This document shows, in pieces, positions 1 to 64,000 of a stretch of 64,000 bases of DNA. Positions within the stretch are counted from its first letter, which is position 1, and every line of letters starts with the position of its first letter. The stretch lies in the NCBI GenBank assembly GCA_009929485.1, contig SAAJ01000005.1, forward strand, positions 1 to 64,000. The letters are read 5' to 3'. Position numbers and translations under genes: made by a program. The DNA comes from Negativicutes bacterium. Lineage in GTDB: Bacteria > Bacillota > Negativicutes > Anaeromusales > Anaeromusaceae. The notes below the pieces were generated by a model. The model was given only the letters and a program-made list of their open reading frames with translations. It searched no databases and had not been told where the DNA came from.

Positions 1-95
1 TAGCACTTACTGATTCGCATTTGTGGGGGTGAAGTCCTTTTTATTGCCTAAAAACCCTTTGGCTTTTCTAGGGTTCGAGAATATGAAAATCACTC

Positions 96-230
96 TATTA
101 TGATCGTTTGACGCTGAAGGAAATTAGCTTGATTTTAAAACTATCTGAAGCGCGTATTTCACAAATTCACACGAAAGCAATTTTTCGCTTGCGAGGGGTA
201 TTGCAGTCATTAAGGGAAAGCTTGCTCTAA
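96..230 (+). pseudogene. C-terminal end of FliA/SigD-type flagellar sigma factor, reading frame disturbed
   Basis: The frame ending at TAA 228-230 encodes a typical sigma-70 region 4 helix-turn-helix: LTLKEISLIL, then SEARISQIHTKA and FRLRG. This is how FliA/SigD sigma factors end. Going upstream, YYDRLTLKE stays open only to about position 96. The preceding residues of the motif (ENMKITL) lie in a different frame at 77-97, so a frameshift sits near position 95. Stops in all three frames before that prevent a clean extension to the window edge. The location directly before a FapA gene fits the end of a fla/che operon. It is either a decayed sigma gene or a sequence error near a contig edge. 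Confidence 0.6.
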
Positions 231-251
231 GGGTGGAACGGAGGGGCGGAC

Positions 252-1826
252 ATGGAAGATTCGACAACAAAACCGCAGGAAGTAGGTTTCCGTTTGGAAC
301 ATCACCCGGATGGCGCTTATTTGACAGTGGATGCAGCTTGTAGGGCGGAATTGCAAGGTGTGCTGCAGACGGTTGCCAGCGAGGCGAGCGAATACGATCC
401 AGAGGAAATCCAAAAATGTCTGTCGGAAAAGACCGGAAAGGCTGTGCGGATTGGTCTGTCATTGCCTTTGCCGGAAATCAAATGGATGGTCTCTAAAGAT
501 CGTATGGAAGTTGTGCTGGAAATTGAGGCCGGTGAAAAGTTTCGCAAGGCAAACCCGCAGGACGTAATCGCCAAGTTAAATGCCGCGGGAATTGTCAGCG
601 GTATTGATGAAAGCGCGGTTGCCAAGGTATGCAAGCATCCTGGGGCCTCGGTTGTTTGTGCTACTGGTAGAAAAGCGGTGGATGGAAAAAACGCGATAAT
701 TAATATTCTAGTTAATACCGATGATTCAGGACGTCCTGCGGAACTAGAGGATGGTCGTGTTGATTTTAAAAACTTGAACTTGTTTACCGTGGTAGAAAGT
801 GGACAGGCTTTGGCGGAAAAAGTGCCTGCTACGCCTGGCGAAGAGGGGCAAGACGTCTTGGGAAATCCTGTATTTCCTAGGCCGGGAAAGGACATTCCTC
901 TGCCGATTGGAAAGAATGTTGAAATTCGAGACGAACTGATTGTTGTCTCATCTGTTTCCGGTCAATTTAATTACGCCAATCGGAAGATTAGTGTTTTACC
1001 CATTATTGAAATCAAAGGCGATGTGGATTTATCGACGGGTAATGTTAATTTTGTTGGCGGCGTGATTGTGCGCGGCTCGGTTACCGAGGGCTTTAGTGTC
1101 AAGGCAGGAGAAAATGTCGAGGTGCATGGTTCTGTATGCGGCGGTGTTGTGGAAGGGCAGAACGTATTTATTAAAATGGGTGTGCAGGGCATGCACAAAG
1201 GGCGCATTTTGGCGGAAAAGAATGTAGTGGCTAAGTTCATAGAAAACGCGCAGGTGGTGGCTGGCGAAGAAGTTATTGTCAGTGAAGCCATTTTGCACTC
1301 TAAGGTTAGCGCCGGTAAACGCATTATTGTTGACGGCAAGCGCGGCATGGTTATTGGCGGGACGATCACGGCAGGTGAGGAAATTCGTTCTAAAAGTCTG
1401 GGAACGCACATGGCGACCAATACAGAAGTAGAAGTAGGCGTAAATCCCATGTTACGGGAAGAGCATCAAGCGTTAAAACGTGATTTGCGCAAACAGGAAC
1501 TGAGCTTGGATCAGACGCAAAAAGCCTTAGCCCTGCTTCGTTCGAGAGACTTGAATTCGTTGCCGCCGGAAAAAAGAGATATTATGCTGAAGATGACGAA
1601 AGCCCAGTTTCAATTGGCCGGCCAAGTGGAAAGTATGCGTGCACGTATGGTGGAAATTGAACTTTCGTTGGAAGAAATGCGCAATGGCAGGGTGCGTGTC
1701 ATGGATACGGTTTATCCAGGGGTGAAAGTTGTCTTAGGTAATCTGGTTAAATTCATTCGTGAACCGGAAAAATTTGTTTCGTATTATGCGGAAGACGGCG
1801 ATATTCATAAAGGTTCGTACAAGTAA
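252..1826 (+). CDS. FapA/DUF342 family flagellar-assembly-associated protein
   Basis: A 524-residue DUF342 (FapA) protein. The central region (about residues 170-390) is a glycine/valine-rich series of short beta repeats (GDVDLSTGNVNF, GGVIVRGSV, GENVEVHGSV, and others), expected to form a right-handed beta-helix like bactofilin or MinC folds. Residues about 400-480 are charged and helical, probably a coiled coil. There is no signal peptide or membrane segment, so it is cytosolic. Members are often found beside flagellar and chemotaxis genes but their biochemical role is poorly defined. The ATG start follows a strong GGAGGGG site. It lies 21 bases after the sigma-factor fragment and is followed closely by two small genes, suggesting co-transcription. 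Confidence 0.88.
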   Translation: MEDSTTKPQEVGFRLEHHPDGAYLTVDAACRAELQGVLQTVASEASEYDPEEIQKCLSEKTGKAVRIGLSLPLPEIKWMVSKDRMEVVLEIEAGEKFRKANPQDVIAKLNAAGIVSGIDESAVAKVCKHPGASVVCATGRKAVDGKNAIINILVNTDDSGRPAELEDGRVDFKNLNLFTVVESGQALAEKVPATPGEEGQDVLGNPVFPRPGKDIPLPIGKNVEIRDELIVVSSVSGQFNYANRKISVLPIIEIKGDVDLSTGNVNFVGGVIVRGSVTEGFSVKAGENVEVHGSVCGGVVEGQNVFIKMGVQGMHKGRILAEKNVVAKFIENAQVVAGEEVIVSEAILHSKVSAGKRIIVDGKRGMVIGGTITAGEEIRSKSLGTHMATNTEVEVGVNPMLREEHQALKRDLRKQELSLDQTQKALALLRSRDLNSLPPEKRDIMLKMTKAQFQLAGQVESMRARMVEIELSLEEMRNGRVRVMDTVYPGVKVVLGNLVKFIREPEKFVSYYAEDGDIHKGSYK

Positions 1827-1841
1827 AGGAAGGGAAGCAAG

Positions 1842-2159
1842 ATGCTGATCAGACCGATGGACTTGCAGGTGATGCTGCCTCGGGCCGGCGAAGCGGGAAA
1901 AATGCAGCAGGCTCAGGAGCAGCAAAACCTGCAGCAACCCCAACTCGCTGGTCAAGAGTGGAAAGAGCTGACTAAAATCCGCCAAGGCCAAGTGCAGCAT
2001 AGTGAAGAAACCGAGCACTCCCGCATTAAAGACGAGCAACGTGAACGTTCTGGACAGCATAAAGAAAAAGACGAGAAGAAGACCAAGGACAAGAAGGATG
2101 CAGCGGAAGAAACTCCGCCGGATCCGGTGCGCGGGCATAAGATTGATATTCGAACATGA
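1842..2159 (+). CDS. small highly charged protein of flagellar operon tail, function unknown
   Basis: A 105-residue protein without a recognised domain. The first 25 residues are mildly hydrophobic (LIRPMDLQVMLPRAGE). The rest is Gln-, Glu- and Lys-rich and low in complexity, ending with a short PPDPVRGHKIDIRT segment. It is probably largely helical or disordered. The start has a good AAGGAAGGGA site, 15 bases after the FapA gene, and the next gene begins 12 bases after the stop. Small proteins of this style commonly sit between FapA and SwrB-like genes in Firmicutes; that comparison is from memory. The gene is real by context and spacing, but no function can be assigned. Confidence 0.7.
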   Translation: MLIRPMDLQVMLPRAGEAGKMQQAQEQQNLQQPQLAGQEWKELTKIRQGQVQHSEETEHSRIKDEQRERSGQHKEKDEKKTKDKKDAAEETPPDPVRGHKIDIRT

Positions 2160-2171
2160 GGATGTAGTGTG

Positions 2172-2714
2172 ATGACAAACTGGCCTTGGATCGCGTTGAC
2201 TCTTGCTTGCGTCATCGGGATCCTTTTTTATATTCGCAAGGACCATTTACGCAAAGTGCAGGATATGCAATTGCAGCAGCAAGGGCAAGAACTGGAGAGG
2301 CGCTTGCAGGAAACAGCGGAGCATATTTTGTTGCGCATGGAGCAGGAAGCGATACGCTTGGAAGCATTGTTGGCGCGGTGCGAAGAGCAGACGCAACGGA
2401 TGGAACCATTGCAAAAATCAACTAGGGAAAGGTCCGATTTGCCAACAATAAAACCAAGCAAAACGGAAATAGCGGAAGAGCAGCCTCCTAATTTTGCGAT
2501 GGCCTTGCTGCAAGAAGAGTTGAATCTGCAGCCGCCGTCAGAAGCGCAAGCAGATGGGCCCGTACAGAATGTACGTTCAAAAACGGCGTCTGGCAGGGAA
2601 CGCTATGAAAAAGTGTATGAGTTGGCCGCTTCCGGCTTGACCATGGGAGAAATTGCGCAGCAGACTGGACTGGGCGTAGCAGAAGTGAACTTGCTTTTGA
2701 GCTTGCGAAAATAG
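2172..2714 (+). CDS. SwrB-like membrane-anchored protein (DUF6115-type)
   Basis: A 180-residue protein with one N-terminal membrane helix (residues 2-21, WPWIALTLACVIGILFYI). A long Gln/Glu-rich coiled coil follows (about 25-85), then a linker, and a C-terminal helix-turn-helix-like segment (YELAASGLTMGEIAQQTGLG, then EVNLLLSLRK). This layout, and its place between the sigma factor region and rpsB, match SwrB (YlxL) of Bacillus, which promotes flagellar export apparatus activation. Equivalence is inferred from synteny and layout, not from close sequence identity. ATG 2172 is preferred over GTG 2169 because the GAGG site then has better spacing. It is the last gene before the rpsB promoter. 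Confidence 0.7.
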   Translation: MTNWPWIALTLACVIGILFYIRKDHLRKVQDMQLQQQGQELERRLQETAEHILLRMEQEAIRLEALLARCEEQTQRMEPLQKSTRERSDLPTIKPSKTEIAEEQPPNFAMALLQEELNLQPPSEAQADGPVQNVRSKTASGRERYEKVYELAASGLTMGEIAQQTGLGVAEVNLLLSLRK

Positions 2715-2724
2715 CTAAAAAAGC

Positions 2725-2753
2725 TTGTTTGTCTGCTGGATTCATGGTATAAT
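2725..2753 (+). promoter_or_regulatory. sigma-A promoter for rpsB
   Basis: TTGTTT at 2725-2730, a 17-base spacer, and TATAAT at 2748-2753 with an extended -10 TGG just before it. The start of transcription would be near 2760, giving a leader of roughly 110 bases before rpsB. It separates the flagellar genes from the ribosomal/translation block. Confidence 0.75.
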
Positions 2754-2772
2754 TTCTCGTGTTGTATAAAAA

Positions 2773-2860
2773 CCACACACCTCCAATTTCGTGGCTGTGC
2801 CGAACTGAAAAGGGCGGTGAAAACGAAAAATGCGGAGCGTGGAGGAAATTAACAGGAGGT
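2773..2860 (+). promoter_or_regulatory. rpsB 5' leader with possible Shine-Dalgarno sequestering element
   Basis: The leader contains ACCTCC at 2779-2784, an exact complement of the rpsB ribosome binding core GGAGGT at 2855-2860. It also complements a decoy TGGAGG at 2840-2845. An alternative local hairpin CCAC/GTGG (2773-2776 with 2791-2794) would hide the anti-SD. Two mutually exclusive folds are therefore possible, as expected of ribosomal-protein autoregulation. S2 autoregulates rpsB-tsf in E. coli; whether this leader binds S2 is inference. Confidence 0.4.
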
Positions 2861-2868
2861 AATTTATT

Positions 2869-3603
2869 ATGGCAGTAATTTCAATGAAACAGCTTCTCGA
2901 AGCAGGGGTGCACTTTGGTCACCAGACCCGGAGATGGAACCCTAAAATGGCTCCTTATATTTTTACGGAGCGCAATGGCATCTATATCATCGACTTGCAG
3001 AAAACCGTTAAAAAAGTAGACGAGGCGTATAACTTTGTACGTGATTTGGCTGCTGACGGCGGCACCTTGCTGTTTGTTGGTACGAAAAAGCAGGCCCAAG
3101 ACGCTGTGCGTGAAGAAGCGGCTCGCTGCAATATGTTCTTTGTCAACGAGCGTTGGCTGGGCGGTATGATGACCAATTTTAAAACCATCCAAGCGCGGAT
3201 TAACCGTCTGCGTAAGCTGGAAGAAATGGAAACAAACGGCGTATTCGAAGTGCTGCCGAAGAAAGAAGTTCTGCAGTTGCGTCACGAAATGGATCGCTTG
3301 CAGAAATTCCTGGGCGGCATCAAGAACATGCGCAAACTTCCGTCTGCCTTGTTCATTATTGATCCTCGCAAAGAGCGTATCGCAGTTGCGGAAGCTCGCA
3401 ATCTCGGAATTCCGATCGTAGCGATTGTCGACACAAACTGCGATCCTGATGAAATTGATCATGTAATTCCTGGCAACGATGACGCGATTCGTGCGGTTAA
3501 ACTGCTGACGGCTAAGATGGCGGATGCTATTTTGGAAGGTCGCCAAGGTGAACAGCATGATGAAGAAAATGCGGAAGTTGCTGTAGACGAAGCCGCTGAA
3601 TAA
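2869..3603 (+). CDS. rpsB: 30S ribosomal protein S2
   Basis: A 244-residue bacterial S2. Family signatures are visible: [20 protein letters not shown] at the N-terminus, [25 protein letters not shown], and [12 protein letters not shown] followed later by [20 protein letters not shown]. It is a component of the small ribosomal subunit, bound near the head and platform with S1 and S18. The last 20 residues are acidic, as in many Firmicutes. The ATG has a strong AGGAGGT site. The gene opens the translation block with its own promoter. It is separated from tsf by a perfect hairpin that probably sets the S2 to EF-Ts ratio. Confidence 0.98.
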
Positions 3604-3611
3604 TGTCTAGT

Positions 3612-3638
3612 AAAGGTAAGGGGCTACCCCTTACCTTT
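3612..3638 (+). terminator. perfect hairpin between rpsB and tsf (attenuator)
   Basis: AAAGGTAAGGGG (3612-3623) pairs over 12 bases with CCCCTTACCTTT (3627-3638) around a CTA loop. The bases after it (CTCAATAAAA) are not a proper U-tract, so partial termination, transcript processing or mRNA stabilisation is more likely than full termination. The rpsB-tsf intergenic region is a known attenuation point in other bacteria. Confidence 0.6.
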
Positions 3639-3677
3639 CTCAATAAAAGATGCGAATATTGACAGGAGGATGTTCTG

Positions 3678-4325
3678 ATGATAACTGCTGCAATGGTAAA
3701 AGAGCTTCGGGAACGTACCGGAGCGGGTATGATGGACTGTAAAAAAGCTCTTGGTGAAGTTGACGGTGACATGGATAAAGCAGTTGACTTTTTGCGGGAA
3801 AAAGGGTTGGCAGCTGCTGCGAAAAAAGCAGGCCGCATAGCAGCGGAAGGTTTAGTTGAAGCTTATATTCATGGCGCCGGACGTATTGGCGTTATGGTAG
3901 AAGTAAACTGTGAAACCGACTTTGTAGCTAAAACCGATGACTTCCATGGCTTAGCCAAGGATATTGCCATGCAAATTGCTGCTGCGAATCCGATGTATGT
4001 TCGTCGTGAAGAAGTTCCGGAAGAAATATTGGAGCATGAAAAAGAAATTCTTCGTGCACAGGCGTTAAACGAAGGCAAGCCGGCAGCGATTGTTGAAAAA
4101 ATGATTACTGGCCGTATTGAAAAATATTATAAAGAAGTTTGCTTGATGGAGCAGGTTTTCATTAAAAATCCAGATGTGACCATTACGCAACTTATTAATG
4201 AAAAAATTGCCAAGATTGGTGAAAACATCAGCATTCGCCGCTTTACTCGCTATCAGTTGGGCGATGGCATTGAGAAAAAGGAAAATGATTTTGCAGCAGA
4301 AGTTATGGCTGCAGTACAAGGATAA
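3678..4325 (+). CDS. tsf: elongation factor Ts
   Basis: A 215-residue EF-Ts, the guanine nucleotide exchange factor for EF-Tu. The N-terminal UBA-like domain ([19 protein letters not shown]) is followed by the core signature [16 protein letters not shown]. This contains the TDFV segment whose Asp and Phe insert into EF-Tu to displace magnesium. At about 215 residues it is the short form with a single core subdomain, as in many Firmicutes and Thermus, rather than the roughly 280-residue enterobacterial form. The ATG follows an AGGAGGATGTT site. A strong terminator lies after the gene, so tsf probably ends the rpsB transcript. Confidence 0.97.
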
Positions 4326-4346
4326 CATCCTCGGCTTGAAGGAGGA

Positions 4347-4382
4347 AAATAAGAGAACACTTTTTGGTGTTCTCTTATTTTT
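4347..4382 (+). terminator. intrinsic terminator after tsf
   Basis: AAATAAGAGAACAC (4347-4360) pairs over 14 bases with GTGTTCTCTTATTT (4367-4380), loop TTTTTG. The right arm runs into a T-rich tail. It separates rpsB-tsf from pyrH. Confidence 0.85.
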
Positions 4383-4429
4383 CGCCTGTAAACAGAAATT
4401 AGGCGCAGGATTTTACTGAGGTCTTGTAG

Positions 4430-5750
<1,321 letters not shown>

Positions 5751-5831
5751 ATTGGCTGCTTGGAATGTGATGAACATCCGCACTGTTGTCGGGAAACTGG
5801 TTTCCAGGCTGCTATGGAAAAATTGACACAG

Positions 5832-5861
5832 GACCCCCTCTGTCTGAGGGGGTCTTCCTTT
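5832..5861 (+). terminator. terminator after frr
   Basis: GACCCCCTC (5832-5840) pairs with GAGGGGGTC (5846-5854), loop TGTCT, followed by TTCCTTT. A GC-rich 9-bp stem with an imperfect U-tract; probably a partial terminator before uppS. Confidence 0.7.
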
Positions 5862-5896
5862 GAATTTTTGAATCCAGGCTGATGGAGGAGTTCCAC

Positions 5897-6658
5897 ATGT
5901 GGAAGAAATGGCTGACTGGCTCAGAAAAATCAAAAACAGGCGTATCGAGCCAAGAAAAAGTACCGCGTCACGTAGCCATTATTATGGATGGCAATGGACG
6001 TTGGGCTAAGGAACGGGGCTTATTACGCACTTTTGGGCATCGAGCAGGCGCGGAAACGTTGCAAAAAATTATTCAAACCGCATCCGATATCGGCATTGAA
6101 GTTCTCACTGTGTATGCTTTTTCGACGGAAAATTGGAAGCGCCCTGAAGAAGAAGTGGGGCTGTTGATGCGTCTCATTGCCGAATACCTGGATAGTAAGT
6201 TGGCTGCTATGCATGCTAACCAAGTGCAGCTTCGCCATCTTGGTGATTTAGCGGGTTTGCCGTCGGCGCTGCAACTGAAGCTGACTAAAGCTATGGAACA
6301 AACTAGGAATAATACAGGCTTGGTTGTCAATTTGGCGATTAATTACGGGGGCCGAGCGGAGATTCTAGAGGCGGTAAAGGCGTTGGCCCGCGCGGTAGAA
6401 AATGGCGAAGTGCGCGCCGCTGAAATCGATGAGGACGTGTTTGCGGCGGCTCTATACACTCAAGGACTTCCGGATCCGGACCTTTTGATCCGGACCAGTG
6501 GCGATGTTCGTCTAAGTAATTTTTTGCTTTGGCAGACTGCCTATACGGAATTGTATTTTTGCGATGTAAACTGGCCTGATTTTACGCCGGAGCATTTAAT
6601 GGAGGCTATTGCTTCTTTTCAAAAGCGAGAGCGGCGTTTTGGAGGGCTTAAGAAGTAA
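5897..6658 (+). CDS. uppS: isoprenyl transferase (undecaprenyl diphosphate synthase)
   Basis: About 253 residues, a cis-prenyltransferase that condenses FPP with isopentenyl diphosphates to the undecaprenyl carrier for peptidoglycan and O-antigen synthesis. The signature HVAIIMDGNGRWAKERG carries the catalytic Asp. TVYAFSTENWKRP and the C-terminal DPDLLIRTSGDVRLSNFLLWQ region with substrate-binding Arg residues are also present. The second ATG (5897) is chosen because GGAGGAG at 5884-5890 is then correctly spaced. An ATG at 5882 would precede that site. It is a cytosolic enzyme acting with the membrane lipids made by the neighbouring cdsA and dxr/ispG products. Confidence 0.96.
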   Translation: MWKKWLTGSEKSKTGVSSQEKVPRHVAIIMDGNGRWAKERGLLRTFGHRAGAETLQKIIQTASDIGIEVLTVYAFSTENWKRPEEEVGLLMRLIAEYLDSKLAAMHANQVQLRHLGDLAGLPSALQLKLTKAMEQTRNNTGLVVNLAINYGGRAEILEAVKALARAVENGEVRAAEIDEDVFAAALYTQGLPDPDLLIRTSGDVRLSNFLLWQTAYTELYFCDVNWPDFTPEHLMEAIASFQKRERRFGGLKK

Positions 6659-6672
6659 GAAATGGGTGGTCA

Positions 6673-7515
6673 ATGGTGTTAGGAAAACGGATACTGACGG
6701 CAGTCTGCGGGTTGCCGCTGGTACTTTGGCTTGTGTATGCAGGCGGTTGGTATTTTGGGTTGGCAATTTCCCTGACTGCCCTGGTATCTTGGCTTGAATA
6801 CTGCCGCATGCTGCGACAGATTGAACTGCATCCATGGCAAAGCTTGGGGATTTTATACAGCTTCCTGTTGCCCCTATGTGTCTGGCTGGGAAACTCGCAG
6901 GAAATGGTGTTCTTTTTGGTAGTGCTGTTCTTGGTGAATGGAGCGCGTTTAGTGGTGCAAGCGGCGAGTTTTTCGCCTGCAGACGCCTTTGCGACAGTGT
7001 TCGGCGTCATGTATGTACCGTTGCTGCTTGCCTTTTTCGTAGCACTGCGTATGTATTTGCCTGAAAATGCAGTTTTACCGGCCGCTCCTTTTCTATCTCA
7101 ATGTGCAGGCTATGTCTATTTGTCATTTATTGGAACCTGGGCCAGTGATACTTTTGCTTATTTTATTGGTTCCCGTTGGGGTCGACGAAAACTGTGTCCT
7201 GAGATCAGTCCCGGGAAAACAGTGGAAGGCGCTTTGGGCGGTTTAGGGGGCACCTTACTGGTTGTTGGCTGGTTGGGGAGCGCCTTTGCCGGCTTGCAAT
7301 TAGAACAAGCGCTGTTATTGGGCTGCCTAATCGGCGTGGCGGCTCCGGTTGGCGATTTGGTGGAGTCTCGTTTGAAACGGTATGCCGGCGTTAAGGACTC
7401 TGGGGCGATTCTGCCGGGGCATGGCGGCATGCTGGACCGGATTGACAGCTTGCTGTTTGTAGTACCGGTCGTGTATTTTTATATTGGCGCTCGCAGTTTG
7501 TTTTTTTTAGGATAG
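6673..7515 (+). CDS. cdsA: phosphatidate cytidylyltransferase
   Basis: A 280-residue integral membrane enzyme making CDP-diacylglycerol from phosphatidate and CTP, the branch point of phospholipid synthesis. At least seven hydrophobic segments are visible across the length. The CTP-transferase signature is complete near the C-terminus: ESRLKRYAGVKDSGAILPGH then GGMLDRIDS. The start ATG follows uppS by 14 bases with only a weak GGTGG site, so translation may depend on coupling. The next gene, dxr, starts 10 bases after the stop. Confidence 0.95.
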   Translation: MVLGKRILTAVCGLPLVLWLVYAGGWYFGLAISLTALVSWLEYCRMLRQIELHPWQSLGILYSFLLPLCVWLGNSQEMVFFLVVLFLVNGARLVVQAASFSPADAFATVFGVMYVPLLLAFFVALRMYLPENAVLPAAPFLSQCAGYVYLSFIGTWASDTFAYFIGSRWGRRKLCPEISPGKTVEGALGGLGGTLLVVGWLGSAFAGLQLEQALLLGCLIGVAAPVGDLVESRLKRYAGVKDSGAILPGHGGMLDRIDSLLFVVPVVYFYIGARSLFFLG

Positions 7516-7525
7516 GAGAATATAC

Positions 7526-8683
7526 ATGCGACAACGGATTGCTTTACTGGGAAGTACCGGTTCGATTGGCTGCCAAACTTTAGATGTGGCCGCAGCACAT
7601 CCCGCAGAATGTGAAATCAGCGTATTGGCTGCTCACAGTCGCGATGAATTGTTGGAAGAGCAGATTCGCAAATTTCGGCCGGCCTATGCGGTGCTAAGCG
7701 ATGAAAAGGCTGCATTGCGTTTAAAAGCCCGCTACGAGGGGCCTACGACCATTTTAAGCGGTGACAAAGCGATAGAAGAACTGGCAGCATCAAACGAAAT
7801 TGATACGGTGGTAACGGCTCTTGTCGGCTTTGCAGGGTTAAAGCCAACCTTAGCCGCCATTAAAGCTGGCAAAAAAATTGCCCTGGCCAATAAGGAAACG
7901 TTGGTAGCGGCTGGGGAATTGGTTACGGCTGAAGCGAAAAAGTACGGTGTGGACATTCTGCCTGTCGATAGCGAGCACAGCGCCTTGTTTCAGTGCCTGC
8001 ATGGCGAGTCGCCGAAAGAGGTGCACAAGCTCCTCATTACTGCCTCGGGAGGCCCTTTCCGCGGAAGGAGCAGGGAGCAGTTGGCAAAAGTAACCTTGCA
8101 GGAGTGTTTGCAGCATCCGAATTGGTCTATGGGCCGCAAAATTACCGTGGATTCGGCGACTCTAGCCAATAAAGGGCTGGAAGTGATTGAGGCGCGTTGG
8201 CTTTTTGATGTGTCTTACGATCAGATTGAAGTGGTGGTGCATCCACAGAGTATTGTGCATTCCATGGTAGAATTCAGCGACTCCTCAGTGTTGGCTCAAA
8301 TTGGTTATCCTGATATGCGTCTGCCGATACAGTATGCTTTGTTTTATCCACGGCGTCTGGAAGCTTCGTGGCAGCGTTTAGATTGGAAGACCATCCGCAC
8401 GCTGACCTTTGAACCGCCTGATGTACAAGCGTTTCCGCTTTTGGCGACTGCCTTTGAAGTCGGCAGAGCCGGGGGAACGTACCCTTGCGTGTTTAATGCC
8501 GCCAACGAAGTGGCGGTAGAGGCTTTTTTGCAGGGGAAAATTTCCTTTTTGCAGATTACGGAAATTGTTCAAAAAGTGCTGTCTCAATATAAAGGAGGCA
8601 GTGCGGCGGAATTGGCAAGCATTTTAGCGGCAAACGACTGGGCGCGTCAAGCTGCAGCAGTTTGCTGCAGTCAGGCGAATTAA
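7526..8683 (+). CDS. dxr: 1-deoxy-D-xylulose 5-phosphate reductoisomerase
   Basis: A 385-residue DXR, the second MEP-pathway enzyme, converting DXP to MEP with NADPH and a divalent metal. The N-terminal nucleotide-binding motif LLGSTGSIG is followed by ANKETLVAAGELV and PVDSEHSALFQCL with metal-binding Asp and Glu. ITASGGPFRG, the MGRKITVDSATLANKGLEVI stretch and HPQSIVHSMVEF come next. The C-terminal domain ends with the helical bundle. It sits between cdsA and rseP in the conserved Firmicute order. Together with ispG downstream it shows that isoprenoids are made by the MEP route. Confidence 0.97.
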   Translation: MRQRIALLGSTGSIGCQTLDVAAAHPAECEISVLAAHSRDELLEEQIRKFRPAYAVLSDEKAALRLKARYEGPTTILSGDKAIEELAASNEIDTVVTALVGFAGLKPTLAAIKAGKKIALANKETLVAAGELVTAEAKKYGVDILPVDSEHSALFQCLHGESPKEVHKLLITASGGPFRGRSREQLAKVTLQECLQHPNWSMGRKITVDSATLANKGLEVIEARWLFDVSYDQIEVVVHPQSIVHSMVEFSDSSVLAQIGYPDMRLPIQYALFYPRRLEASWQRLDWKTIRTLTFEPPDVQAFPLLATAFEVGRAGGTYPCVFNAANEVAVEAFLQGKISFLQITEIVQKVLSQYKGGSAAELASILAANDWARQAAAVCCSQAN

Positions 8684-8696
8684 GGAGGGAAACGGA

Positions 8697-9797
8697 TTGG
8701 GAGGACATGGAAGTTCGCTATTGGCAACCATTCTGTTGTTTGGTTTGCTGATTTTGGTTCATGAATGGGGACATTTTATTACGGCGAAACTAACCGGTAT
8801 GTGGGTTAAAGAATTTGCTATTGGTTTTGGCCCCAAGCTAATCAGTTGGCGGATGGGAGAAACACGCTATTCCTGGCGGGTCATTCCTTTAGGCGGGTTT
8901 AACAATATCGCCGGCATGCACCCAGATGAAGAAATCGATGAACTGGGCGATATGAGTGAAGAGGAGTACCGCAAGCGGGCTTTTTATGCTAAGTCGGTTT
9001 GGGCGCGAATGCTGGTCATTGCGGCTGGTTCGGTTATGAATTTGCTGCTGCCGGTCATTTTGTTCACGTTGGTTTTTGTCTTTTCCGGTATTGATCGTCC
9101 GGTGGAAGCGCCGATTGTCGGCCAAGCTATGGCAGGGCATCCAGCTGCGCAGGCAGGCCTGGAAAAAAATGATCGGATTGTCCGGATTCAAGGTCAGGAT
9201 ATTGCTTCATGGAAGCAGATGGTGGAGACGCTGCAGCAGGTCGGCGCCGTTACTGAGGGCAAGGGGCTTGCCGTCGAGTATGAGCGGACCTTGCCTTCAG
9301 GGGCTGTGGAACATCGAACTACACAAGTTTACCCGGAAAAAGACGGCGCCAATGGACGTGTGCTTATTGGCGTGGCGGCTAAACTAGAAAACTATCAACC
9401 AGGTATTGTCGAGTCGTGCGGACTAGCGGTGCAACAGACGGTGGCTGTTGCGGCGATGATGGTCAAAGGCTTGGCCAAAATGATTACCGGTCAAGCTGCC
9501 GCTGATGTGGCGGGACCGATCGGCGTGGCTCAGATGGCCTGGGAAGTGGCTCAAAACGGTCTGATGAAGCTGCTTGGCTTTGGCGCTTTGCTAAGTATTA
9601 ATTTGGGGATCATCAATTTACTGCCCATCCCGGTATTGGATGGCGGTCATATAGTGGCATTGCTCATTGAAGCGGTCCGGGGGCGGCCGATCAGCAAAGA
9701 ACGTTTGCAAATGGTGCAGATGGCAGGTTTGTTACTGCTCTTGCTGATTATGGTGTTTGCAACCTTTAAGGATGTGCTGAGGTTGAATTTGTTTTAG
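8697..9797 (+). CDS. rseP: RIP metalloprotease RseP/RasP (site-2 protease)
   Basis: A 366-residue membrane zinc protease for regulated intramembrane proteolysis, for example of anti-sigma factors and signal peptides. The zinc motif HEWGH is at residues 22-26 in the first membrane helix. A PDZ domain covers about 125-205, and the second metal-ligand region NLLPIPVLDGGH lies near residue 315. A final hydrophobic helix ends the protein. The TTG start at 8697 is supported by AAGGAGGGAAA just upstream and leaves the catalytic motif at the usual distance from the N-terminus. Substrates cannot be told from the sequence. Confidence 0.95.
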   Translation: MGGHGSSLLATILLFGLLILVHEWGHFITAKLTGMWVKEFAIGFGPKLISWRMGETRYSWRVIPLGGFNNIAGMHPDEEIDELGDMSEEEYRKRAFYAKSVWARMLVIAAGSVMNLLLPVILFTLVFVFSGIDRPVEAPIVGQAMAGHPAAQAGLEKNDRIVRIQGQDIASWKQMVETLQQVGAVTEGKGLAVEYERTLPSGAVEHRTTQVYPEKDGANGRVLIGVAAKLENYQPGIVESCGLAVQQTVAVAAMMVKGLAKMITGQAAADVAGPIGVAQMAWEVAQNGLMKLLGFGALLSINLGIINLLPIPVLDGGHIVALLIEAVRGRPISKERLQMVQMAGLLLLLLIMVFATFKDVLRLNLF

Positions 9798-9843
9798 AGA
9801 CTCAGTGGTCAAACGGTAGAGTAAAGAGGAGGCGAATAGGGAG

Positions 9844-10935
9844 ATGGCTGAAATGCAGACGTTGACCTATGAACGACGAGATACCCGGCGTTTGATGATT
9901 GGCACGGTCCCGGTAGGCGCAGGAGCGCCAATCACGGTGCAGTCCATGACCAATACTAAAACGCAGGCAGTGACGGAAACGGTAGAACAAATCAGCCGTT
10001 TGACGGCAGTTGGCTGCGATTTGGTGCGGCTGGCTGTGCCTGATGGGGAGGCTGCTAAAGCCTTGGCGCAGATTAAGCGCCAAGTGCAGGTTCCGCTGAT
10101 CGCCGATATTCACTTTGATTATCGCTTGGCATTGGCGGCTTTGGACAGCGGCGTGGATGCGCTGCGGATCAACCCCGGCAATATTGGCGAAGCCAAGTAT
10201 GTACGCATGGTGGTGGACGCTGCCAAGGAACGGCAAGTGCCGATCCGTATTGGCGTGAACGCAGGATCTTTGGATAAGCGTATTTTGGCTAAGCATGGCG
10301 GCCAAGTTACCGCCGCAGGCATGGTGGAAAGTGCGCTGGAGCACATTCGCTTGTTGGAAGAGCTGGACTTTTACGATATAAAGATATCCTTAAAAGCCCA
10401 TGATGTACCGCTTACCTTGGCGGCTTACCGTTTAATGAGCCAGACGGTTAACTACCCCTTGCACCTAGGGGTTACAGAGGCGGGAACCATCCGCTCCGGT
10501 GTAATTAAGTCCGCCGTGGGCATTGGCGCTCTGCTGGCCGAGGGGATTGGCGATACCTTCCGAATTTCCTTGACCGGCGATCCGGTGCGCGAAGTGGAAG
10601 TTGGCAATGAGATTTTGAAATCCCTTGGCATGAAAGAATATGGACCTACGCTCATTTCCTGTCCGACTTGCGGACGCTGCAATATTGACTTGGAACAATT
10701 GGCGCAAACCGTCGAAGAGCATTTAAAACAAGTAAAAAAGCCGCTAAAAGTGGCAGTTATGGGTTGCGCCGTCAATGGGCCGGGTGAAGCCCGCGAAGCG
10801 GATATCGGCCTTGCCGGCGGCAAAGGGGAAGGTCTTATTTTCCGCAAAGGCGTGATCGTGCGCAAAGTCGCGGAAGCAGAATTAATGAAAGCATTTTTAG
10901 AAGAATTGGAACAATTGCTGAAGGAGGAACCCTGA
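9844..10935 (+). CDS. ispG: 4-hydroxy-3-methylbut-2-en-1-yl diphosphate synthase
   Basis: A 363-residue IspG (GcpE) that reductively converts MEcPP to HMBPP with a [4Fe-4S] cluster. Cluster ligands are visible at C273 and C276 (in SCPTCGRCN), C308 (in [11 protein letters not shown]) and probably E315. The N-terminal TIM-barrel part has [18 protein letters not shown] and [13 protein letters not shown]. The short two-domain type fits bacteria other than plants. The ribosome binding site is GGAGGCGAATAGGGAG. The next gene starts two bases after the stop, so ispG and proS are translated together. Confidence 0.97.
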
Positions 10936-10937
10936 TT

Positions 10938-12647
10938 ATGCGTGCATCCAAATTATTTGCCCCGACGTTGCGAGAAGTTCCAGCGGAGGCTGAAGTTGTC
11001 AGTCATCAGCTGATGCTGCGCGCCGGTATGCTGCGGAAAGCGGCTGGCGGTATTTATAACTATTTGCCTCTTACTTGGCGAGTTTTAAAGAAGATAGAGG
11101 CCATTGTTCGAGAAGAAATGGATGAGGCCGGCGGCCAGGAATTGTTGATGCCGATCATCCAACCGGCGGAGCTGTGGCAGGAAACCGGCCGTTGGGATGT
11201 GTACGGAGACGAAATGTTTCGCCTCCAGGATCGACATGGCCGTAATTTTTGCCTGGGGCCTACGCACGAGGAAATGATTACAACGCTGGTGCGTTCGGAA
11301 GTGCGCTCCTATCGTCAGCTTCCGTTGATGCTCTACCAGATCCAAAACAAATATCGTGATGAAATTCGGCCTCGTTTTGGCTTGATGCGGGGACGCGAAT
11401 TCATTATGAAAGACCTGTATTCCTTTGATCGCGACGAAGCTGGCTTAGAGGTAAGCTACCGCAAAATGTATGATGCGTATACGCGCATTTTTAATCGCTG
11501 CGGCTTAAAGTTCAGGGCGGTAGAAGCGGACGGCGGCGCTATTGGCGGTACCGGAACGCATGAGTTCATGGTCATCGCTGAATCCGGCGAAGCGGCGATT
11601 GTCTTCTGCCCTGATTGCGAATACGCAGCCAATGTGGAAAAGGCGGAAGGTCAGGTACTGCCTAGTAATACGGAACCCTCTTCGCAAGATCTGACTCCGG
11701 TGGCTACGCCTGGCAAGCGCTCTATTGAAGAGGTGACAGCCTTTTTAAAAGTCCCTGCAGAGCAGACCATCAAATCCATTGCCTTTCGCACGGAACATGG
11801 GCTGGTGGTTGCCTTGGCGCGCGGTGATCATGAAATTAACGACGTGAAGGTGCAAAACTTGGTGGGCGCCATTCAAATCGAACTGGCGGATGAAGCGGAT
11901 ATTCAGCGGGAACTGGGCAGTGTCGCTGGATTTTTGGGTCCTGTGGGACTGGCCGGAAAATGTACAATTGTTGCCGATAGCAGTGTTATGAATTTGCATG
12001 ATGCTGTGTGCGGCGCTAATAAGCCTGATGAACATTTGCTCCATGTAGAGCCTTCGCGGGATTTCAAGCCGGATCAAATTGCGGATCTGCGCATGGTAAA
12101 AGCCGGCGAGCCTTGTCCGCGTTGCGGCAGTGCGTTGGCGACCGCCAGAGGCATTGAAGTGGGTCAGGTATTTAAATTGTTTACTAAATATAGTGAAGCG
12201 CTAAAGGCGACTTTCCTGGATGAAAACGGCAAAGAAAAACCCATGGTCATGGGTTGCTACGGCATTGGCGTCAGCCGGACCATGGCGGCTGCTATTGAGC
12301 AGCACAATGACGCTGACGGTATCATTTGGCCGGCGGCGATTGCGCCGTTTCAGGTAGCGGTTGTGCCGATCAATACCAAAGATGAAGCGCAACTGCAGCT
12401 GGCGGAGCGCATTTACGGCGAGTTGAAAGCGGCTGGGGTTGATGTGCTTCTTGATGATCGCAATGAACGGCCAGGCGTTAAATTTAAAGACGCGGATCTG
12501 ATTGGCTATCCGGTACGTATTGCTCTTGGGCCGAAGGCGTTAGCCGAAGGTATGGTGGAAATCAAATGCCGTCGCGATGGTCAGGTTTTGCTGGTGCCGC
12601 AAACGGAATATTTACAAAAAGTACAGGAATTGCTCGCTGGCCTGTAA
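10938..12647 (+). CDS. proS: prolyl-tRNA synthetase
   Basis: A 569-residue class II aminoacyl-tRNA synthetase of the long bacterial type. Motif 2 and 3 regions are visible ([33 protein letters not shown] split across segments, [12 protein letters not shown]). An editing (INS) domain lies at about residues 225-405 and removes Ala-tRNA-Pro. The C-terminal anticodon-binding domain has [20 protein letters not shown]. The ATG is two bases after the ispG stop, with AAGGAGGA inside the end of ispG. The gene ends the block with a strong terminator. A tRNA-Pro gene lies 3 kb downstream but in a separate unit. Confidence 0.97.
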
Positions 12648-12665
12648 GGGGAAAAGTCAATTAAC

Positions 12666-12705
12666 AACCGGGAACTGTTTTGGTGACAGTTTCCGGTTAT
12701 TTTTG
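12666..12705 (+). terminator. terminator after proS
   Basis: AACCGGGAACTGT (12666-12678) pairs with ACAGTTTCCGGTT (12686-12698), with one G-T wobble, followed by ATTTTTGTT. It ends the long rpsB-proS region. Confidence 0.88.
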
Positions 12706-12820
12706 TTAAAAAGCAGAAAATATATTTTCAGAATACTGCCTGTATTACACTGGATATGGATAGGAGCCGGAAAAAGTAGTAACAAATACAGCGGATAGTG
12801 CGATAAACGACGAATTTTAC

Positions 12821-12850
12821 TTGTCTTTTTCAAGGTGACAATGGTATAAT
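12821..12850 (+). promoter_or_regulatory. promoter for the ACT-hom-thrB module
   Basis: TTGTCT at 12821-12826, 18-base spacer, TATAAT at 12845-12850 with an extended -10 (TGG before it). Upstream positions 12706-12820 hold no gene and no other clear signal. Confidence 0.7.
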
Positions 12851-12902
12851 GTCTACCATATAAAGATATTTATATTTTAAAAATGATATGGAGGGGTTTG
12901 CT

Positions 12903-13349
12903 TTGGCAGAGCAAAAATCTGTTTTTTATTTGGTCCGTGAAGAAATTTTACCAGAGGCAATTAAGAAAACCATTAAGGTAAAGGATATGCTGAAACGCGG
13001 CGAAGCGCGGACGATCAATGAAGCGGTGGAAAAAATGGAGTTAAGCCGCAGCGCATATTACAAGTATAAAGATTATGTTTTTCCTTTTTATGAAGCCAGC
13101 CAGGAGAAAATCATTACTTTGTCGCTGCTTTTGGATCACAAATCAGGCGTACTGTCCCGTGTGCTCAATACCATAGCAGGAGAGCGTGGCAGCGTGTTGA
13201 CGATCAACCAGGGCATCCCGCTGCAGGGAGTAGCTAATGCCAGCATTTCCATTGAAACTGCGGATATGAAGATTGATCTGGAGGCGTTGATAGATAAATT
13301 GCGCATGGTAGATGGCGTAAAACGCATCGAAATTTTAGGACAGGTTTGA
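12903..13349 (+). CDS. ACT domain protein (PheB/UPF0735 family)
   Basis: About 148 residues. The N-terminal half has a helix-turn-helix-like segment (GEARTINEAVEKMELSRSAY then YKYKDYVFPF). The C-terminal half is an ACT domain (ITLSLLLDHKSGVLSRVLNT, then GSVLTINQGIPLQG), which normally binds an amino acid. Members of this family sit directly before hom in many Firmicutes and are presumed regulators of threonine or aromatic amino acid synthesis. The exact role is unproven. TTG 12903 is chosen since GGAGGGG (12890-12896) is then upstream. An ATG at 12888 would overlap the site. Confidence 0.85.
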   Translation: MAEQKSVFYLVREEILPEAIKKTIKVKDMLKRGEARTINEAVEKMELSRSAYYKYKDYVFPFYEASQEKIITLSLLLDHKSGVLSRVLNTIAGERGSVLTINQGIPLQGVANASISIETADMKIDLEALIDKLRMVDGVKRIEILGQV

Positions 13350-13414
13350 GAAGCTAAGAGATAAAGACGCTAAGGAAAAAAGCGGCCGGGCAGGACCGAG
13401 GGAGGAAATGTGAG

Positions 13415-14701
13415 ATGAAAGATTGTATTCAAGTCGGCATGCTTGGTCTAGGAACGGTTGGAACCGGCGTAGCCAAAGTGCTTTGTCAAAATGGCGCTAG
13501 TATTGCGCATAAGGTGGGTAAACCCATTGTTTTAAAAACCGTGCTGGTGCGTGATGTGCATAAAGAGCGCTCCTTGCCGCAGCCAGTTCAAGTTACAGAT
13601 AAAGTGGAAGACATTTTAAACGATCCCGAGATTGATATTGTCATTGAAGTCATGGGCGGCGAAGAGCCGGCTAAAGACTATATGCTGCGCGCTATGAAGG
13701 CCGGAAAGCATGTTGTGACGGCCAATAAGGACGTAGTGGCTCAACATGGTAAAGAACTCTTTGCGGCTGCCGAGGAAGCGCAGGTAGACTTTTTGTTTGA
13801 AGCCAGCGTAGGCGGCGGTATTCCGATCATTAGGCCCTTGAAGCAGTGTCTCGCAGGCAATCATATCTATGAAGTGATGGGCATTGTTAACGGAACGACC
13901 AACTATATGCTGACCAAGATGACCCAAGAAGGGCTAGATTTTGCGGATGTGCTGGCCGAGGCCCAGGCCAAGGGCTATGCGGAAGCGGACCCGACGGCAG
14001 ACGTAGGCGGTCTTGATGCAGCGCGTAAGCTTGCGATTCTTGCTTCCATTGCCTTTAACGCCCGGGTTACCTTTGATGATGTCTATGTAGAAGGAATTAC
14101 CAATATCTCCAGTGAAGACATTGCATATGCTTCTGAGCTGGGATATGTTATTAAACTGCTCGCGATTGCCCGCGAAGAAGAAGGGCGCATCAGCGTGCGC
14201 GTGCATCCTACGTTTTTGCCGAGCAGTCATCCTTTAGCCAATGTGAATGACGTGTACAATGCGGTGTTTGTACGCGGAGACGCTGTTGGCGAAGCCATGT
14301 TCTACGGGCGAGGCGCAGGTGAGATGCCTACAGCCAGTGCGGTGGTAGGTGATGTGATTGATGCAGCCCGGAATCTATATCGCGGCGCTTCCGGGCGCAT
14401 TTTGTGCACTTGCTTTGAAGATCGTCCCATTCAGCCTATCAGTGAGACAAAGGCGCCTTATTTTATCCGGCTGTTAGTTCAAGATCAGCCAGGGGTATTG
14501 GCGGCCATTGCCGGCGCTTTTGGCGCCCAGCAGGTTAGCTTGAATTCGGTTATTCAGAAGCGTAAAATTAACGGTTGCGCAGAATTGGCGGTTATAACCT
14601 ATGAAGTGCCCGATTCTTGCGTGCAACTGGCGCTTAGCACGATGCGCGGCATGTCGGTGGTAAGCGAAGTGCGCAGCGTAATTCGCGTAGCTATGGATTA
14701 A
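13415..14701 (+). CDS. hom: homoserine dehydrogenase
   Basis: A 428-residue enzyme reducing aspartate semialdehyde to homoserine at the branch to threonine and methionine. The N-terminal NAD(P)-binding motif is GMLGLGTVGTG. The catalytic region includes ASVGGGIPIIRPLKQCLAGN, NGTTNYMLTKM and the KGYAEADPTADVGGLDAARK stretch with the catalytic Asp and Lys residues. The C-terminal ACT domain starts at about residue 350 (FIRLLVQDQPGVLAAIAGAF) and probably mediates threonine feedback. The ATG follows GGAGGAAATGTG. It is followed by a strong hairpin and then thrB. Confidence 0.97.
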   Translation: MKDCIQVGMLGLGTVGTGVAKVLCQNGASIAHKVGKPIVLKTVLVRDVHKERSLPQPVQVTDKVEDILNDPEIDIVIEVMGGEEPAKDYMLRAMKAGKHVVTANKDVVAQHGKELFAAAEEAQVDFLFEASVGGGIPIIRPLKQCLAGNHIYEVMGIVNGTTNYMLTKMTQEGLDFADVLAEAQAKGYAEADPTADVGGLDAARKLAILASIAFNARVTFDDVYVEGITNISSEDIAYASELGYVIKLLAIAREEEGRISVRVHPTFLPSSHPLANVNDVYNAVFVRGDAVGEAMFYGRGAGEMPTASAVVGDVIDAARNLYRGASGRILCTCFEDRPIQPISETKAPYFIRLLVQDQPGVLAAIAGAFGAQQVSLNSVIQKRKINGCAELAVITYEVPDSCVQLALSTMRGMSVVSEVRSVIRVAMD

Positions 14702-14712
14702 ACGAAGTAAGG

Positions 14713-14737
14713 CGGGGCTGCCGAATCGGCAGCCCCG
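14713..14737 (+). terminator. GC-rich hairpin between hom and thrB
   Basis: CGGGGCTGCCG and CGGCAGCCCCG form an 11-bp perfect stem with an AAT loop, followed by TTGGATTTT rather than a clean U-tract. It may be a partial terminator or an mRNA stability element that lowers thrB relative to hom. Confidence 0.55.
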
Positions 14738-14772
14738 TTGGATTTTAACGGTGGAGCAAGGAGGCAGTATCC

Positions 14773-15696
14773 ATGCAAAAATACATACGTGTGTTGGTTC
14801 CGGCGACGACGGCCAACTGCGGACCTGGCTTTGATTGTCTGGGTATGGCGTGTACTTTGTACAATGAGGTGACCGTGAAGGCGCATTATGGCCAAAGCGG
14901 CCTGGTTATGTGCGTGCAAGGTGAAGGGGAAGCTTTTATCTCCAAAGGTAAAGATAATTTGTTTTATAAAGCGCTACAGTGCGTATTTTCTATGGCAGGA
15001 GAGCCCATTCCTGCTCTGGAAATCGTGATGACCAATCGCATTCCTTTGTCTCGCGGCCTTGGCAGCAGCGCTGCGGCTATAGCCAGCGGTTTGGCAGCGG
15101 CGAATGCTTTACTGCAGAATTCTGTGCTTAATGATCAGCAGTTGCTGGCCTTGGCTACGGAAATGGAAGGCCATCCTGATAATGTCGCTCCGGCGTTATT
15201 TGGCGGCGTTACCGTTAGCATCATGGATGGGAAAAATCCGTATACGCAGCAGTTGCCAATTGAAATTCCGATACGCATGGTTGTGGCTATTCCTGACTTC
15301 CATTTGGCGACGAAAAAAGCAAGAGAAGTGCTCCCGCAAACGGTTCCATTGCAAGATGCCGTGTATAATGTTTCCCGTGCCGCCTGGCTGGTAGCCAAGT
15401 TGGTAGCCGGCGATGCTGAGTCATTGGGACTTGGCTTTGGCGATCGTCTGCATCAGCCCTACCGGCAGCCCTTGATTCCGGGTATGGAGGGCGTCTTGGC
15501 TGCAGCACGCCGTGAAGGCGCCTTAGGAGCTGTTTTGAGCGGCGCTGGTCCTTGCTTAATGGCATTTGCTACGGAGAAGGAAGAAGCTATCGGCGAAGCC
15601 ATGGTAGAAGCCTTTGCTAAGGCGAATATTACCTCGCGCTATCTGATTTTAGATCTTGACCATCAGGGCTGCCAGGTGGAAGAGCTGCCACTATAA
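14773..15696 (+). CDS. thrB: homoserine kinase
   Basis: A 307-residue GHMP kinase phosphorylating homoserine, the step before threonine synthase. The N-terminal VPATTANCGPGFDCLGMAC, the ATP-binding motif PLSRGLGSSAAAIASG and the C-terminal GAVLSGAGPCLMAF are all family signatures. The ATG follows AAGGAGGC. thrC is not adjacent in this window. The gene is 71 bases from hom and belongs to the same unit unless the intervening hairpin terminates. Confidence 0.96.
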   Translation: MQKYIRVLVPATTANCGPGFDCLGMACTLYNEVTVKAHYGQSGLVMCVQGEGEAFISKGKDNLFYKALQCVFSMAGEPIPALEIVMTNRIPLSRGLGSSAAAIASGLAAANALLQNSVLNDQQLLALATEMEGHPDNVAPALFGGVTVSIMDGKNPYTQQLPIEIPIRMVVAIPDFHLATKKAREVLPQTVPLQDAVYNVSRAAWLVAKLVAGDAESLGLGFGDRLHQPYRQPLIPGMEGVLAAARREGALGAVLSGAGPCLMAFATEKEEAIGEAMVEAFAKANITSRYLILDLDHQGCQVEELPL

Positions 15697-15734
15697 AAAG
15701 CGGCGGGAAACTACTTAGAATCAAGAGTTTGCTA

Positions 15735-15763
15735 TTGACTTTCTTTGCATAGAAAGGTACAAT
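15735..15763 (+). promoter_or_regulatory. promoter for tRNA-Pro
   Basis: TTGACT (15735-15740), exactly 17 bases, TACAAT (15758-15763). The predicted start is about 10 bases before the mature tRNA end. Confidence 0.8.
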
Positions 15764-15779
15764 ATGTTTCGTGGAATCT

Positions 15780-15856
15780 CGGGGCGTAGCTCAGCTTGGT
15801 AGAGCGCTACCTTGGGGTGGTAGAGGTCGCACGTTCAAGTCGTGTCGCTCCGACCA
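15780..15856 (+). tRNA. tRNA-Pro (anticodon GGG)
   Basis: A 77-base cloverleaf. The acceptor arm CGGGGCG pairs with CGCTCCG (one G-U). The anticodon stem CTACC/GGTAG encloses the loop TTGGGGT, giving anticodon GGG. The T arm GCACG-TTCAAGT-CGTGT is intact and the terminal CCA is encoded. It has its own promoter and terminator. An integrase remnant lies 2.8 kb downstream and tRNA genes are common attachment sites, so the 3' end may have served as one. No second copy of the tRNA 3' end was seen in the window. Confidence 0.96.
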
Positions 15857-15875
15857 TTCTTACCCCAACAAAATC

Positions 15876-15909
15876 AAGGCTTACAGCGATGTAAGCCTTA
15901 TTTTTTTTG
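15876..15909 (+). terminator. terminator after tRNA-Pro
   Basis: AAGGCTTACA, loop GCGA, TGTAAGCCTT, then ATTTTTTTT. A textbook intrinsic terminator 20 bases after the tRNA. Confidence 0.92.
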
Positions 15910-15960
15910 CCGTTTGGGCACACTTTGGGCACACTTTCAAAAAACGCACCACTGAAACTA

Positions 15961-16010
15961 AAAATAAGGCCATGAAACCTTGGCAAAATCAAGGCTCCAT
16001 GGCTTATTTT
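15961..16010 (+). terminator. terminator-like hairpin in scar region
   Basis: AAAATAAGGCCATG (15961-15974) pairs with CATGGCTTATTTT (15998-16010), with one bulged G. An inner stem CCTTG/CAAGG adds stability. T-rich and A-rich flanks would allow activity in both directions, although no gene ends here. Confidence 0.6.
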
Positions 16011-16071
16011 ATGTCTTCTTTTCTTGCGCAATTACCTGATACGGAGAACCGTGTCATTGCTAACAGAAAAG

Positions 16072-16115
16072 GATGGCTACACCCTTAAATTTTCAAGAGC
16101 GTAGCCATCTTTTTT
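16072..16115 (+). terminator. terminator-like hairpin in scar region
   Basis: GATGGCTAC (16072-16080) pairs with GTAGCCATC (16101-16109), followed by TTTTTT. The same arm sequence recurs in the terminator at 33855-33901. Confidence 0.65.
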
Positions 16116-16353
16116 GTAAAAACGTTGGTGTGGGGTGTGGACCGTATTGGATTGCTTGGACAGAGATGTGGATAGTAGTGAAAATCACAGGAAGATAGTG
16201 TCACGGGATGCCTCGATTTTGCGAGTGCCTTTTTGAAAATATAGATGGGCGGAAAAGAAATTAGTTCTTGAGCTTGCTTTCGGGCAATGCTAAACTTTTT
16301 ACATATATACTATTCATCAAATTGAATCCTTTTGAATTGAGGCAGTAGAGAGC

Positions 16354-18570
16354 ATGGGAAATTTAAATACAGAAAACTCTCAAGGAGAAAAGATTTTTCT
16401 AAGCGGAACCGTTGAACGCGTGACCTATCACAACGCAGACAACGGTTTTTGCGTATTGAGGGTAAAGGCACAAGGCTTTCGGGATTTAGTGACTGTAGTC
16501 GGGCAGGTTTCCAGCATTGCCAGCGGTGAATTTATAGAAGCGGTCGGTATCTGGAAGAACGATTTGCAGTATGGCTTGCAGTTGGCTGCTTTTTCTCTAA
16601 AAGCCATGCCTCCCACCGGCGTTGACGGAATCCAGAAGTATTTGTCCTCAGGTATGATCAAAGGCATTGGTCCGGTTTACGGAGAACGCCTGGTTGCCGC
16701 TTTTGGGACAGAGGTTTTTCATATCATTGAAAACCAGCCTAAGCGTCTGCAAGAAGTCGAAGGCATCGGCAAAGTGCGCCGCGAGAAAATTGTAAAAGGC
16801 TGGGACGTGCAAAAAAAGATAAAAGAAATTATGCTGTTTCTTTATGCCAATGGAGTCGGGACTTCCAAGGCTGTTCGGATATATAAGGTATACGGTGATG
16901 AGGCCATTGCTTTAATTCAGGAGAATCCCTATCGTTTGGCCCAGGATATTTATGGCATTGGCTTTTTGACGGCTGACCAGATTGCACAAAAAATAGGCAT
17001 TGAAAAAACATCGTCCTTGCGTGCTAAAGCCGGTATTCGCCACGCTCTATTCGAAGAAGTTGGTAACGGCCATTGCGCCTACCCTCGCACTGCCTTATTG
17101 GCGCAAGCTGCGGAATTATTGGAAATTCCCCTTGATACCATAGAAATGGCAGCTGAGGAAGAAATTCAAGCGCAAGGCCTGCGGGTTGATATGATTCATG
17201 ACGAAGAATGTCTGTTTATTCCCAGTCTTCATTACTACGAAAAATACATTGCTGAGCGCATCACAGTCTTGTCCCAAGACGCTCCTTTGTGGGGGAGTAT
17301 CAATGCAGACGCAGCCATCCCGTGGGTAGAAAAGAAGCTGGGCCTTCAGTTGGCGGAAAACCAGAAAAAAGCCATAGCTGCAGCCATACAAGCAAAATTC
17401 ATGGTGATTACTGGCGGTCCGGGGGTGGGTAAAACTACCATTGTTAATTCTATTATTAAAATTTTAGAGGCGAAAAAGCTCCAGATTTTGCTGGCTGCGC
17501 CGACAGGACGCGCCGCTAAACGTTTGGCGGAAACAACAGGGATTGAGGCAAAAACCATCCACAGGCTTCTTGAATACGATCCTTCAGAACATCGCTTTAA
17601 ACGGGAGTTGGAGAATCCTTTAGAGTGTGATCTTTTGGTTATTGATGAAAGCTCTATGGTGGATGTGCAGCTGATGCATTCCTTGTTAAAGGCAGTCCCT
17701 GATGGTGCATCTGTTTTACTTGTGGGGGATGTGAACCAGCTTCCTTCCGTTGGAGCTGGGCAAGTCTTGGCAGACATTATCGAGTCCCAAGCCGTTATGG
17801 TTGTAACCCTGACGGAGATATTTCGTCAAGCAAAGACCAGCAAGATTATTACCAATGCCCATGCCATCAACAGCGGGAGCATGCCTGAACTTTCCAACCA
17901 GTTGGAGGGAGATTTCTTTTTTGTACATGCAGAAGCTCCGGAAGATGCCGTTAGAAAAGTGGTTCAGATTGTAAAAGAGCGCATTCCCCGGCGGTGGCGT
18001 TATAATCCCATTCGCGACGTACAAGTTCTTTGTCCTGCCAATGTTGGCGGTATTGGCGCTAAGTCGCTGAATATTGAACTGCAAAAAGCGCTCAACCCTG
18101 CAGGAAGTGAAAAGGTCGAGAAATTTGGCGTTACCTTCGCCTGTGGCGACAAAGTAATGCAGGTTCAAAACAACTATGACAAGGAAGTATTTAATGGAGA
18201 TATCGGCTTTATTACGCGGATTAACGCGGAGGAACGAGAAGCGTATATTGATTTTGATAACCGCGAAGTGGTCTATGAATTTGAGGAACTGGATGAAATT
18301 GCGTTAGCGTACGCTTGCACGATTCATAAAAGTCAGGGTTCGGAGTACCCAGTAGTTGTCATTCCTGTTATGATGCAGCACTTCATGATGCTCCAACGCA
18401 ATCTGATTTACACAGGCGTGACAAGGGGGAAAAAACTAGTAATTCTCGTGGGGCAAAAGAAAGCCTTAAGCATAGCTGTTAAAGGGAAAAAACAGAATAA
18501 AGCCCGCTATTCAAAACTCAAAGAATGGCTTTTACAGGAGAAAAACAAAAAAGAACCGCATGCACTATAG
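16354..18570 (+). CDS. recD2: RecD2-type SF1B DNA helicase
   Basis: A 738-residue RecD2 helicase, a 5'-3' DNA motor that acts without RecBC in Firmicutes and Deinococcus. The N-terminal OB-like region is followed by helix-hairpin-helix motifs (SSGMIKGIGPVYGERLVAAF, then GIGKVRREKI). Walker A GGPGVGKTT is near residue 354. Walker B VIDESSMVD is near 429, and TIHKSQGSEYPVV near 655 is the 2B/motif V-VI part. Likely role: replication fork and mismatch-linked repair. The start ATG has a poor ribosome site. The stop codon lies inside a large terminator hairpin. It may be chromosomal rather than part of the island. Confidence 0.95.
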   Translation: MGNLNTENSQGEKIFLSGTVERVTYHNADNGFCVLRVKAQGFRDLVTVVGQVSSIASGEFIEAVGIWKNDLQYGLQLAAFSLKAMPPTGVDGIQKYLSSGMIKGIGPVYGERLVAAFGTEVFHIIENQPKRLQEVEGIGKVRREKIVKGWDVQKKIKEIMLFLYANGVGTSKAVRIYKVYGDEAIALIQENPYRLAQDIYGIGFLTADQIAQKIGIEKTSSLRAKAGIRHALFEEVGNGHCAYPRTALLAQAAELLEIPLDTIEMAAEEEIQAQGLRVDMIHDEECLFIPSLHYYEKYIAERITVLSQDAPLWGSINADAAIPWVEKKLGLQLAENQKKAIAAAIQAKFMVITGGPGVGKTTIVNSIIKILEAKKLQILLAAPTGRAAKRLAETTGIEAKTIHRLLEYDPSEHRFKRELENPLECDLLVIDESSMVDVQLMHSLLKAVPDGASVLLVGDVNQLPSVGAGQVLADIIESQAVMVVTLTEIFRQAKTSKIITNAHAINSGSMPELSNQLEGDFFFVHAEAPEDAVRKVVQIVKERIPRRWRYNPIRDVQVLCPANVGGIGAKSLNIELQKALNPAGSEKVEKFGVTFACGDKVMQVQNNYDKEVFNGDIGFITRINAEEREAYIDFDNREVVYEFEELDEIALAYACTIHKSQGSEYPVVVIPVMMQHFMMLQRNLIYTGVTRGKKLVILVGQKKALSIAVKGKKQNKARYSKLKEWLLQEKNKKEPHAL

Positions 18571-18649
18571 CACACTCCCCCCAGGTAGGACAGTGAAAAA
18601 CACTTTCCTACCTGGGGGAGCATAGCTGTTTTAGCATGCGGTTCTTTTT
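18548..18649. terminator. large nested bidirectional terminator
   Basis: The outer arms AAAAAGAACCGCATGC (18548-18563) and GCATGCGGTTCTTTTT (18634-18649) match perfectly. The inner arms are CTCCCCCCAGGTAGGA (18575-18590) and TCCTACCTGGGGGAG (18606-18620), with a single bulged C. It ends recD2 on one strand and the integrase remnant on the other. Such a two-storey inverted repeat is much longer than a normal terminator. Confidence 0.85.
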
Positions 18650-19051
18650 CTAGGGCCTCTTTGGTATTGAACGGATCAGTTGATCCATTTTCGTGGCAGC
18701 AATAGAGTCTGAGGTGGACTGTCCATGAAGATAAATAGCTGCAGTTGTATTGATGGTGCTATGGCCCAAACGCTTTGATACATCTGCAATACTAAGACCT
18801 TGGGCTAGTAATAAAGATGCACTAGAGTGACGAAGACCATGAAAGGTCACGTTGTTGGGCAGTTGAGCTCTTTTGCGAAATTTAGGCCACCAGGTGCTGC
18901 AATAGTCTGCTTTGAGCGGCGTCCCTAAGCGGCTAGTGAAGACGCGGCCAGCTTCTATCCATTTATTTTCCAGTAGTTCCCGACAACGTTCCTGCTCGTC
19001 TTTCCAACTTGAGAGTGCGGAAAGAGCGAATTGAGGAATCGATATACGGAC
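18650..19051 (-). pseudogene. C-terminal catalytic fragment of a tyrosine recombinase/integrase
   Basis: The frame, open for about 134 codons from an in-frame stop at 19052-19054, encodes the C-terminal part of a phage-type integrase. FALSALSSWKDEQ and AGRVFTSRLGTPL are followed by VTFHGLRHSSASLLLAQGLS, LGHSTINTTAAIYLH and a short tail. The HxLRH Arg/His pair, the LGHS His and the catalytic Tyr are visible. The N-terminal DNA-binding and arm-binding domains are missing, and no start with a ribosome site exists. A GTG at 18848-18850 would give only a 66-residue piece. This is a broken integrase cut off exactly where the plus-strand specificity-like gene begins. Confidence 0.85.
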
Positions 19052-19826
19052 CTATTTAATAGAGCTTTCAGTAGGAAGCACAACGCAAGTGCAAGTGAGC
19101 GCCTATGAAAGCGATCAAAAGCGAGGCAAAGCTAGAGTGCAAAAAATGTACTGTGCTAAACAGCGTGTCCTGTCCAAAGAAGAGTTCGATGAGCTAGGGA
19201 ATTGGAATGTTGAGCTTTTATGGGCGGAAAAAGATGAGGCGATGGAACAATATCAAAACTCATCTGTGCCAAAAGTGAAGCTAGAAGAGGTTGCGGAAAT
19301 TTTTCGAGGAAAAATGGTAAAAGAAAAGAGCATGGAAGGAAACATTGGGCTCATAAACATTTCAAATGTTGTGGGTGTACATCTTGATTATGCAGCCATT
19401 GACTGTTTTCAGGATGAAATACGAAATGTACTAAAATATGAGCTTGCAGAAGGAGATGTTTTAGTTACCAACAGAGGGACGGCTATTCGGGCAGGGGTGT
19501 TTGAAAAGCAGGATAAAGTATGTATTCCATCAGCCAATCTTACAGCTATTAGGCCCAAAGAAGCGCTGAACGGCAAGTATCTTAGTATTTTTATTGAGAG
19601 TCCAGTGGGGCAAACTCTACTAAAGAGCATACAACGTGGAGCGACTATTTTAAACATCAACCATAAGGATTTATGTGAGCTAATGATTTCCTTGCCTAGC
19701 TTAGAGCAGCAAGAGAAAATTGTTGAAGAATACGAAAGAGAAGCGAAGCTGTACCAAAAAATTACAAAGGAAGCGCAGGAGCGGTGGGAAGCAGCGAGAA
19801 TAAAATTATATAAAGATTTGTATTGA
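19035..19826 (+). pseudogene. N-terminally truncated restriction specificity/N6-methylase-associated protein with one target recognition domain
   Basis: The open frame follows a TGA at 19032 and encodes LIELSVGSTTQVQVSAYESD, then a linker. One target-recognition-like domain follows at about residues 80-245 from GTG 19089 (VPKVKLEEVAEIFRGKMV to LEQQEKIVEEYEREAKLYQK). The final helices resemble the conserved spacer of type I HsdS proteins. Full HsdS has two such domains, and methylase-fused S regions have an N-terminal catalytic part, so this is a fragment. The first possible start (GTG 19089) has no ribosome binding site. It may still be expressed by readthrough, but a remnant is more likely. 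Confidence 0.6.
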
Positions 19827-19878
19827 ACAGAACCGAAGTGTTCAAAAATAAAGTATTTTGGAAAGGTGGCGGTTATCT

Positions 19879-20790
19879 ATGGGGCAGGTTTTAAATCAGC
19901 GTGATTTTTATTATGGAGCTTTTATATTTGCTTTATTGAATAAAAAGATGAAGCCAGCCATTGTAGAGTCTAACGATGACTGTTGTCAGGTCTGTGACGT
20001 GTGGACCGATCAGGGTGACTTTAAGTTGGTTATGAAATATAGCGGCCAAAATAGTTCTCCAGAAGGAGATAGATGGCGTAGGCAATTTACCCTTCAAGAG
20101 CAGGATTTAGAAGAACTGGAGACTGGTTTGGCCCAAGGGAGAAATGTTAAGCTAGCTTTGATTTGCGCAAAAAGCCAGCTTAATGACAGCGAAATCGCAA
20201 TTTTGAATAACAGTGCTATTCGAAATTTGTTGGCGATGGGGAAAAATACTTTCTTAATTAAATTCGGGAAAAACGCCAAAAAAATTGCCATAATAAAGGA
20301 TCGGACAACGGAATTTACGATAACGCGCAATTGGCAGGATGCTTTATTTGAACCAGATCATGAAGAGAAAGTGGTAACAAAAAGACCAAACGAGGAAGTT
20401 CTAAGTGAGCACGAGCTCATGGAACTTGAAAGCGTTACAAACAGCAAACCTGTAAAGTTAATTATTGATTCGCGCTGCTATGTTGTGAATAGCTGGAGAG
20501 ATGCATTTATTAGCTTATGTCGCAGTCTGTGGAAGTGTGATGCAGCTATATTTAGAGAGTTTGCATCAGCCAGCGACTTCCAAAGCAAAAAACGCCGGGT
20601 TGTCCAGTGTGGAGATGCGGGCATGAAAAGAGCAGAACGCATCGGTGGAAACGTATATGTGGAAACCAACTATAGTGCCCAAGAATTTTTGAAATACAGC
20701 AAGCTGATGATAGAAAAATACCAAGATAAATATCAACTTGAAGCGAAAATAGACATTATTTTAGCTGAGGGAATAAGGGATGCTCTGTAA
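19879..20790 (+). CDS. hypothetical protein associated with restriction genes
   Basis: About 303 residues, not confidently assigned. The N-terminal part (NQRDFYYGAFIFALLNKKMK, VWTDQGDFKLVMKYS) resembles a family I recall near restriction or methylase genes, with no known activity. The middle is a mixed alpha/beta region and a second domain begins at about 190 (VKLIIDSRCYVVNSWRDAFI). There are no membrane segments or obvious catalytic motif. ATG 19879 is chosen for AAAGGTGG at 19862-19869. It lies 52 bases after the truncated specificity-like gene and before the hsdM promoter, so it may be the surviving partner of an older restriction locus. Confidence 0.6.
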   Translation: MGQVLNQRDFYYGAFIFALLNKKMKPAIVESNDDCCQVCDVWTDQGDFKLVMKYSGQNSSPEGDRWRRQFTLQEQDLEELETGLAQGRNVKLALICAKSQLNDSEIAILNNSAIRNLLAMGKNTFLIKFGKNAKKIAIIKDRTTEFTITRNWQDALFEPDHEEKVVTKRPNEEVLSEHELMELESVTNSKPVKLIIDSRCYVVNSWRDAFISLCRSLWKCDAAIFREFASASDFQSKKRRVVQCGDAGMKRAERIGGNVYVETNYSAQEFLKYSKLMIEKYQDKYQLEAKIDIILAEGIRDAL

Positions 20791-20868
20791 ATCAACTTCA
20801 AGGTGAACCTTTAATTAAAGACTCTAGAATTTTTTGTATTACAAGTTTGCTTGTTTTTCTGAGGAATT

Positions 20869-20898
20869 TTGGACACCTGAATCGCACTGGTATATACT
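20869..20898 (+). promoter_or_regulatory. promoter for hsdMSR
   Basis: TTGGAC (20869-20874), 18 bases, TATACT (20893-20898). The leader to hsdM would be about 50 bases. Confidence 0.5.
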
Positions 20899-20953
20899 AA
20901 ATAATGTGTAAGTACATTGTTGGAATACTCGGGATTGGAAAGGATTTGGCTTG

Positions 20954-22426
20954 ATGTTGACAGGAGAAGTTCGCAATAAGGTTGATAAAATATGGACTGA
21001 TATTTGGGCGGGCGGGATTAGCAATCCCTTAACCGTCATTGAACAGCTTACGTATTTGATGTTTATCCGCTCTCTTGACGAGAAGGAACTGGAGACAGAA
21101 CGCTTTGCTGCGGTCAGCGGCGAAGAATTGCCCAAATTATTCCCGCAGGGTGCAGAGGGCCAGGCCATGCGTTGGAGCCAGTTTAAGCATCTGGACGCTC
21201 GCGACATTTTCGAGCTTGTTCGGGACAAGGTGTTTCCGTTCATTAAGAATATGCACGGGGAAAAGGAGTCCGCTTTTTCGCGGTATATGGAAGACGCGAT
21301 CTTCCTGATTCCTACGCCCCAGGTACTGCAAAAGGTGATTACCGGTCTGGATGATTTATATGAGCATGACATAAAAGATCTCGATATGAAGGGCGATTTG
21401 TACGAATATATGCTGGGCAAGCTGGCAACAGCCGGCCAGAACGGTCAGTTTCGGACGCCGAAGCATATTCGCGACCTGATGGTCCGGCTGGTAAAGCCGC
21501 TGCCTTCCGAGAAAATTGCCGATCCGGCCTGCGGCACAGCGGGTTTTCTGGTGTCTGCGGCGGAATACATCAGAAGCAGCTACGAGGCGACGATGACCAG
21601 CGAGCAGTGGGAGCATTTTGCGGGGGACATGTTTAGCGGCTATGACACAGACCGGACGATGCTGCGCATTTCCGCCATGAATTTGATGCTCCATTCGATT
21701 ATTAATCCCCGGATTGACTATGTGGACAGCGTTTCCAAGAACAATCCGGCTGCTTCGCAATTTGATGTGATCCTCGCGAATCTGCCCTTCACCGGTACGG
21801 TAGATGCAGAAAGCATCCATGATAATTTGAAGGCTGTGTGCGACACCAAGAAGACGGAACTGCTCTTTGTGGCGCTCTTCCTGCGCCTGCTCAAAAAAGG
21901 CGGGCGCTGCGCCTGCATTGTGCCGGACGGCGTTCTGTTTGGCTCGACCAAAGCGCATAAGGCCTTGCGCAAGGAACTCGTGGAAAAGCATCAGTTGCGG
22001 GCGGTTATTTCCATGCCCTCCGGCGTGTTTAAGCCCTATGCCGGAGTATCGACGGCGATACTGGTGTTCACCAAAACCGGCGCAGGCGGCACAGATAAGG
22101 TCTGGTTTTACGATATGCAGTCGGACGGCTTCTCCCTGGACGACAAGCGTACCGATCTCGGTAATGCAGGCGATATTCCCGATATTATTGCCCGCTTTCA
22201 TAATCCTGCCGGCGAAGCGGACCGCAAGGCGACGGAGCAGAGCTTCCTTGTGGCTAAGGCGGCGATTGCAGAGAATGAGTATGACTTATCGCTCAACCGC
22301 TACAAGGAAACAGTATACGAGAAGATCGAGTACGACGCGCCGGAAGTGATCATGACCCGCCTGGACGGACTCAGCAGCGAGATAAGCTCCAAAATGAAAG
22401 AATTGCGAGGGCTTATCGGTGAGTAA
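20954..22426 (+). CDS. hsdM: type I restriction-modification system methyltransferase subunit
   Basis: A 490-residue N6-adenine methyltransferase. The N-terminal HsdM_N helical domain (VRNKVDKIWTDIWAGGISNP, LTYLMFIRSLDEKE) precedes the SAM-binding motif DPACGTAGFLVSA. The catalytic motif appears as ANLPFTG, a variant of the usual NPPF/NPPY. With HsdS it methylates one strand-specific adenine in a bipartite site and protects the host. The ATG at 20954 is preferred to the TTG at 20951. The gene overlaps hsdS by 8 bases, giving translational coupling in the order M-S-R. Confidence 0.95.
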   Translation: MLTGEVRNKVDKIWTDIWAGGISNPLTVIEQLTYLMFIRSLDEKELETERFAAVSGEELPKLFPQGAEGQAMRWSQFKHLDARDIFELVRDKVFPFIKNMHGEKESAFSRYMEDAIFLIPTPQVLQKVITGLDDLYEHDIKDLDMKGDLYEYMLGKLATAGQNGQFRTPKHIRDLMVRLVKPLPSEKIADPACGTAGFLVSAAEYIRSSYEATMTSEQWEHFAGDMFSGYDTDRTMLRISAMNLMLHSIINPRIDYVDSVSKNNPAASQFDVILANLPFTGTVDAESIHDNLKAVCDTKKTELLFVALFLRLLKKGGRCACIVPDGVLFGSTKAHKALRKELVEKHQLRAVISMPSGVFKPYAGVSTAILVFTKTGAGGTDKVWFYDMQSDGFSLDDKRTDLGNAGDIPDIIARFHNPAGEADRKATEQSFLVAKAAIAENEYDLSLNRYKETVYEKIEYDAPEVIMTRLDGLSSEISSKMKELRGLIGE

Positions 22427-23582
22427 GTGGGAAAAAGTTAAACTTAGAGATGTTTGTGAGATAAATATTGGAAAAACTCCATCGAGAGATAATGTTCTTT
22501 TTTGGAATAATGGCATTTATAAATGGCTGTCCATCTCGGACATGCAAGATAAGTATTTGATTGATAGCAAAGAGAAAATCTCGATGGAAGCAGTCGGGAA
22601 ATGTAACATGAAACTAATCCCTATCAATACTGTAGTGATGAGTTTTAAACTATCGGTTGGGAAAGTCGGTATTTTGTCTGAACCAATGTACTCGAATGAG
22701 GCAATTGCAAATTTTCCTATTTTAAATTGTGAAAAGTTACATGCCAATTTTCTTTATTATGCCTTACAATCATTAAAATTTGAGAATATGGATAGAGCTG
22801 CTAAGGGATTGACCCTTAACAAGGCAAAGTTGAACCAATTAAAAATCCCCCTCCCGCCGCTGGAAGTCCAGCAAAAAATAGCCCAAACCCTTGATTCGGC
22901 AGCGGCATTGATAGCCCTGCGCAAACAGCAGTTGGCGGAATTGGATAATCTGATCAAGGCCGCGTTTTATGAGCTGTTTGGCGATCCGGTGACGAATGAA
23001 AAAGGGTGGGATATAGAACGGCTAGGGGACAAACTGAGTATAGTTAGTGGGTTTGCGTTTAAAAGTAGCGGTTTTCAAAAATCAGGTGTACCTGTAATAA
23101 AAATAGGGAATATTAATCTAGGCACATTTACCGATAAGGAAATGTGCTTTTGGAAATATGATAAAAAGCTAGAAAGGGTTTTGTTGCATCCAAGGGATAT
23201 AGTAATATCGTTAACTGGAACTGTTGGGAAAAATGACTATGCAAATGTTTGCATATTGCCTGAAAAATATCCAAGATATTATTTAAATCAACGGAATGCT
23301 AAACTTGATTTATCAGCTGAATTGGAGTGCTTGTATTTATTGTATTTGCTCAAGGACCAGAAGATAAAGAATCAATTGACGGGGTTAAGTAGGGGGATAC
23401 GGCAAGCAAACATCTCGAATTCAGATATATCAAATCTTTTGGTTCCACTTCCACCTCTCGACCTTCAAAACCAATTCGCCGAAATTGTCACCAAAATCGA
23501 GGAACAGAAAGCCTTGGTCCAAACGGCCATTGATGAAAGCCAATATTTATTTGATAGCTTGATGAACGAGTATTTCAATTGA
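22419..23582 (+). CDS. hsdS: type I restriction-modification system specificity subunit
   Basis: A 387-residue HsdS with two target recognition domains. TRD1 spans about 5-145 (KVKLRDVCEINIGKTPSRDN) and TRD2 about 205-350 (IERLGDKLSIVSGFAFKSSG). Each ends in a conserved helix (PLPPLEVQQKIAQTLDSAAA; PLPPLDLQNQFAEIVTKIEE). TRDs read the two halves of the DNA site and the helices act as a ruler between them. The TRD portions are visibly AT-rich compared with the flanking conserved parts and hsdM/hsdR, as expected from horizontal domain exchange. The GTG start overlaps the end of hsdM. The actual recognition sequence cannot be predicted here. Confidence 0.93.
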   Translation: MSKWEKVKLRDVCEINIGKTPSRDNVLFWNNGIYKWLSISDMQDKYLIDSKEKISMEAVGKCNMKLIPINTVVMSFKLSVGKVGILSEPMYSNEAIANFPILNCEKLHANFLYYALQSLKFENMDRAAKGLTLNKAKLNQLKIPLPPLEVQQKIAQTLDSAAALIALRKQQLAELDNLIKAAFYELFGDPVTNEKGWDIERLGDKLSIVSGFAFKSSGFQKSGVPVIKIGNINLGTFTDKEMCFWKYDKKLERVLLHPRDIVISLTGTVGKNDYANVCILPEKYPRYYLNQRNAKLDLSAELECLYLLYLLKDQKIKNQLTGLSRGIRQANISNSDISNLLVPLPPLDLQNQFAEIVTKIEEQKALVQTAIDESQYLFDSLMNEYFN

Positions 23583-23598
23583 TATGAGGTGATCAACT

Positions 23599-26500
23599 AT
23601 GCCTGCAAATTTTGACTTTTTACAGGGACAAGCTGAGTACCAATTGTTTGCGTCTGCCGCCAGGGAAGCGGAGCAGGTGCTGGCTACGTCGCCGGCGATG
23701 GCGGCAATGGGGGCCCGAAAAGCGCTGGAATTAGCCGTGAAATGGGTGTATTCCGCCGACAACACCATCACTATGCCCTATAAGGATAATTTGCAGGCGT
23801 TGATCCACGAGCCGACTTTCCGCTTTGCCCTGGATCATAACACCTGGGGCAAGCTGCCGTACATAATCAAGCTGGGGAATCTGGCGGTACATACGGAAAA
23901 GACGATACATTACGGGGACGCCTTACTGTCCCTGACAGGGCTTTTCGAGTTTATTCAATGGCTTGACTATTGTTATGGGCAAAACTACGCAGAGCGGCGT
24001 TTTGAGGAAACCCGTATTCCCCAAGGCAAGTTGGTTATAGACGACAGCCTGGTGCAGCAAAAAGAGTCGGAAATTGAACGGCTCTTGGCGCAGATTGCCG
24101 AGATGAGCAATGCCCTGACAGAGCAGAAGGACCAGCACAAGGAAGAAAGAATTTTTACGGCCCAAGACATTTCCGAGTTTCAGACGCGCAAGCGCTATAT
24201 TGACGTGGATTTAAAGCTGCTGGGCTGGGTCTTTGGCGAGGATGTCAAAGAAGAAGTGGAGTTGCCTGGCATGCCCAATAATGCCGGAGTGGGCTATGCG
24301 GATTATGTGCTGTACGGTCAGGACGGTCTGCCCTTGGCCGTGGTGGAGGCGAAAAGGACCTCCAAAGACCCGAAGGTCGGCACCCAGCAAGCCAAGCTGT
24401 ACGCAGACTGTTTGGAAAAAATGACCGGCAGGCGTCCGATCCTGTTTATGACCAACGGCTTTGACACCTATGTGTGGGACGATCTGGCTGCGCCGCAGCG
24501 CAGGGCCAGCGGAATTTTTGCCAAGGCGGATCTGGAGAAGCTGCTGAGCCGCCGGACCCAGCAAAAAGAGCTGGAAACTGTGGTGATTCAAGACGGTATT
24601 ACCGACCGCTACTATCAAAAAGAAGCCATTCGTGCTGTCTGCGGCAATATTAAGGACGGACACCGCAAGTCGCTGCTGGTCATGGCGACAGGCACCGGCA
24701 AAACCAGAACCGCCTCCAGTCTTACCGACGTGCTGTCTCGCGGCGGCTATATTACCAATGCCCTTTTTCTGGCGGACCGGACGGCGCTGGTTAAGCAGGC
24801 GAGAGACGACTTTAAAACGCATCTGCCGGATATGTCCCTTTGCAATCTCTTGAACGGCACTGAGGACAAGAACGCCCGCATCGTATTTTCCACGTACCCG
24901 ACGATCTTAAATTCCATCGACACCGTCAAAACGGAGGAGGGCGGCAAGCTTTTTACGCCGGCTCATTTTGATCTGATTATTGTGGATGAAGCGCATCGCA
25001 GCATATTTAAAAAGTACAGGGCTATTTTTGAATACTTTGATGCCTATCTGGTAGGCTTGACGGCAACGCCCAAAACCGAGGTGGACCGAAACACCTATGA
25101 ATTTTTCGAGATGCAAAGCGGCGTGCCTACGTATGCCTATGAGTACGAAACAGCAGTAAACGAGGATAAGGTGCTTGTGCCTTATCATAATATTGAGGTG
25201 CGCACCAAGTTTCTGGAACAGGGCATTACCTATGATGAGCTTTCGGCTGAGGACAAAGCCCGCTACGAGGACGATTTTACGGACGAAGACGGCAATATGC
25301 CGGACTTTATTCCGTCGCCGGCTCTGAATGAATTTATTTTCAACCAGGATACGGTGGACTATGTGCTGCAGCACTTGCTGGAAAAAGGGCTCAAAGTTGA
25401 TGGCGGCGACAAGCTTGGGAAAACCATCATTTTTGCCGCCAACCATAAACATGCGGTCTTTATTGAAGACCGCTTCAACAAACTATATCCGCACTATAAC
25501 GGGCATTTTGCCCAGGTGATTGATAATCAAATGCCGTACGCCCAAGAACGGATTACGGCTTTTAAGGCAGCGGCAAAATACCCGCAGATTGCTGTTTCTG
25601 TGGATATGCTGGATACGGGTATTGACGTGCCGGAAATTGTGAATCTGGTGTTCTTCAAGAAGGTGCGTTCCAGGACGAAGTTTTGGCAGATGATCGGCCG
25701 GGGCACCCGGCTTTGCAAAGATTTGTTCGGGGCCGGTCAGGATAAGACGTGTTTTTACATTTTTGATTATCTGGGAAATTTTGAATTCTTCCGTCAGAAT
25801 CCCCAGGGGATTGACGGGACTGACGCTGAAAGCCTTACGGAAGGAATCTTTCGCAAGAAAGTCAGGCTGATGGCCCTTTTGCAGCAGAGCGCCTTTCATG
25901 CGGACCCGTACCAAAACTGGCGCAGGGACTTGGTCAGCGAGACGCTTTGGCAGATCCAGGCCCTGAACACAGAGCTGACAGCGGTGAAGCTGCAAAGAGC
26001 GCATGTGGAAAAATATAAAAAAGAGCAGGCTTTCGCCTTTTTGTCTGACGGCGACAAGCACAATTTGAACGAGCATCTTGCGCCGCTGGTTTTTATGGAG
26101 GAAGAGGACCTGTATGCGAAAGTCTTCGATAATTTGATGTATGGCCTGATGCTAGCGCAAGTGGAAGGGCTGCCGCAGTTTGGCAGAGGCAAGAAAAAAC
26201 TGACCGCCATCAGTGTCAGACTGACGGAGCGTATCAATATTCCCCAGGTGCAAGAGAAGATCGAACTGATTAAAACCATCCCCACCGACGAGTTCTGGCG
26301 GCAGCCGGATTTGCTGATATTTGAGCGGGTTCGCGTGGCGCTGCGCGATTTGCTCAAGTTTATCATGGACGGCGAGGGCCAGAGCCCGATTTACACCAAC
26401 CTCAGGGACGACATTCTGGTGGTAAAAGAAGGCGAGCCTTTGTACCAGGCCGAAGACTTTGCCGATTACAAGCTGAAGGTAAACCGGTATATCGAAACGC

Positions 26501-26925
26501 ACAAGGATAGCACGGCTATTTTTAAGCTGCGCAATAATATTCCCCTGACCGCCATGGATTACCAGCAGCTGGAGCATATCTTGACCGGGGAACTTGGCAC
26601 GAAAAAGGACTATGAGCAGACCTTTGGCGAGACGCCCTTCGGGCTGTTGGTGCGGAAAATCGGCAAGCTTGAGCACGAAGCGGCCATGGCGTTGTTTTCC
26701 GAGTTTATTAACGATCAATCCCTGATGCAGCAGCAGATTGTGTTTGTAAGGAGAATCATTGACTATATTGAGCAGAATGGGTATCTGGAGAGCGTGACGG
26801 AACTAATGAGGCCTCCTTTTGACAAACCCGTAAGCTTTGTAAATCTTTTCGATCCGGCCAGACAGCAGCGAATCATAAAACTGGTGACAGAAGTGAAGGA
26901 CAATGCTACACGCGTTGTGGGGTAG
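23599..26925 (+). CDS. hsdR: type I restriction endonuclease subunit with N-terminal DUF4145-like domain
   Basis: A 1108-residue HsdR motor/nuclease. Residues about 1-150 form a DUF4145-like helical domain (AAREAEQVLATSPAMAAMGA). The nuclease domain follows with a PD-(D/E)xK core (GYADYV, then LAVVEAKRTS, around residues 231-253). Superfamily 2 helicase motifs come next: Walker A ATGTGKTR near 364 and DEAH near 462, then TATPK and DTGIDVPEIVN, with IGRGTRLCKD as motif VI. The C-terminal helical part binds the methylase core. The ATG follows a GAGGTGATC site. It looks intact, so the whole system is probably active. Confidence 0.95.
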   Translation: MPANFDFLQGQAEYQLFASAAREAEQVLATSPAMAAMGARKALELAVKWVYSADNTITMPYKDNLQALIHEPTFRFALDHNTWGKLPYIIKLGNLAVHTEKTIHYGDALLSLTGLFEFIQWLDYCYGQNYAERRFEETRIPQGKLVIDDSLVQQKESEIERLLAQIAEMSNALTEQKDQHKEERIFTAQDISEFQTRKRYIDVDLKLLGWVFGEDVKEEVELPGMPNNAGVGYADYVLYGQDGLPLAVVEAKRTSKDPKVGTQQAKLYADCLEKMTGRRPILFMTNGFDTYVWDDLAAPQRRASGIFAKADLEKLLSRRTQQKELETVVIQDGITDRYYQKEAIRAVCGNIKDGHRKSLLVMATGTGKTRTASSLTDVLSRGGYITNALFLADRTALVKQARDDFKTHLPDMSLCNLLNGTEDKNARIVFSTYPTILNSIDTVKTEEGGKLFTPAHFDLIIVDEAHRSIFKKYRAIFEYFDAYLVGLTATPKTEVDRNTYEFFEMQSGVPTYAYEYETAVNEDKVLVPYHNIEVRTKFLEQGITYDELSAEDKARYEDDFTDEDGNMPDFIPSPALNEFIFNQDTVDYVLQHLLEKGLKVDGGDKLGKTIIFAANHKHAVFIEDRFNKLYPHYNGHFAQVIDNQMPYAQERITAFKAAAKYPQIAVSVDMLDTGIDVPEIVNLVFFKKVRSRTKFWQMIGRGTRLCKDLFGAGQDKTCFYIFDYLGNFEFFRQNPQGIDGTDAESLTEGIFRKKVRLMALLQQSAFHADPYQNWRRDLVSETLWQIQALNTELTAVKLQRAHVEKYKKEQAFAFLSDGDKHNLNEHLAPLVFMEEEDLYAKVFDNLMYGLMLAQVEGLPQFGRGKKKLTAISVRLTERINIPQVQEKIELIKTIPTDEFWRQPDLLIFERVRVALRDLLKFIMDGEGQSPIYTNLRDDILVVKEGEPLYQAEDFADYKLKVNRYIETHKDSTAIFKLRNNIPLTAMDYQQLEHILTGELGTKKDYEQTFGETPFGLLVRKIGKLEHEAAMALFSEFINDQSLMQQQIVFVRRIIDYIEQNGYLESVTELMRPPFDKPVSFVNLFDPARQQRIIKLVTEVKDNATRVVG

Positions 26926-27025
26926 AGGGTTTTCTCAGAGTGACGATTTTTCCTGAACCAGCAGTACGCAGTGAAGTGAATTCCAACATGATATGCTGCG
27001 GGAAACAGGCTCTGGGAAATAGAAT

Positions 27026-27058
27026 AAGCCTCTTTCGGATTGTTGCCGAAAGAGGCTT
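27026..27058. terminator. bidirectional terminator between hsdR and hicB
   Basis: AAGCCTCTTTCGG (27026-27038) pairs perfectly with CCGAAAGAGGCTT (27046-27058), loop ATTGTTG. It separates the convergent hsdR and hicB genes. Between hsdR and the hairpin nothing else is seen. Confidence 0.8.
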
Positions 27059-27061
27059 TGC

Positions 27062-27511
27062 TTATGCCTTGAGAGTTTGCTTGCGCTTGGTAATTAGCTT
27101 TCTTTTTTGGGATTCTCGAATTCCCAGCTTGATTTTTAAAGCAGATTGAAGGACTTGTGAAAAGTTGATTTTGCGTTCTTCGGCCAAATCGTTTAACCAT
27201 TTAGGCACGGTAAGAGTTTTCTTTATGGCTCGATTTTCCATTTCATCACGAAAAGGGGGCATGAAAATCTCAACCATAACAATACGCTCGTTATTTTCAA
27301 GTGCAATGCTCAAAAGCTCGGAAGGAGCAGGAATATCGTCACCATCTTGCTCGATTCCATATAAATGGAGGCTTAAGGCATCTTTCGCCATATAAAGAGC
27401 ATCTTCGGTAGTTGCACCGCAAGTAAGGCAACCAGGAAGATCGGGGAATTCTACGGAGATGCCGTCGGAAGCATAATGGAAAACAGCGGGATAAATGTAA
27501 TGATCTTTCAT
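27062..27511 (-). CDS. hicB: HicB family antitoxin
   Basis: A 149-residue antitoxin. The N-terminal HicB fold (YPAVFHYASDGISVEFPDLP, GCLTCGATTEDALYMAKDAL) is a degenerate RNase H-like domain that blocks HicA. The C-terminal ribbon-helix-helix-like part (KKTLTVPKWLNDLAEERKIN, FSQVLQSALK) would bind the operator. The Lys/Arg-rich tail is longer than usual. It lies 22 bases downstream of hicA, the usual toxin-first order. The ribosome site is AAGGAGCC. The pair probably stabilises the adjoining island genes. Confidence 0.92.
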   Translation of the reverse strand: MKDHYIYPAVFHYASDGISVEFPDLPGCLTCGATTEDALYMAKDALSLHLYGIEQDGDDIPAPSELLSIALENNERIVMVEIFMPPFRDEMENRAIKKTLTVPKWLNDLAEERKINFSQVLQSALKIKLGIRESQKRKLITKRKQTLKA

Positions 27512-27533
27512 GGCTTGGCTCCTTTCTTAAAAA

Positions 27534-27728
27534 TCATATTTCAATTCCGGCTTGCTTCAATATAGAAATTTGCGTTTTTACAGGATATGATTTTTTCGGA
27601 TGAGGGACGGTAACCTTGTTTGGCTTTGTAGGATGCTTAAACTGATAATGATCGCCAGTTACATTTACTTCGTACCATCCATCTTCTTTGAGAAGCTTAA
27701 TAATTTCTCGGGATGAGTAACTTTTCAT
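27534..27728 (-). CDS. hicA: HicA family mRNA interferase toxin
   Basis: A 64-residue HicA toxin with a dsRNA-binding-like fold. Typical features are SSREIIKLLKEDGWYEVNVT, then GDHYQFKHPTKPNKVTVPHP with the catalytic His in GDHYQF, and LKQAGIEI at the end. It cleaves mRNA in a ribosome-independent way when free of HicB. The start has an AGAGGAGAG site. Its promoter region carries tandem 13-base repeats that probably are the HicB operator. Confidence 0.92.
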   Translation of the reverse strand: MKSYSSREIIKLLKEDGWYEVNVTGDHYQFKHPTKPNKVTVPHPKKSYPVKTQISILKQAGIEI

Positions 27729-27750
27729 TGCGTCTCTCCTCTCTTTTGTT

Positions 27751-27780
27751 ATTATAACACGTGTTTATAATACGTGTACA
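27751..27780 (-). promoter_or_regulatory. hicAB promoter with tandem 13-base operator repeats
   Basis: On the plus strand, TTATAACACGTGT (27752-27764) and TTATAATACGTGT (27765-27777) are directly adjacent copies with one difference. Read on the minus strand, TATAAT (27751-27756) forms the -10 of hicA inside the first copy. TGTACA (27775-27780) could serve as -35 with an 18-base spacer. Each repeat carries ACGTGT, and the first has the palindrome ACACGTGT. Placement over the promoter fits autorepression by HicB. Confidence 0.6.
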
Positions 27781-28083
27781 GAAAAGGAGATTGAAAGTTA
27801 GTGAGCAACAAAAGGGACAGTAGAGACAGTGTTTTGTCATAGCCTAGCAGGTATTAGGGCTATCTAGATTCGTTGTTTTGTTGTTGTAATCGAAAAGACT
27901 TGTTAGAACTTGACATTTCAATCATATATTATAATCATGACCTGCAGGCTTGAAGATATACTTCAAGCCCCTGCAGAGGATCATAGTAACATAGAAAACC
28001 TGGGTATAAGGAAGCTGAAGAGCTGGCAAACTGCTGGCTCTTTTTCTTATGCCTAAATTTCAAAATGAAAGGATGAAGAAATC
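27781..28083 (+). other. structured non-coding stretch upstream of the DUF932/nuclease gene
   Basis: No gene is seen. TTGACA (27910-27915) and TATAAT (27930-27935) are individually perfect but only 14 bases apart, so the promoter is doubtful. A strong hairpin follows: CCTGCAGGCTTGAAG (27941-27955), ATATA, CTTCAAGCCCCTGCAG (27961-27976). A second hairpin AAGAGC/GCTCTT (28018-28023 with 28037-28042) has an inner GCA/TGC stem and the tail TTTTTC, like an intrinsic terminator. It lies 38 bases before the next start codon. This could be a leader attenuator or a small RNA of the former mobile element. Confidence 0.45.
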
Positions 28084-29271
28084 ATGAAACAAGGTAGAAC
28101 CATTTTTGACTTAGCGGAGGAACTAGAGCGGCAGCGGAGAAACCGCAAGGATTTTGTGGCGGACACGCGGAAGCTGGCGGTCAAGACGAAAGAAGGACAG
28201 AGCTTGTTGCAGGTTGTTTTGCCGGAGGGAGCCGAAGAGTTTGTGGTTAGCGAGCTGATGCATCGGCAATTGGGAGAGCGTCTGCAGATTCCGCAAAAGT
28301 ACTATCAAAAGATGCGCGGCGAAGACCCGGAACTTCTGGATTATAACATTAACCGCTGGTTTATGCAGCAGCCAGCCAGCCGTATGGTGCGCACGCTAGA
28401 TGGGAAAGCCAGAGCCTTTTTATCAGACCGCTATCGGCGGCTGGATAATCTGGAGCTGGCGGACGTAGTTTTCCCGTTCATTAAGGACATGAAAGGGGCA
28501 GACCTGGCGTCCTGCGAAGTGACGGAAAGCCACATGTTTATCAAGGTTATCAATAAACGCCTGCACTATGCCGTAGATCCGCAGAGCGTCCTCTATGCGT
28601 TGCATGGTAGTGCCGTGCATACAATGCATGAGCAGCATACTGATGGCAATATGCTTAGCGAAATTCGTCTAAAGGATGCCATTACCTCCGGCAAATTTGA
28701 TCTGTATGGACAAATTTTAGATAAAGACGAAGGCGTATTGGGGGACTTGAAGGTGACCAGTTCCTATAAAATCATGAAGGCCCTGGGCCGTTATAAGGTG
28801 GACGTGCCAACTGGCCAGCATTACGTAAGTGGTCAGAAGAAAGGACAGATGAAGTACCGCAAGGAATGGCGCGACGATGGCGTGCGCGGCGTAGGGGATT
28901 GGGCGATCCAGCTCAACTATTACCGCATTCTTTTAGAGCAACAGGGCCTTGCAGTTAACCGGATGGTGATTCAGGCTTTATGCAGGGATAGCAGCCTGCG
29001 TATGGCTGCAGAGCGAGGCATCGATCAGGCGGTGTACCTTATTCCGATTCGCCGCATCCGCGATGCTTGGATTTTGCGATACATGCAGAAAAAATCCCAA
29101 AACTTGCAGCAGGCTTTAGCGGAAAAAAGGCTTCCGCCCCGGTGCAGCAGCAAGGAGCGCTGGCATGACCGCAAATGCAAGGATTACTGCCAGGTGGCTG
29201 AGCATTGTCCCTATGGAAAAGTGTTGAAAATAGCCAATAGTGAAGCCAATCAAGAGAGGCCGCCAGCTTAA
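28084..29271 (+). CDS. chimeric DUF932-like / PD-(D/E)XK Cas4-like nuclease protein
   Basis: A 395-residue protein of two unlike parts. Residues 1-160 match the start of DUF932 (phage/plasmid-like) proteins (MHRQLGERLQIPQKYYQKMR, GKARAFLSDRYRRLDN). From about 170 it becomes a PD-(D/E)XK nuclease: HGSAVHTMHE, KFDLYGQ (D206), GDLKVTS (D221, K223) and the QLNYY motif (Q276). A C-terminal cluster of Cys354, Cys365, Cys369 and Cys375 resembles the Fe-S set of Cas4/AddB nucleases. DUF932 proteins are normally about 300 residues, so an in-frame deletion probably fused two neighbouring genes. The nuclease pairs with the downstream annealase. Confidence 0.75.
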   Translation: MKQGRTIFDLAEELERQRRNRKDFVADTRKLAVKTKEGQSLLQVVLPEGAEEFVVSELMHRQLGERLQIPQKYYQKMRGEDPELLDYNINRWFMQQPASRMVRTLDGKARAFLSDRYRRLDNLELADVVFPFIKDMKGADLASCEVTESHMFIKVINKRLHYAVDPQSVLYALHGSAVHTMHEQHTDGNMLSEIRLKDAITSGKFDLYGQILDKDEGVLGDLKVTSSYKIMKALGRYKVDVPTGQHYVSGQKKGQMKYRKEWRDDGVRGVGDWAIQLNYYRILLEQQGLAVNRMVIQALCRDSSLRMAAERGIDQAVYLIPIRRIRDAWILRYMQKKSQNLQQALAEKRLPPRCSSKERWHDRKCKDYCQVAEHCPYGKVLKIANSEANQERPPA

Positions 29272-29321
29272 CTGGCGGTCTTTTGCCTTTCAATGATGTA
29301 GTGAAAAAGGAGAGTGTTACC

Positions 29322-29918
29322 ATGCAAAAAATCGCAAGCAAACTGATTCAAGTTATGGCTGAGTGCAGCCAGATACCCAAGAACGGAGTTAATGATTTTC
29401 ACCATTATAAGTATGCTACCTCGGCAGATGTGCTGGAGAAGGTGAATTCTGCATTGGTGAAGCATAAGCTTGCCTCTGTAGTAACGCCGGAAGTGCTACA
29501 GGCAAGTGAGGTGCTAAACAGCAAGGGAAATGCTGAGCAGCGGGTAACGGTCCGCGTGGCAATTACCCTAGTGGATGCAGAAAGCGGCGAGAGTGTGCTG
29601 CTGGTAGGCTTAGGGAGTGGGCAGGATGTTGGAGACAAAGCCGTGATGAAAGCCCAAACAGCCGCCATAAAATATGCTTACTTGATGAGCTTGGCCATCA
29701 GCACTAACGATGATCCAGAAGCAGACAGCCGAACCGATGAAGGAATGTCGAATGCTCACGGGCAAGCAAAAAATGGAGGGGGAAGCAGCGCTGGGAAAGC
29801 GGCACGTTGCAGCGATTGTGATATGCCTATTACGCCAGGCGTAGAAAAGGTATCGGTGAACAAATTCGGGCGTCCTCTGTGCATGAAATGCCAGAAAAAT
29901 CAGCAGGGAGTAGCGTGA
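29322..29918 (+). CDS. ERF family single-strand annealing protein
   Basis: A 198-residue ERF-type recombinase that anneals complementary single strands in phage and ICE recombination. The family core is MQKIASKLIQVMAE, NDFHHYKYATSADVLEKVN and GSGQDVGDKAVMKAQTAAIK followed by YAYLMSLAIST. A C-terminal zinc-ribbon-like tail has CSDC and CMKC pairs. The ATG at 29322 is chosen for AAGGAGAG. A longer reading would start without a site. The annealase next to a PD-(D/E)XK nuclease forms a two-component recombination module typical of phages, which suits a mobile element remnant. Confidence 0.88.
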   Translation: MQKIASKLIQVMAECSQIPKNGVNDFHHYKYATSADVLEKVNSALVKHKLASVVTPEVLQASEVLNSKGNAEQRVTVRVAITLVDAESGESVLLVGLGSGQDVGDKAVMKAQTAAIKYAYLMSLAISTNDDPEADSRTDEGMSNAHGQAKNGGGSSAGKAARCSDCDMPITPGVEKVSVNKFGRPLCMKCQKNQQGVA

Positions 29919-30074
29919 AATGGTTCGCGTGATGTAGGTAATGGGTTATGCAGTGAATAAAAATTTGGTATAATATAAGCTGTTATAGATGTATATAAGA
30001 CTTTGTTGCGCAATAGATGCTTTTTTAACGAAAAAGGTGTAATGCAGACAGCGGAAGATAAAGGAGGGGCTACC

Positions 30075-31250
30075 ATGTTACCAAATCCCTATACGCCCGG
30101 AGCGGGGTTAGTACCAAGCTATTTAGCAGGCCGAGAGGATACCATGAAAGAAGCGCAGGAAGCCGTATTAAGCCTTGTGCATGGCTTTCCGACTCGATCT
30201 GTGGTTTACTATGGTCTTAGAGGTGTTGGCAAGACGGTGTTATTAAATAAAATTGAAGAAATCGTGGAAGAAAATGAAGTTTTGTATGAGCACATTGAAG
30301 TTTCGGAACGGTCTTCCTTTAAAATGGCCATTTCTTTGCATATTCAAAAGTTGATCAAACAGCTTAGTATCAAAGAACAGGCAAAAGGTATAGTGCAAAA
30401 AGCCTGGGCGGTACTAAAAGCATTTAAAATCACCTATTCGCCAGAAGGAGAAGTTGGCATAGGGATTGATGGTGATATCGTAGCCGCAGCAGGTGTTTCC
30501 GACACCGGGAACTTCCAAAATGATTTGACTGAACTATTTATGGCTATGGGGAATTTAGCTCAAAAGAATGAACGGGCAGTATGCATTTTTATCGATGAAA
30601 TTCAGTATTTAAAAGATGATGAGTTTGAAGCTCTCATTGCAGCGATACACCGCCTAAATCAAAGGGGCCTCCCGGTTGCGCTGTTTGCAGCAGGGCTGCC
30701 AAAAATTGCGAAAATTGCTGGCGATGTGAAGTCTTATGCAGAAAGACTATTTAGCTTCATTTCGATTGATTCGTTGGATCAAGATGCGGCATTGCTCGCA
30801 CTAGTAGAACCTGCTCGAAAATTAGGCGTTACCTATACGGAAGAGGCCGTAAAAGAAATGGTCGCGGTCACCGGAGGATATCCCTACTTTCTGCAAGAGT
30901 ATGGCAAACAGGTTTGGGCGTTCATTAAGGATAAGCAGATTGATTTGGCCGCTGTGAAAGAAGCATATCCTGTCTTTGAAAAGAACTTGGATGAAAGCTT
31001 CTTTAAAGTGCGGTATGACCGAGCTACCCCCAGGGAAAAAGAGTTTATGATGGCGATGGCTGACTGTGGGGAACTACCCTGCTCGATGAATCAGGTGGCA
31101 AGCAAAATGGGAAGCACTGTGAGCAGTATCTCGCCGCTGCGGGGACAGTTGATTTTTAAAGGGTTTATTTACGCGGCACGATATGGTGAAGTAGACTTTA
31201 CGGTACCGCGGTTTAAAGAATATTTGCACCGTGTCAAGGATGCAGAATAG
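30075..31250 (+). CDS. P-loop AAA-type ATPase of unknown function
   Basis: A 391-residue ATPase. NPYTPGAGLVPSYLAGREDT at the start is followed by Walker A YGLRGVGKTVLL near residue 50. Walker B CIFIDEIQYL lies near 180 and a sensor-like region at 210-225. The C-terminal half has a winged-helix-like segment (PREKEFMMAMADCGELPCSM, SSISPLRGQLIFKG). The layout recalls Orc/Cdc6-like or archaeal-type ATPases found in mobile elements, often with an unknown DNA-related role. ATG 30075 is preferred over an upstream ATG because AAGGAGGGG precedes it. There is no partner gene next to it except the truncated gene downstream on the other strand. Confidence 0.75.
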   Translation: MLPNPYTPGAGLVPSYLAGREDTMKEAQEAVLSLVHGFPTRSVVYYGLRGVGKTVLLNKIEEIVEENEVLYEHIEVSERSSFKMAISLHIQKLIKQLSIKEQAKGIVQKAWAVLKAFKITYSPEGEVGIGIDGDIVAAAGVSDTGNFQNDLTELFMAMGNLAQKNERAVCIFIDEIQYLKDDEFEALIAAIHRLNQRGLPVALFAAGLPKIAKIAGDVKSYAERLFSFISIDSLDQDAALLALVEPARKLGVTYTEEAVKEMVAVTGGYPYFLQEYGKQVWAFIKDKQIDLAAVKEAYPVFEKNLDESFFKVRYDRATPREKEFMMAMADCGELPCSMNQVASKMGSTVSSISPLRGQLIFKGFIYAARYGEVDFTVPRFKEYLHRVKDAE

Positions 31251-31262
31251 GCATGGATACAC

Positions 31263-31298
31263 AAGGGGGAGCTGAGCATGTTGCTTGGCTCCCTTTTT
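31263..31298 (+). terminator. terminator after the P-loop ATPase
   Basis: GGGAGC (31267-31272) pairs with GCTCCC (31288-31293), with an inner AGC/GCT stem, followed by TTTTT. Confidence 0.75.
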
Positions 31299-31345
31299 AG
31301 TGCCCGGAGAACGAAAAAACCAGCAGGGAGTGGTGTGAAAAAAGA

Positions 31346-31380
31346 AAAGTAGGCTGGGCGCGTGCCAGCCTACTTTTTTT
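31346..31380. terminator. second terminator, shared with minus-strand remnant
   Basis: GTAGGCTGG (31349-31357) pairs with CCAGCCTAC (31365-31373), flanked by AAA and a run of seven T. The right arm overlaps the end of the minus-strand truncated gene. Confidence 0.75.
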
Positions 31381-31886
31381 CAATCCATTGACGGCCCATT
31401 TCTTCTAAAAGGGCGCAGGCTTTTTCATTTACCTGCAGCGCTATAAACGTGTCGATTTCGCTGCAAATTACAGCAAAGCGGTCTGGCGTGAGCCAAGGAA
31501 GCTCGCCTTTTAGCTCATCGACGACAGCGTAGAGTAAGCGGCGGTTTTCTTCGGGCAGTGTGCTTGCGTTTTCAGCGTAGGCGGCTAGCTGTTCCGGATG
31601 TTCCTGGCAATACCGATCTAAAACGAGAAGCAGCTTTTTGCGGTGATGTTCGTCTTTTTCAAAAGAGGCCAGCTCTTCGAGGGAACAATCAAGAAAGCCG
31701 CCAGTTTCAAAGCAGTCTATTCGGCATTCGCGGATCAGCGTCCGTAACGGCTTGGGCAGAGCGCTGCTTTCTTCTGAGGGTAGGCTTTGGAAATACCATT
31801 CGCAGATATTGGAGGTAACGGCAAATCCATACAAAGAAAGTTCTCTATTTACCGCTGGGTCTGCGGCTAAATAGAAAGCATACTTT
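31370..31886 (-). pseudogene. 5'-truncated gene of unknown function
   Basis: A frame of about 171 codons, open from a TAA at 31887-31889. It starts KYAFYLAADPAVNRELSLYG and ends LLEEMGRQWIEKK. The whole stretch reads like real protein, but no ATG/GTG with a ribosome site begins it. The first usable start is a TTG at 31832-31834 without a site. I do not recognise the family. The body is acidic and helical with no membrane segment or catalytic motif, and Cys residues are present but scattered. Loss of the 5' end at about 31,887 marks a possible edge of the accessory region. Confidence 0.5.
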
Positions 31887-31909
31887 TAACTTGATGGAAT
31901 GGAAAGGTA

Positions 31910-31953
31910 AAGAAAAGCCAGCTTAGGTCATTGCCTAGACTGGCTTTTCTTTC
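31910..31953. terminator. bidirectional terminator of the Met-rich protein gene
   Basis: AAAGAAAAGCCAG (31910-31922) pairs with CTGGCTTTTCTTT (31941-31953). The inner arms CTTAGG/CCTAGA extend the stem. It lies just after the minus-strand Met-rich gene. Confidence 0.85.
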
Positions 31954-31964
31954 GATATGTGAAG

Positions 31965-32333
31965 TTATTGATGTTGAGAATGATCTTCCTGTGGTTTTGG
32001 TTCATGCTTTTGTATCATCTCGTGCATCATCGTGTTCATCATGTCTTTCATTTCCGGATTCTGCATCATTTCTTTCATCAAATCCATCATCATTGGCTTC
32101 ATTTCGGGAGAGGCCATCATTTCTTTCATCATATTCATCATCATACTCTTCATTTCTGGTGATGCCATCATCTCATGCATCATGTGAGTCCTGTGTTCAG
32201 CTGTCATCATAGGACAATTGACAGGAGGAGAGGTAGTTGCTGTAGTTGGAGCGGCCGAAACAGAGACCGTCATGCCAACTAACAATCCAGACAAAATCAG
32301 CGAACGGGTTAACCGGACCAGATATTTATTCAT
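31965..32333 (-). CDS. exported methionine/histidine-rich repeat protein
   Basis: A 122-residue protein. The signal peptide spans residues 1-28 (LILSGLLVGMTVSVSAAP, cleavage likely after SAA or SAAP). The mature part is made of near-repeats of about 20-22 residues with the pattern ASPEMKxMMM and MKEMM, giving dozens of Met and several His residues, ending HEPKPQEDHSQHQ. Met/His-rich exported proteins often bind Cu(I) or Ag(I), or protect against oxidants; this is inference. The ATG has a strong AGGAGG site. It is a single gene closed by a terminator. Confidence 0.8.
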   Translation of the reverse strand: MNKYLVRLTRSLILSGLLVGMTVSVSAAPTTATTSPPVNCPMMTAEHRTHMMHEMMASPEMKSMMMNMMKEMMASPEMKPMMMDLMKEMMQNPEMKDMMNTMMHEMIQKHEPKPQEDHSQHQ

Positions 32334-32813
32334 GGTACATCGCCTCCTAATATAATTGGATTATTTTTCCACAAAAGAATAAATGATTCCTTCTTAAATG
32401 GATGAAAAGTTAAATTAAAATATCTTTTCATACTGGCAGCGACCTTTGACCTTTAAATATTAGGGAGCTTTCCTAATGCCTTACGGCGCTAGTCTGGATT
32501 TTTGAGTTTGACTTTGAGAAAATCGAAAAAAATACCAAAAGAATTTACGAAAAAAATAGACTTGAAGTTTCAATGGAGAAGAAAGTTTCATGCGGAACTA
32601 TAAGAATCGAATACTAAAAAAGAAAAATTACTGAAGATTTTTATAATTTGCAGGAATTTTGTCTTTTTCTGGTAAATTAGTTAGTAGTGGGCAAGAGTAG
32701 GTAGTTCTTTTGGTGTCTTACAAGAAGGTTGTCGAAAAGTGTTAATGAGTGAGGGGGGGCACGCGTCCCTAGCCAGCGAAGCGACAAATTGATTAACTTC
32801 GAGGAGGTAGGAA
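32334..32813. other. divergent intergenic region
   Basis: No coding frame is credible. AGGAGG for the Met-rich gene lies next to its start on the minus strand. A small tandem repeat (GACCTTTGACCTTT, near 32443-32456) might be an operator for it. On the plus side only a loose promoter candidate, TTGCAG (32648) and TAAATT (32673), is seen before the DUF3089 gene, whose ribosome site is GAGGAGG. Confidence 0.4.
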
Positions 32814-33827
32814 ATGAACGCAAAAAAAATTCTGCTAGTGCTTATTGTTCTTTGTTTCAGTTTAACTATGGTAGCAGCCGCAAGCGAAAACCAGGCAACT
32901 GATTATTCGAAAGCTGCGAACTGGCTGGCTTTACCGGGCGAGGTTGACAAGCAGGTGGATGTTTTTTACCTTTATCCCACGGCCTGGCAAAAAGCAAATG
33001 CAAATGAACCTAATATTTGTGAAATTGATAATCCTTCCATGAAGAGAGGTTCAAAACTGGCATTTGGCAGGCAAGCTACCGCTTTTGAAAGTTTCGCCAA
33101 TATTTATGCGCCCTACTATCGCCAGGCCGATGCATTGTATTGCCTGTCGTTACCTTTAAAAGAGCAAGAAAAGTTTATTGGGGGCATACCGAAAACAGAC
33201 GCATTCGCGGCATTCGACTATTACATCAAACATTATAATCATGGCCGGCCGTTTATTTTAGCCGGGCATTCTCAAGGTTCAAATTTATTGGTGTATTTAT
33301 TATCTGATTACCTGAAAGAACATCCTGATGTATATGCTAGAATGATTGCGGCATACGTCATCGGCTATTCTATCACTGATAGCTATCTTATCCAAAATCA
33401 GCATCTGAAATTTGCGCAAGGCCCAGATGATACAGGCGTAATCATTTCATACAATACGGAAGCGCCAGTGGTTGAAGGAAACAACCCAGTTGTCTTGCCA
33501 GGGGCGCTTGTTATTAACCCGATTACTTGGACCAGAGAAGAAACCTTGGCGACCGCAGAACAGAACTTAGGGTCCATTGTGCTAAAGCCAACGGGAGAAA
33601 TTGCTGCTTATAACGTTAGAAATTATGTTGATGCTCGTATCGACAAACAAAAAGGAGTATTGGTTTGTAGCACTGCCGATGTGGAAAAGTTATCCCCGGG
33701 GAATAAAGTTTTTGGCAAAGGCGTATTTCATAGCTTTGATTATCCATTTTACTACAATAACATTCGGCAAAATGCCGCCAACAGAGTTGACAAGTATTTT
33801 CTCAGTCATAAAGAAATTTTCCACTGA
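32814..33827 (+). CDS. exported DUF3089 alpha/beta hydrolase
   Basis: A 337-residue protein with a signal peptide (residues 1-23, ILLVLIVLCFSLTMVAAASE). The DUF3089 start DVFYLYPTAW is followed by FANIYAPYYRQADAL and the nucleophile elbow AGHSQGSNLL with Ser in GHSQG. HSFDYPFYYNNI near the end would carry the catalytic His. It resembles secreted lipase/esterase-like proteins whose natural substrate is unknown. The ATG follows GAGGAGGT. It is a single gene ended by a strong terminator. Confidence 0.85.
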   Translation: MNAKKILLVLIVLCFSLTMVAAASENQATDYSKAANWLALPGEVDKQVDVFYLYPTAWQKANANEPNICEIDNPSMKRGSKLAFGRQATAFESFANIYAPYYRQADALYCLSLPLKEQEKFIGGIPKTDAFAAFDYYIKHYNHGRPFILAGHSQGSNLLVYLLSDYLKEHPDVYARMIAAYVIGYSITDSYLIQNQHLKFAQGPDDTGVIISYNTEAPVVEGNNPVVLPGALVINPITWTREETLATAEQNLGSIVLKPTGEIAAYNVRNYVDARIDKQKGVLVCSTADVEKLSPGNKVFGKGVFHSFDYPFYYNNIRQNAANRVDKYFLSHKEIFH

Positions 33828-33854
33828 AATATAAGTGGTGAAGTGACTTTGCGG

Positions 33855-33901
33855 GATGGCTACGCCCCTTGGATTCAGCAGGGGTGTAGCCATCTTTTTT
33901 T
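33855..33901 (+). terminator. terminator after the DUF3089 gene
   Basis: GATGGCTACGCCCC (33855-33868) pairs with GGGGTGTAGCCATC (33881-33894), then seven T. The arm sequence recurs in the scar hairpin at 16072-16115. Confidence 0.9.
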
Positions 33902-33959
33902 GATTAGACGCAGGCGGGGATCGTGTTGCTGGACAGTGGCGTAAACATATATTTCCTAC

Positions 33960-34002
33960 GTGATGTTAGTCACAGCATTACAAGCAATACTATCGCTATA
34001 AT
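33960..34002 (+). promoter_or_regulatory. Crp/Fnr-like box and -10 element upstream of hemerythrin gene
   Basis: The palindrome GTGA-TGTTAG-TCAC at 33960-33973 is followed by TATAAT at 33997-34002 with no good -35. If transcription starts near 34009, the box centre lies at about -42, the position used by class II Crp/Fnr activators. A Crp/Fnr-family gene lies 700 bases downstream. Confidence 0.55.
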
Positions 34003-34037
34003 ATAGCTAAGGTAGTAGCCGCTTAGGAGGGGTAAAA

Positions 34038-34445
34038 ATGGATATTAAGAATATACTCAGACAACATGATGAGGTTTTCGGCTTGATCAAGCAAGTTCGT
34101 ACTTATCAAAATCAAGAGCAGGTGAAAGAGCATGCCTTTGAAATTTCTAAAGCACTGGCTCAATTAGCGGGAATTTTAAAAGTTCATTTGTCTTCGGAGG
34201 ATAAGTTTGTTTATCCAGTACTTGTTAAGCACCAAGATGCTGTAATCAGAACAACTGCGGAAGCCTTCGCTCAAGAAATGGGTGAGTTGTTCAAAGTATT
34301 TGATGCATATAAGACAAAATATATGGGGGCGAGCAAAATTACTGAGAACGCTGCTGCCTTCATCGATGAGACTAAGACGGTTTTTCTTGCTCTGGAAACG
34401 AGGATAAATAAGGAAAATATGTCTTTATACCCTCTTGTAAAGTAA
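34038..34445 (+). CDS. hemerythrin HHE domain protein
   Basis: A 135-residue four-helix bundle of the hemerythrin-like HHE type. Likely di-iron ligands include H10 (ILRQHDEVFG), the H...E pair in LKVHLSSEDKFVYPVL and the acidic C-terminal RINKENMSLYPLVK. Such proteins bind oxygen, NO or peroxide, or buffer iron in anaerobes. One classical His (the last HxxxE) seems replaced by an Asn/Glu arrangement, so binding details may differ. The ribosome site is GGAGGGG. An FNR-like box precedes it, fitting a response to oxygen or NO. Confidence 0.85.
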   Translation: MDIKNILRQHDEVFGLIKQVRTYQNQEQVKEHAFEISKALAQLAGILKVHLSSEDKFVYPVLVKHQDAVIRTTAEAFAQEMGELFKVFDAYKTKYMGASKITENAAAFIDETKTVFLALETRINKENMSLYPLVK

Positions 34446-34556
34446 TTTTGCTAAAGGCTTTGATGGACGACGATGGATATTGGTTTGAGCTGAATTTGAA
34501 AAAATAGTAGTTTGAAGAAGACGAGTTGATAATAGGTTTGCTTGCTGGCATAAAGA

Positions 34557-34595
34557 AAGCCGACTAAGATGGAAAGCATCTTGGGCGGCTTTTTT
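34557..34595 (+). terminator. terminator downstream of the hemerythrin gene
   Basis: AAGCCG (34557-34562) pairs with CGGCTT (34587-34592 region) and AAGATG pairs with CATCTT inside, followed by TTTTTT. The 110 bases before it are non-coding. Confidence 0.75.
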
Positions 34596-34718
34596 GCCAT
34601 GTTTAAGGAGTCTTATTAAATTAGAATCGATTACCGGTTAGGAATAGTCACTAGGACATTGTTGTAAAATATGTTATTTTATAAGTGAACGAAAATTCAT
34701 AGTACAAGGTTGGCTGCG

Positions 34719-35411
34719 ATGAAGATGAATATACAGGAAGCCGTGTCTGTGGTTGAACTATTCCAGAAAGTTGCTCCTAAGTCCCGTGTTGCGCTGGCGG
34801 CCTGTGGTAAGTTGCGCCAGTTTGTTAAAGGGGAGCATTTGTTTTTCGATAAAGATCCAGTGGAGACAATCTATATTGTGGCTAGCGGTCTAGTTTCGAT
34901 TTACAAAACGAACGCACAAGGGGAGAAAAAAGTTATTTTTATTTTAGACCAGGGGAAATTGATTAATGAGGTGGTTTTACAAGGGACGACGGCGTCCGTC
35001 AATTGCGAAGTCTTTGAAACGGCGCAAGTTCTATGCTTTAATAAATATGATTTTTTGGATATTATGGAACATGATTTTGTCTTAACGAAGGGAGTCTTAG
35101 ATTCGCTGTCCATAAAAGTGAGGCGGACGTATCGGCAGCTGAAGAACACCTCTACCGCATTGCGCGGCGATAAGCGTGTTGCCGCTAAACTTTGGAAGCT
35201 GTCGAAAGACTTTGGTGTCACTGGACCCGGGGGAACTACTATAACTTTGAATTTAAGTATTACGTATCTGGCAGATCTTCTGGGGTTAAAGAGAGAGACC
35301 GTTTCAAGGCAATTAAAGGCTTTAGCCCAGCAGGGGTTAATTCGTATCGAAAACGGACGAATAACGATATTGGATTGTGACAAATTGTGTGAGTTTTTTA
35401 AAGCGCCATGA
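34719..35411 (+). CDS. Crp/Fnr family transcriptional regulator
   Basis: About 230 residues. The N-terminal cyclic-nucleotide-binding-like beta-barrel (FVKGEHLFFDKDPVETIYIV, ASGLVSIYKTN) is followed by a dimerisation helix. The C-terminal winged helix-turn-helix is ITYLADLLGLKRETVSRQLK, then ALAQQGLIRIENGRITI. There is no N-terminal Cys cluster like that of E. coli Fnr, so it is not an Fe-S sensor of that type. Its ligand is unknown. ATG 34719 is chosen because AAGG is 9 bases upstream; a TTG at 34710 has none. It may control the hemerythrin gene upstream. Confidence 0.88.
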   Translation: MKMNIQEAVSVVELFQKVAPKSRVALAACGKLRQFVKGEHLFFDKDPVETIYIVASGLVSIYKTNAQGEKKVIFILDQGKLINEVVLQGTTASVNCEVFETAQVLCFNKYDFLDIMEHDFVLTKGVLDSLSIKVRRTYRQLKNTSTALRGDKRVAAKLWKLSKDFGVTGPGGTTITLNLSITYLADLLGLKRETVSRQLKALAQQGLIRIENGRITILDCDKLCEFFKAP

Positions 35412-35462
35412 GAACAATCACAAAAATCTGTGCTCAGGTGAAGTCTGGAAGCAGCCCACAGA

Positions 35463-35471
35463 TGGTATAAT
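35463..35471 (+). promoter_or_regulatory. extended -10 promoter for the response regulator gene
   Basis: TGG-TATAAT at 35463-35471 with no good -35. It lies 72 bases before the next gene. Confidence 0.5.
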
Positions 35472-35542
35472 GGTGCTACGGGCGGCATATGTTTCAAGAA
35501 CGTCTTGATTGAAGAGACGAGAATGGAGAAAAGAGGCAAACT

Positions 35543-36112
35543 ATGATTTCCAAATTATCTGTTTTAGTGGTAGATGATTCACCTTTTGCGCGTACCATGT
35601 TATTGAGGGCGCTTGTGGATATCGGCTTTAGGGAGGCTCAAGTTTTCCAAGCCCCAAATGGTGAAGAAGTATTGCAAATAATGAAGGAAAGAGCTTTTTC
35701 TTTGGTTATTTTAGATATTGTAATGACAGGAATTGATGGGGTCTCTGTGCTGCGAGAAATAAAGAAAAGTCATCCGCAAGCAAAGGTCATTATGTGCAGC
35801 AGCAGTAATTCAGAAGAAATAATTAAAGAGAGTGTTTTTTTGGGGAGCGATGCGTTTATTGTGAAGCCCTATCAAAACGAAACGCTGAAGCGAGTCGTGA
35901 ATCGAATTATGAATTTGAATATTGAAGATATGCATACCGGATCATTAGTTGCGAAATGTCATGTTTGCAGCCAGAAGATGATTGAAGTGAATTCTAGTGA
36001 TTTAGTAAGCTTTTATTGTCCTCAAAATTGTATGAAACTGGGTCCTTGGTCCAATGTATTAGTAAACCAAGCGGATTTAGACAATGAATATGAAAAAGCA
36101 AAGAAAATTTGA
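35543..36112 (+). CDS. response regulator with receiver domain and C-terminal four-cysteine motif
   Basis: A 189-residue CheY-like receiver: D11-D12 (VVDDSPFAR), phosphoacceptor D58 (VILDIVMTG), S86 and K108 (FIVKPYQ). After about residue 125 there is no ordinary output domain. Instead a short tail has C139-x2-C142 and C159-x3-C163, a zinc-ribbon-like arrangement. The output is therefore probably protein or RNA contact rather than DNA binding. No histidine kinase is adjacent. It is flanked by the Crp/Fnr gene and a terminator. The ribosome site is weak (AAAGAGGC). Confidence 0.85.
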   Translation: MISKLSVLVVDDSPFARTMLLRALVDIGFREAQVFQAPNGEEVLQIMKERAFSLVILDIVMTGIDGVSVLREIKKSHPQAKVIMCSSSNSEEIIKESVFLGSDAFIVKPYQNETLKRVVNRIMNLNIEDMHTGSLVAKCHVCSQKMIEVNSSDLVSFYCPQNCMKLGPWSNVLVNQADLDNEYEKAKKI

Positions 36113-36145
36113 GCAAACATTGCTTTTGCTTTCTTATACTTGCCG

Positions 36146-36173
36146 AGCTTCTATGCAAATAGGAGCTTTTTTT
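36146..36173 (+). terminator. terminator after the response regulator gene
   Basis: AGCTTCTAT (36146-36154) and ATAGGAGCT (36159-36167) form a stem with one mismatch, followed by seven T. Confidence 0.8.
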
Positions 36174-36259
36174 ATTGTGGTATACGTTGTTCTTTTATAT
36201 GCATTTTCGCCGTTGGCACAATAAGGTTATTTAACAGTTGGGAAATAAATAGTAATTTT

Positions 36260-37717
36260 CTATATATGGATTTTTTCTTGAGAATTCATGGAGTAGCCGT
36301 CGCGAAAGGATACATGATTAGGATCGACGCTAGTATCCTTACTTTCGACTTGTTTAAGCTGTTTCACAGCGCCGTAGGATGTCGTTAGAGAGAGGCCCTT
36401 GCTGTTGCCAGATAGAATCCACAGGGTTTTATAGCCTTTAGGCTGGATCTGCAGAGCTTTTTCACCTTGGCCGTCCGTAAAATAGATGAGAAAGTTGATG
36501 TTGTGACGATTGGCATAGTCAAAGACTGGGGTAAAGCGCGTAGCACCACGGATTTTTAGCCGTTCTTTAAGGTCTTTGGCTGTTTTTACGGGGGATATGC
36601 GGCGAATTTCATCATCACATTCGATTACGGTGATTTCATGCTTGTAGTTTTTGACAATGCCAAAGACTTCTTGCATGGCCTGCTGAAATTCTTCGTCGCT
36701 AATACTGCCGCTCATATCAAGAGCTACGGCGATTTTAGCCTTATAACTTCTCAGTTCACCCCGCAAGTCCAAGCGGTCTGGTTGTCGGCGGTTGCGGCGG
36801 GCTGTCGTTTTTTGTCTCGCACTAGCTACTGTTCCCAAGACCTGCTTGAGGTACAAGTTCCAGGGAAGTTCGCTTTTATGGGCGGCGAGAGCCTCTAGCA
36901 TACTGAGGATATAAGCAGGGGGCGTGCCTTTTTTGGCCTGAAACGCCATCTTTTCGGTAATTTCTAAAAAAGTTTTCGCGTCAGTCTTGCTGGATTCTTG
37001 CCAGAGATCGTGGGTTCGCTCAATTTCGTACTTTGTTTCTACAGCCTCGTCAATGCGGCTGTCATCAAGGGCGCCGTCATCATCGGTAGCGAGCAAATTA
37101 ATAGCCGCCTGGATTTTCCCGGCGTAATATTCAAAGGTTTCAAAGGGGAGAAGCTGCAACTGATAATAAGAATTGGCCCAGGCTAGTGTTGTCGCGTAAG
37201 GCGGCAGATAATCAAGATACGTATTGACGACAATATCCATGGCCATATTTGTGGCGAGTGTACCGTACTGACTTTTGAGGTTTCTAGCTCGTAATAAATG
37301 AAGTGACAGCACATGAAGAATTTCATGCTTGATCGTGCTTTCCATTTGCTTTTTGGTGAGAGTTAGAAAAATGACGGGATTAAAGTACAAAACATAGTGA
37401 GGCGCTTTGAAATTGACGCCAGTGGGGCTAGACATGTCAAAACGGAGCTCTCGCTCCATTTGAAACAAAAAATAACCATAGAAATTATCCTGAGCGGCCA
37501 TGAGGCCGAGATTGACTTGATCGACCAGCTGAAAAAAGTTTTCCTTAAAGGTGGCCGGAATCGGAACTTTACGGGAAGCATCCTGTTTGCTGGAACGGAG
37601 AAATTCGGTAATGATTGTTTTGGCCTCGTCATAGAGGAGTTGCCGCTTTATGGCAAAGGGAGTTTTTTCAGCAGGGGGTATTGAAAGGGCGTTTATTAAA
37701 TCAGCATGGAGATTCAT
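36260..37717 (-). CDS. DUF2201-type putative metallopeptidase with VWA-like domain
   Basis: About 485 residues. The N-terminal domain has a zinc-protease-like motif HEILH (H131, E132, H135 from ATG 37717) in STIKHEILHVLSLHLL. The C-terminal domain starts at about residue 340 (KIAVALDMSGSISDEEFQQA) and carries the DxSGS metal-ion-dependent adhesion motif of VWA proteins. This pairing is known in genes next to MoxR ATPases, with an unproven chaperone or maturation role. ATG 37717 has an AGGTGA site. A GTG at 37726 would overlap the previous stop as GTGA, so it is the alternative start. It is the last gene of the three-gene operon. Confidence 0.85.
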   Translation of the reverse strand: MNLHADLINALSIPPAEKTPFAIKRQLLYDEAKTIITEFLRSSKQDASRKVPIPATFKENFFQLVDQVNLGLMAAQDNFYGYFLFQMERELRFDMSSPTGVNFKAPHYVLYFNPVIFLTLTKKQMESTIKHEILHVLSLHLLRARNLKSQYGTLATNMAMDIVVNTYLDYLPPYATTLAWANSYYQLQLLPFETFEYYAGKIQAAINLLATDDDGALDDSRIDEAVETKYEIERTHDLWQESSKTDAKTFLEITEKMAFQAKKGTPPAYILSMLEALAAHKSELPWNLYLKQVLGTVASARQKTTARRNRRQPDRLDLRGELRSYKAKIAVALDMSGSISDEEFQQAMQEVFGIVKNYKHEITVIECDDEIRRISPVKTAKDLKERLKIRGATRFTPVFDYANRHNINFLIYFTDGQGEKALQIQPKGYKTLWILSGNSKGLSLTTSYGAVKQLKQVESKDTSVDPNHVSFRDGYSMNSQEKIHI

Positions 37718-37722
37718 TGCTA

Positions 37723-38811
37723 TCACCTGCTTGAGCGGTAGGTCGCAAAATAGGCTTCGACGAAAGCATCGTCAGCGAGTGCCGCTGCATAGGTTTGTTC
37801 ATAATTTTGTTTCATATCCTTCATGAGCCCGATCATTAAGTCGGCAGGGCAAGCCTGTAAAAAATCAATCAGGCGGCTGACTAGCCGGGAGGTTTCGTTC
37901 GAGTCATGGTTTATCTGGGTTTCCAGGTGTTTGAGGATGTTTTTCGCTGCGAGGTAGAGTCTGGTATGGCTTTCTGCTTTAATCCGCTGGCGAGCTGCGT
38001 CAGATAAAGCTGTGCCAGAAAAAATGTCTTCATAGGTAAGGAGCGGCTCATAGTTTGATTCAACAAAGCTGACAAATTCTTCGGCAATGAGTCGGCCTAC
38101 ATTACCGCGAATCACATTCAGGAGGACGGAACGGGAAATCGAAGCGGCGTTTTCCTGGTAGATCTTATAAATACTAGAGATTCGTTCATAGCTTCTAGGG
38201 GTGGCTCGTAGGTCTGACTCGTTAGTTTTATGCAGGTATTCAGGGAAAGTAGCAATAAATTCAATGACTTTTGTTTCAAGCCCGGCTTCTGCCGCCCAGT
38301 CGAGCCACTGGTGGTAATCGGGCTCCATATAGAGCCATACAAAGCGATTTTCCTGGGCGGCGTCCATATCAACGACTTGGTAGTCATACTCGGCGCCGTA
38401 TTTGCCGGAGGGATTCATGGCTGCCAGAATTTTTACAGTTGGCGGCAGAGTAAAGCCGTTAATTTCGCGGTTTAAAATCAAATTCATCAATTCCTGCTGC
38501 ACGGCATGTTCACAGCGATTGATTTCATCAATGAATAAAAGGACGGTTTCGCCCTGCGCGGCTGCTTTTTCTAACTCTTTTAATTTATGATGGACGGCAT
38601 AGACGGTTGTATTGTCTTTCACCGTAGGCAGGCCGCCGATTTCGCCTTCTTTTAAGAGGTTGGCGTCAATGGTGATGAGACTCCAGTTTTTTTGGCGGGC
38701 TAGTTCTTTAGCTAAATCGGTCTTGCCAATGCCGCTTTCACCGACAATGAGAGGTACGGTTTCGGTTGCAAGCACTAAATCAGCGCTTGTTAAGGTATCG
38801 ATAAAATTCAC
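37723..38811 (-). CDS. MoxR-type AAA+ ATPase
   Basis: A 362-residue AAA+ ATPase. Walker A VGESGIGKTDLAK is at about 23-35. Walker B LLFIDEINRCE is near 92-102. Sensor 1 (KILAAMNPSGKYGAE) and an arginine-rich region (RATPRSYERI) follow. MoxR ATPases work as chaperones with VWA-domain partners. The adjacent VWA/metallopeptidase gene, overlapping or within 5 bases downstream, is the expected partner. The long C-terminal helical part after residue 230 is not assigned. The ribosome site (AGGAGGAACTTCTG, before the start) is strong. Confidence 0.9.
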   Translation of the reverse strand: MNFIDTLTSADLVLATETVPLIVGESGIGKTDLAKELARQKNWSLITIDANLLKEGEIGGLPTVKDNTTVYAVHHKLKELEKAAAQGETVLLFIDEINRCEHAVQQELMNLILNREINGFTLPPTVKILAAMNPSGKYGAEYDYQVVDMDAAQENRFVWLYMEPDYHQWLDWAAEAGLETKVIEFIATFPEYLHKTNESDLRATPRSYERISSIYKIYQENAASISRSVLLNVIRGNVGRLIAEEFVSFVESNYEPLLTYEDIFSGTALSDAARQRIKAESHTRLYLAAKNILKHLETQINHDSNETSRLVSRLIDFLQACPADLMIGLMKDMKQNYEQTYAAALADDAFVEAYFATYRSSR

Positions 38812-38822
38812 AGAAGTTCCTC

Positions 38823-39626
38823 CTAAAGTAACTTGAGTTTTTCATCTACTGCAATTCGCTTTGCTGTTCGACTGCCATACTGGTCAAGCAGCCGGAGTCT
38901 GTCGATTGCCATAATAGGACTTTGCTTGTCAATGGTGCTGTACGTTAAAAAATCTCTTACGTATTTTTCGGCAACCGTTTCTTTGGCAAGCTCTATTTGT
39001 AAGACTTGCTGCAATTCGTCTACAGAGATTTCCTTCATAACGAGTTTAATAACGAGAAAATTGATGGCGAGAAATTCTAGAATTTTGGCTTTCGTAAGAT
39101 CATTAATCCATTGAAGGGCCCGTTCATTTTGAAGGATCGCAAGTCGTTCCGCTTGGGTCGTAGGAGCTTTGATATAGCGCAGCGCTTCGTAGCTATGCTG
39201 GATGGCCGCTAACTGGACTGGTTCACTTGGCTCTTTGATAAATTTGAGGGCGTCGTAATTCTTGCTTACCGCCAGCCGTTGTAAGGATTCACTGGGGTTT
39301 TTTACATACTTAATCGCCCAGCCGGATTGGTTGAGAGCCTGCTTAATAGCTAGTTCTGAAGGGCTTTTCAGATATTCTAAGTTTGTCCAACTAGCCATAA
39401 TCGCTTTTTGCATCATTTCCTCGGTAGGATTTTCAATATATTCGATAGCGCGGCTATTGTTTGCGAAAGCGGCTTGCTTCATTGCTTTCGTTGGATTTTT
39501 AATATGTTTTAACATGAGGCCGTTTTTGTTGACGGCAAGCAGCTTCATCTCATCTGTTGGATTCGAGATCGAAGTGATGGCATGGGGATTTTGACGGATT
39601 AATTCCATAAAAGTTGTATTTTCCAT
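38823..39626 (-). CDS. alpha-helical repeat protein (DUF4116-like repeats)
   Basis: A 267-residue protein built of about seven tandem repeats of roughly 23 residues between residues 12 and 175. Each follows the pattern (A/L)xxIxxPxExxxxxAxxxx, for example ALKFIKEPSEPVQLAAIQHS then YEALRYIKAP. Such repeats form a helical solenoid that usually binds other proteins or peptides. The C-terminal 90 residues differ and are unassigned. There is no signal peptide. It starts the operon, and the MoxR gene begins 11 bases after its stop. A role as recognition subunit or substrate adaptor of the ATPase/VWA pair is inference. Confidence 0.75.
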   Translation of the reverse strand: MENTTFMELIRQNPHAITSISNPTDEMKLLAVNKNGLMLKHIKNPTKAMKQAAFANNSRAIEYIENPTEEMMQKAIMASWTNLEYLKSPSELAIKQALNQSGWAIKYVKNPSESLQRLAVSKNYDALKFIKEPSEPVQLAAIQHSYEALRYIKAPTTQAERLAILQNERALQWINDLTKAKILEFLAINFLVIKLVMKEISVDELQQVLQIELAKETVAEKYVRDFLTYSTIDKQSPIMAIDRLRLLDQYGSRTAKRIAVDEKLKLL

Positions 39627-39928
39627 AGTTGCTTTTCCTTTAATTTACATGCTTGCTATTTTAATTATTACTTACGATTTTCTATTAAAACTAAATCAAA
39701 TTTATTATAGCATGTTCAATTAACAGGGTCTATTGTAGAACTTGAGCCGGTGCAAAGGTTGCGTCGGATTTTGTGCAATTTAAAGGGAGACTGCATTTAA
39801 GCAAAAAGACGAGGGAGGCCTTTGCCAGTCTAGGGAAAGAGTGAAGGGCGGCGCTACGACAGAGAAAACTACAAGAACAGTAAAACGCCTTTAGAGAAAC
39901 ATTCTCTAAAGGCGTTTGTTCAGACTCT
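39627..39928. other. intergenic region with terminator
   Basis: CGCCTTTAGAGAA (39886-39898) and CATTCTCTAAAGGCG (39900-39914) give a 13-bp stem with an ACA loop. It is flanked by AAAA on the left and TTTGTT on the right, so it can terminate arsR on the minus strand. The remainder (39627-39885) is AT-rich next to the repeat-protein start and shows no gene. It presumably carries the operon promoter, but no clear hexamers are seen. Confidence 0.6.
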
Positions 39929-40246
39929 TTAAAAACGCTTTAACAGTGCTTGACTTTGGGTTATCTGCTCTTTTAAAGCATCTTCTACGGCTGTGATGAT
40001 TTTATGGGTAGTAGGATTTTTCAACCAGTACAATACGCTCGTTCCTTCGCTTTTTGAGTCAACAATTCCTTGCTTTTTTAGTACGTTCAAATGTTGGGAC
40101 AAGTTTGACTGCTCTATGTTGAGCTTGGCTGCAATATCTTTTACATAGTGATCCTGTTCGACTAAAATTTTTATTATTTTGATTCGGCTAGGATGAGACA
40201 TTGCTTTAAGATAATTTGCTGTCATAGTAGCTATGGCTTTTTCCAT
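39929..40246 (-). CDS. ArsR family metalloregulator-like repressor
   Basis: A 105-residue ArsR-type winged helix protein: YLKAMSHPSRIKIIKILVEQ, YVKDIAAKLNIEQSNLSQHL with recognition helix, then GIVDSKSEGTSVLYWLKNPT. There is no CxC in the ELCVC position and no Cys at all, so it is not a classical arsenic or cadmium sensor. It may sense another ligand or have a C-terminal site. The start lies near an inverted repeat that probably is its own operator. It is divergent from the serine hydrolase gene. Confidence 0.85.
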   Translation of the reverse strand: MEKAIATMTANYLKAMSHPSRIKIIKILVEQDHYVKDIAAKLNIEQSNLSQHLNVLKKQGIVDSKSEGTSVLYWLKNPTTHKIITAVEDALKEQITQSQALLKRF

Positions 40247-40263
40247 AAAATATCCCTCCTTGT

Positions 40264-40293
40264 CATAGTCATTGCATCGTTATGGAGACTATG
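40264..40293. promoter_or_regulatory. inverted repeat operator upstream of arsR
   Basis: CATAGTC (40264-40270) and GACTATG (40287-40293) are perfect inverted copies with a 16-base spacer, ending 18-47 bases before the arsR start. This is the usual place for autorepression. Confidence 0.5.
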
Positions 40294-40498
40294 TAAAATA
40301 ATGAAAGCTATTATCACTATTATTTTATTATTAGTATCGAATGAAATCAATTTAAAAGTATGTTAACTTACGAAATTGTTATACTCTTCTAGTGAAGTTG
40401 TTGTGCCAGGACGCAATTTTTTCATGTTAGCAGGAGCTTGTGGTTATGTGCAGGAATAACTAGAATTATATAAGAAATTCAAGTAGAGGAGCTGTGTC

Positions 40499-42511
40499 AT
40501 GAAACAGTTGGCCAAAGTCATCGGTAGCTTTATTTGCTTTTTACTGGTATTGTCCCCTGTGGCGTTGTGTCAAATGCAGGCCGGCAGCGAGCCCGCGCAG
40601 GCAGCGGCAGTGGCACGCGGCGCCATTTGGAAAGAAATCACCTCTGGTCATGCTGGAAGCGCTACCGTAGCGATCACGGACAGCGGCAGGACTGTGTATG
40701 CCGAAGGCTTTGGCATGGCAGACAGAGAGCAAAGCATTCCTGTTGAGCGCGACACTTTGTTTAATATAGGTTCCGTTAGCAAGGTCTACTGCGCGATGGC
40801 TGTTATGCTGCTTGTCGACGAGGGCAAGGTTGAGCTGGATCAGCCTGTGACCGCCTATTTGCCGGGATTTACGATGGAGGATATGCGATACAAGGATATC
40901 ACCGTCAGAATGCTTTTGAATCATTCCTCCGGTTTACCGGGCACAAATTATGTTAATTCTTACGGCTTTGCTTATAACGACAATTTTTATCAGGAAACGC
41001 TGGGAATTTTGGCGCAATCGCAGTTAAAGCATAAGCCTGGTGAAATGGCTGTATATTGTAATGACGGCTTTACTCTTGCCGAGATGATTGTGGCCAAGTT
41101 GTCTGGCAGGTCTTATCGGGAATTTTTGGAGGAGCGGATTTTTAAACCATTGGCGCTCCGGAAAACCGATTTGGCTGTAGGCCAAAGGGATATAAGCGGG
41201 TTGACGGTAGCCCGGTATTATAATGGCGAAGGAGTGTCAGAACCGCTGGAAGTATTGTCTTTTTGGGCATCCGGCGGGCTTTCGACAAGCGCCGAAGAAC
41301 TGTGCCGTTTTGTGGATGTTTTTTCTGCTGAAGGGACTCAACTTTTATCACAAAGCTCTTTAGGAGAAATGCAAAAAAAGCAGCCAGCCCAGTTTTGGGG
41401 GAAACTTCGTCATCCTCAGATGAGTTTTGGTTTGGGTTGGGATATGGCAGAAATTCCAGACTATGAAAACAAAGGCATCCATGTATTGGGGAAAAGCGGT
41501 GGAACGGGGCATTATACGTCTATGGTGTATACGGTGCCGGATAAAAGAATTTCCGTTGCCGTGATTACTACTGGGAATAGTTCCGCGATGGAAATAGCGC
41601 GGAAGATCCTTGATGCGTATTTGGTGGAAAAGGGCTTGATGAAGGAAGAGGTTGCAAAAGTAAAGGTTCCGGTGAAAGCGCAGGCGCTGCCCGATACGTA
41701 TCAAGAATATGCCGGCTTCTATGTTGGCTCGGAGGGAGTTCTGTATAAGGTTGATTTAGACATTCCTAAAGGGAAGCTAATTGCGTATAGTCTGGAGAAT
41801 GGCGGAAAAAAAGAGATACTAGCGGCTGCTTATGGCAATTCTTATTTCCATACAGCAGATGACAGTGCGTACTACTTCGCGACCGTCGATGGCAGCCGCT
41901 ATTTTATTTCTTGCGGCCGCGTGGACGCTGTACTCTGGCAAAAAATCGAACCGCTCAAGGCCAGTGAGCGAGAAGTGCTTGCGGTGGACGTAGACGGGCA
42001 ACAGTGGCTGCGGCGAAATGTTAAAGCCTATGAAGGGCCGTTGTATGCTTCTACCCATGTTGTAACCTCGCGGCAGATCGAAAAATTGCCGGGCTATGTG
42101 GACTTTATGGGGCTAAAGCCGGTGCGCTCACCCTTATATGCGGGCTTGCCCGGCAAGGCGGTTCGCGATGCTACGGAACTCAAGTTAAACGAGAGCCGGA
42201 AGGCTGAGCTATGGTTGTCTGGCGGCTTGTATAGGAACGCGAAAGAAGCTGCGAAGGCGCAAGCAGGGAAGAATAAGATTGTTCTCGGCGCGCAAGGTTA
42301 CAATGAATGGCTGGTGTTGCCGCAAGCTGCGGTGCTTCATTTTGCAAAGCCGTCTCAAGGCAGGTTTATTGTGTTTTCGCCTTCCGGCAGTACTCTTTAT
42401 GACAGCATCGTAAAGCAAGGAGACATATTTGCTCCGGCAGGAAGCTTTGCGGAGCTGCTGGGCGAACCGGGAGACGTATTTGAGCTTGGCGTATCCTTAG
42501 TGGAACAGTAA
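40499..42511 (+). CDS. exported serine hydrolase (class C beta-lactamase/PBP-like)
   Basis: A 670-residue exported protein. The signal peptide is at 1-24. The active-site motifs of penicillin-recognising enzymes are S92-x2-K95 (IGSVSKVY), Y186-C-N188 (VYCNDGF) and KSGG near 331. The N-terminal hydrolase domain (40-380) is followed by two beta-rich regions of unknown function (about 395-670). The family includes esterases, D-aminopeptidases and penicillin-binding proteins, so the substrate is open. The paralogue lies convergently downstream. The ATG follows AGAGGAGC. Confidence 0.85.
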   Translation: MKQLAKVIGSFICFLLVLSPVALCQMQAGSEPAQAAAVARGAIWKEITSGHAGSATVAITDSGRTVYAEGFGMADREQSIPVERDTLFNIGSVSKVYCAMAVMLLVDEGKVELDQPVTAYLPGFTMEDMRYKDITVRMLLNHSSGLPGTNYVNSYGFAYNDNFYQETLGILAQSQLKHKPGEMAVYCNDGFTLAEMIVAKLSGRSYREFLEERIFKPLALRKTDLAVGQRDISGLTVARYYNGEGVSEPLEVLSFWASGGLSTSAEELCRFVDVFSAEGTQLLSQSSLGEMQKKQPAQFWGKLRHPQMSFGLGWDMAEIPDYENKGIHVLGKSGGTGHYTSMVYTVPDKRISVAVITTGNSSAMEIARKILDAYLVEKGLMKEEVAKVKVPVKAQALPDTYQEYAGFYVGSEGVLYKVDLDIPKGKLIAYSLENGGKKEILAAAYGNSYFHTADDSAYYFATVDGSRYFISCGRVDAVLWQKIEPLKASEREVLAVDVDGQQWLRRNVKAYEGPLYASTHVVTSRQIEKLPGYVDFMGLKPVRSPLYAGLPGKAVRDATELKLNESRKAELWLSGGLYRNAKEAAKAQAGKNKIVLGAQGYNEWLVLPQAAVLHFAKPSQGRFIVFSPSGSTLYDSIVKQGDIFAPAGSFAELLGEPGDVFELGVSLVEQ

Positions 42512-42521
42512 AGAGGGAAGA

Positions 42522-42569
42522 AGAAAGACCGTTAACGCTCTAAAGAGATATGCGTTAACGGTCTTTCTG
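42522..42569. terminator. bidirectional terminator between the serine hydrolase paralogues
   Basis: AGAAAGACCGTTAACGC (42522-42538) and GCGTTAACGGTCTTTCT (42552-42568) match perfectly over 17 bases, with T and A runs on the proper sides. It ends both convergent genes. Confidence 0.9.
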
Positions 42570-42598
42570 TAAATCCGCAGCGACGTGCGTGTTGTTTG

Positions 42599-44602
42599 TT
42601 ACTTGCTTGGAGCAGTTTGAAGCGTTAATTTAAAGGCATCCCCGACGGCGCCGGCGATTTCGACAAAGCTGCCGGAGGGGGTAAAAACATCGCCTGTATC
42701 TACGGCGCTGTCAAAAAGTACAGCGTTGTCCGGGGCGAAGACGATCATGCGGCCTTGCGTTGATTTTTCGCAGCGCAGGATGCTGTCAGTCACGATTTTA
42801 AACCACTGATTATAGCCGTTTGTATTCAGGGCATGGGTTGTCGTTCCAGGAGAAAGCAGGTCCGCCAGATCAGCGGGCATAAAGAGGGAGCCGCCGCTTC
42901 GCGCCCAAAATTGATTGTCTTTTTGAATTAAGTGGAGTTCGGTCAAATCGCGTGACGTTTGAATGGCCATGCCGGCAAAGGAAGGAGAAATGACCTTTTT
43001 TATGCCGCAAAAATCAATGTAGCCGGGCAGGTCCGGTAATACATGCGATTCTGTGATATGATCCGGCACAGAGGAAGTTCCTTCAAACGCTTTTACATTC
43101 CTGCGCAGCCACTTTTTCCCTTCAATGGGGATTTCCAGTTGTTGCGGCGTTTCGCAGGAAGCGAGTTTCTCCAGGTAGATGCCGTCTCCTTTAAAGGCAT
43201 CTACATATAGTACAAGATAGCTGGTTTTGTCGATTTCTTCGAAATAGAGTTTCCTTTCATCTTTGTAAAAAAAGCCATTGTTGTATACCGCGGATAGTGT
43301 TGGAGCTTTGGCGTTGTTATACAGCGTCATGACGCCGTTAGGCGCATCCAAGGAGACTTGAAATACTTCATTTCCATTCGCGTAGAACCCTTCAAAGCGC
43401 TTAAGGTCGAGCGGAATCGGTTGGGCTTTTACTGGCGGTGTTACGGGCTTTGCGGGCAGCTTCAGCAAGGCGTTAGATGCAAGATAGGCTTGCAGTACTT
43501 TGTCTGCAATAGGCAAAGCTCCGCCTGCTCTGCCGGTAGAAACGACAGCCACCGATATGCGCAGGTCCGGGGCCGTGAAGACTTGCGCCGTATAGGTGCT
43601 GCTATTGCCGCCTTTGCCTAAGACCTTAATTCCATTTGCTTTATAAGGTTCATACGTAGTGACATCCCAGCCGAGCCCCCAAGGTATGTCCGGACCGCGC
43701 AGCTTACCGCGGAACGAAGGGGGCTGTTCTTTCTTGATTTCCCCTAAGGAGGCAGCGGTGAGAATTTGCGGCCCTTTGCCGGAAAACGTATCGACAAAAC
43801 GGCATAAATCTTCCGCTGAAGAGGATAAACCGCCTGCCCCTAACAAAGATAAAACTTCAAGCGGTTCACTGAAAGCTTTTCCCGGAGGATAAAATTTGGC
43901 TATGTTTCCTCCAAGGGCCGGCTGCCTTTGGCCTACGCCTGCACCGGTATTATGCAAGGCCAATGGTTGAAACAGGCGCTCCTGCAGGAATTCGAGATAG
44001 GACTGTCCAGAGACGCGGGCAACGATCATTTCTGCTAAGGTAAAACCATCGTTACAGTAGATAGACCTTTCTCCTGGGCGGTGTTTTAACTGTGAGCTGG
44101 CCAAGGCGTCCAAAGTGTCTTTATAGACATCCTGGTTGAAGGCAAAGCCAAAGTTGTTTTCTCCGGTTGTGCCGGGCAAGCCGGAGGAGTGATTGAGAAG
44201 CATTCTAACGGTGATATCCTTATAGCGTTCGTCGACCATGGAAAAATCAGGCAGGTACTTGCTTGCCGGCGCGTCAAGGGCTACTTTTCCCTCGTCAACC
44301 AAGACCATAATGGCGGTGGCGACATAAATTTTACTGACGGAACCAATATCAAAGATGGTTTTTTTATTGACAGGTATGCTTTTTTCACGGTCAGCCATGC
44401 CAAAGCCTTCAGAATATACGACTTTTCCTTTATCCATAATCGCAATAGCGGCGCTGCCGATGGCTCCGGTGTTGAGGTCCTTCCAAATTTCTGTACGGGC
44501 AGTGGTGATTGTTTGGGTGGTAATGGTCCCGTTTGCAGATGCTGCCTGCACAAATAGGAGCAGCAGACATGCTAAGGAACAAAGTAGTCTAAGTACGCGC
44601 AT
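42599..44602 (-). CDS. exported serine hydrolase, paralogue of the convergent gene
   Basis: A 667-residue protein with a signal peptide (1-23) and the same domain plan as its neighbour. S88-x2-K91 (IGSVSKIY) and YCN (SIYCNDGFTLAEM) are kept. The third motif reads KGGNSSTYT instead of KSGG. By eye the two share long identical stretches (GFGMADRE, YKDITVRMLLNHSSGLPGT, YCNDGFTLAEMIVA), so they arose by duplication and inversion. The C-terminal beta regions also match in plan. Divergence in the third motif may mean altered substrate choice. Confidence 0.85.
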   Translation of the reverse strand: MRVLRLLCSLACLLLLFVQAASANGTITTQTITTARTEIWKDLNTGAIGSAAIAIMDKGKVVYSEGFGMADREKSIPVNKKTIFDIGSVSKIYVATAIMVLVDEGKVALDAPASKYLPDFSMVDERYKDITVRMLLNHSSGLPGTTGENNFGFAFNQDVYKDTLDALASSQLKHRPGERSIYCNDGFTLAEMIVARVSGQSYLEFLQERLFQPLALHNTGAGVGQRQPALGGNIAKFYPPGKAFSEPLEVLSLLGAGGLSSSAEDLCRFVDTFSGKGPQILTAASLGEIKKEQPPSFRGKLRGPDIPWGLGWDVTTYEPYKANGIKVLGKGGNSSTYTAQVFTAPDLRISVAVVSTGRAGGALPIADKVLQAYLASNALLKLPAKPVTPPVKAQPIPLDLKRFEGFYANGNEVFQVSLDAPNGVMTLYNNAKAPTLSAVYNNGFFYKDERKLYFEEIDKTSYLVLYVDAFKGDGIYLEKLASCETPQQLEIPIEGKKWLRRNVKAFEGTSSVPDHITESHVLPDLPGYIDFCGIKKVISPSFAGMAIQTSRDLTELHLIQKDNQFWARSGGSLFMPADLADLLSPGTTTHALNTNGYNQWFKIVTDSILRCEKSTQGRMIVFAPDNAVLFDSAVDTGDVFTPSGSFVEIAGAVGDAFKLTLQTAPSK

Positions 44603-44831
44603 CTTTTTTGGCCTCCCTTTTTATACGGTTTTAGTGGAAATTTGGTACTTGCTTCCAATTCTTATAAAGTTCCCTAGGGGGATAATAGTTCCTCTTTTTG
44701 AACGGAAAATTTCTTTTTGGTTCGAAACCATTCCTTTCATTTATGGTAAGTGTATTTTGATGTTGACGCAGGAATTTCAGGAAAGAAAAAAGAATTAAAC
44801 AATAATTACAATCGACTTATCACAGATACAT

Positions 44832-44954
44832 GGAGCTACCTTATTGTTCTAGCGCATATAAGCTGTAACTGCTTAAAGGGAGTAGCTTGGCCATTGTAGA
44901 TGATACGTAGTAAACAAGAACTTGCCGGCAAGCTATTAAAGGCAAGTTCTTCTT
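44832..44954 (+). promoter_or_regulatory. leader with intrinsic terminator before the GGDEF/EAL gene
   Basis: Between two divergent genes, on the side of the plus-strand gene, AAGAACTTGCC (44916-44926) pairs with GGCAAGTTCTT (44941-44951), followed by CTTTTTT. Upstream a second hairpin is possible (AGCTAC near 44832 with GTAGCT near 44882). No plus-strand gene ends here, so the terminator must act on a leader or a small RNA. It does not match the c-di-GMP-I motif as I know it. Confidence 0.5.
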
Positions 44955-45006
44955 TTTTATAATGACAGATAATCCAAATAGCGACGGCATAGTGGAGAGG
45001 ATACGT

Positions 45007-48000
45007 ATGAAAAAAGTAGGGCATACACATCAGCGTGATGGTGTTTTTAGCATTAAAAGCATACGGGTGCGGCTGCTTCTTATTATGTTGGCGCTTATGT
45101 GCGGTTCGTTAAGTTTGCTAACGGGCCTGAGTTACTATTTTTCTGACAAAGCATTATCGAAAAGCGTTAATGAAACAGCGGCTGCAATTAGTCTGGATTA
45201 TTCACAACGCTCCAGCGCTTTTGTGAACGAACTAGTAGTTTTTGTGCAAGATATAGCGGTAAATCCGCATATTGTGAACCCTCAGAACCGGCAGGAAATT
45301 GTAGATGTGCTGGCTTTGAGCTTGCAGCGCAACAACAAGTTTGCGGGTATTAACTACGGGGATCTTGCGGGGAACGTGATTCGCGCGCAAGGAGACACCG
45401 CCTATTTAGGTGATCGTGATTATTATCTAAAGGCAATCAAAACGAAAGAGCTTACTATTTCCGAGCCTTTAGTATCCAAAGGCTCAGGGCGCTTGTCTCT
45501 TGCTATTGCCGCCCCGGTGCTGGTAAACGGCGAGGTAAAGGCGGTTATTCAAGCGACAATGCCCCTTGATAGTCTCAATGAGCTGGTTGGCGCTATTCGT
45601 TTTATGGACAGCGGTTATGGCTTTATTGCCGATCAGTCTGGAGTTATTATTGCGCATGCAGTACATTCAGAAATCAATGGCAAGGTGCGTATTTGCAAGT
45701 CGCCAGCAGAAGCGTCCTTGGCAGTGGAGGTTCCTGAAGTAGACGAGCGGCTGGCAGATTTGTTTACAAAGGCGATTGCTGGAGAAGGGCCAGTGCAAGG
45801 CGTGTATACGTTAAGGAATCGACCCATCTTTACGGTACTGACGCCAGTGGAGCTTCCCGGAGGAGCCCGCTGGCTTTTGGGAGTTTCAGCGCCGGAAAGC
45901 GAAGTAATCGCCGAGGTTGTAACTCTTAATACCATTTTATTGCTGGCGGCATTAGGTTGTGTCGTTTCAGGCGCATTTGTAATTATTCTCATCAGCAGGC
46001 GTTTTGCAAGGCCGGAAGAAAAATATTTTAAAGCCTTTCGTTATGTTGATGATGCAGTGGGAATTGTAAGTTTTGCTTCAGGAACTTTTATTGAGGTTAA
46101 TGATGCGTTTTTTGAACTATTGGGCTATGAACGAGATGAAATTTTGGCAAGACCCGTGGAATCATTAGGCTTGTGGGTGGAAGAGCAAAATTCGCAGGTC
46201 CAATGGCTGCTTAAAAATGAGCGTTCTGTAAGCAAGGTAGAGACCTTCTGGCGTGGACGAAACGGTGAAATTCGGATTGGCTTTTTTTCCGCGGATGTAT
46301 TTGAAATGGGCAAAGAACGCTATTATGTATTTGTTTGGCATGATATTACAGAGCAAAAAAAAGCGGAAGAGAGTTTGAAAAAAGCATATGAAGAGCTGGA
46401 ACAGAAAGTAGAAGAGAGAACACAAGAGCTTTTTGCCGCTAACGAAGAACTTACTGCTGCCAACGAAGAGATGCTGGCGATGAATGACGAATTAGATATG
46501 GCGAATCGGCGCTTGCAAGAAGAAAATAATATACGCTGTCAAACCGAAGACAAGCTGCTATTGCGCGAGCGGCAGTATCGAGCGGCTACTGGTTTATTGA
46601 CTCGTCCTGTTGAAAATGTTGAAGTGCTTATGGAAAAAATGCTGGCTAATGCATTGCAGTTGGTGCAGGCGACAGGCGGCTTTGTAGGTATTTATAATGA
46701 CGCAGGCACATCAGTCAAGCTTCATCATGGAATCGGTATGCCCCAAGAGGCTGTTAAGGCGCCGCTTACGGCTGACGAGGGACCGCTTAAGAAAATGCAC
46801 GATACAGGGGAGTCTTTATTTATCAAAGATTCCTGGTGGAATATGGTTTTTCAAAAAGAAGATTTGCGAAATTCCAGTGTTATCTTGATTCCGCTGCAAC
46901 AGGGGCGGGAAGTTAAAGGCGTTTTGGCGGCGAGCTGGATTGGCGAGGAGCGACCGTTAGAAGAAGAGACTGCAGCGGTGTTGAGGCAGTTCGCAGATTT
47001 GGCGGTGTTGGCTTTAGAACGAGCCGAGGCGCAGGAAAAGATTAGCCATATGGCGTTTTTTGATTTACTAACAGGCTTGCCCAATCGGGTAAATTTAAAT
47101 TTGTATCTTGAAAAGGAGTTTGCAAAAGTTAGAACAGGAGCAGCAGCAGGCGTTTTGTTTTTTATTGACATGGATGATTTGAAAACCATAAATGATACCT
47201 TTGGCCATTCGGCGGGAGATAAGGTGATTATGCAGGCGGGGGAAACCCTGCGGCGCAGGATGAAAGAGGAGCTCTTTGTTGCACGCATCAGCGGCGATGA
47301 GTTTGTTGTTGTCGATCCCAGGAAAGGAGCGGCCCAGCAGGCGGAAGCGTTGGCGGATCAAATGATTAAAGAGCTCTGCCAGGAATACGATTTAGGAGAA
47401 ACTAAGATTCAAATGTCCGCTAGTATCGGCATTGTTGAATATCCCCAGCATGGCCTAGTGCCTGAAGTTATTTTGCAAAAGGCGGACGTTGCCATGTATG
47501 CGGCTAAAGAAACCGGTCGCAATTGCTGGCATGTTTTTGAAGCGGCCCTATTGGAAAAGACTTCGGAAGATACGATGTTGATTAATGCTATGCGTTTTGC
47601 TTTAGAGAGAGAAGAGATGTTTTTGCAATATCAGCCGCAATGGACGGTGGACGGAACGAAAATTATTGGCGTAGAAGCGTTGCTGCGATGGGAAAGCAGA
47701 GAACATGGCCGCATCTCGCCAGCGAGATTTATTCCCTTAGCCGAAAGGAGCCGCTTGATTTTGCAGATTGGTCAATGGGTGCTTCGGCAAGCTTGTCGAT
47801 TTGCTGCTCGTTTGGCGCATGAGGGACGGTGTGATGTACGTGTAGCCGTAAATATATCACCGAGGCAGATTAAAGATGAAAATTTTGTTTCTTATGTGTT
47901 GAATACGATCAAAGAAGAAGGGGTTCAGCCTTGGCAAATTGAATTGGAAGTAACGGAAAGCGTATTTATTGACCATACGGATGAAAGTATTTCTAAGTTG

Positions 48001-48345
48001 AAACAATTAAAAGAACAAGGAATTCATTTATCAGTAGATGATTTTGGAACTGGATTTTCTTCCTTGTCGTATTTGCGCAAACTGCCGGTGAATTGTTTGA
48101 AAATCGATAAATCTTTTGTTGATGAAATTGCTAGTGATGATATGCAGTTCCAGTTTGTAAATTCGATTATTAATATGGGGCATACGCTGGGCGTCAGTAT
48201 TGTAGCAGAAGGAGTTGAAACCAAAGAACAATTGGCAGAGCTAGATAAGTGCAACTGTGATTATATACAAGGATTTCTTCTTAGCAAACCGTTGGTGGAA
48301 GAAGAAGCAATGGCTGTAGTGCTTAAAGGATTTTCAACTCTTTAA
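45007..48345 (+). CDS. membrane c-di-GMP signalling protein (Cache-PAS-GAF-GGDEF-EAL)
   Basis: About 1112 residues. Membrane helices at about 20-42 and 306-330 enclose a periplasmic Cache sensor (45-300). Next come a PAS domain (335-455), a coiled coil (455-520), a GAF-like domain (525-665), a GGDEF domain (683-845) and an EAL domain (870-1112). The cyclase site reads SGDEF (762-766), a variant found in active enzymes. The phosphodiesterase site has EALLRW, DDFGTGFSSLSYL and AEGVET, all intact. It probably makes or breaks c-di-GMP in response to an outside signal. ATG 45007 is chosen for GGAGAGG with a 6-base spacing. Confidence 0.92.
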   Translation: MKKVGHTHQRDGVFSIKSIRVRLLLIMLALMCGSLSLLTGLSYYFSDKALSKSVNETAAAISLDYSQRSSAFVNELVVFVQDIAVNPHIVNPQNRQEIVDVLALSLQRNNKFAGINYGDLAGNVIRAQGDTAYLGDRDYYLKAIKTKELTISEPLVSKGSGRLSLAIAAPVLVNGEVKAVIQATMPLDSLNELVGAIRFMDSGYGFIADQSGVIIAHAVHSEINGKVRICKSPAEASLAVEVPEVDERLADLFTKAIAGEGPVQGVYTLRNRPIFTVLTPVELPGGARWLLGVSAPESEVIAEVVTLNTILLLAALGCVVSGAFVIILISRRFARPEEKYFKAFRYVDDAVGIVSFASGTFIEVNDAFFELLGYERDEILARPVESLGLWVEEQNSQVQWLLKNERSVSKVETFWRGRNGEIRIGFFSADVFEMGKERYYVFVWHDITEQKKAEESLKKAYEELEQKVEERTQELFAANEELTAANEEMLAMNDELDMANRRLQEENNIRCQTEDKLLLRERQYRAATGLLTRPVENVEVLMEKMLANALQLVQATGGFVGIYNDAGTSVKLHHGIGMPQEAVKAPLTADEGPLKKMHDTGESLFIKDSWWNMVFQKEDLRNSSVILIPLQQGREVKGVLAASWIGEERPLEEETAAVLRQFADLAVLALERAEAQEKISHMAFFDLLTGLPNRVNLNLYLEKEFAKVRTGAAAGVLFFIDMDDLKTINDTFGHSAGDKVIMQAGETLRRRMKEELFVARISGDEFVVVDPRKGAAQQAEALADQMIKELCQEYDLGETKIQMSASIGIVEYPQHGLVPEVILQKADVAMYAAKETGRNCWHVFEAALLEKTSEDTMLINAMRFALEREEMFLQYQPQWTVDGTKIIGVEALLRWESREHGRISPARFIPLAERSRLILQIGQWVLRQACRFAARLAHEGRCDVRVAVNISPRQIKDENFVSYVLNTIKEEGVQPWQIELEVTESVFIDHTDESISKLKQLKEQGIHLSVDDFGTGFSSLSYLRKLPVNCLKIDKSFVDEIASDDMQFQFVNSIINMGHTLGVSIVAEGVETKEQLAELDKCNCDYIQGFLLSKPLVEEEAMAVVLKGFSTL

Positions 48346-48352
48346 AATAATA

Positions 48353-48381
48353 TTGATTATCATTATCGACCGTGCTATTAT
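48353..48381 (+). promoter_or_regulatory. promoter with Fur-box-like element
   Basis: TTGATT (48353-48358), 17 bases, TATTAT (48376-48381). The sequence TGATTATCATTATCG (48354-48368) matches the 15-base Fur core TGATAATNATTATCA at 12 of 14 fixed positions and overlaps the -35. Iron repression of the small gene downstream is therefore likely. Confidence 0.6.
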
Positions 48382-48440
48382 TGAGAAGCATGGTTATGAA
48401 AAATATCTCTGGAATTTGCAGAGAATAAGGAGTGGATTTT

Positions 48441-48752
48441 ATGTGTACTTCATGTACTGAATCTAAAAAAGTGTTTTCTGTTCAGATCACGACGGCGGAG
48501 ACGGTTAGCAATAACATGGATTTGTATAAAGAAATAGCTTGCCGCTTATTTCGTGAAAAAGTGATATCTCATATTAATGTTGGAAATAATCGAACCTATG
48601 TCGAAAATTCTCAGAATATTTTTGCGTTTGACCTTCATTTGACGAATGTTCATGATATCGGAAAAGTAACGTTGGAAAACATTGAGAGTGCTTTAGACGG
48701 AGTTCTGCTGTCGTTTAAAGGTTATGAAGAGTTGAAAGTAGCACTTTCTTAG
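48441..48752 (+). CDS. small protein with N-terminal CxxC, probably iron-regulated
   Basis: A 103-residue protein starting MCTSC, with the only Cys pair at residues 2 and 5 and one more Cys near 33. The body is a mixed alpha/beta sequence (FSVQITTAETVSNNMDLYKE, FAFDLHLTNVHDIGKVTLEN) with no family I recognise. The start ATG is 8 bases after AAGGAG. A Fur-box-like promoter lies 70 bases upstream and a strong terminator follows, so it is a monocistronic gene. The CxxC and iron control hint at a metal or redox role, but no function is assigned. Confidence 0.7.
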   Translation: MCTSCTESKKVFSVQITTAETVSNNMDLYKEIACRLFREKVISHINVGNNRTYVENSQNIFAFDLHLTNVHDIGKVTLENIESALDGVLLSFKGYEELKVALS

Positions 48753-48775
48753 GAAAACGAAAAGCAACAAAAAAG

Positions 48776-48819
48776 AAATAAGAAGGACCGTATCACGAAG
48801 ATGCGGTCCTTCTTATTTT
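48776..48819 (+). terminator. terminator after the CxxC protein gene
   Basis: AAATAAGAAGGACCG (48776-48790) and CGGTCCTTCTTATTT (48804-48818) form a 15-bp perfect stem ending in T-rich sequence. Confidence 0.88.
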
Positions 48820-48974
48820 GATGCTTAGAGAAGGCTTGAGGCAGAAAATACTTACTTGAAGGAAAGGACATGAATACTTCGTTGAAAACAGAGAAGCAAC
48901 CCAGTATAATTTAAAGGTGTTCATACTTGGCAAATTTTGTGAAGTACTAGATTAAATAGATAGGCGGCTAAAAC

Positions 48975-50099
48975 ATGAAAATTTCTAAGCAAGATGCGTT
49001 GATATGGTTTGACTTTTTCTCCCAATTACCGGAGCAAGAGGGAATCAGTACGAAACATGAGGAAATTATTTATGCGACCTTTGCGCAAATTGAAGCAGCA
49101 GTGGACCAAAGAAATGAAACCTTGATGTCGGAAATTAAAAATTTAAAGACCTTGGAAAATAGAACTTTTTTTGTCGGTAAGGAAAGTAAATTTCCCCAAG
49201 GCTGCCGTTCTTGTTTGCTGGGGACGGGGTTGAGCGCCATTCGCAAAACGAATAAATGTAACTTGGAATGTAAATTCTGCTATAATTATGGCGAATTAGA
49301 TGCAATCCATCCGGTGGGCGAAGGCATGTGGGAGATTGGAGGCACAAAATTCTACGAAAAGGATCTTGACTTGCTTCTATCGGTTTACGAAAAACCTACT
49401 GGTATTTCCTACGTTTACTTAGAGCCTTTTATGGAAATTGAAAAGTATTATTCCATTATCAAGAAGTTTAAGGCTGCGGGCATTCACCAGCATTTATATA
49501 CCAATGGTACTCTTGCTACGGAAGAGACCTTGAAAGCCTTGGGAGAGGCGGGGCTTGATGAGATCCGTTTTAACTTAGGCGCCTCAAACTGTGCGGACAA
49601 AGTAATTGAAAATATTGGCTTAGCAAAAAAATACATCAAAAACGTAGGCATTGAAACGCCGATGACGCCGGAATTCTATGCAGCGTTTTTCAAAAAGAAG
49701 CAGGCGATTTTTGCGACACACCTTGACTTTATCAATTGTGCGGAACTGCATTTAAACGAGAACAATATCAACAATTATTACGGCGAAAACATGTATATTT
49801 GCAGACAGGGGTACGTATCTCCCATTTGGAGCCGGGAACTGACCCTGAAGTTTATGAAGATTGCCGACGAGGAAAACTGGGACTTGGCGGTTCATGACTG
49901 CTCAAACTACACAAAATTTGCACGCAGCTTAAATTTGAGCAGCAAAGCGGGCATGTGGTTTGGCGCCAGCAATTACGCTTGCGAATTTTCATCTCTTCCG
50001 TACGAATTGTTTATGCCCATATTAAACGATGATGACTTTGAATTTTTGCAGGAAGAAGAGCTGCCTGACGGTTATAAACCAAAGCTTCTAGAACTTTAA
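48975..50099 (+). CDS. radical SAM protein of unknown function
   Basis: A 374-residue radical SAM enzyme. The [4Fe-4S] motif C95-x3-C99-x2-C102 is in KCNLECKFCYNYG. An additional Cys pair C77/C80 precedes it (GCRSC). The barrel contains YLEPFMEIEKYYS, HLYTNGT and EIRFNLGAS as typical SAM-barrel strands. The C-terminal region carries a few more Cys (YICRQGY, VHDCSNY, NYACEF) that might bind a second cluster. The substrate is unknown. There is no adjacent precursor peptide except possibly the CxxC protein 220 bases upstream, which has its own terminator. Confidence 0.88.
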   Translation: MKISKQDALIWFDFFSQLPEQEGISTKHEEIIYATFAQIEAAVDQRNETLMSEIKNLKTLENRTFFVGKESKFPQGCRSCLLGTGLSAIRKTNKCNLECKFCYNYGELDAIHPVGEGMWEIGGTKFYEKDLDLLLSVYEKPTGISYVYLEPFMEIEKYYSIIKKFKAAGIHQHLYTNGTLATEETLKALGEAGLDEIRFNLGASNCADKVIENIGLAKKYIKNVGIETPMTPEFYAAFFKKKQAIFATHLDFINCAELHLNENNINNYYGENMYICRQGYVSPIWSRELTLKFMKIADEENWDLAVHDCSNYTKFARSLNLSSKAGMWFGASNYACEFSSLPYELFMPILNDDDFEFLQEEELPDGYKPKLLEL

Positions 50100-50132
50100 G
50101 GAATAACGTTCAGCGGCATTTCTTACAGTAGT

Positions 50133-50192
50133 CATGCATCAACTCGCTTGGAGGATATTCGTTCTGCAGCGAGTTGTATGCATGTCTTTTTT
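50133..50192 (+). terminator. terminator after the radical SAM gene
   Basis: CATGCATCAACTCGCT (50133-50148) pairs with AGCGAGTTGTATGCATG (50168-50184) with a small bulge, followed by TCTTTTTTG. Confidence 0.85.
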
Positions 50193-50341
50193 GTTGCGGT
50201 GGTTAGTGCTGTGATACAAATCACGGTACAAGGCGGAAATACCAGTTACGATGTAATAGAGAAGAATTTTAAAACCGCTACAGGCAAGGACTTGGCTAAA
50301 AGAAGAGTTTTGCAGTAACTAAGCAAGGGAGAAGATATACA

Positions 50342-50689
50342 ATGAAAATTGCTATTCTTGTGCGCGAAGAAACTATGGAGCGCTGTACCGTAGGGGGCTG
50401 TCTAAACGCTTTTTTTCAAAGAGAGGACGCTTTTGAACGGTATCGGGATATGGAAAATGTGGAATTGCTGTCATTGACGCATAACGGCGGAGACTTGGCG
50501 AAAAAGATAGAAACTCTGCGAAAAAAAGAAGTGGATGTGATTCATCTGTCTTCTTGCATGAGAAAGAAAGATCCTAATTATAAAGCAGTGGCCGAGGCGT
50601 TATCGGAACATTTTACCGTTGTGGGATATACGCATGGACAAGAAGATACCAACGCAATTTGTGCGGCAAGAAAGTCTGGAAAACAGTAG
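50342..50689 (+). CDS. CGGC domain protein
   Basis: A 115-residue CGGC domain protein. The conserved Cys pair region MERCTVGGCLNAFFQREDAF and the second VDVIHLSSCMRKK carry the cysteines that may bind a metal or act in redox. VELLSLTHNGGDLAKKIETL is the Rossmann-like middle. Members are small putative metal-binding proteins in anaerobes with no proven role. The start follows GGAG. It is a single gene with its own terminator. A 240-base upstream gap shows only the previous terminator. Confidence 0.8.
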   Translation: MKIAILVREETMERCTVGGCLNAFFQREDAFERYRDMENVELLSLTHNGGDLAKKIETLRKKEVDVIHLSSCMRKKDPNYKAVAEALSEHFTVVGYTHGQEDTNAICAARKSGKQ

Positions 50690-50718
50690 GTAAGTAGCAA
50701 GAGAATATGAAAAAAACG

Positions 50719-50757
50719 GAGCCGGCGGAGCGCAACAGAAGCGTTTTAGCCGGCTTT
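50719..50757 (+). terminator. terminator after the CGGC gene
   Basis: AGCCGGC (50720-50726) pairs with GCCGGCT (50748-50754), with an inner GCG pair, followed by TTTAGATTTTAG. Confidence 0.7.
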
Positions 50758-50898
50758 AGATTTTAGCAGATGTATGTCTTAGAACCCCTCGCCGTAACCC
50801 TCCGCGTACCCTCTGTTTACTCTGTTACTCTTTGTTCGTTCCCTAGCAGTTTTTCTTATTTATCCTTGTTATCTCCTGTTGCACATGCTAAAATGAAA

Positions 50899-50914
50899 GT
50901 GAATTCACATTCAC
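50899..50914. promoter_or_regulatory. candidate TetR operator upstream of the exporter operon
   Basis: GTGAATTCAC (50899-50908) is a perfect palindrome, followed by another TTCAC half (50910-50914), so GTGAA faces two TTCAC. TTGCAC (50879) lies 14 bases upstream. This is the expected place for repression by the TetR protein at the end of the operon. Confidence 0.45.
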
Positions 50915-50956
50915 AATAGATTGATCTAATTTTATTTAAGATATGGGGGCGCCGGT

Positions 50957-51952
50957 ATGAAAAAAAGACTAAAGGTGTTACTGCTTTTGCTGCTCGTAGG
51001 TCTAATGGCTGCAGGTGTATATTCTTTGTACTTTAAGAAACAGAGCGATCCCAATAGTATTAAGGTTTCCGGCAATATTGAAACTACCACAGTCGGAGTT
51101 GGCTTTAAAATAGCCGGGCATGTGGCGCAGCGCTTTGTGGACGAAGGCGAAAAAGTGCCCAAGGGGCAGCCTATTGCTGCTTTGGAGCAGGCCGATTTGG
51201 AATTGGATGTGGCTAACGCTAAGGCCCAGCTTCTTGCGGCGCAAGCGATGCTGCTGCAATTGAACAACGGCTCGCGAGTGCAAGATGTTACAGCGGCGCA
51301 GGCCGCCTTGCGCAGTGCCGAGGCGGACAAAGAAAACGCGGCCACGGATTATCAACGCATGCGGCAGCTGTATTCTCAAGGAGCCATAGCCGAACAGCAG
51401 CTGGACCGGAGCCGCACTGTTTATGCAACGGCAAACGCCCGCAGCGATCAAGCGGCGCAGCAGCTTAGTCTGCTTGTCGAAGGTCCCCGGCAGGAAGAAA
51501 TTGCGTTGGCCGCAGCCAAGGTGGAGCAAAGCAAACAGGTGTTAAACTTAGCGCAGACTCGTCTTGGCTATTCGCAGATTATTGCGCCTATCGACGGTTT
51601 TGTTTTATCTAAAAATATTGAAGCCGGCGAATATGTGTCTCCGGGTACGGCGGTAGTCACTCTTGGCGAATTAGGTCAGGTTTGGCTTAAAGCCTATATT
51701 TCCGAAACCGACTTAGGCAAGGTAAAGCTTGGGCAGCCGGTCACCGTGACCACCGATACGTATCCAGGAAAAAAATATCAGGGCCAGATTCAATTTGTTG
51801 CCTCGGAAGCGGAATTTACACCGAAAAATATCCAGACCGCCGAAGAGCGGGTTAAGCTGGTGTATCGCATTAAGATTTCCATTGCTAATGAAGCCTATGA
51901 ACTAAAACCAGGGATGCCGGCGGATGCGCAAATTCTCTTGAATGGAGAATAG
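50957..51952 (+). CDS. HlyD-type membrane fusion protein (YbhG-like)
   Basis: A 331-residue periplasmic adaptor anchored by one N-terminal helix (6-24). A lipoyl-like half (GFKIAGHVAQRFVDEGEKVP), a long helical hairpin (about 75-195) and the second lipoyl half IIAPIDGFVLSKNIEAGEYV follow, then a beta-barrel. It links an inner-membrane ABC exporter to the outer envelope, which suits a Gram-negative-type (diderm) Firmicute. It starts the operon and the ATPase gene begins 3 bases after the stop. It resembles E. coli YbhG. Confidence 0.88.
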   Translation: MKKRLKVLLLLLLVGLMAAGVYSLYFKKQSDPNSIKVSGNIETTTVGVGFKIAGHVAQRFVDEGEKVPKGQPIAALEQADLELDVANAKAQLLAAQAMLLQLNNGSRVQDVTAAQAALRSAEADKENAATDYQRMRQLYSQGAIAEQQLDRSRTVYATANARSDQAAQQLSLLVEGPRQEEIALAAAKVEQSKQVLNLAQTRLGYSQIIAPIDGFVLSKNIEAGEYVSPGTAVVTLGELGQVWLKAYISETDLGKVKLGQPVTVTTDTYPGKKYQGQIQFVASEAEFTPKNIQTAEERVKLVYRIKISIANEAYELKPGMPADAQILLNGE

Positions 51953-51955
51953 AGG

Positions 51956-52885
51956 ATGGATGCAATTAAGATGCACGAGGTGACGCAAAAATTTGGCGCA
52001 GTCACCGCTGTGGAGCAGTTGACTCTTGCTGTGCAGGAAGGCGAGATTTTTGGTTTGTTAGGGCCTGACGGAGCGGGTAAGACGACCATCATGAGGCTTT
52101 TGGCGGGCCTTTTGACGCCAAGCGCAGGAGAAGCCTGGGTGTGTGGTTTTCATACTCTAAGCGATGTCGAAGCGCTCCGCAACCATATTAGCTATATGCC
52201 GCAGCGCTTTGGCTTGTATCTTGATTTGACGGTACAAGAGAATATTGACTTTTACGCGGATTTATATAATGTTCCCCAAACCATTCGCAAGGAAAAAATA
52301 CCGGAACTGCTGGCGTTTAGCAATATGACAGCTTTTCGCGACAGGCAGGCGCGGAATTTATCCGGCGGCATGAAGCAAAAACTGGCTCTTGCCTGCGCCC
52401 TTGTGCATACGCCGAAGGTGCTGCTTTTGGATGAGCCGACAAACGGCGTAGATCCGATGTCGCGGCGAGATTTTTGGCGTATTTTAGGCAAGCTGTTGGA
52501 AGAAAAGGTGACGATTTTTGTTTCTACTTCGTATCTTGACGAAGCGGAACGCTGTGATCGCGTCGGCCTCTTGTATAAGGGACGGTTAATTTTGGCAGGC
52601 AAGCCGGCGGAAATCAAAGCTAAAATGAACGGCGTTTTGTTGGAAATACGCTGCAGTGCGCCTAGAACCGTATTGCCGCTTCTCAAAGCGGCTATGCAGC
52701 CTCGTTCCGCCGGTTTGTTCGGCAATAAGATTCATTTAGTTGCCCTGGGAGAAGCCGCACAGGTTGAGGCGGACCTTAAGGAGAAATTGCGCGAGCTAGA
52801 CATTCAAGGGGAAGTGGCAGTGATTACCCCGTCCCTGGAGGATGTGTTTATTTCGATGCTTACGACGGGAGAAAGTGGTGATTGA
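51956..52885 (+). CDS. ABC transporter ATPase (N-terminal half of YbhF-type)
   Basis: A 309-residue ATPase. Walker A appears as GPDGAGKTT, with Asp where Asn is usual. Signature LSGGMKQK is near 142, Walker B VLLLDEPT near 158 and the H-loop residue is substituted by Ser/Tyr (VSTSYLDEAER). The loss of the switch His suggests that this nucleotide site may be weak. A C-terminal extension after 215 has no known partner. It is one of two ATPases that are fused in E. coli YbhF but are separate here. Confidence 0.88.
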   Translation: MDAIKMHEVTQKFGAVTAVEQLTLAVQEGEIFGLLGPDGAGKTTIMRLLAGLLTPSAGEAWVCGFHTLSDVEALRNHISYMPQRFGLYLDLTVQENIDFYADLYNVPQTIRKEKIPELLAFSNMTAFRDRQARNLSGGMKQKLALACALVHTPKVLLLDEPTNGVDPMSRRDFWRILGKLLEEKVTIFVSTSYLDEAERCDRVGLLYKGRLILAGKPAEIKAKMNGVLLEIRCSAPRTVLPLLKAAMQPRSAGLFGNKIHLVALGEAAQVEADLKEKLRELDIQGEVAVITPSLEDVFISMLTTGESGD

Positions 52886-53693
52886 GGTGGAAGACAGCCG
52901 CAATGACTCGGAATATGCTGTAATTGTTGAAGACCTGGCAAAGCGCTACGGCAGCTTTACGGCTGTCAACAATGTATCCTTTCGGGTGAAAAGGGGAGAA
53001 ATTTTTGGCTTTCTTGGACCCAATGGCGCAGGAAAGTCGACTACCATACGCATGCTGTGCGGTATTATCTTGCCTACGTCCGGCAAGGCCCAGGTAATCG
53101 GTTTGGATGTATTCCGCCAGGCGGAGGAAATTAAAGCCAATATCGGTTATATGTCACAAAAATTTTCGCTTTATGAAGATCTCACAGTGGAAGAAAATAT
53201 TGATTTTTATAGCGGCATCTACGAAATTCCGGCGGCACGAAAGCAAGAACGCAAGAAATGGGTGCTTAAAATGGCCGAGCTGGAGGAGCAGCGCAACAGT
53301 TTTACTTCAAACTTGGCCGGAGGCTGGAGGCAGCGGCTGGCGTTAGGGTGTTCACTGCTGCATGAGCCGCAAGTACTGTTTTTGGATGAACCGACATCAG
53401 GGGTGGACCCCATTTCACGGCGCAACTTTTGGGATTTAATTTATCATCTCGCAGGCGAGGGAGTTACTGTTTTTGTCACCACGCATTATATGGATGAAGC
53501 CGAATATTGTGACCGCCTGGCTATGATTTATAGAGGCGAGCTGGTGGCCATAGGCACGCCGGATGAGTTGAAAAATAAGCATATTGCTGCGCAAAGTATC
53601 AATTTGGAATGTATGGACTCCAAATTAATTAGACCATCCCTGGAAGACGTGTTTGTGTCTATCATTGAAGCGCAGGATAAGAAAGTAATGTGA
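52878..53693 (+). CDS. ABC transporter ATPase (C-terminal half of YbhF-type)
   Basis: A 271-residue ATPase with intact motifs: Walker A GPNGAGKST, LAGGWRQRLALG as a variant signature, Walker B VLFLDEPTSGVDP and the H-loop His in FVTTHYMDE. The start is GTG 52878, six bases after GGGAG, overlapping the previous gene by 8 bases. GTG 52875 is the alternative. With the first ATPase it would form a heterodimer of one complete and one degenerate site, driving the two permeases. The next gene begins 17 bases after its stop. Confidence 0.9.
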   Translation: MIEVEDSRNDSEYAVIVEDLAKRYGSFTAVNNVSFRVKRGEIFGFLGPNGAGKSTTIRMLCGIILPTSGKAQVIGLDVFRQAEEIKANIGYMSQKFSLYEDLTVEENIDFYSGIYEIPAARKQERKKWVLKMAELEEQRNSFTSNLAGGWRQRLALGCSLLHEPQVLFLDEPTSGVDPISRRNFWDLIYHLAGEGVTVFVTTHYMDEAEYCDRLAMIYRGELVAIGTPDELKNKHIAAQSINLECMDSKLIRPSLEDVFVSIIEAQDKKVM

Positions 53694-53710
53694 GCAAGGA
53701 GGGGCGGGTT

Positions 53711-54844
53711 GTGAGTATTCATCGCATAGCGGCTATTATTCGCAAGGAATTTATTCATATTCTCCGCGACTCCCGCAGTTTGAGCATGGCTATTGCCATG
53801 CCGGTGCTGTTGATTTTTCTTTTTGGCTCTTCCTTAAGTCTTGATGTAGATCGCGTGCCGCTCGTGGTCTGGGATCAAAGCCAAACTACCGACAGCCGTG
53901 AATTAATCGGCCGTTTCACATCTTCGCAGTATTTTAGCTTGGCCGCCACAGCCTCTTCGTATGCGGATATTGAGGCGGCCATTGACCGACGGGAGGCTAT
54001 CCTGGCGCTTGTCGTTCCCTATGACTTCGGCCGTAAACTGGAAAGCGCACAGCAGGCGGAGGTGCAGCTTCTCGTCGACGGCAGCGACGCCAATACAGCT
54101 ACCATTGCGATAGGCTATGCCCAAGGTGTAACAAATGGCTACAATAGTGCCTTGCTATTGAAAGCCTCGCAAAAAAAAGGCGGCAAAGCCGTGGCTATGC
54201 CGCTGGAGGGGAAGCTGCGCGTTTGGTTTAACCAGAATATGCAGGCGAAAAACTACATTGTTCCCGGGCTTATCGCCGTAATCATGATGGTGATTGCGTC
54301 CTTGCTGACTTCTCTGACCATTGCCCGTGAATGGGAAAACGGAACCATGGAGCAGTTGATTACAACCCCGCTCAAGCCGCTGGAACTGATTATTGGCAAG
54401 CTGACGCCATATTTTGTGATTGGCATGCTGGATGTGGCGCTGGCGGTGCTGATGGGACGATTCTTGTTTGATGTGCCGCTGCGGGGGAACGGGGCCCTTG
54501 TCTTTGGAATGGCGGCTTTGTTTTTGCCGGGCGCTCTGGCTATGGGGATGTTGATCAGCATTGTAACGAGATCACAGCTTTTGGCTAGTCAACTGGCGAT
54601 GGTGCTGACCTTTTTGCCTTCGTTTTTGCTGTCTGGCTTTATGTACGCTATTGCGAATATGCCGGAGCCCATTCAAGTGCTTACCCACCTGATACCTTCA
54701 CGCTACTTTGTCACTATTTTAAAGAACGTCTATTTAAAAGGGGCGGGGCTGGAAATCATTTGGGCGGAAGCGGTATTCCTTTTCTTCTTTGGGGTGATTA
54801 TGGTTTTTGTTGCCAACAAGAAACTCAAAAAGAGACTGGTGTGA
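53711..54844 (+). CDS. ABC-2 type permease (YbhS/YbhR-like)
   Basis: A 377-residue permease with an N-terminal helix (20-40), a large periplasmic domain (about 45-175) and five C-terminal helices (190-375). This is the typical ABC2_membrane_3 plan. GTG 53711 follows AAGGAGGGG, whereas a frame beginning at 53690 would include that site. The paralogue follows 3 bases after the stop. The pair forms the membrane channel of the exporter. Substrate, by family, may be drugs, dyes or a cell metabolite. Confidence 0.88.
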   Translation: MSIHRIAAIIRKEFIHILRDSRSLSMAIAMPVLLIFLFGSSLSLDVDRVPLVVWDQSQTTDSRELIGRFTSSQYFSLAATASSYADIEAAIDRREAILALVVPYDFGRKLESAQQAEVQLLVDGSDANTATIAIGYAQGVTNGYNSALLLKASQKKGGKAVAMPLEGKLRVWFNQNMQAKNYIVPGLIAVIMMVIASLLTSLTIAREWENGTMEQLITTPLKPLELIIGKLTPYFVIGMLDVALAVLMGRFLFDVPLRGNGALVFGMAALFLPGALAMGMLISIVTRSQLLASQLAMVLTFLPSFLLSGFMYAIANMPEPIQVLTHLIPSRYFVTILKNVYLKGAGLEIIWAEAVFLFFFGVIMVFVANKKLKKRLV

Positions 54845-54847
54845 GCT

Positions 54848-55972
54848 ATGGCTTTTGAACGTTTGCGGCAAATGATAAAAAAAGAATTTATTCAGGTTCT
54901 TCGCAATCCCAAAATGAGAGCGATTGTATTAGTCATGCCTGTCGTACAAAGTCTTATTTTCGGCTACGCCGTGACGACCGATGTAAATCGAGTAACTACG
55001 GCTATTTTTGACCAGGCGCAAACGCCGGAAAGCAGGGAATTGACGGATCGCTTTAGCCGTTCGGGATATTTTGCCGTGAACGCAGTGTTGCAAAGCGACC
55101 GAGAGGTAGACGAAGTAATTGGTTTGGGGAAAAGTACGGTAGTGCTGCGCATCCCAGCTTCGTTCAGCCGCGAGCTGGCCAGCGGCGCTACGGCGAACGT
55201 GCAAATCATAGTGGATGGCGTGGATTCCAATACCGCCGGCGTGGTGTTGAATTATGCCGGGACTATTCTGCAAAATGAGAACGTTGCGCTGCTGAAAAAG
55301 CGCGCAGGTCTTCCCGGCTGGGAGCCAGCGGGAGTGCAGCTGCAAACGCGGCCGTGGTTTAACGAGAATCTAACAAGCCGCAATTTTTATGTTCCGGGAG
55401 TTATTGCGGCTATTGTCATGTTGGTCTCACTTTTGTTGACCAGTATGTCCGTTGTGCGGGAAAAAGAAATGGGCACGATGGAACAAATTGTCGTGACGCC
55501 GATTAAGCCGTTAGAATTCATTTTGGGCAAGACCATGCCGTCCATTTTCCTGGGCTTTGTGAATATGATTTTTGTTACCCTGATCAGTGTCTTTTGGTTT
55601 GATATTCCTGTGCGCGGCAGTGTGCCGCTCTTGTTTTTAGCGAATGGCTTGTATTTGATGACAACCGTCGGCATTGGCCTCTTGATTTCTACCATTTCCG
55701 ATACGCAGCAGCAGGCGATGATGTCTAGTTTCTTTTTTTACTTGCCGGCGATCCTGTTGTCCGGCTTTATGTTCCCCATTGCCAATATGCCGGAAGTAGT
55801 GCAATGGTGTACCTATGCCAACCCGCTGCGTTATTTTTTAATCATTATTCGCGGTATTTTTCTAAAGGGTGTGGGGCTGTCGATCTTGTGGCCTCAATTA
55901 CTGGCGTTGTTTTTATTGGGGATGGCGCTCTTGACATTGGCGGTCAAAAAATTTCGCAAGAATTTGGCGTAA
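54848..55972 (+). CDS. ABC-2 type permease, second subunit (YbhR/YbhS-like)
   Basis: A 374-residue permease with the same plan as the preceding subunit. It has a first helix at 22-42, a periplasmic domain (45-175), then five helices including VPGVIAAIVMLVSLLLTSMS and a final one near 350-370. By eye, the short motifs of the two are shared (IRKEFIHILRD/IKKEFIQVLRN; SRxFxxILKNVYLKG-like ends), so the pair derives from a duplication. It lies between the first permease and the TetR gene. Confidence 0.88.
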   Translation: MAFERLRQMIKKEFIQVLRNPKMRAIVLVMPVVQSLIFGYAVTTDVNRVTTAIFDQAQTPESRELTDRFSRSGYFAVNAVLQSDREVDEVIGLGKSTVVLRIPASFSRELASGATANVQIIVDGVDSNTAGVVLNYAGTILQNENVALLKKRAGLPGWEPAGVQLQTRPWFNENLTSRNFYVPGVIAAIVMLVSLLLTSMSVVREKEMGTMEQIVVTPIKPLEFILGKTMPSIFLGFVNMIFVTLISVFWFDIPVRGSVPLLFLANGLYLMTTVGIGLLISTISDTQQQAMMSSFFFYLPAILLSGFMFPIANMPEVVQWCTYANPLRYFLIIIRGIFLKGVGLSILWPQLLALFLLGMALLTLAVKKFRKNLA

Positions 55973-55987
55973 GGGAGAGAAAAATAA

Positions 55988-56575
55988 ATGCGCAGCAGAA
56001 AAACGACGGAAATACGCCGTGAGGAAATCTTGCGAGCGGCGCTGTTTATTGTGGAACAGCAGGGCTTGGATAATTTGAATACCAATGCGATTGCCGCTTT
56101 GATTCAATTGGTGCCGTCTGCCATTTACCGGCATTTTAAAAATAAAGAAGAAATTATTGCGGCTCTGATTGACTTTATTGGTGAGCGTCTGCAGCAAAAT
56201 TTGCAGCAAGCGACAACGCAGGAAGGGACGGCGCTGGAACGTTTAAAAAGTCTCTTTGAACTTCATGTGAAATTGCTGCAAGAAGAGCCGTCGATTCCAC
56301 GTATTCTTTATTCCTTAATTAGCAGTGAGCGCAATCAGGAATTGAAAAAAAAGATGCTCGCTGAAATTGACGCCTATGTATATGAAACGAAAAAACTGCT
56401 GCTCCAAGGGAAGAAAGCCGGCGAAATCAATCCCGCTGTGGATGTTGCGGCAGCGGCCATGATGTTTTTAGGCATGATCCAGCCGCTAGTCATTCTCAGC
56501 CAAGAGAATAAGGACGTATTAGATGAATACCCGCAAAAACTGTGGCAGTGTTATCAACGCGCGATTGCTTTCTAG
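55988..56575 (+). CDS. TetR family transcriptional regulator
   Basis: A 195-residue TetR protein. The N-terminal helix-turn-helix is TRREEILRAALFIVEQQGLD-like (residues 8-27), then NLNTNAIAALIQLVPSAIYR and HFKNKEEIIAALIDFI. The rest is a variable ligand-binding helical domain. It is the last gene of the exporter operon with 15 bases of spacing, so it probably represses the operon through the palindrome upstream of the first gene. The start ATG has an AAGGGAGA site. Confidence 0.9.
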   Translation: MRSRKTTEIRREEILRAALFIVEQQGLDNLNTNAIAALIQLVPSAIYRHFKNKEEIIAALIDFIGERLQQNLQQATTQEGTALERLKSLFELHVKLLQEEPSIPRILYSLISSERNQELKKKMLAEIDAYVYETKKLLLQGKKAGEINPAVDVAAAAMMFLGMIQPLVILSQENKDVLDEYPQKLWQCYQRAIAF

Positions 56576-56606
56576 AAAAGCGTGCTTTTATTGGAGGTCG
56601 AGCAAG

Positions 56607-56641
56607 AAAAACTAAGAACGCTAAAATAAATTTAGTTTTTT
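56607..56641 (+). terminator. terminator after the exporter operon
   Basis: AAAAACTAA (56607-56615) pairs with TTAGTTTTT (56632-56640), followed by one more T. A long AT-rich stem, weaker than others here. Confidence 0.5.
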
Positions 56642-56652
56642 CCAGAAGGGAA

Positions 56653-56780
56653 TTGCTTTGGTAAGGAGAATGTATATTTATAAAGCTTCTACGAAAGAAG
56701 TGAAATACACACGAATGTGTAACAGCCAGTAGCGTTTTTTGCCCGTTTGGGAAAGGAAGCCTGTGGCTGTTGTTTTATTT
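56653..56780 (+). ncRNA. tandem-hairpin leader RNA with terminator, copy 1
   Basis: Hairpin A: CTTCT (56686-56690), loop ACGAA, AGAAG (56696-56700). A 5-base linker follows, then hairpin B: TACACA (56706-56711), loop CGAA, TGTGTA (56716-56721). Immediately after, AACAGCCA (56721-56728) begins a terminator closed by TGGCTGTT (56764-56771) and GTTTTATTT. Hairpin B and the terminator share a base and two wobble extensions of the terminator invade hairpin B. A -10-like TATATT lies at 56673-56678 with a doubtful -35 (TTGCTT). Copy 2 at 59012-59135 is similar in sequence and order. It precedes the 2-hydroxyacid dehydrogenase gene. Confidence 0.6.
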
Positions 56781-56834
56781 ATTGTAAAATTGGAACAATT
56801 TACAAGGCATAAAAAACTAGGAAGGTGATGGATT

Positions 56835-57797
56835 ATGAAGTTTCCTAAACGTAAGTTGGCTATTGTCGGGGTAGGACATGTTGGTTCGGCGGTGTTGAAT
56901 TGCGCCTTGGCGTTTAATTTGGCGGCGGATATTGCTTTGATTGATATTCTTGAAGAAAAGGCAATGGGAGAGGCGTTAGACGCCAGCCACGGCACGCCGT
57001 ATGCCTTTAGCCCCAGCGCCTACGTGCACGCAGGGGGCTACGAAGAATGCAAGGATGCGGATGTGATTATTGTTGCCGCCGGTCCGAGTATTCTTCCGGG
57101 CGCTAATTTGGATCGCCTGTTGTTGGCGGAGAGCAATGTAAAAACCATTCATGACGTGATGAACTCCATTACGAAGTACACAAAAGACGCCATTATCATT
57201 ATGATTACAAATCCTTTAGATATTACTACGTATTGTGCGCAAAATCTCTTTGACTATCCTAAACATAAGATTTTAGGGACCGGGACAACCTTGGAGACCG
57301 CGCGGCTGCGCAGGATTTTGGGCAATAAATACAACGTTGATCCCAAGAACGTACATGGTTATATTCTCGGCGAGCATGGAAACTCCGCCTTCCCGGCTTG
57401 GAGCCTGGTGAGCGTGGCTGGTATTGCAGCTGACAAGCTAGATTCGTATTTCCAGCCGGAAGAACCCTTGGATTATGAAAAAACGGGTGCAGCGGTGGTC
57501 AATGTTGCCTATGACGTACTGAACTACAAGGGCTGCACCAACTCTGGCATTGCCATGGTAGCCTGCCGAATTGCCAGAGCGGTATTTTATAATGAAAACA
57601 GCATTTTCCCGGTATCAACGACCTTAACTGGAGAGTATGGCTTGTCCGGCATTGCTTTGAGCCTGCCTTGCGTCGTGAATTCCGAGGGGGTTCGGCAGCG
57701 TTTGGAAGTGCCGTTGAACGAAACGGAAATTGGCAAGCTGAAAGCCAGCTTTGAAAACTTGGGACAAGTGTTAAAATCGGTGGGCGTTAAAAACTAA
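56835..57797 (+). CDS. L-lactate dehydrogenase / L-2-hydroxyacid dehydrogenase family protein
   Basis: A 320-residue NAD-dependent dehydrogenase of the lactate/malate dehydrogenase superfamily. It shows the dinucleotide motif GVGHVGSAV, then ADVIIVAAG and ITNPLDITTYCAQ, and the active-site GEHGNSAFPAWSL with catalytic His. The usual substrate-specificity loop reads GPSILPGANLDRLLL rather than the standard LDH motif QKPGETRLDL, so the physiological substrate may be another 2-oxo acid, such as 2-oxoisocaproate. It is 55 bases after the leader terminator. A glycerol-dehydrogenase-like gene follows 27 bases after the stop. Confidence 0.85.
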   Translation: MKFPKRKLAIVGVGHVGSAVLNCALAFNLAADIALIDILEEKAMGEALDASHGTPYAFSPSAYVHAGGYEECKDADVIIVAAGPSILPGANLDRLLLAESNVKTIHDVMNSITKYTKDAIIIMITNPLDITTYCAQNLFDYPKHKILGTGTTLETARLRRILGNKYNVDPKNVHGYILGEHGNSAFPAWSLVSVAGIAADKLDSYFQPEEPLDYEKTGAAVVNVAYDVLNYKGCTNSGIAMVACRIARAVFYNENSIFPVSTTLTGEYGLSGIALSLPCVVNSEGVRQRLEVPLNETEIGKLKASFENLGQVLKSVGVKN

Positions 57798-57824
57798 GAA
57801 ATCAAAATCAAGGAGGCGGAATTA

Positions 57825-58910
57825 ATGACTATGGCAGTAGAACAAGTAAGCTTTCCCCAGAATGTTTTTCGCGGACGCGGGGCGTTGCCGCAGATTGGCG
57901 CTTGTTGCAAAGAACTAGGAGGGCCGGTCTTTATTTTAGGAGGCAAGACGGCGCTGGAAAAAACGCAAGCAGCCTTGGAAGGCAGCTTAAAAAAAGCGGG
58001 CGTGACCATTGCGGCGGTGGAATGGTATGGAGGCGAATGTACACAGGACAACATTGACCGTTTGGCGGCTGGCGTGCGCCAGCATGGCGCGAAGGTTATT
58101 ATTGCCGTGGGCGGCGGCAAGGCGCTCGATACCGGCAAGCTGACCGGTGATGCTTGCGGCGTTCCGGTAGTAACGGTGCCGACCATTGCGGCTACCTGTG
58201 CGGCGGCTACGCCGGTAGCGGTGCTGTACGACAATGACGGTATCTTTATCCGCATCGTATCCTTTCCTAATTGTCCGGTAGGCATGATCATTGACACCGA
58301 TATTTTGCTGGCAGCGCCAGCAGAGTATTTGTCCGCAGGCTTAGGAGATACGCTGGCCAAATGGTACGAATACCGCGCCGCGATTCAGTGCGTGGAGCAG
58401 AATAGTTTAAGTCTGGCTGCCTTAGCTCAGGGCCGGTTGTGTTATGACTTGGTGGCTCGTTTCGGCGGCGAAGCCCAAAATGCCGTAGCGACCAAAGAAT
58501 ATGCTGCAGCTCTGGAAGCTGCGGCGGATGCTATTATTCTTTATGCGGGGATGGCCTCGATTTATGGCGGAGAAAAGCTGCGTTCGGCAGCGGCTCATGC
58601 TTTATACAACGCCTTCACGATTATTCCGGAAGCCCATGAAATGGGTCATGGCCGGACCGTAGGCTATGGAAATCTTTGCTTACTGGCGTTGGAAGGACGG
58701 CCAGACGAAGAGCTTCTGGAGGCTGTTGAAATTGCTAAAGCTTGCGGTGTGCCTGTGACTAGCCAGCAAATTGCTAAAACCACAGCGGCTCAAATGGAAG
58801 CTGTTGCAGCCAAAGCGGTATCGCTGCCAGATATGAAAAACATGCCGGTGACTGTGACTACGGAAAAAATGCTCCAGGCGATTGCGCGCGTAGACGCGTT
58901 AAGCTCATAA
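57825..58910 (+). CDS. glycerol dehydrogenase-like metal-dependent alcohol dehydrogenase
   Basis: A 361-residue group III (iron-type) alcohol dehydrogenase fold, close to glycerol dehydrogenase GldA. GGGKALDTGK binds NAD, and PTIAATCAAATPVAVLYD follows. The metal ligands probably are the Asp at about 168-172 and His in SAAAHALYN and HEMGHGRTVGYG. Substrate may be glycerol, a diol or a hydroxy acid. It is translated together with the preceding dehydrogenase (start ATG, AAGGAGGCG site), and a terminator follows. The two oxidoreductases may act in sequence on a hydroxylated substrate. Confidence 0.85.
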   Translation: MTMAVEQVSFPQNVFRGRGALPQIGACCKELGGPVFILGGKTALEKTQAALEGSLKKAGVTIAAVEWYGGECTQDNIDRLAAGVRQHGAKVIIAVGGGKALDTGKLTGDACGVPVVTVPTIAATCAAATPVAVLYDNDGIFIRIVSFPNCPVGMIIDTDILLAAPAEYLSAGLGDTLAKWYEYRAAIQCVEQNSLSLAALAQGRLCYDLVARFGGEAQNAVATKEYAAALEAAADAIILYAGMASIYGGEKLRSAAAHALYNAFTIIPEAHEMGHGRTVGYGNLCLLALEGRPDEELLEAVEIAKACGVPVTSQQIAKTTAAQMEAVAAKAVSLPDMKNMPVTVTTEKMLQAIARVDALSS

Positions 58911-58927
58911 CGCAAAATTCATTACAG

Positions 58928-58963
58928 GAGTCAGGCGGAGTGATCTGCCTGGCTCTTGCTTTT
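58928..58963 (+). terminator. terminator after the dehydrogenase pair
   Basis: GAGTCAGGC (58928-58936) and GCCTGGCTC (58947-58955) with one wobble, then TTGCTTTT. Confidence 0.75.
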
Positions 58964-59011
58964 GGGCGTTAATCCATTGCGGAGAAAGAAAATAACTGCC
59001 TAGGCAGGGAA

Positions 59012-59135
59012 TTTGCTAAAAACGAAGAATAGATATACACAAGAAAGCTTTCACGAAGAAAGCGTAATACACACGAATGTGTAACAGCTGCAAATTCGTC
59101 TGCGAGCCGCAGGCGTAGTTGGGCTGTTGTTTTTT
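59012..59135 (+). ncRNA. tandem-hairpin leader RNA with terminator, copy 2
   Basis: Promoter TTTGCT (59012-59017), 16 bases, TATACA (59034-59039). Hairpin A: GCTTTC (59047-59052), loop ACGAA, GAAAGC (59058-59063). Hairpin B: TACACA (59068-59073), loop CGAA, TGTGTA (59078-59083). The terminator 5' arm AACAGC (59083-59088) then pairs with GCTGTT (59123-59128), with an inner CTGCG/CGCAG stem and a GTTTTTT tail. Copy 1 lies before the dehydrogenase pair. The RNA would begin right at hairpin A. It precedes the dipeptide/nickel ABC importer. Confidence 0.65.
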
Positions 59136-59165
59136 ATGCAAAGCGAAGAAAGGTTGTTGTGGAAG

Positions 59166-60728
59166 ATGAAGAAAAAGACAGCTCTCTATCTTATGCTGTG
59201 CGGCATGGTAATGGCAGCATTACTGTTGACAGGGTGCGGCGGGAAAAAAGAAGCGAAGACCCCGGCGGATGCGATTGTCTTGGGGGTTGAGAATGAGTCT
59301 GCCAAGGTAAATCCGCTCTTTACAGACGAGCATGATGATGCGGTAATGCTGATCTTTACCGGCTTGACCAGATATAATGAAAAGAACGAACTGACGCCGG
59401 ATTTAGCGGAATCTTGGCAGATAAGCGCCGATCAAAAGGAATACATATTCAAGCTGCGGCAAAACGTAAAATGGCATGACGGCCAGCCGTTTACGGCGGA
59501 AGACGTTAAATTTACGATTGATACGGCTTTAGACAAAAAAAGCAATTCGACCATTCGCGAACGTTTTGAAGAAATTCAAGAGGTAAGCGTACTAGATCCC
59601 TATACGGTCAAGATTGTTTTAAAGACGCCTTTTCCCTTGCTGGACGCTATGACGACCGGCATGATTCCGAAACATGCCTTAGCGGGAAAAGACGTGAATC
59701 AAGACGCCTTTAACGCCCAGCCGATTGGCACCGGACCTTTCCGTCTGAGCCAATGGCAAAAAGGACAAGCGATGACGCTGGAAGCCAATAAGGATTTTTA
59801 TCGGGGCGCTCCGAAAGTGGCGAAAGTGATCTTGAAGTTCCTGCCGGATCAGAACGTCCGGGCCTTGCAGTTGGAAACCGGAGAAATTGATGTAGCTCTT
59901 GTCGATCCGGCTCAAGTGGAGCGGGTGCAAAAAGTGCAGAGCCTCCAGGTGGAACGAGTAGTAACTGCGGATTATCGCTGCTTGATGTATAATCGCCAAT
60001 TTCCCTTATGGGATGATGCGCGTGTACGCCAGGCGTTGAATTTTGCCGTAGACCGGGAGGCGCTGGTAAAAGGCGTGATGCTTGGCTGGGGCAAAGCGGC
60101 TTACGGGCCGCTGCAGCTCAATTGGGGCAATAACAGTGCCGTAGAAACATACGCCTATAATCCGGCGAAGGCGAAAGAACTGCTGGCGGCGGCAGGATAT
60201 ACGCCGGGCGCGGACGGAATGCTGCAAAAAGACGGGAAGAAGCTGACCTTTAAAATTACTACTTTTGCTCATGACCCGGTGCGGGTTTCCTTAGCGAACG
60301 CCTTGTCCACGCAGTTTAAACAAATTGGCGTAGACGCTGTGCCGGATCCGCGAGAGAAAGGATCTTTTAAAATCGCAGACATGGAAACCTTTTTGTTGGG
60401 CTGGGGCAGTCCCTTTGATCCGGATCAAGATACGTACCGGATCTTCCATGGCAGCGACCCCAGCGGCCAAAACTATGAACACTATAAAAACGCCAAGGTG
60501 GATGCAGCTTTGACAGCGGCGCGGCAAACAATGAATCAAGAAGCGCGCAAAGGATTGTACGCTCAGTTCCAGCAAGCGTTGGCAGAGGATCCGCCGTTTA
60601 ATTTCTTGGTTTACTTGGATGTTGCCGTAGTGCATAATAAAAGCATCGGCGGCTTTAAGGCAAGGACGTTGGGCCATCATGGCGCCGGTTATACTTGGAA
60701 TGTGGAAGAATGGAGCAAGACTCCCTGA
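59166..60728 (+). CDS. dipeptide/oligopeptide/nickel ABC transporter substrate-binding lipoprotein
   Basis: A 520-residue extracytoplasmic binding protein of the SBP_bac_5 type. The lipobox LLLTGCGG places the lipid-anchored Cys near residue 24. Family hallmarks are LTPDLAESWQISADQKEYIF, KLRQNVKWHDGQPFTAEDV and DPYTVKIVLKTPFPLLDAMT. It binds peptide, nickel-chelate or another small ligand and passes it to the permeases. ATG 59166 is used because of its AAAGG site and signal peptide start MKKKTALYL. A long upstream frame is non-genic. The gene follows the leader and starts the operon. Confidence 0.9.
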   Translation: MKKKTALYLMLCGMVMAALLLTGCGGKKEAKTPADAIVLGVENESAKVNPLFTDEHDDAVMLIFTGLTRYNEKNELTPDLAESWQISADQKEYIFKLRQNVKWHDGQPFTAEDVKFTIDTALDKKSNSTIRERFEEIQEVSVLDPYTVKIVLKTPFPLLDAMTTGMIPKHALAGKDVNQDAFNAQPIGTGPFRLSQWQKGQAMTLEANKDFYRGAPKVAKVILKFLPDQNVRALQLETGEIDVALVDPAQVERVQKVQSLQVERVVTADYRCLMYNRQFPLWDDARVRQALNFAVDREALVKGVMLGWGKAAYGPLQLNWGNNSAVETYAYNPAKAKELLAAAGYTPGADGMLQKDGKKLTFKITTFAHDPVRVSLANALSTQFKQIGVDAVPDPREKGSFKIADMETFLLGWGSPFDPDQDTYRIFHGSDPSGQNYEHYKNAKVDAALTAARQTMNQEARKGLYAQFQQALAEDPPFNFLVYLDVAVVHNKSIGGFKARTLGHHGAGYTWNVEEWSKTP

Positions 60729-61717
60729 TGTTGCTGTTTATTTTGCGGAGGCTGCTGGCTAGTGTGCCGGTGCTGCTGGTTGTCAGCCTCTGCTCCTTTT
60801 TCTTTATTCATACGGCTCATGGAGATCCGGCGGTGGCCATGTACGGCAGCCAGTTGGAGCGGATGCGCCCGGCGGACCAGGAGCGCATTCGTGAAAACTT
60901 GGGGCTGGATCAACCATTGCCTGTGCAGTATGGACGCTGGCTGTCACAGGCTATGCAAGGCGAATTGGGAACTTCCTATATTACCGGTCGCCCGGTATCG
61001 CAAATGTTAGCAGAGCGGCTGCCGCGCACCATTGTGTTGAATGTGAGCGCGTTGGCGCTGATGGTCTGCCTAGCGGTTGCTGTGGGCTTGGCCAGCGCCA
61101 TTCGGCAATATTCGTGGCTTGATTATCTGGCGACGTTTTTTTCGTTTCTCTTTTTTTCCATTCCTAGCTTTTGGCTGGCGTTGTTAGCGATTTTGTTTTT
61201 TAGCGTCTATTTAGGCTGGCTGCCATCCGCTGGCATGGCTTCTTTAGGGAATGATGGAGATTGGCTCGACCGGCTGCGGCATTTGCTGCTGCCGGTCGTT
61301 GTGCTGGCGTTAAGTCATGTGGGCGCTTATATTCGCTTTGTGCGGTCCAGCATGCTGGAAGTGCTGGGCAAGGAATATATTCGTATGGCCCATGCCAAAG
61401 GCTTATCGCCGCGAAGAGTGCATTATCTGCATGCCTTTCGCAATGCCTTGGTGCCTGTTATTACTTATGGCGGGTTATCTTTTTCTTCTCTTGTCGGGGG
61501 CGGTTATCTGGTGGAGACGGTATTTGCTTATCCAGGATTGGGACAATTAAGCATTCAAGCCGCCTCCATGCGCGATTATCCGCTGTTGATGGGAACGATA
61601 TTGCTAACAGGCTGCTTTGTCGTCGCCGGAAACTTGCTGGCGGATATTGCCTGCGCTTGGGTAGATCCCAGACTGACGGTGGAAGGGCTGCGAAAGAAGG
61701 TGGGCGGCATTGGGTAA
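60728..61717 (+). CDS. dipeptide/nickel ABC transporter permease (DppB/NikB-like)
   Basis: A 329-residue permease with five to six helices. The N-terminal segment LILRRLLASVPVLLVVSLC-like begins the domain. AHAKGLSPRRVHYLHAFRNA contains the EAA-type loop that contacts the ATPases. The start is ATG 60728, overlapping the previous stop as TGATG, so the two are coupled. It is the first of two different inner-membrane subunits. The next gene begins 8 bases before its stop. Confidence 0.9.
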   Translation: MLLFILRRLLASVPVLLVVSLCSFFFIHTAHGDPAVAMYGSQLERMRPADQERIRENLGLDQPLPVQYGRWLSQAMQGELGTSYITGRPVSQMLAERLPRTIVLNVSALALMVCLAVAVGLASAIRQYSWLDYLATFFSFLFFSIPSFWLALLAILFFSVYLGWLPSAGMASLGNDGDWLDRLRHLLLPVVVLALSHVGAYIRFVRSSMLEVLGKEYIRMAHAKGLSPRRVHYLHAFRNALVPVITYGGLSFSSLVGGGYLVETVFAYPGLGQLSIQAASMRDYPLLMGTILLTGCFVVAGNLLADIACAWVDPRLTVEGLRKKVGGIG

Positions 61718-62579
61718 CAAGGCTTTTTGGAAACGTCTGGTGCGCCACCGTTTGGGGCAGGGCGGTTTAATCGTCTTGGCGATTATGCTCTTACTGGCTG
61801 CTGCGGCGCCGCTTCTGGCGGCGTATAGCCCGATAGATGCCGACTTAGCAGCCGTGCGGCAGCCTCCTAGCGGTATGCATCTATTTGGTACGGATGAATT
61901 GGGACGTGATATTTTCAGCCGCCTGTTGTATGGAGCGAGGGTGTCCCTGGCGGTGGGCATTGCTTCGGTGGCTCTTGCGACTACCCTGGGGCTTCTGTAC
62001 GGCGTGGTCAGCGGCTATACAGGGGGCTTGGCGGATAACGCGCTGATGCGCTTGTTGGATGGCTTGCTTTCGGTGCCTACGCTGGTGCTGGTTATTGCCT
62101 TGCAGGCGCTGAGCGGTCAAGGCTTTCAAAGTGTTATTGGGGTAATTGCGGCTACCAGTTGGATGCAGACCGCCCGTATTGTGCGGACCGAGTTTTTAGC
62201 TGTGAAACAGCAGCCCTTTGTGCAGGCGGCGCTTACATGCGGCGCAAGCGACGGAACGTTGATTTGGCGGCATATCTTGCCGAATTGTTTGCCTTCGGTT
62301 GTCGTGTTGGCGACGATGAGCGTGGGCCATGCGATTGTAACGGAAGCGGCTCTCAGCTTTCTGGGCATGGGGATTCCGCCGCACCTTCCTTCATGGGGGA
62401 ATATGCTGATGGGCGGGCAGCGGAGCATTTTAGCGGGCGCCTGGTGGGTTACTTTTTTCCCGGGCTGCTTTATTGTCTTGACCGTATTAGCCATTAACTT
62501 CTTGGGAGATGCGGTGCGAGACGCTCTTGACCCGTTGGGAGGCAAAGGAAATTTCGGAGCAAAAGGAGAGGCGTCATGA
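61710..62579 (+). CDS. dipeptide/nickel ABC transporter permease (DppC/NikC-like)
   Basis: A 289-residue second permease. N-terminal cytosolic piece, a helix (RLGQGGLIVLAIMLLLAAAA), FGTDELGRDIFSRLLYGARV (the conserved family core) and the EAA-like TCGASDGTLIWRHILPNCLP followed by helices. The start TTG 61710 overlaps the previous gene by 8 bases. It ends with ATGA overlapping the ATPase gene by 4 bases. Operon order B-C-D-E is the classical one. Confidence 0.92.
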   Translation: MGNKAFWKRLVRHRLGQGGLIVLAIMLLLAAAAPLLAAYSPIDADLAAVRQPPSGMHLFGTDELGRDIFSRLLYGARVSLAVGIASVALATTLGLLYGVVSGYTGGLADNALMRLLDGLLSVPTLVLVIALQALSGQGFQSVIGVIAATSWMQTARIVRTEFLAVKQQPFVQAALTCGASDGTLIWRHILPNCLPSVVVLATMSVGHAIVTEAALSFLGMGIPPHLPSWGNMLMGGQRSILAGAWWVTFFPGCFIVLTVLAINFLGDAVRDALDPLGGKGNFGAKGEAS

Positions 62580-63394
62580 AGGAGTCTTGTTTGTCCTTGC
62601 GCCATGTGTCGGTTTCTATTGATGGCGCGCCTTTAGTTCGGGATGTGACCTTTGATGTGCCTGCCGGTGAAGTCTTGGGTTTGGTAGGAGAAAGCGGCAG
62701 TGGCAAGTCGTTGACGCTGCAGGCGGTGATGGGACTGGCCGGTATGGGGCGCAACAATGTGCAGGTTCAAGGGGAAGCCTGGTTTCAAGGAAAAAACCTA
62801 TGCGCCTTGAAGCCGGAGGAGCTGCGCGCGCTGCGCGGTGCGGCGATCGGCATGGTCTTCCAAGATCCCCTGGCGTCGCTGAATCCGGTATTGCCTGTAG
62901 GCTGGCAAGTAGCGGAGCTTTTTCGGGTGCATCGGAAGCTGTCGCGTCGAGAGGCTGGAGTCGGGGCGAGACAAGCCCTGCTTCGTGCGGGTGTTACAAA
63001 GCCGGAAGAGCTGTACTATCGCTTTCCGCACCAATTGTCAGGCGGTCAGCGGCAGAGAGTGCTGATTGCTATGGCTGTGGCGCTGGAGCCTCCTTTGATC
63101 ATCGCAGATGAGCCGACTACCGCCTTGGATGTGACCTTGCAAGCGCAGATTATCGAAGAATTGCGCCGCTTGCAGCAAGAGGGAGGAAGCTCGGTGCTTT
63201 TGGTCTCTCATGATATGGGCGTGATTGCAGAGCTGGCGGATCAGGTGGCGGTCATGCGCGAGGGGCGTGTGGTAGAACAGGGAAGCTGCATGGAAATTTT
63301 TGATGCGCCTCAGGAGGCCTATACGCAGCGCTTGTTGGCAGCCAGTCGCTTCGAATTGATAGAGGAGGCGGCGCATGAGTCTTCTTGTAGTTGA
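62576..63394 (+). CDS. dipeptide/nickel ABC transporter ATPase (DppD/NikD-like)
   Basis: A 272-residue ATPase with Walker A GESGSGKSLTL, Q-loop MVFQDPLASLNPV, signature LSGGQRQRVL, Walker B LIIADEPTTALDVT and the switch His in LVSHDMGV. The EAYTQRLLAAS segment near the end is typical of this subfamily. The ATG overlaps the stop of the second permease. It overlaps the start of the next ATPase gene by 20 bases. Confidence 0.93.
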   Translation: MKESCLSLRHVSVSIDGAPLVRDVTFDVPAGEVLGLVGESGSGKSLTLQAVMGLAGMGRNNVQVQGEAWFQGKNLCALKPEELRALRGAAIGMVFQDPLASLNPVLPVGWQVAELFRVHRKLSRREAGVGARQALLRAGVTKPEELYYRFPHQLSGGQRQRVLIAMAVALEPPLIIADEPTTALDVTLQAQIIEELRRLQQEGGSSVLLVSHDMGVIAELADQVAVMREGRVVEQGSCMEIFDAPQEAYTQRLLAASRFELIEEAAHESSCS

Positions 63395-64000
63395 AAACGC
63401 TTGTTGCCGTTATCGGTTGCATTCGCATTGGCTGGCCGGACACAAAGAAGTAAAGGCCGTAGAAAAGGTATCCTTGCAGATTGCCGAAGGAGAGCGCTTT
63501 GCGTTAGCTGGAGAAAGCGGCAGCGGGAAGAGTACACTGGCGAGAGCGATCTTGTTATTGGAGCCATTGGCATCAGGAAAAATTCTTTTTGATGGTGCGG
63601 ATATTTCCGTACTAAAGGGGAAGGCGCAAAAAAATTATCGCCGCCAAGTGCAGATGGTGTTTCAAGACGCTTATTCTTCCATGAATCCCCGTATGCAAGT
63701 AGGCGAAATTCTAGCGGAACCGGTACGCTCTTTTGCTCTAGAAGAAAATGAAGCTTGTGCAAAGAAGCGGATCAGCAGTATGCTAGAATGCTGCGGTTTG
63801 TCCGTTAAAGTTCTGACGCGGTATCCGGGCGAACTTTCCGGCGGGGAGTGCCAGCGAGTTGCTTTGGCTAGGGCTCTTTTGCCGCAGCCAAGGCTGGTTG
63901 TTTTTGATGAGGCTACGTCGAGTTTGGATGTGACGCTGCAGAATCAGATTCTTGGCTTGCTGCATCAAGTGCGGCAGCAGATGGATTTGACCTATCTTTT
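63375..64000 (+). CDS. dipeptide/nickel ABC transporter ATPase (DppF/NikE-like), 3' end outside window
   Basis: A partial ATPase of at least 208 residues, open at the window edge. Walker A GESGSGKSTLARAI, Q-loop MVFQDAYSSMNPRMQVGEIL, signature LSGGECQRVALARAL (with Glu-Cys where Gln-Arg-Gln is common) and Walker B LVVFDEATSSLDVT are visible. The start ATG has GAGGAGGCGGCGC upstream and overlaps nikD/dppD by 20 bases. This completes the five-gene importer; the exact end cannot be seen. Confidence 0.92.
   Translation, partial: MSLLVVENACCRYRLHSHWLAGHKEVKAVEKVSLQIAEGERFALAGESGSGKSTLARAILLLEPLASGKILFDGADISVLKGKAQKNYRRQVQMVFQDAYSSMNPRMQVGEILAEPVRSFALEENEACAKKRISSMLECCGLSVKVLTRYPGELSGGECQRVALARALLPQPRLVVFDEATSSLDVTLQNQILGLLHQVRQQMDLTYL

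Follow-up and report, generated by a model that had tools for sequence, protein, structure and literature searches.

A deletion joins a DUF932 gene to a neighbouring PD-(D/E)XK exonuclease gene in one strain of a Negativicutes bacterium

In the window, by which we mean the whole 64,000-nucleotide stretch of DNA analysed here, a strain-specific island carries a reading frame that starts as the N-terminal part of a DUF932 gene and continues, in frame, into the C-terminal portion of a PD-(D/E)XK exonuclease gene. A second contig of the same genome, C100, bears an intact version of this recombination cassette and serves as reference throughout. The features of the locus are:

18550-32609, no strand: strain-specific island carrying the cassette, with type I restriction-modification, HicB/HicA, the fusion gene, ERF and an AAA ATPase
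20951-22426 (HsdM), 22419-23582 (HsdS) and 23599-26925 (HsdR): type I restriction-modification genes
27922-27999, + strand: leader element consisting of a promoter-like TATATTATAAT, a covarying hairpin (27943-27975) and a linker; match to model R1
28017-28048, + strand: intrinsic-terminator-like hairpin and T-run, ending the leader and preceding the ribosome-binding site of the fusion gene
28055-28073, + strand: second rearrangement point, the 19-nt sequence AAATTTCAAAATGAAAGGA; C100 has similar copies before both radC and DUF932, with radC between them
28084-29271, + strand: fusion open reading frame, 395 aa, ATG start, internal stops absent
28084-28565, + strand: DUF932-derived part, residues 1-161, with 87% DNA and 92% protein identity to the intact C100 gene
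28564-28565, + strand: deletion breakpoint, with a 2-nt overlap CA common to both parents; 1148 bp absent relative to C100
28564-29268, + strand: nuclease-derived part, with D206, D221-x-K223, Q276xxxY280 and C354/C365/C369/C375; 90% protein identity to the C100 nuclease
29322-29918, + strand: intact ERF-family single-strand annealing protein, 85% identical to the C100 ERF

The two halves of the fusion belong to different families. Among phage protein families, residues 10-158 match phrog_1362 (E 1.3e-20) and residues 195-363 match the phrog_2139 'exonuclease' (E 1.2e-15). Over its first 168 aligned residues, the protein shares 92% identity with the C100 member of DUF932 (PF06067; TIGR03299-like, phrog_1362), and full-length homologues of the N-terminal half are DUF932 members. 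From about residue 162 onward, the protein comprises the C-terminal three quarters of the exonuclease. This part contains the acidic-acidic-x-Lys catalytic motif, formed by D206 and D221-x-K223 and invariant across 37 homologues, as well as the QxxxY motif (Q276-LNY-Y280), which is likewise invariant among homologues. The earlier note, reading the letters alone, had assigned residues 1-160 to the start of DUF932 and residues from about 170 to a nuclease; both assignments are borne out, and D206, D221, K223, Q276/Y280 and the four cysteines lie where it had placed them.

As a whole, the fusion protein yields nothing above threshold in Pfam, NCBIfam or PADLOC searches. It does not reach the cut-off of the DUF932 model PF06067, and its DUF932 part scores far under the cut-off of NCBIfam TIGR03299. 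The intact C100 protein matches PF06067 with 35.1 bits (cut-off 23, E 1.6e-8). The model starts only at residue 114 of the intact protein; thus, most of the retained DUF932 half precedes the named Pfam domain, and the retained portion covers only the region before and at the start of this domain.

The parental arrangement is found on C100, where the gene order is radC, DUF932 (370 aa, PF06067), a 117-aa ORF, a 301-aa nuclease and ERF. Searched against its own genome, the fusion protein matches C100 at two separate places, with 92% identity for residues 1-168 and 90% for residues 155-384; a further match is a distant DUF932 on contig C65. At the DNA level, window and C100 align in two blocks of 87% identity, which meet at a sharp breakpoint at 28564-28565. 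Of the segment missing from the window, 1144 bp occur once in the genome, on C100, so the assembly has not dispersed this DNA. Lost with this deletion of about 1.15 kb are the C-terminal 201 aa of DUF932, the small ORF and the N-terminal 68 aa of the nuclease. A radC - DUF932 - small ORF - exonuclease - ERF cassette gave rise to the gene by deletion, which joined two recombination genes, normally separate neighbours, in one strain. An in-frame deletion between separate neighbouring genes, with a junction somewhere in 28,560-28,600, had been surmised before; the breakpoint falls within that range, the DNA identity on both of its sides supports the deletion, and the genes stand unfused on C100 and at all related loci where both are readable.

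In mechanistic terms, one deletion event of about 1.15 kb, whose ends share next to no homology (2 nt), joined DUF932 codon 160/161 to nuclease codon 68/69. The absent 1148 bp are not a multiple of three, yet the two frames meet. Since such in-frame joining has a 1-in-3 chance, it provides no evidence of selection. The deletion is probably young compared with the divergence of the two cassette copies, because neither half has stops or excess amino-acid change. Might the genes be unfused in the cell and joined only by an assembly or sequencing artefact? The assembly is a draft in 134 contigs and contains a second, divergent copy of the cassette, which could invite such an error. However, both halves differ from C100 by ~13%, so that reads of the two copies are not confusable, a missing segment at such divergence is found nowhere else in the assembly, and the ORF crosses the junction cleanly; we consider an artefact very improbable.

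Apart from the deletion, the window cassette is devoid of radC, and the leader directly precedes the fusion gene, which is now the first gene behind it. The C100 leader, about 160 bp long, precedes radC, and the window leader is 92% identical to it. Because radC comes and goes among the relatives, present in some and missing in others, either loss in the window or gain in C100 would account for the difference. In a congeneric genome (G001), a DUF932 copy (L044:804-1757, - strand) diverges and ends short of full length. Compared with the C100 copy, it shows 98% identity over the matched C-terminal part but only 91% over the N-terminal part, a split that suggests mosaic exchange between copies.

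The fusion is known from a single strain only. Among 36 fetched loci, comprising 35 genome loci and one viral contig, no fused ORF occurs outside the window, and the genes are separate wherever both can be read. In a survey of 380 Negativicutes genomes, 84 of which match, more than 150 places are listed and at none of them does a match span the junction; the alignments there end at 163-172 or start at 153-157, with few exceptions. No phage and no plasmid record covers 80% of the fusion query, and DNA for the junction peptide is absent from the viral contigs searched. Hence, whether searched separately or together, the halves lead to different families and to no place that spans the junction. 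A widespread full-length architecture would, as the earlier note had pointed out, mark a normal family rather than a deletion; no other fused copy was found. With 0 further copies in the 380 class genomes, phages, plasmids, viral contigs and 35 genome loci, the chance that the gene represents a normal, stable two-domain family is practically negligible.

The earlier statement that the catalytic half keeps all visible key residues holds for the catalytic residues and the C-terminal Cys4 cluster. It does not hold for the 68 lost N-terminal residues, which contain a second Cys4 cluster (C8, C19, C23, and C29) and a conserved helix. The lost stretch further includes RCMFLPTLR..A.S..R......VTEL..G.RETYLKK, and the lost residues are invariant or nearly so in 24-37 homologues (the intact set holds 37 sequences, 34 of them distinct without copies from the window's own genome). 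Thus, the N-terminal Cys4 unit and the VTEL..G.RETYLKK helix of the phrog_2139-like family are deleted in the fusion.

Structure predictions place this loss within the nuclease fold. In the model of an intact homologue, residues 45-258 overlie Cas4 residues 6-178 (7mi5, Z 7.0), and in this comparison of models the VTEL..G.RETYLKK helix overlies Cas4 residues 6-35. The chimera model overlies Cas4 only from residue 35 (7mi5, Z 5.8) or residue 36 (7mi4, Z 6.4), which indicates that, besides the N-terminal Cys4, a helix at the N-terminus of the nuclease fold proper has been lost. In the structural comparison, Cas4, MGME1, EXO5, RecE, and lambda exonuclease (7mi5, 8d3l, 8xa9, 7lw7, 3h4r, 1avq) rank highest for the intact family, and the best rows of the ranking belong almost entirely to this superfamily. 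As the best Z of 7.0 was obtained on a poor model (pLDDT 51), we base what is said of the fold on how consistent the ranking is and not on Z alone; Cas4-like is a fair description of the predicted fold. Overall, model confidence is low to middling, with mean pLDDT of 51 and 65, and drops to block means of 25-47 in the junction region of the chimera (residues 159-209). Foldseek returns no match for the chimera at E<0.001. A sequence profile search against solved structures gave chance matches only, which were rejected.

We therefore read the gene as a deletion of the parental cassette whose fused product most likely functions neither as a DUF932 protein nor as a nuclease, or does so only with severe impairment (probability roughly 0.8), because over half of DUF932 is gone and so is the N-terminal Cys4/helix unit of the nuclease, which is strictly conserved. 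The loss of activity is inferred from conservation and from the low-confidence models. The idea that the chimera may still act with the adjacent ERF is weak, given that the conserved 68 nuclease residues and the 201 C-terminal DUF932 residues are gone. Evidence cutting against inactivity is the lack of a stop or frameshift in either half and the retention of most near-invariant catalytic columns; an open frame and kept catalytic columns would also be expected were the fusion useful. The protein is probably made, because the promoter/leader and the ribosome-binding site look intact.

Compared with C100, dN/dS (NG86) is about 0.04 for the DUF932 part and about 0.05 for the nuclease part, which points to strong past purifying selection, although most of this signal dates from before the deletion. 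When homologues are used to polarise the amino-acid changes, the window branch has 2 vs 5 in the DUF932 part and 11 vs 14 in the nuclease part. Without excess changes on the window branch, the fusion is either recent or constrained, and one genome cannot separate the two.

Retention of the catalytic D/D-x-K, the QxxxY motif and the C-terminal Cys4, together with an open frame, an intact promoter region and no detected relaxation of constraint, would also fit a working neo-enzyme. Here, the OB-fold-like domain of DUF932 would replace the N-terminal Cys4/helix unit of the nuclease and load the protein on single-stranded DNA beside ERF. DUF932 residues 10-117 indeed resemble RPA-type OB folds in the model (3u50, Z 7.1). 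However, this match is modest and OB folds are common. Moreover, the unit that was lost shows little or no variation across all homologues and overlies a portion of the Cas4 fold itself, the junction segment is modelled at very low confidence, and the fusion is unique to one genome, which together make a working enzyme improbable.

A protein without nuclease activity could still serve as a dominant regulator or decoy, for instance if the DUF932 N-terminal fragment bound its partners. The N-terminal domain is well predicted (block pLDDT about 77-90 over residues 21-100 of the chimera), and the shortened DUF932 of the congeneric genome (317 aa, L044:804-1757) also persists. Such a role is nonetheless unlikely, as neither a partner nor a phenotype lends it support and the congeneric truncation is equally well explained by decay.

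The fusion, most likely inactive or impaired, is a single case of cassette decay in which the parent, the breakpoint, and the lost and surviving parts can all be named. It also demonstrates that concluding from the presence of all catalytic residues that an enzyme works is unsafe.

The comparison also brings to light a recombination cassette that is widespread and includes a Cas4/RecE-like exonuclease not yet characterised. As judged from the families involved, the intact cassette would work like a RecE/RecT or lambda Exo/Beta pair: the Cas4/RecE-like exonuclease would resect DNA ends and ERF would anneal the exposed strand, while DUF932, with its OB-fold-like N-terminal domain, and RadC would act as accessory factors. 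In this manner, the cassette may help mobile elements and defence islands to recombine. In the window, the intact ERF (65.5 bits against PF04404, cut-off 25) could still have strands to anneal wherever host nucleases, or the intact nuclease encoded on C100, carry out the resection. Our literature search found no paper joining DUF932 with an exonuclease and ERF. With RecE-RecT, lambda Exo-Beta, and Exo-ERF modules the cassette shares an exonuclease gene followed by an annealase gene (ERF) in the same direction, a likeness of gene order only. In contrast to these modules, it adds DUF932, a small ORF, and a mobile radC, and in the window its exonuclease is broken by the fusion.

The intact exonuclease family (L005:4436-5341, - strand, with homologues in L008-L043) displays two near-invariant Cys4 clusters around a Cas4/RecE-like core, possibly two metal or Fe-S sites. 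Its D, D-x-K, and QxxxY motifs and C-terminal Cys cluster resemble the Cas4/RecE/lambda-Exo/MGME1/EXO5 branch, although the family has no Pfam match at threshold. In Cas4, the cysteine ligands of the 4Fe-4S cluster follow a 1+3 pattern. The intact family differs in having an N-terminal and a C-terminal cluster (4+4). Its likeness to Cas4 proper is claimed for the fold only, as the neighbours here are DUF932, ERF, and radC and not cas1/cas2.

Together with this Cys-rich exonuclease family, the leader is a lead beyond the fusion, and more novel than the fusion itself. Positions 27922-27999 align to regions before DUF932 or radC in many relatives (L024:3653-3731, L041:3669-3747, L020:3294-3376, and others). 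The 13-pair hairpin is kept with compensatory changes, with a covariation of 0.403 vs at most 0.106 and 38 double-changed cells vs at most 7 in slid controls, values obtained on an alignment fitted to the structure and thereby biased in its favour. The same pairs are predicted on the unfitted alignment, where 7 of 13 show double changes. A covariance model of the leader finds matches in 17 of 200 class genomes and 15 of 82 genera. DUF932 or radC follows 20 of 25 matches, while the other readable ones precede, by eye, HTH regulators or an AAA ATPase-like or resolvase-like protein. An intrinsic terminator stands after the leader in 28 of 31 cases, a total that includes a few loci twice, once from each of two collections, vs 1.8% of shuffled controls.

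On balance, we lean slightly toward the leader being an undescribed riboregulator across Negativicutes that lies directly before radC or DUF932 and controls when the recombination genes switch on. It could act as an attenuator or give rise to a small RNA; compensated changes in the sequence of the stem itself make an operator palindrome less likely. No Rfam family matches the leaders. PrrF (E 1), NsiR1 (E 0.8), SpF11 (E 0.19), and FTHFS (E 0.029) appeared near the leader with scores far below Rfam gathering scores and were rejected. The radC RNA motif RF01754, reported from Proteobacteria (PMC2864571), is also a structured leader before radC-type genes, but it is a different element, as the Rfam models do not match the leaders described here.

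The island from ~18550 to 32609 is flanked by a RecD-like helicase gene on one side and by conserved DNA on the downstream side; it is absent from a same-species genome, which has 1.05 kb of unrelated DNA instead. Copies of the cassette lie in mobile or defence regions, with type I restriction-modification as neighbour in the window, BREX on C100 and Gabija in Sporomusa silvacetica (L008); at L010 the neighbour is a methyltransferase/HsdR-like protein. The 113 flanking proteins of the relatives are diverse and also include integrases, resolvases, polymerases, and housekeeping genes, so we claim no defence enrichment. The second, intact copy (L005 and L064, contig C100) adjoins BREX genes, of which BrxL is identified by Pfam and the others by eye; one genome thus carries two cassette copies in two different defence islands. 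Directly upstream of the window cassette, on the opposite strand, lies a HicB-like antitoxin and HicA toxin pair (27062-27728, - strand). Upstream of hsdM, a half-length type I specificity subunit (19089-19826) is present besides the complete HsdS and could be a silent cassette for specificity switching.
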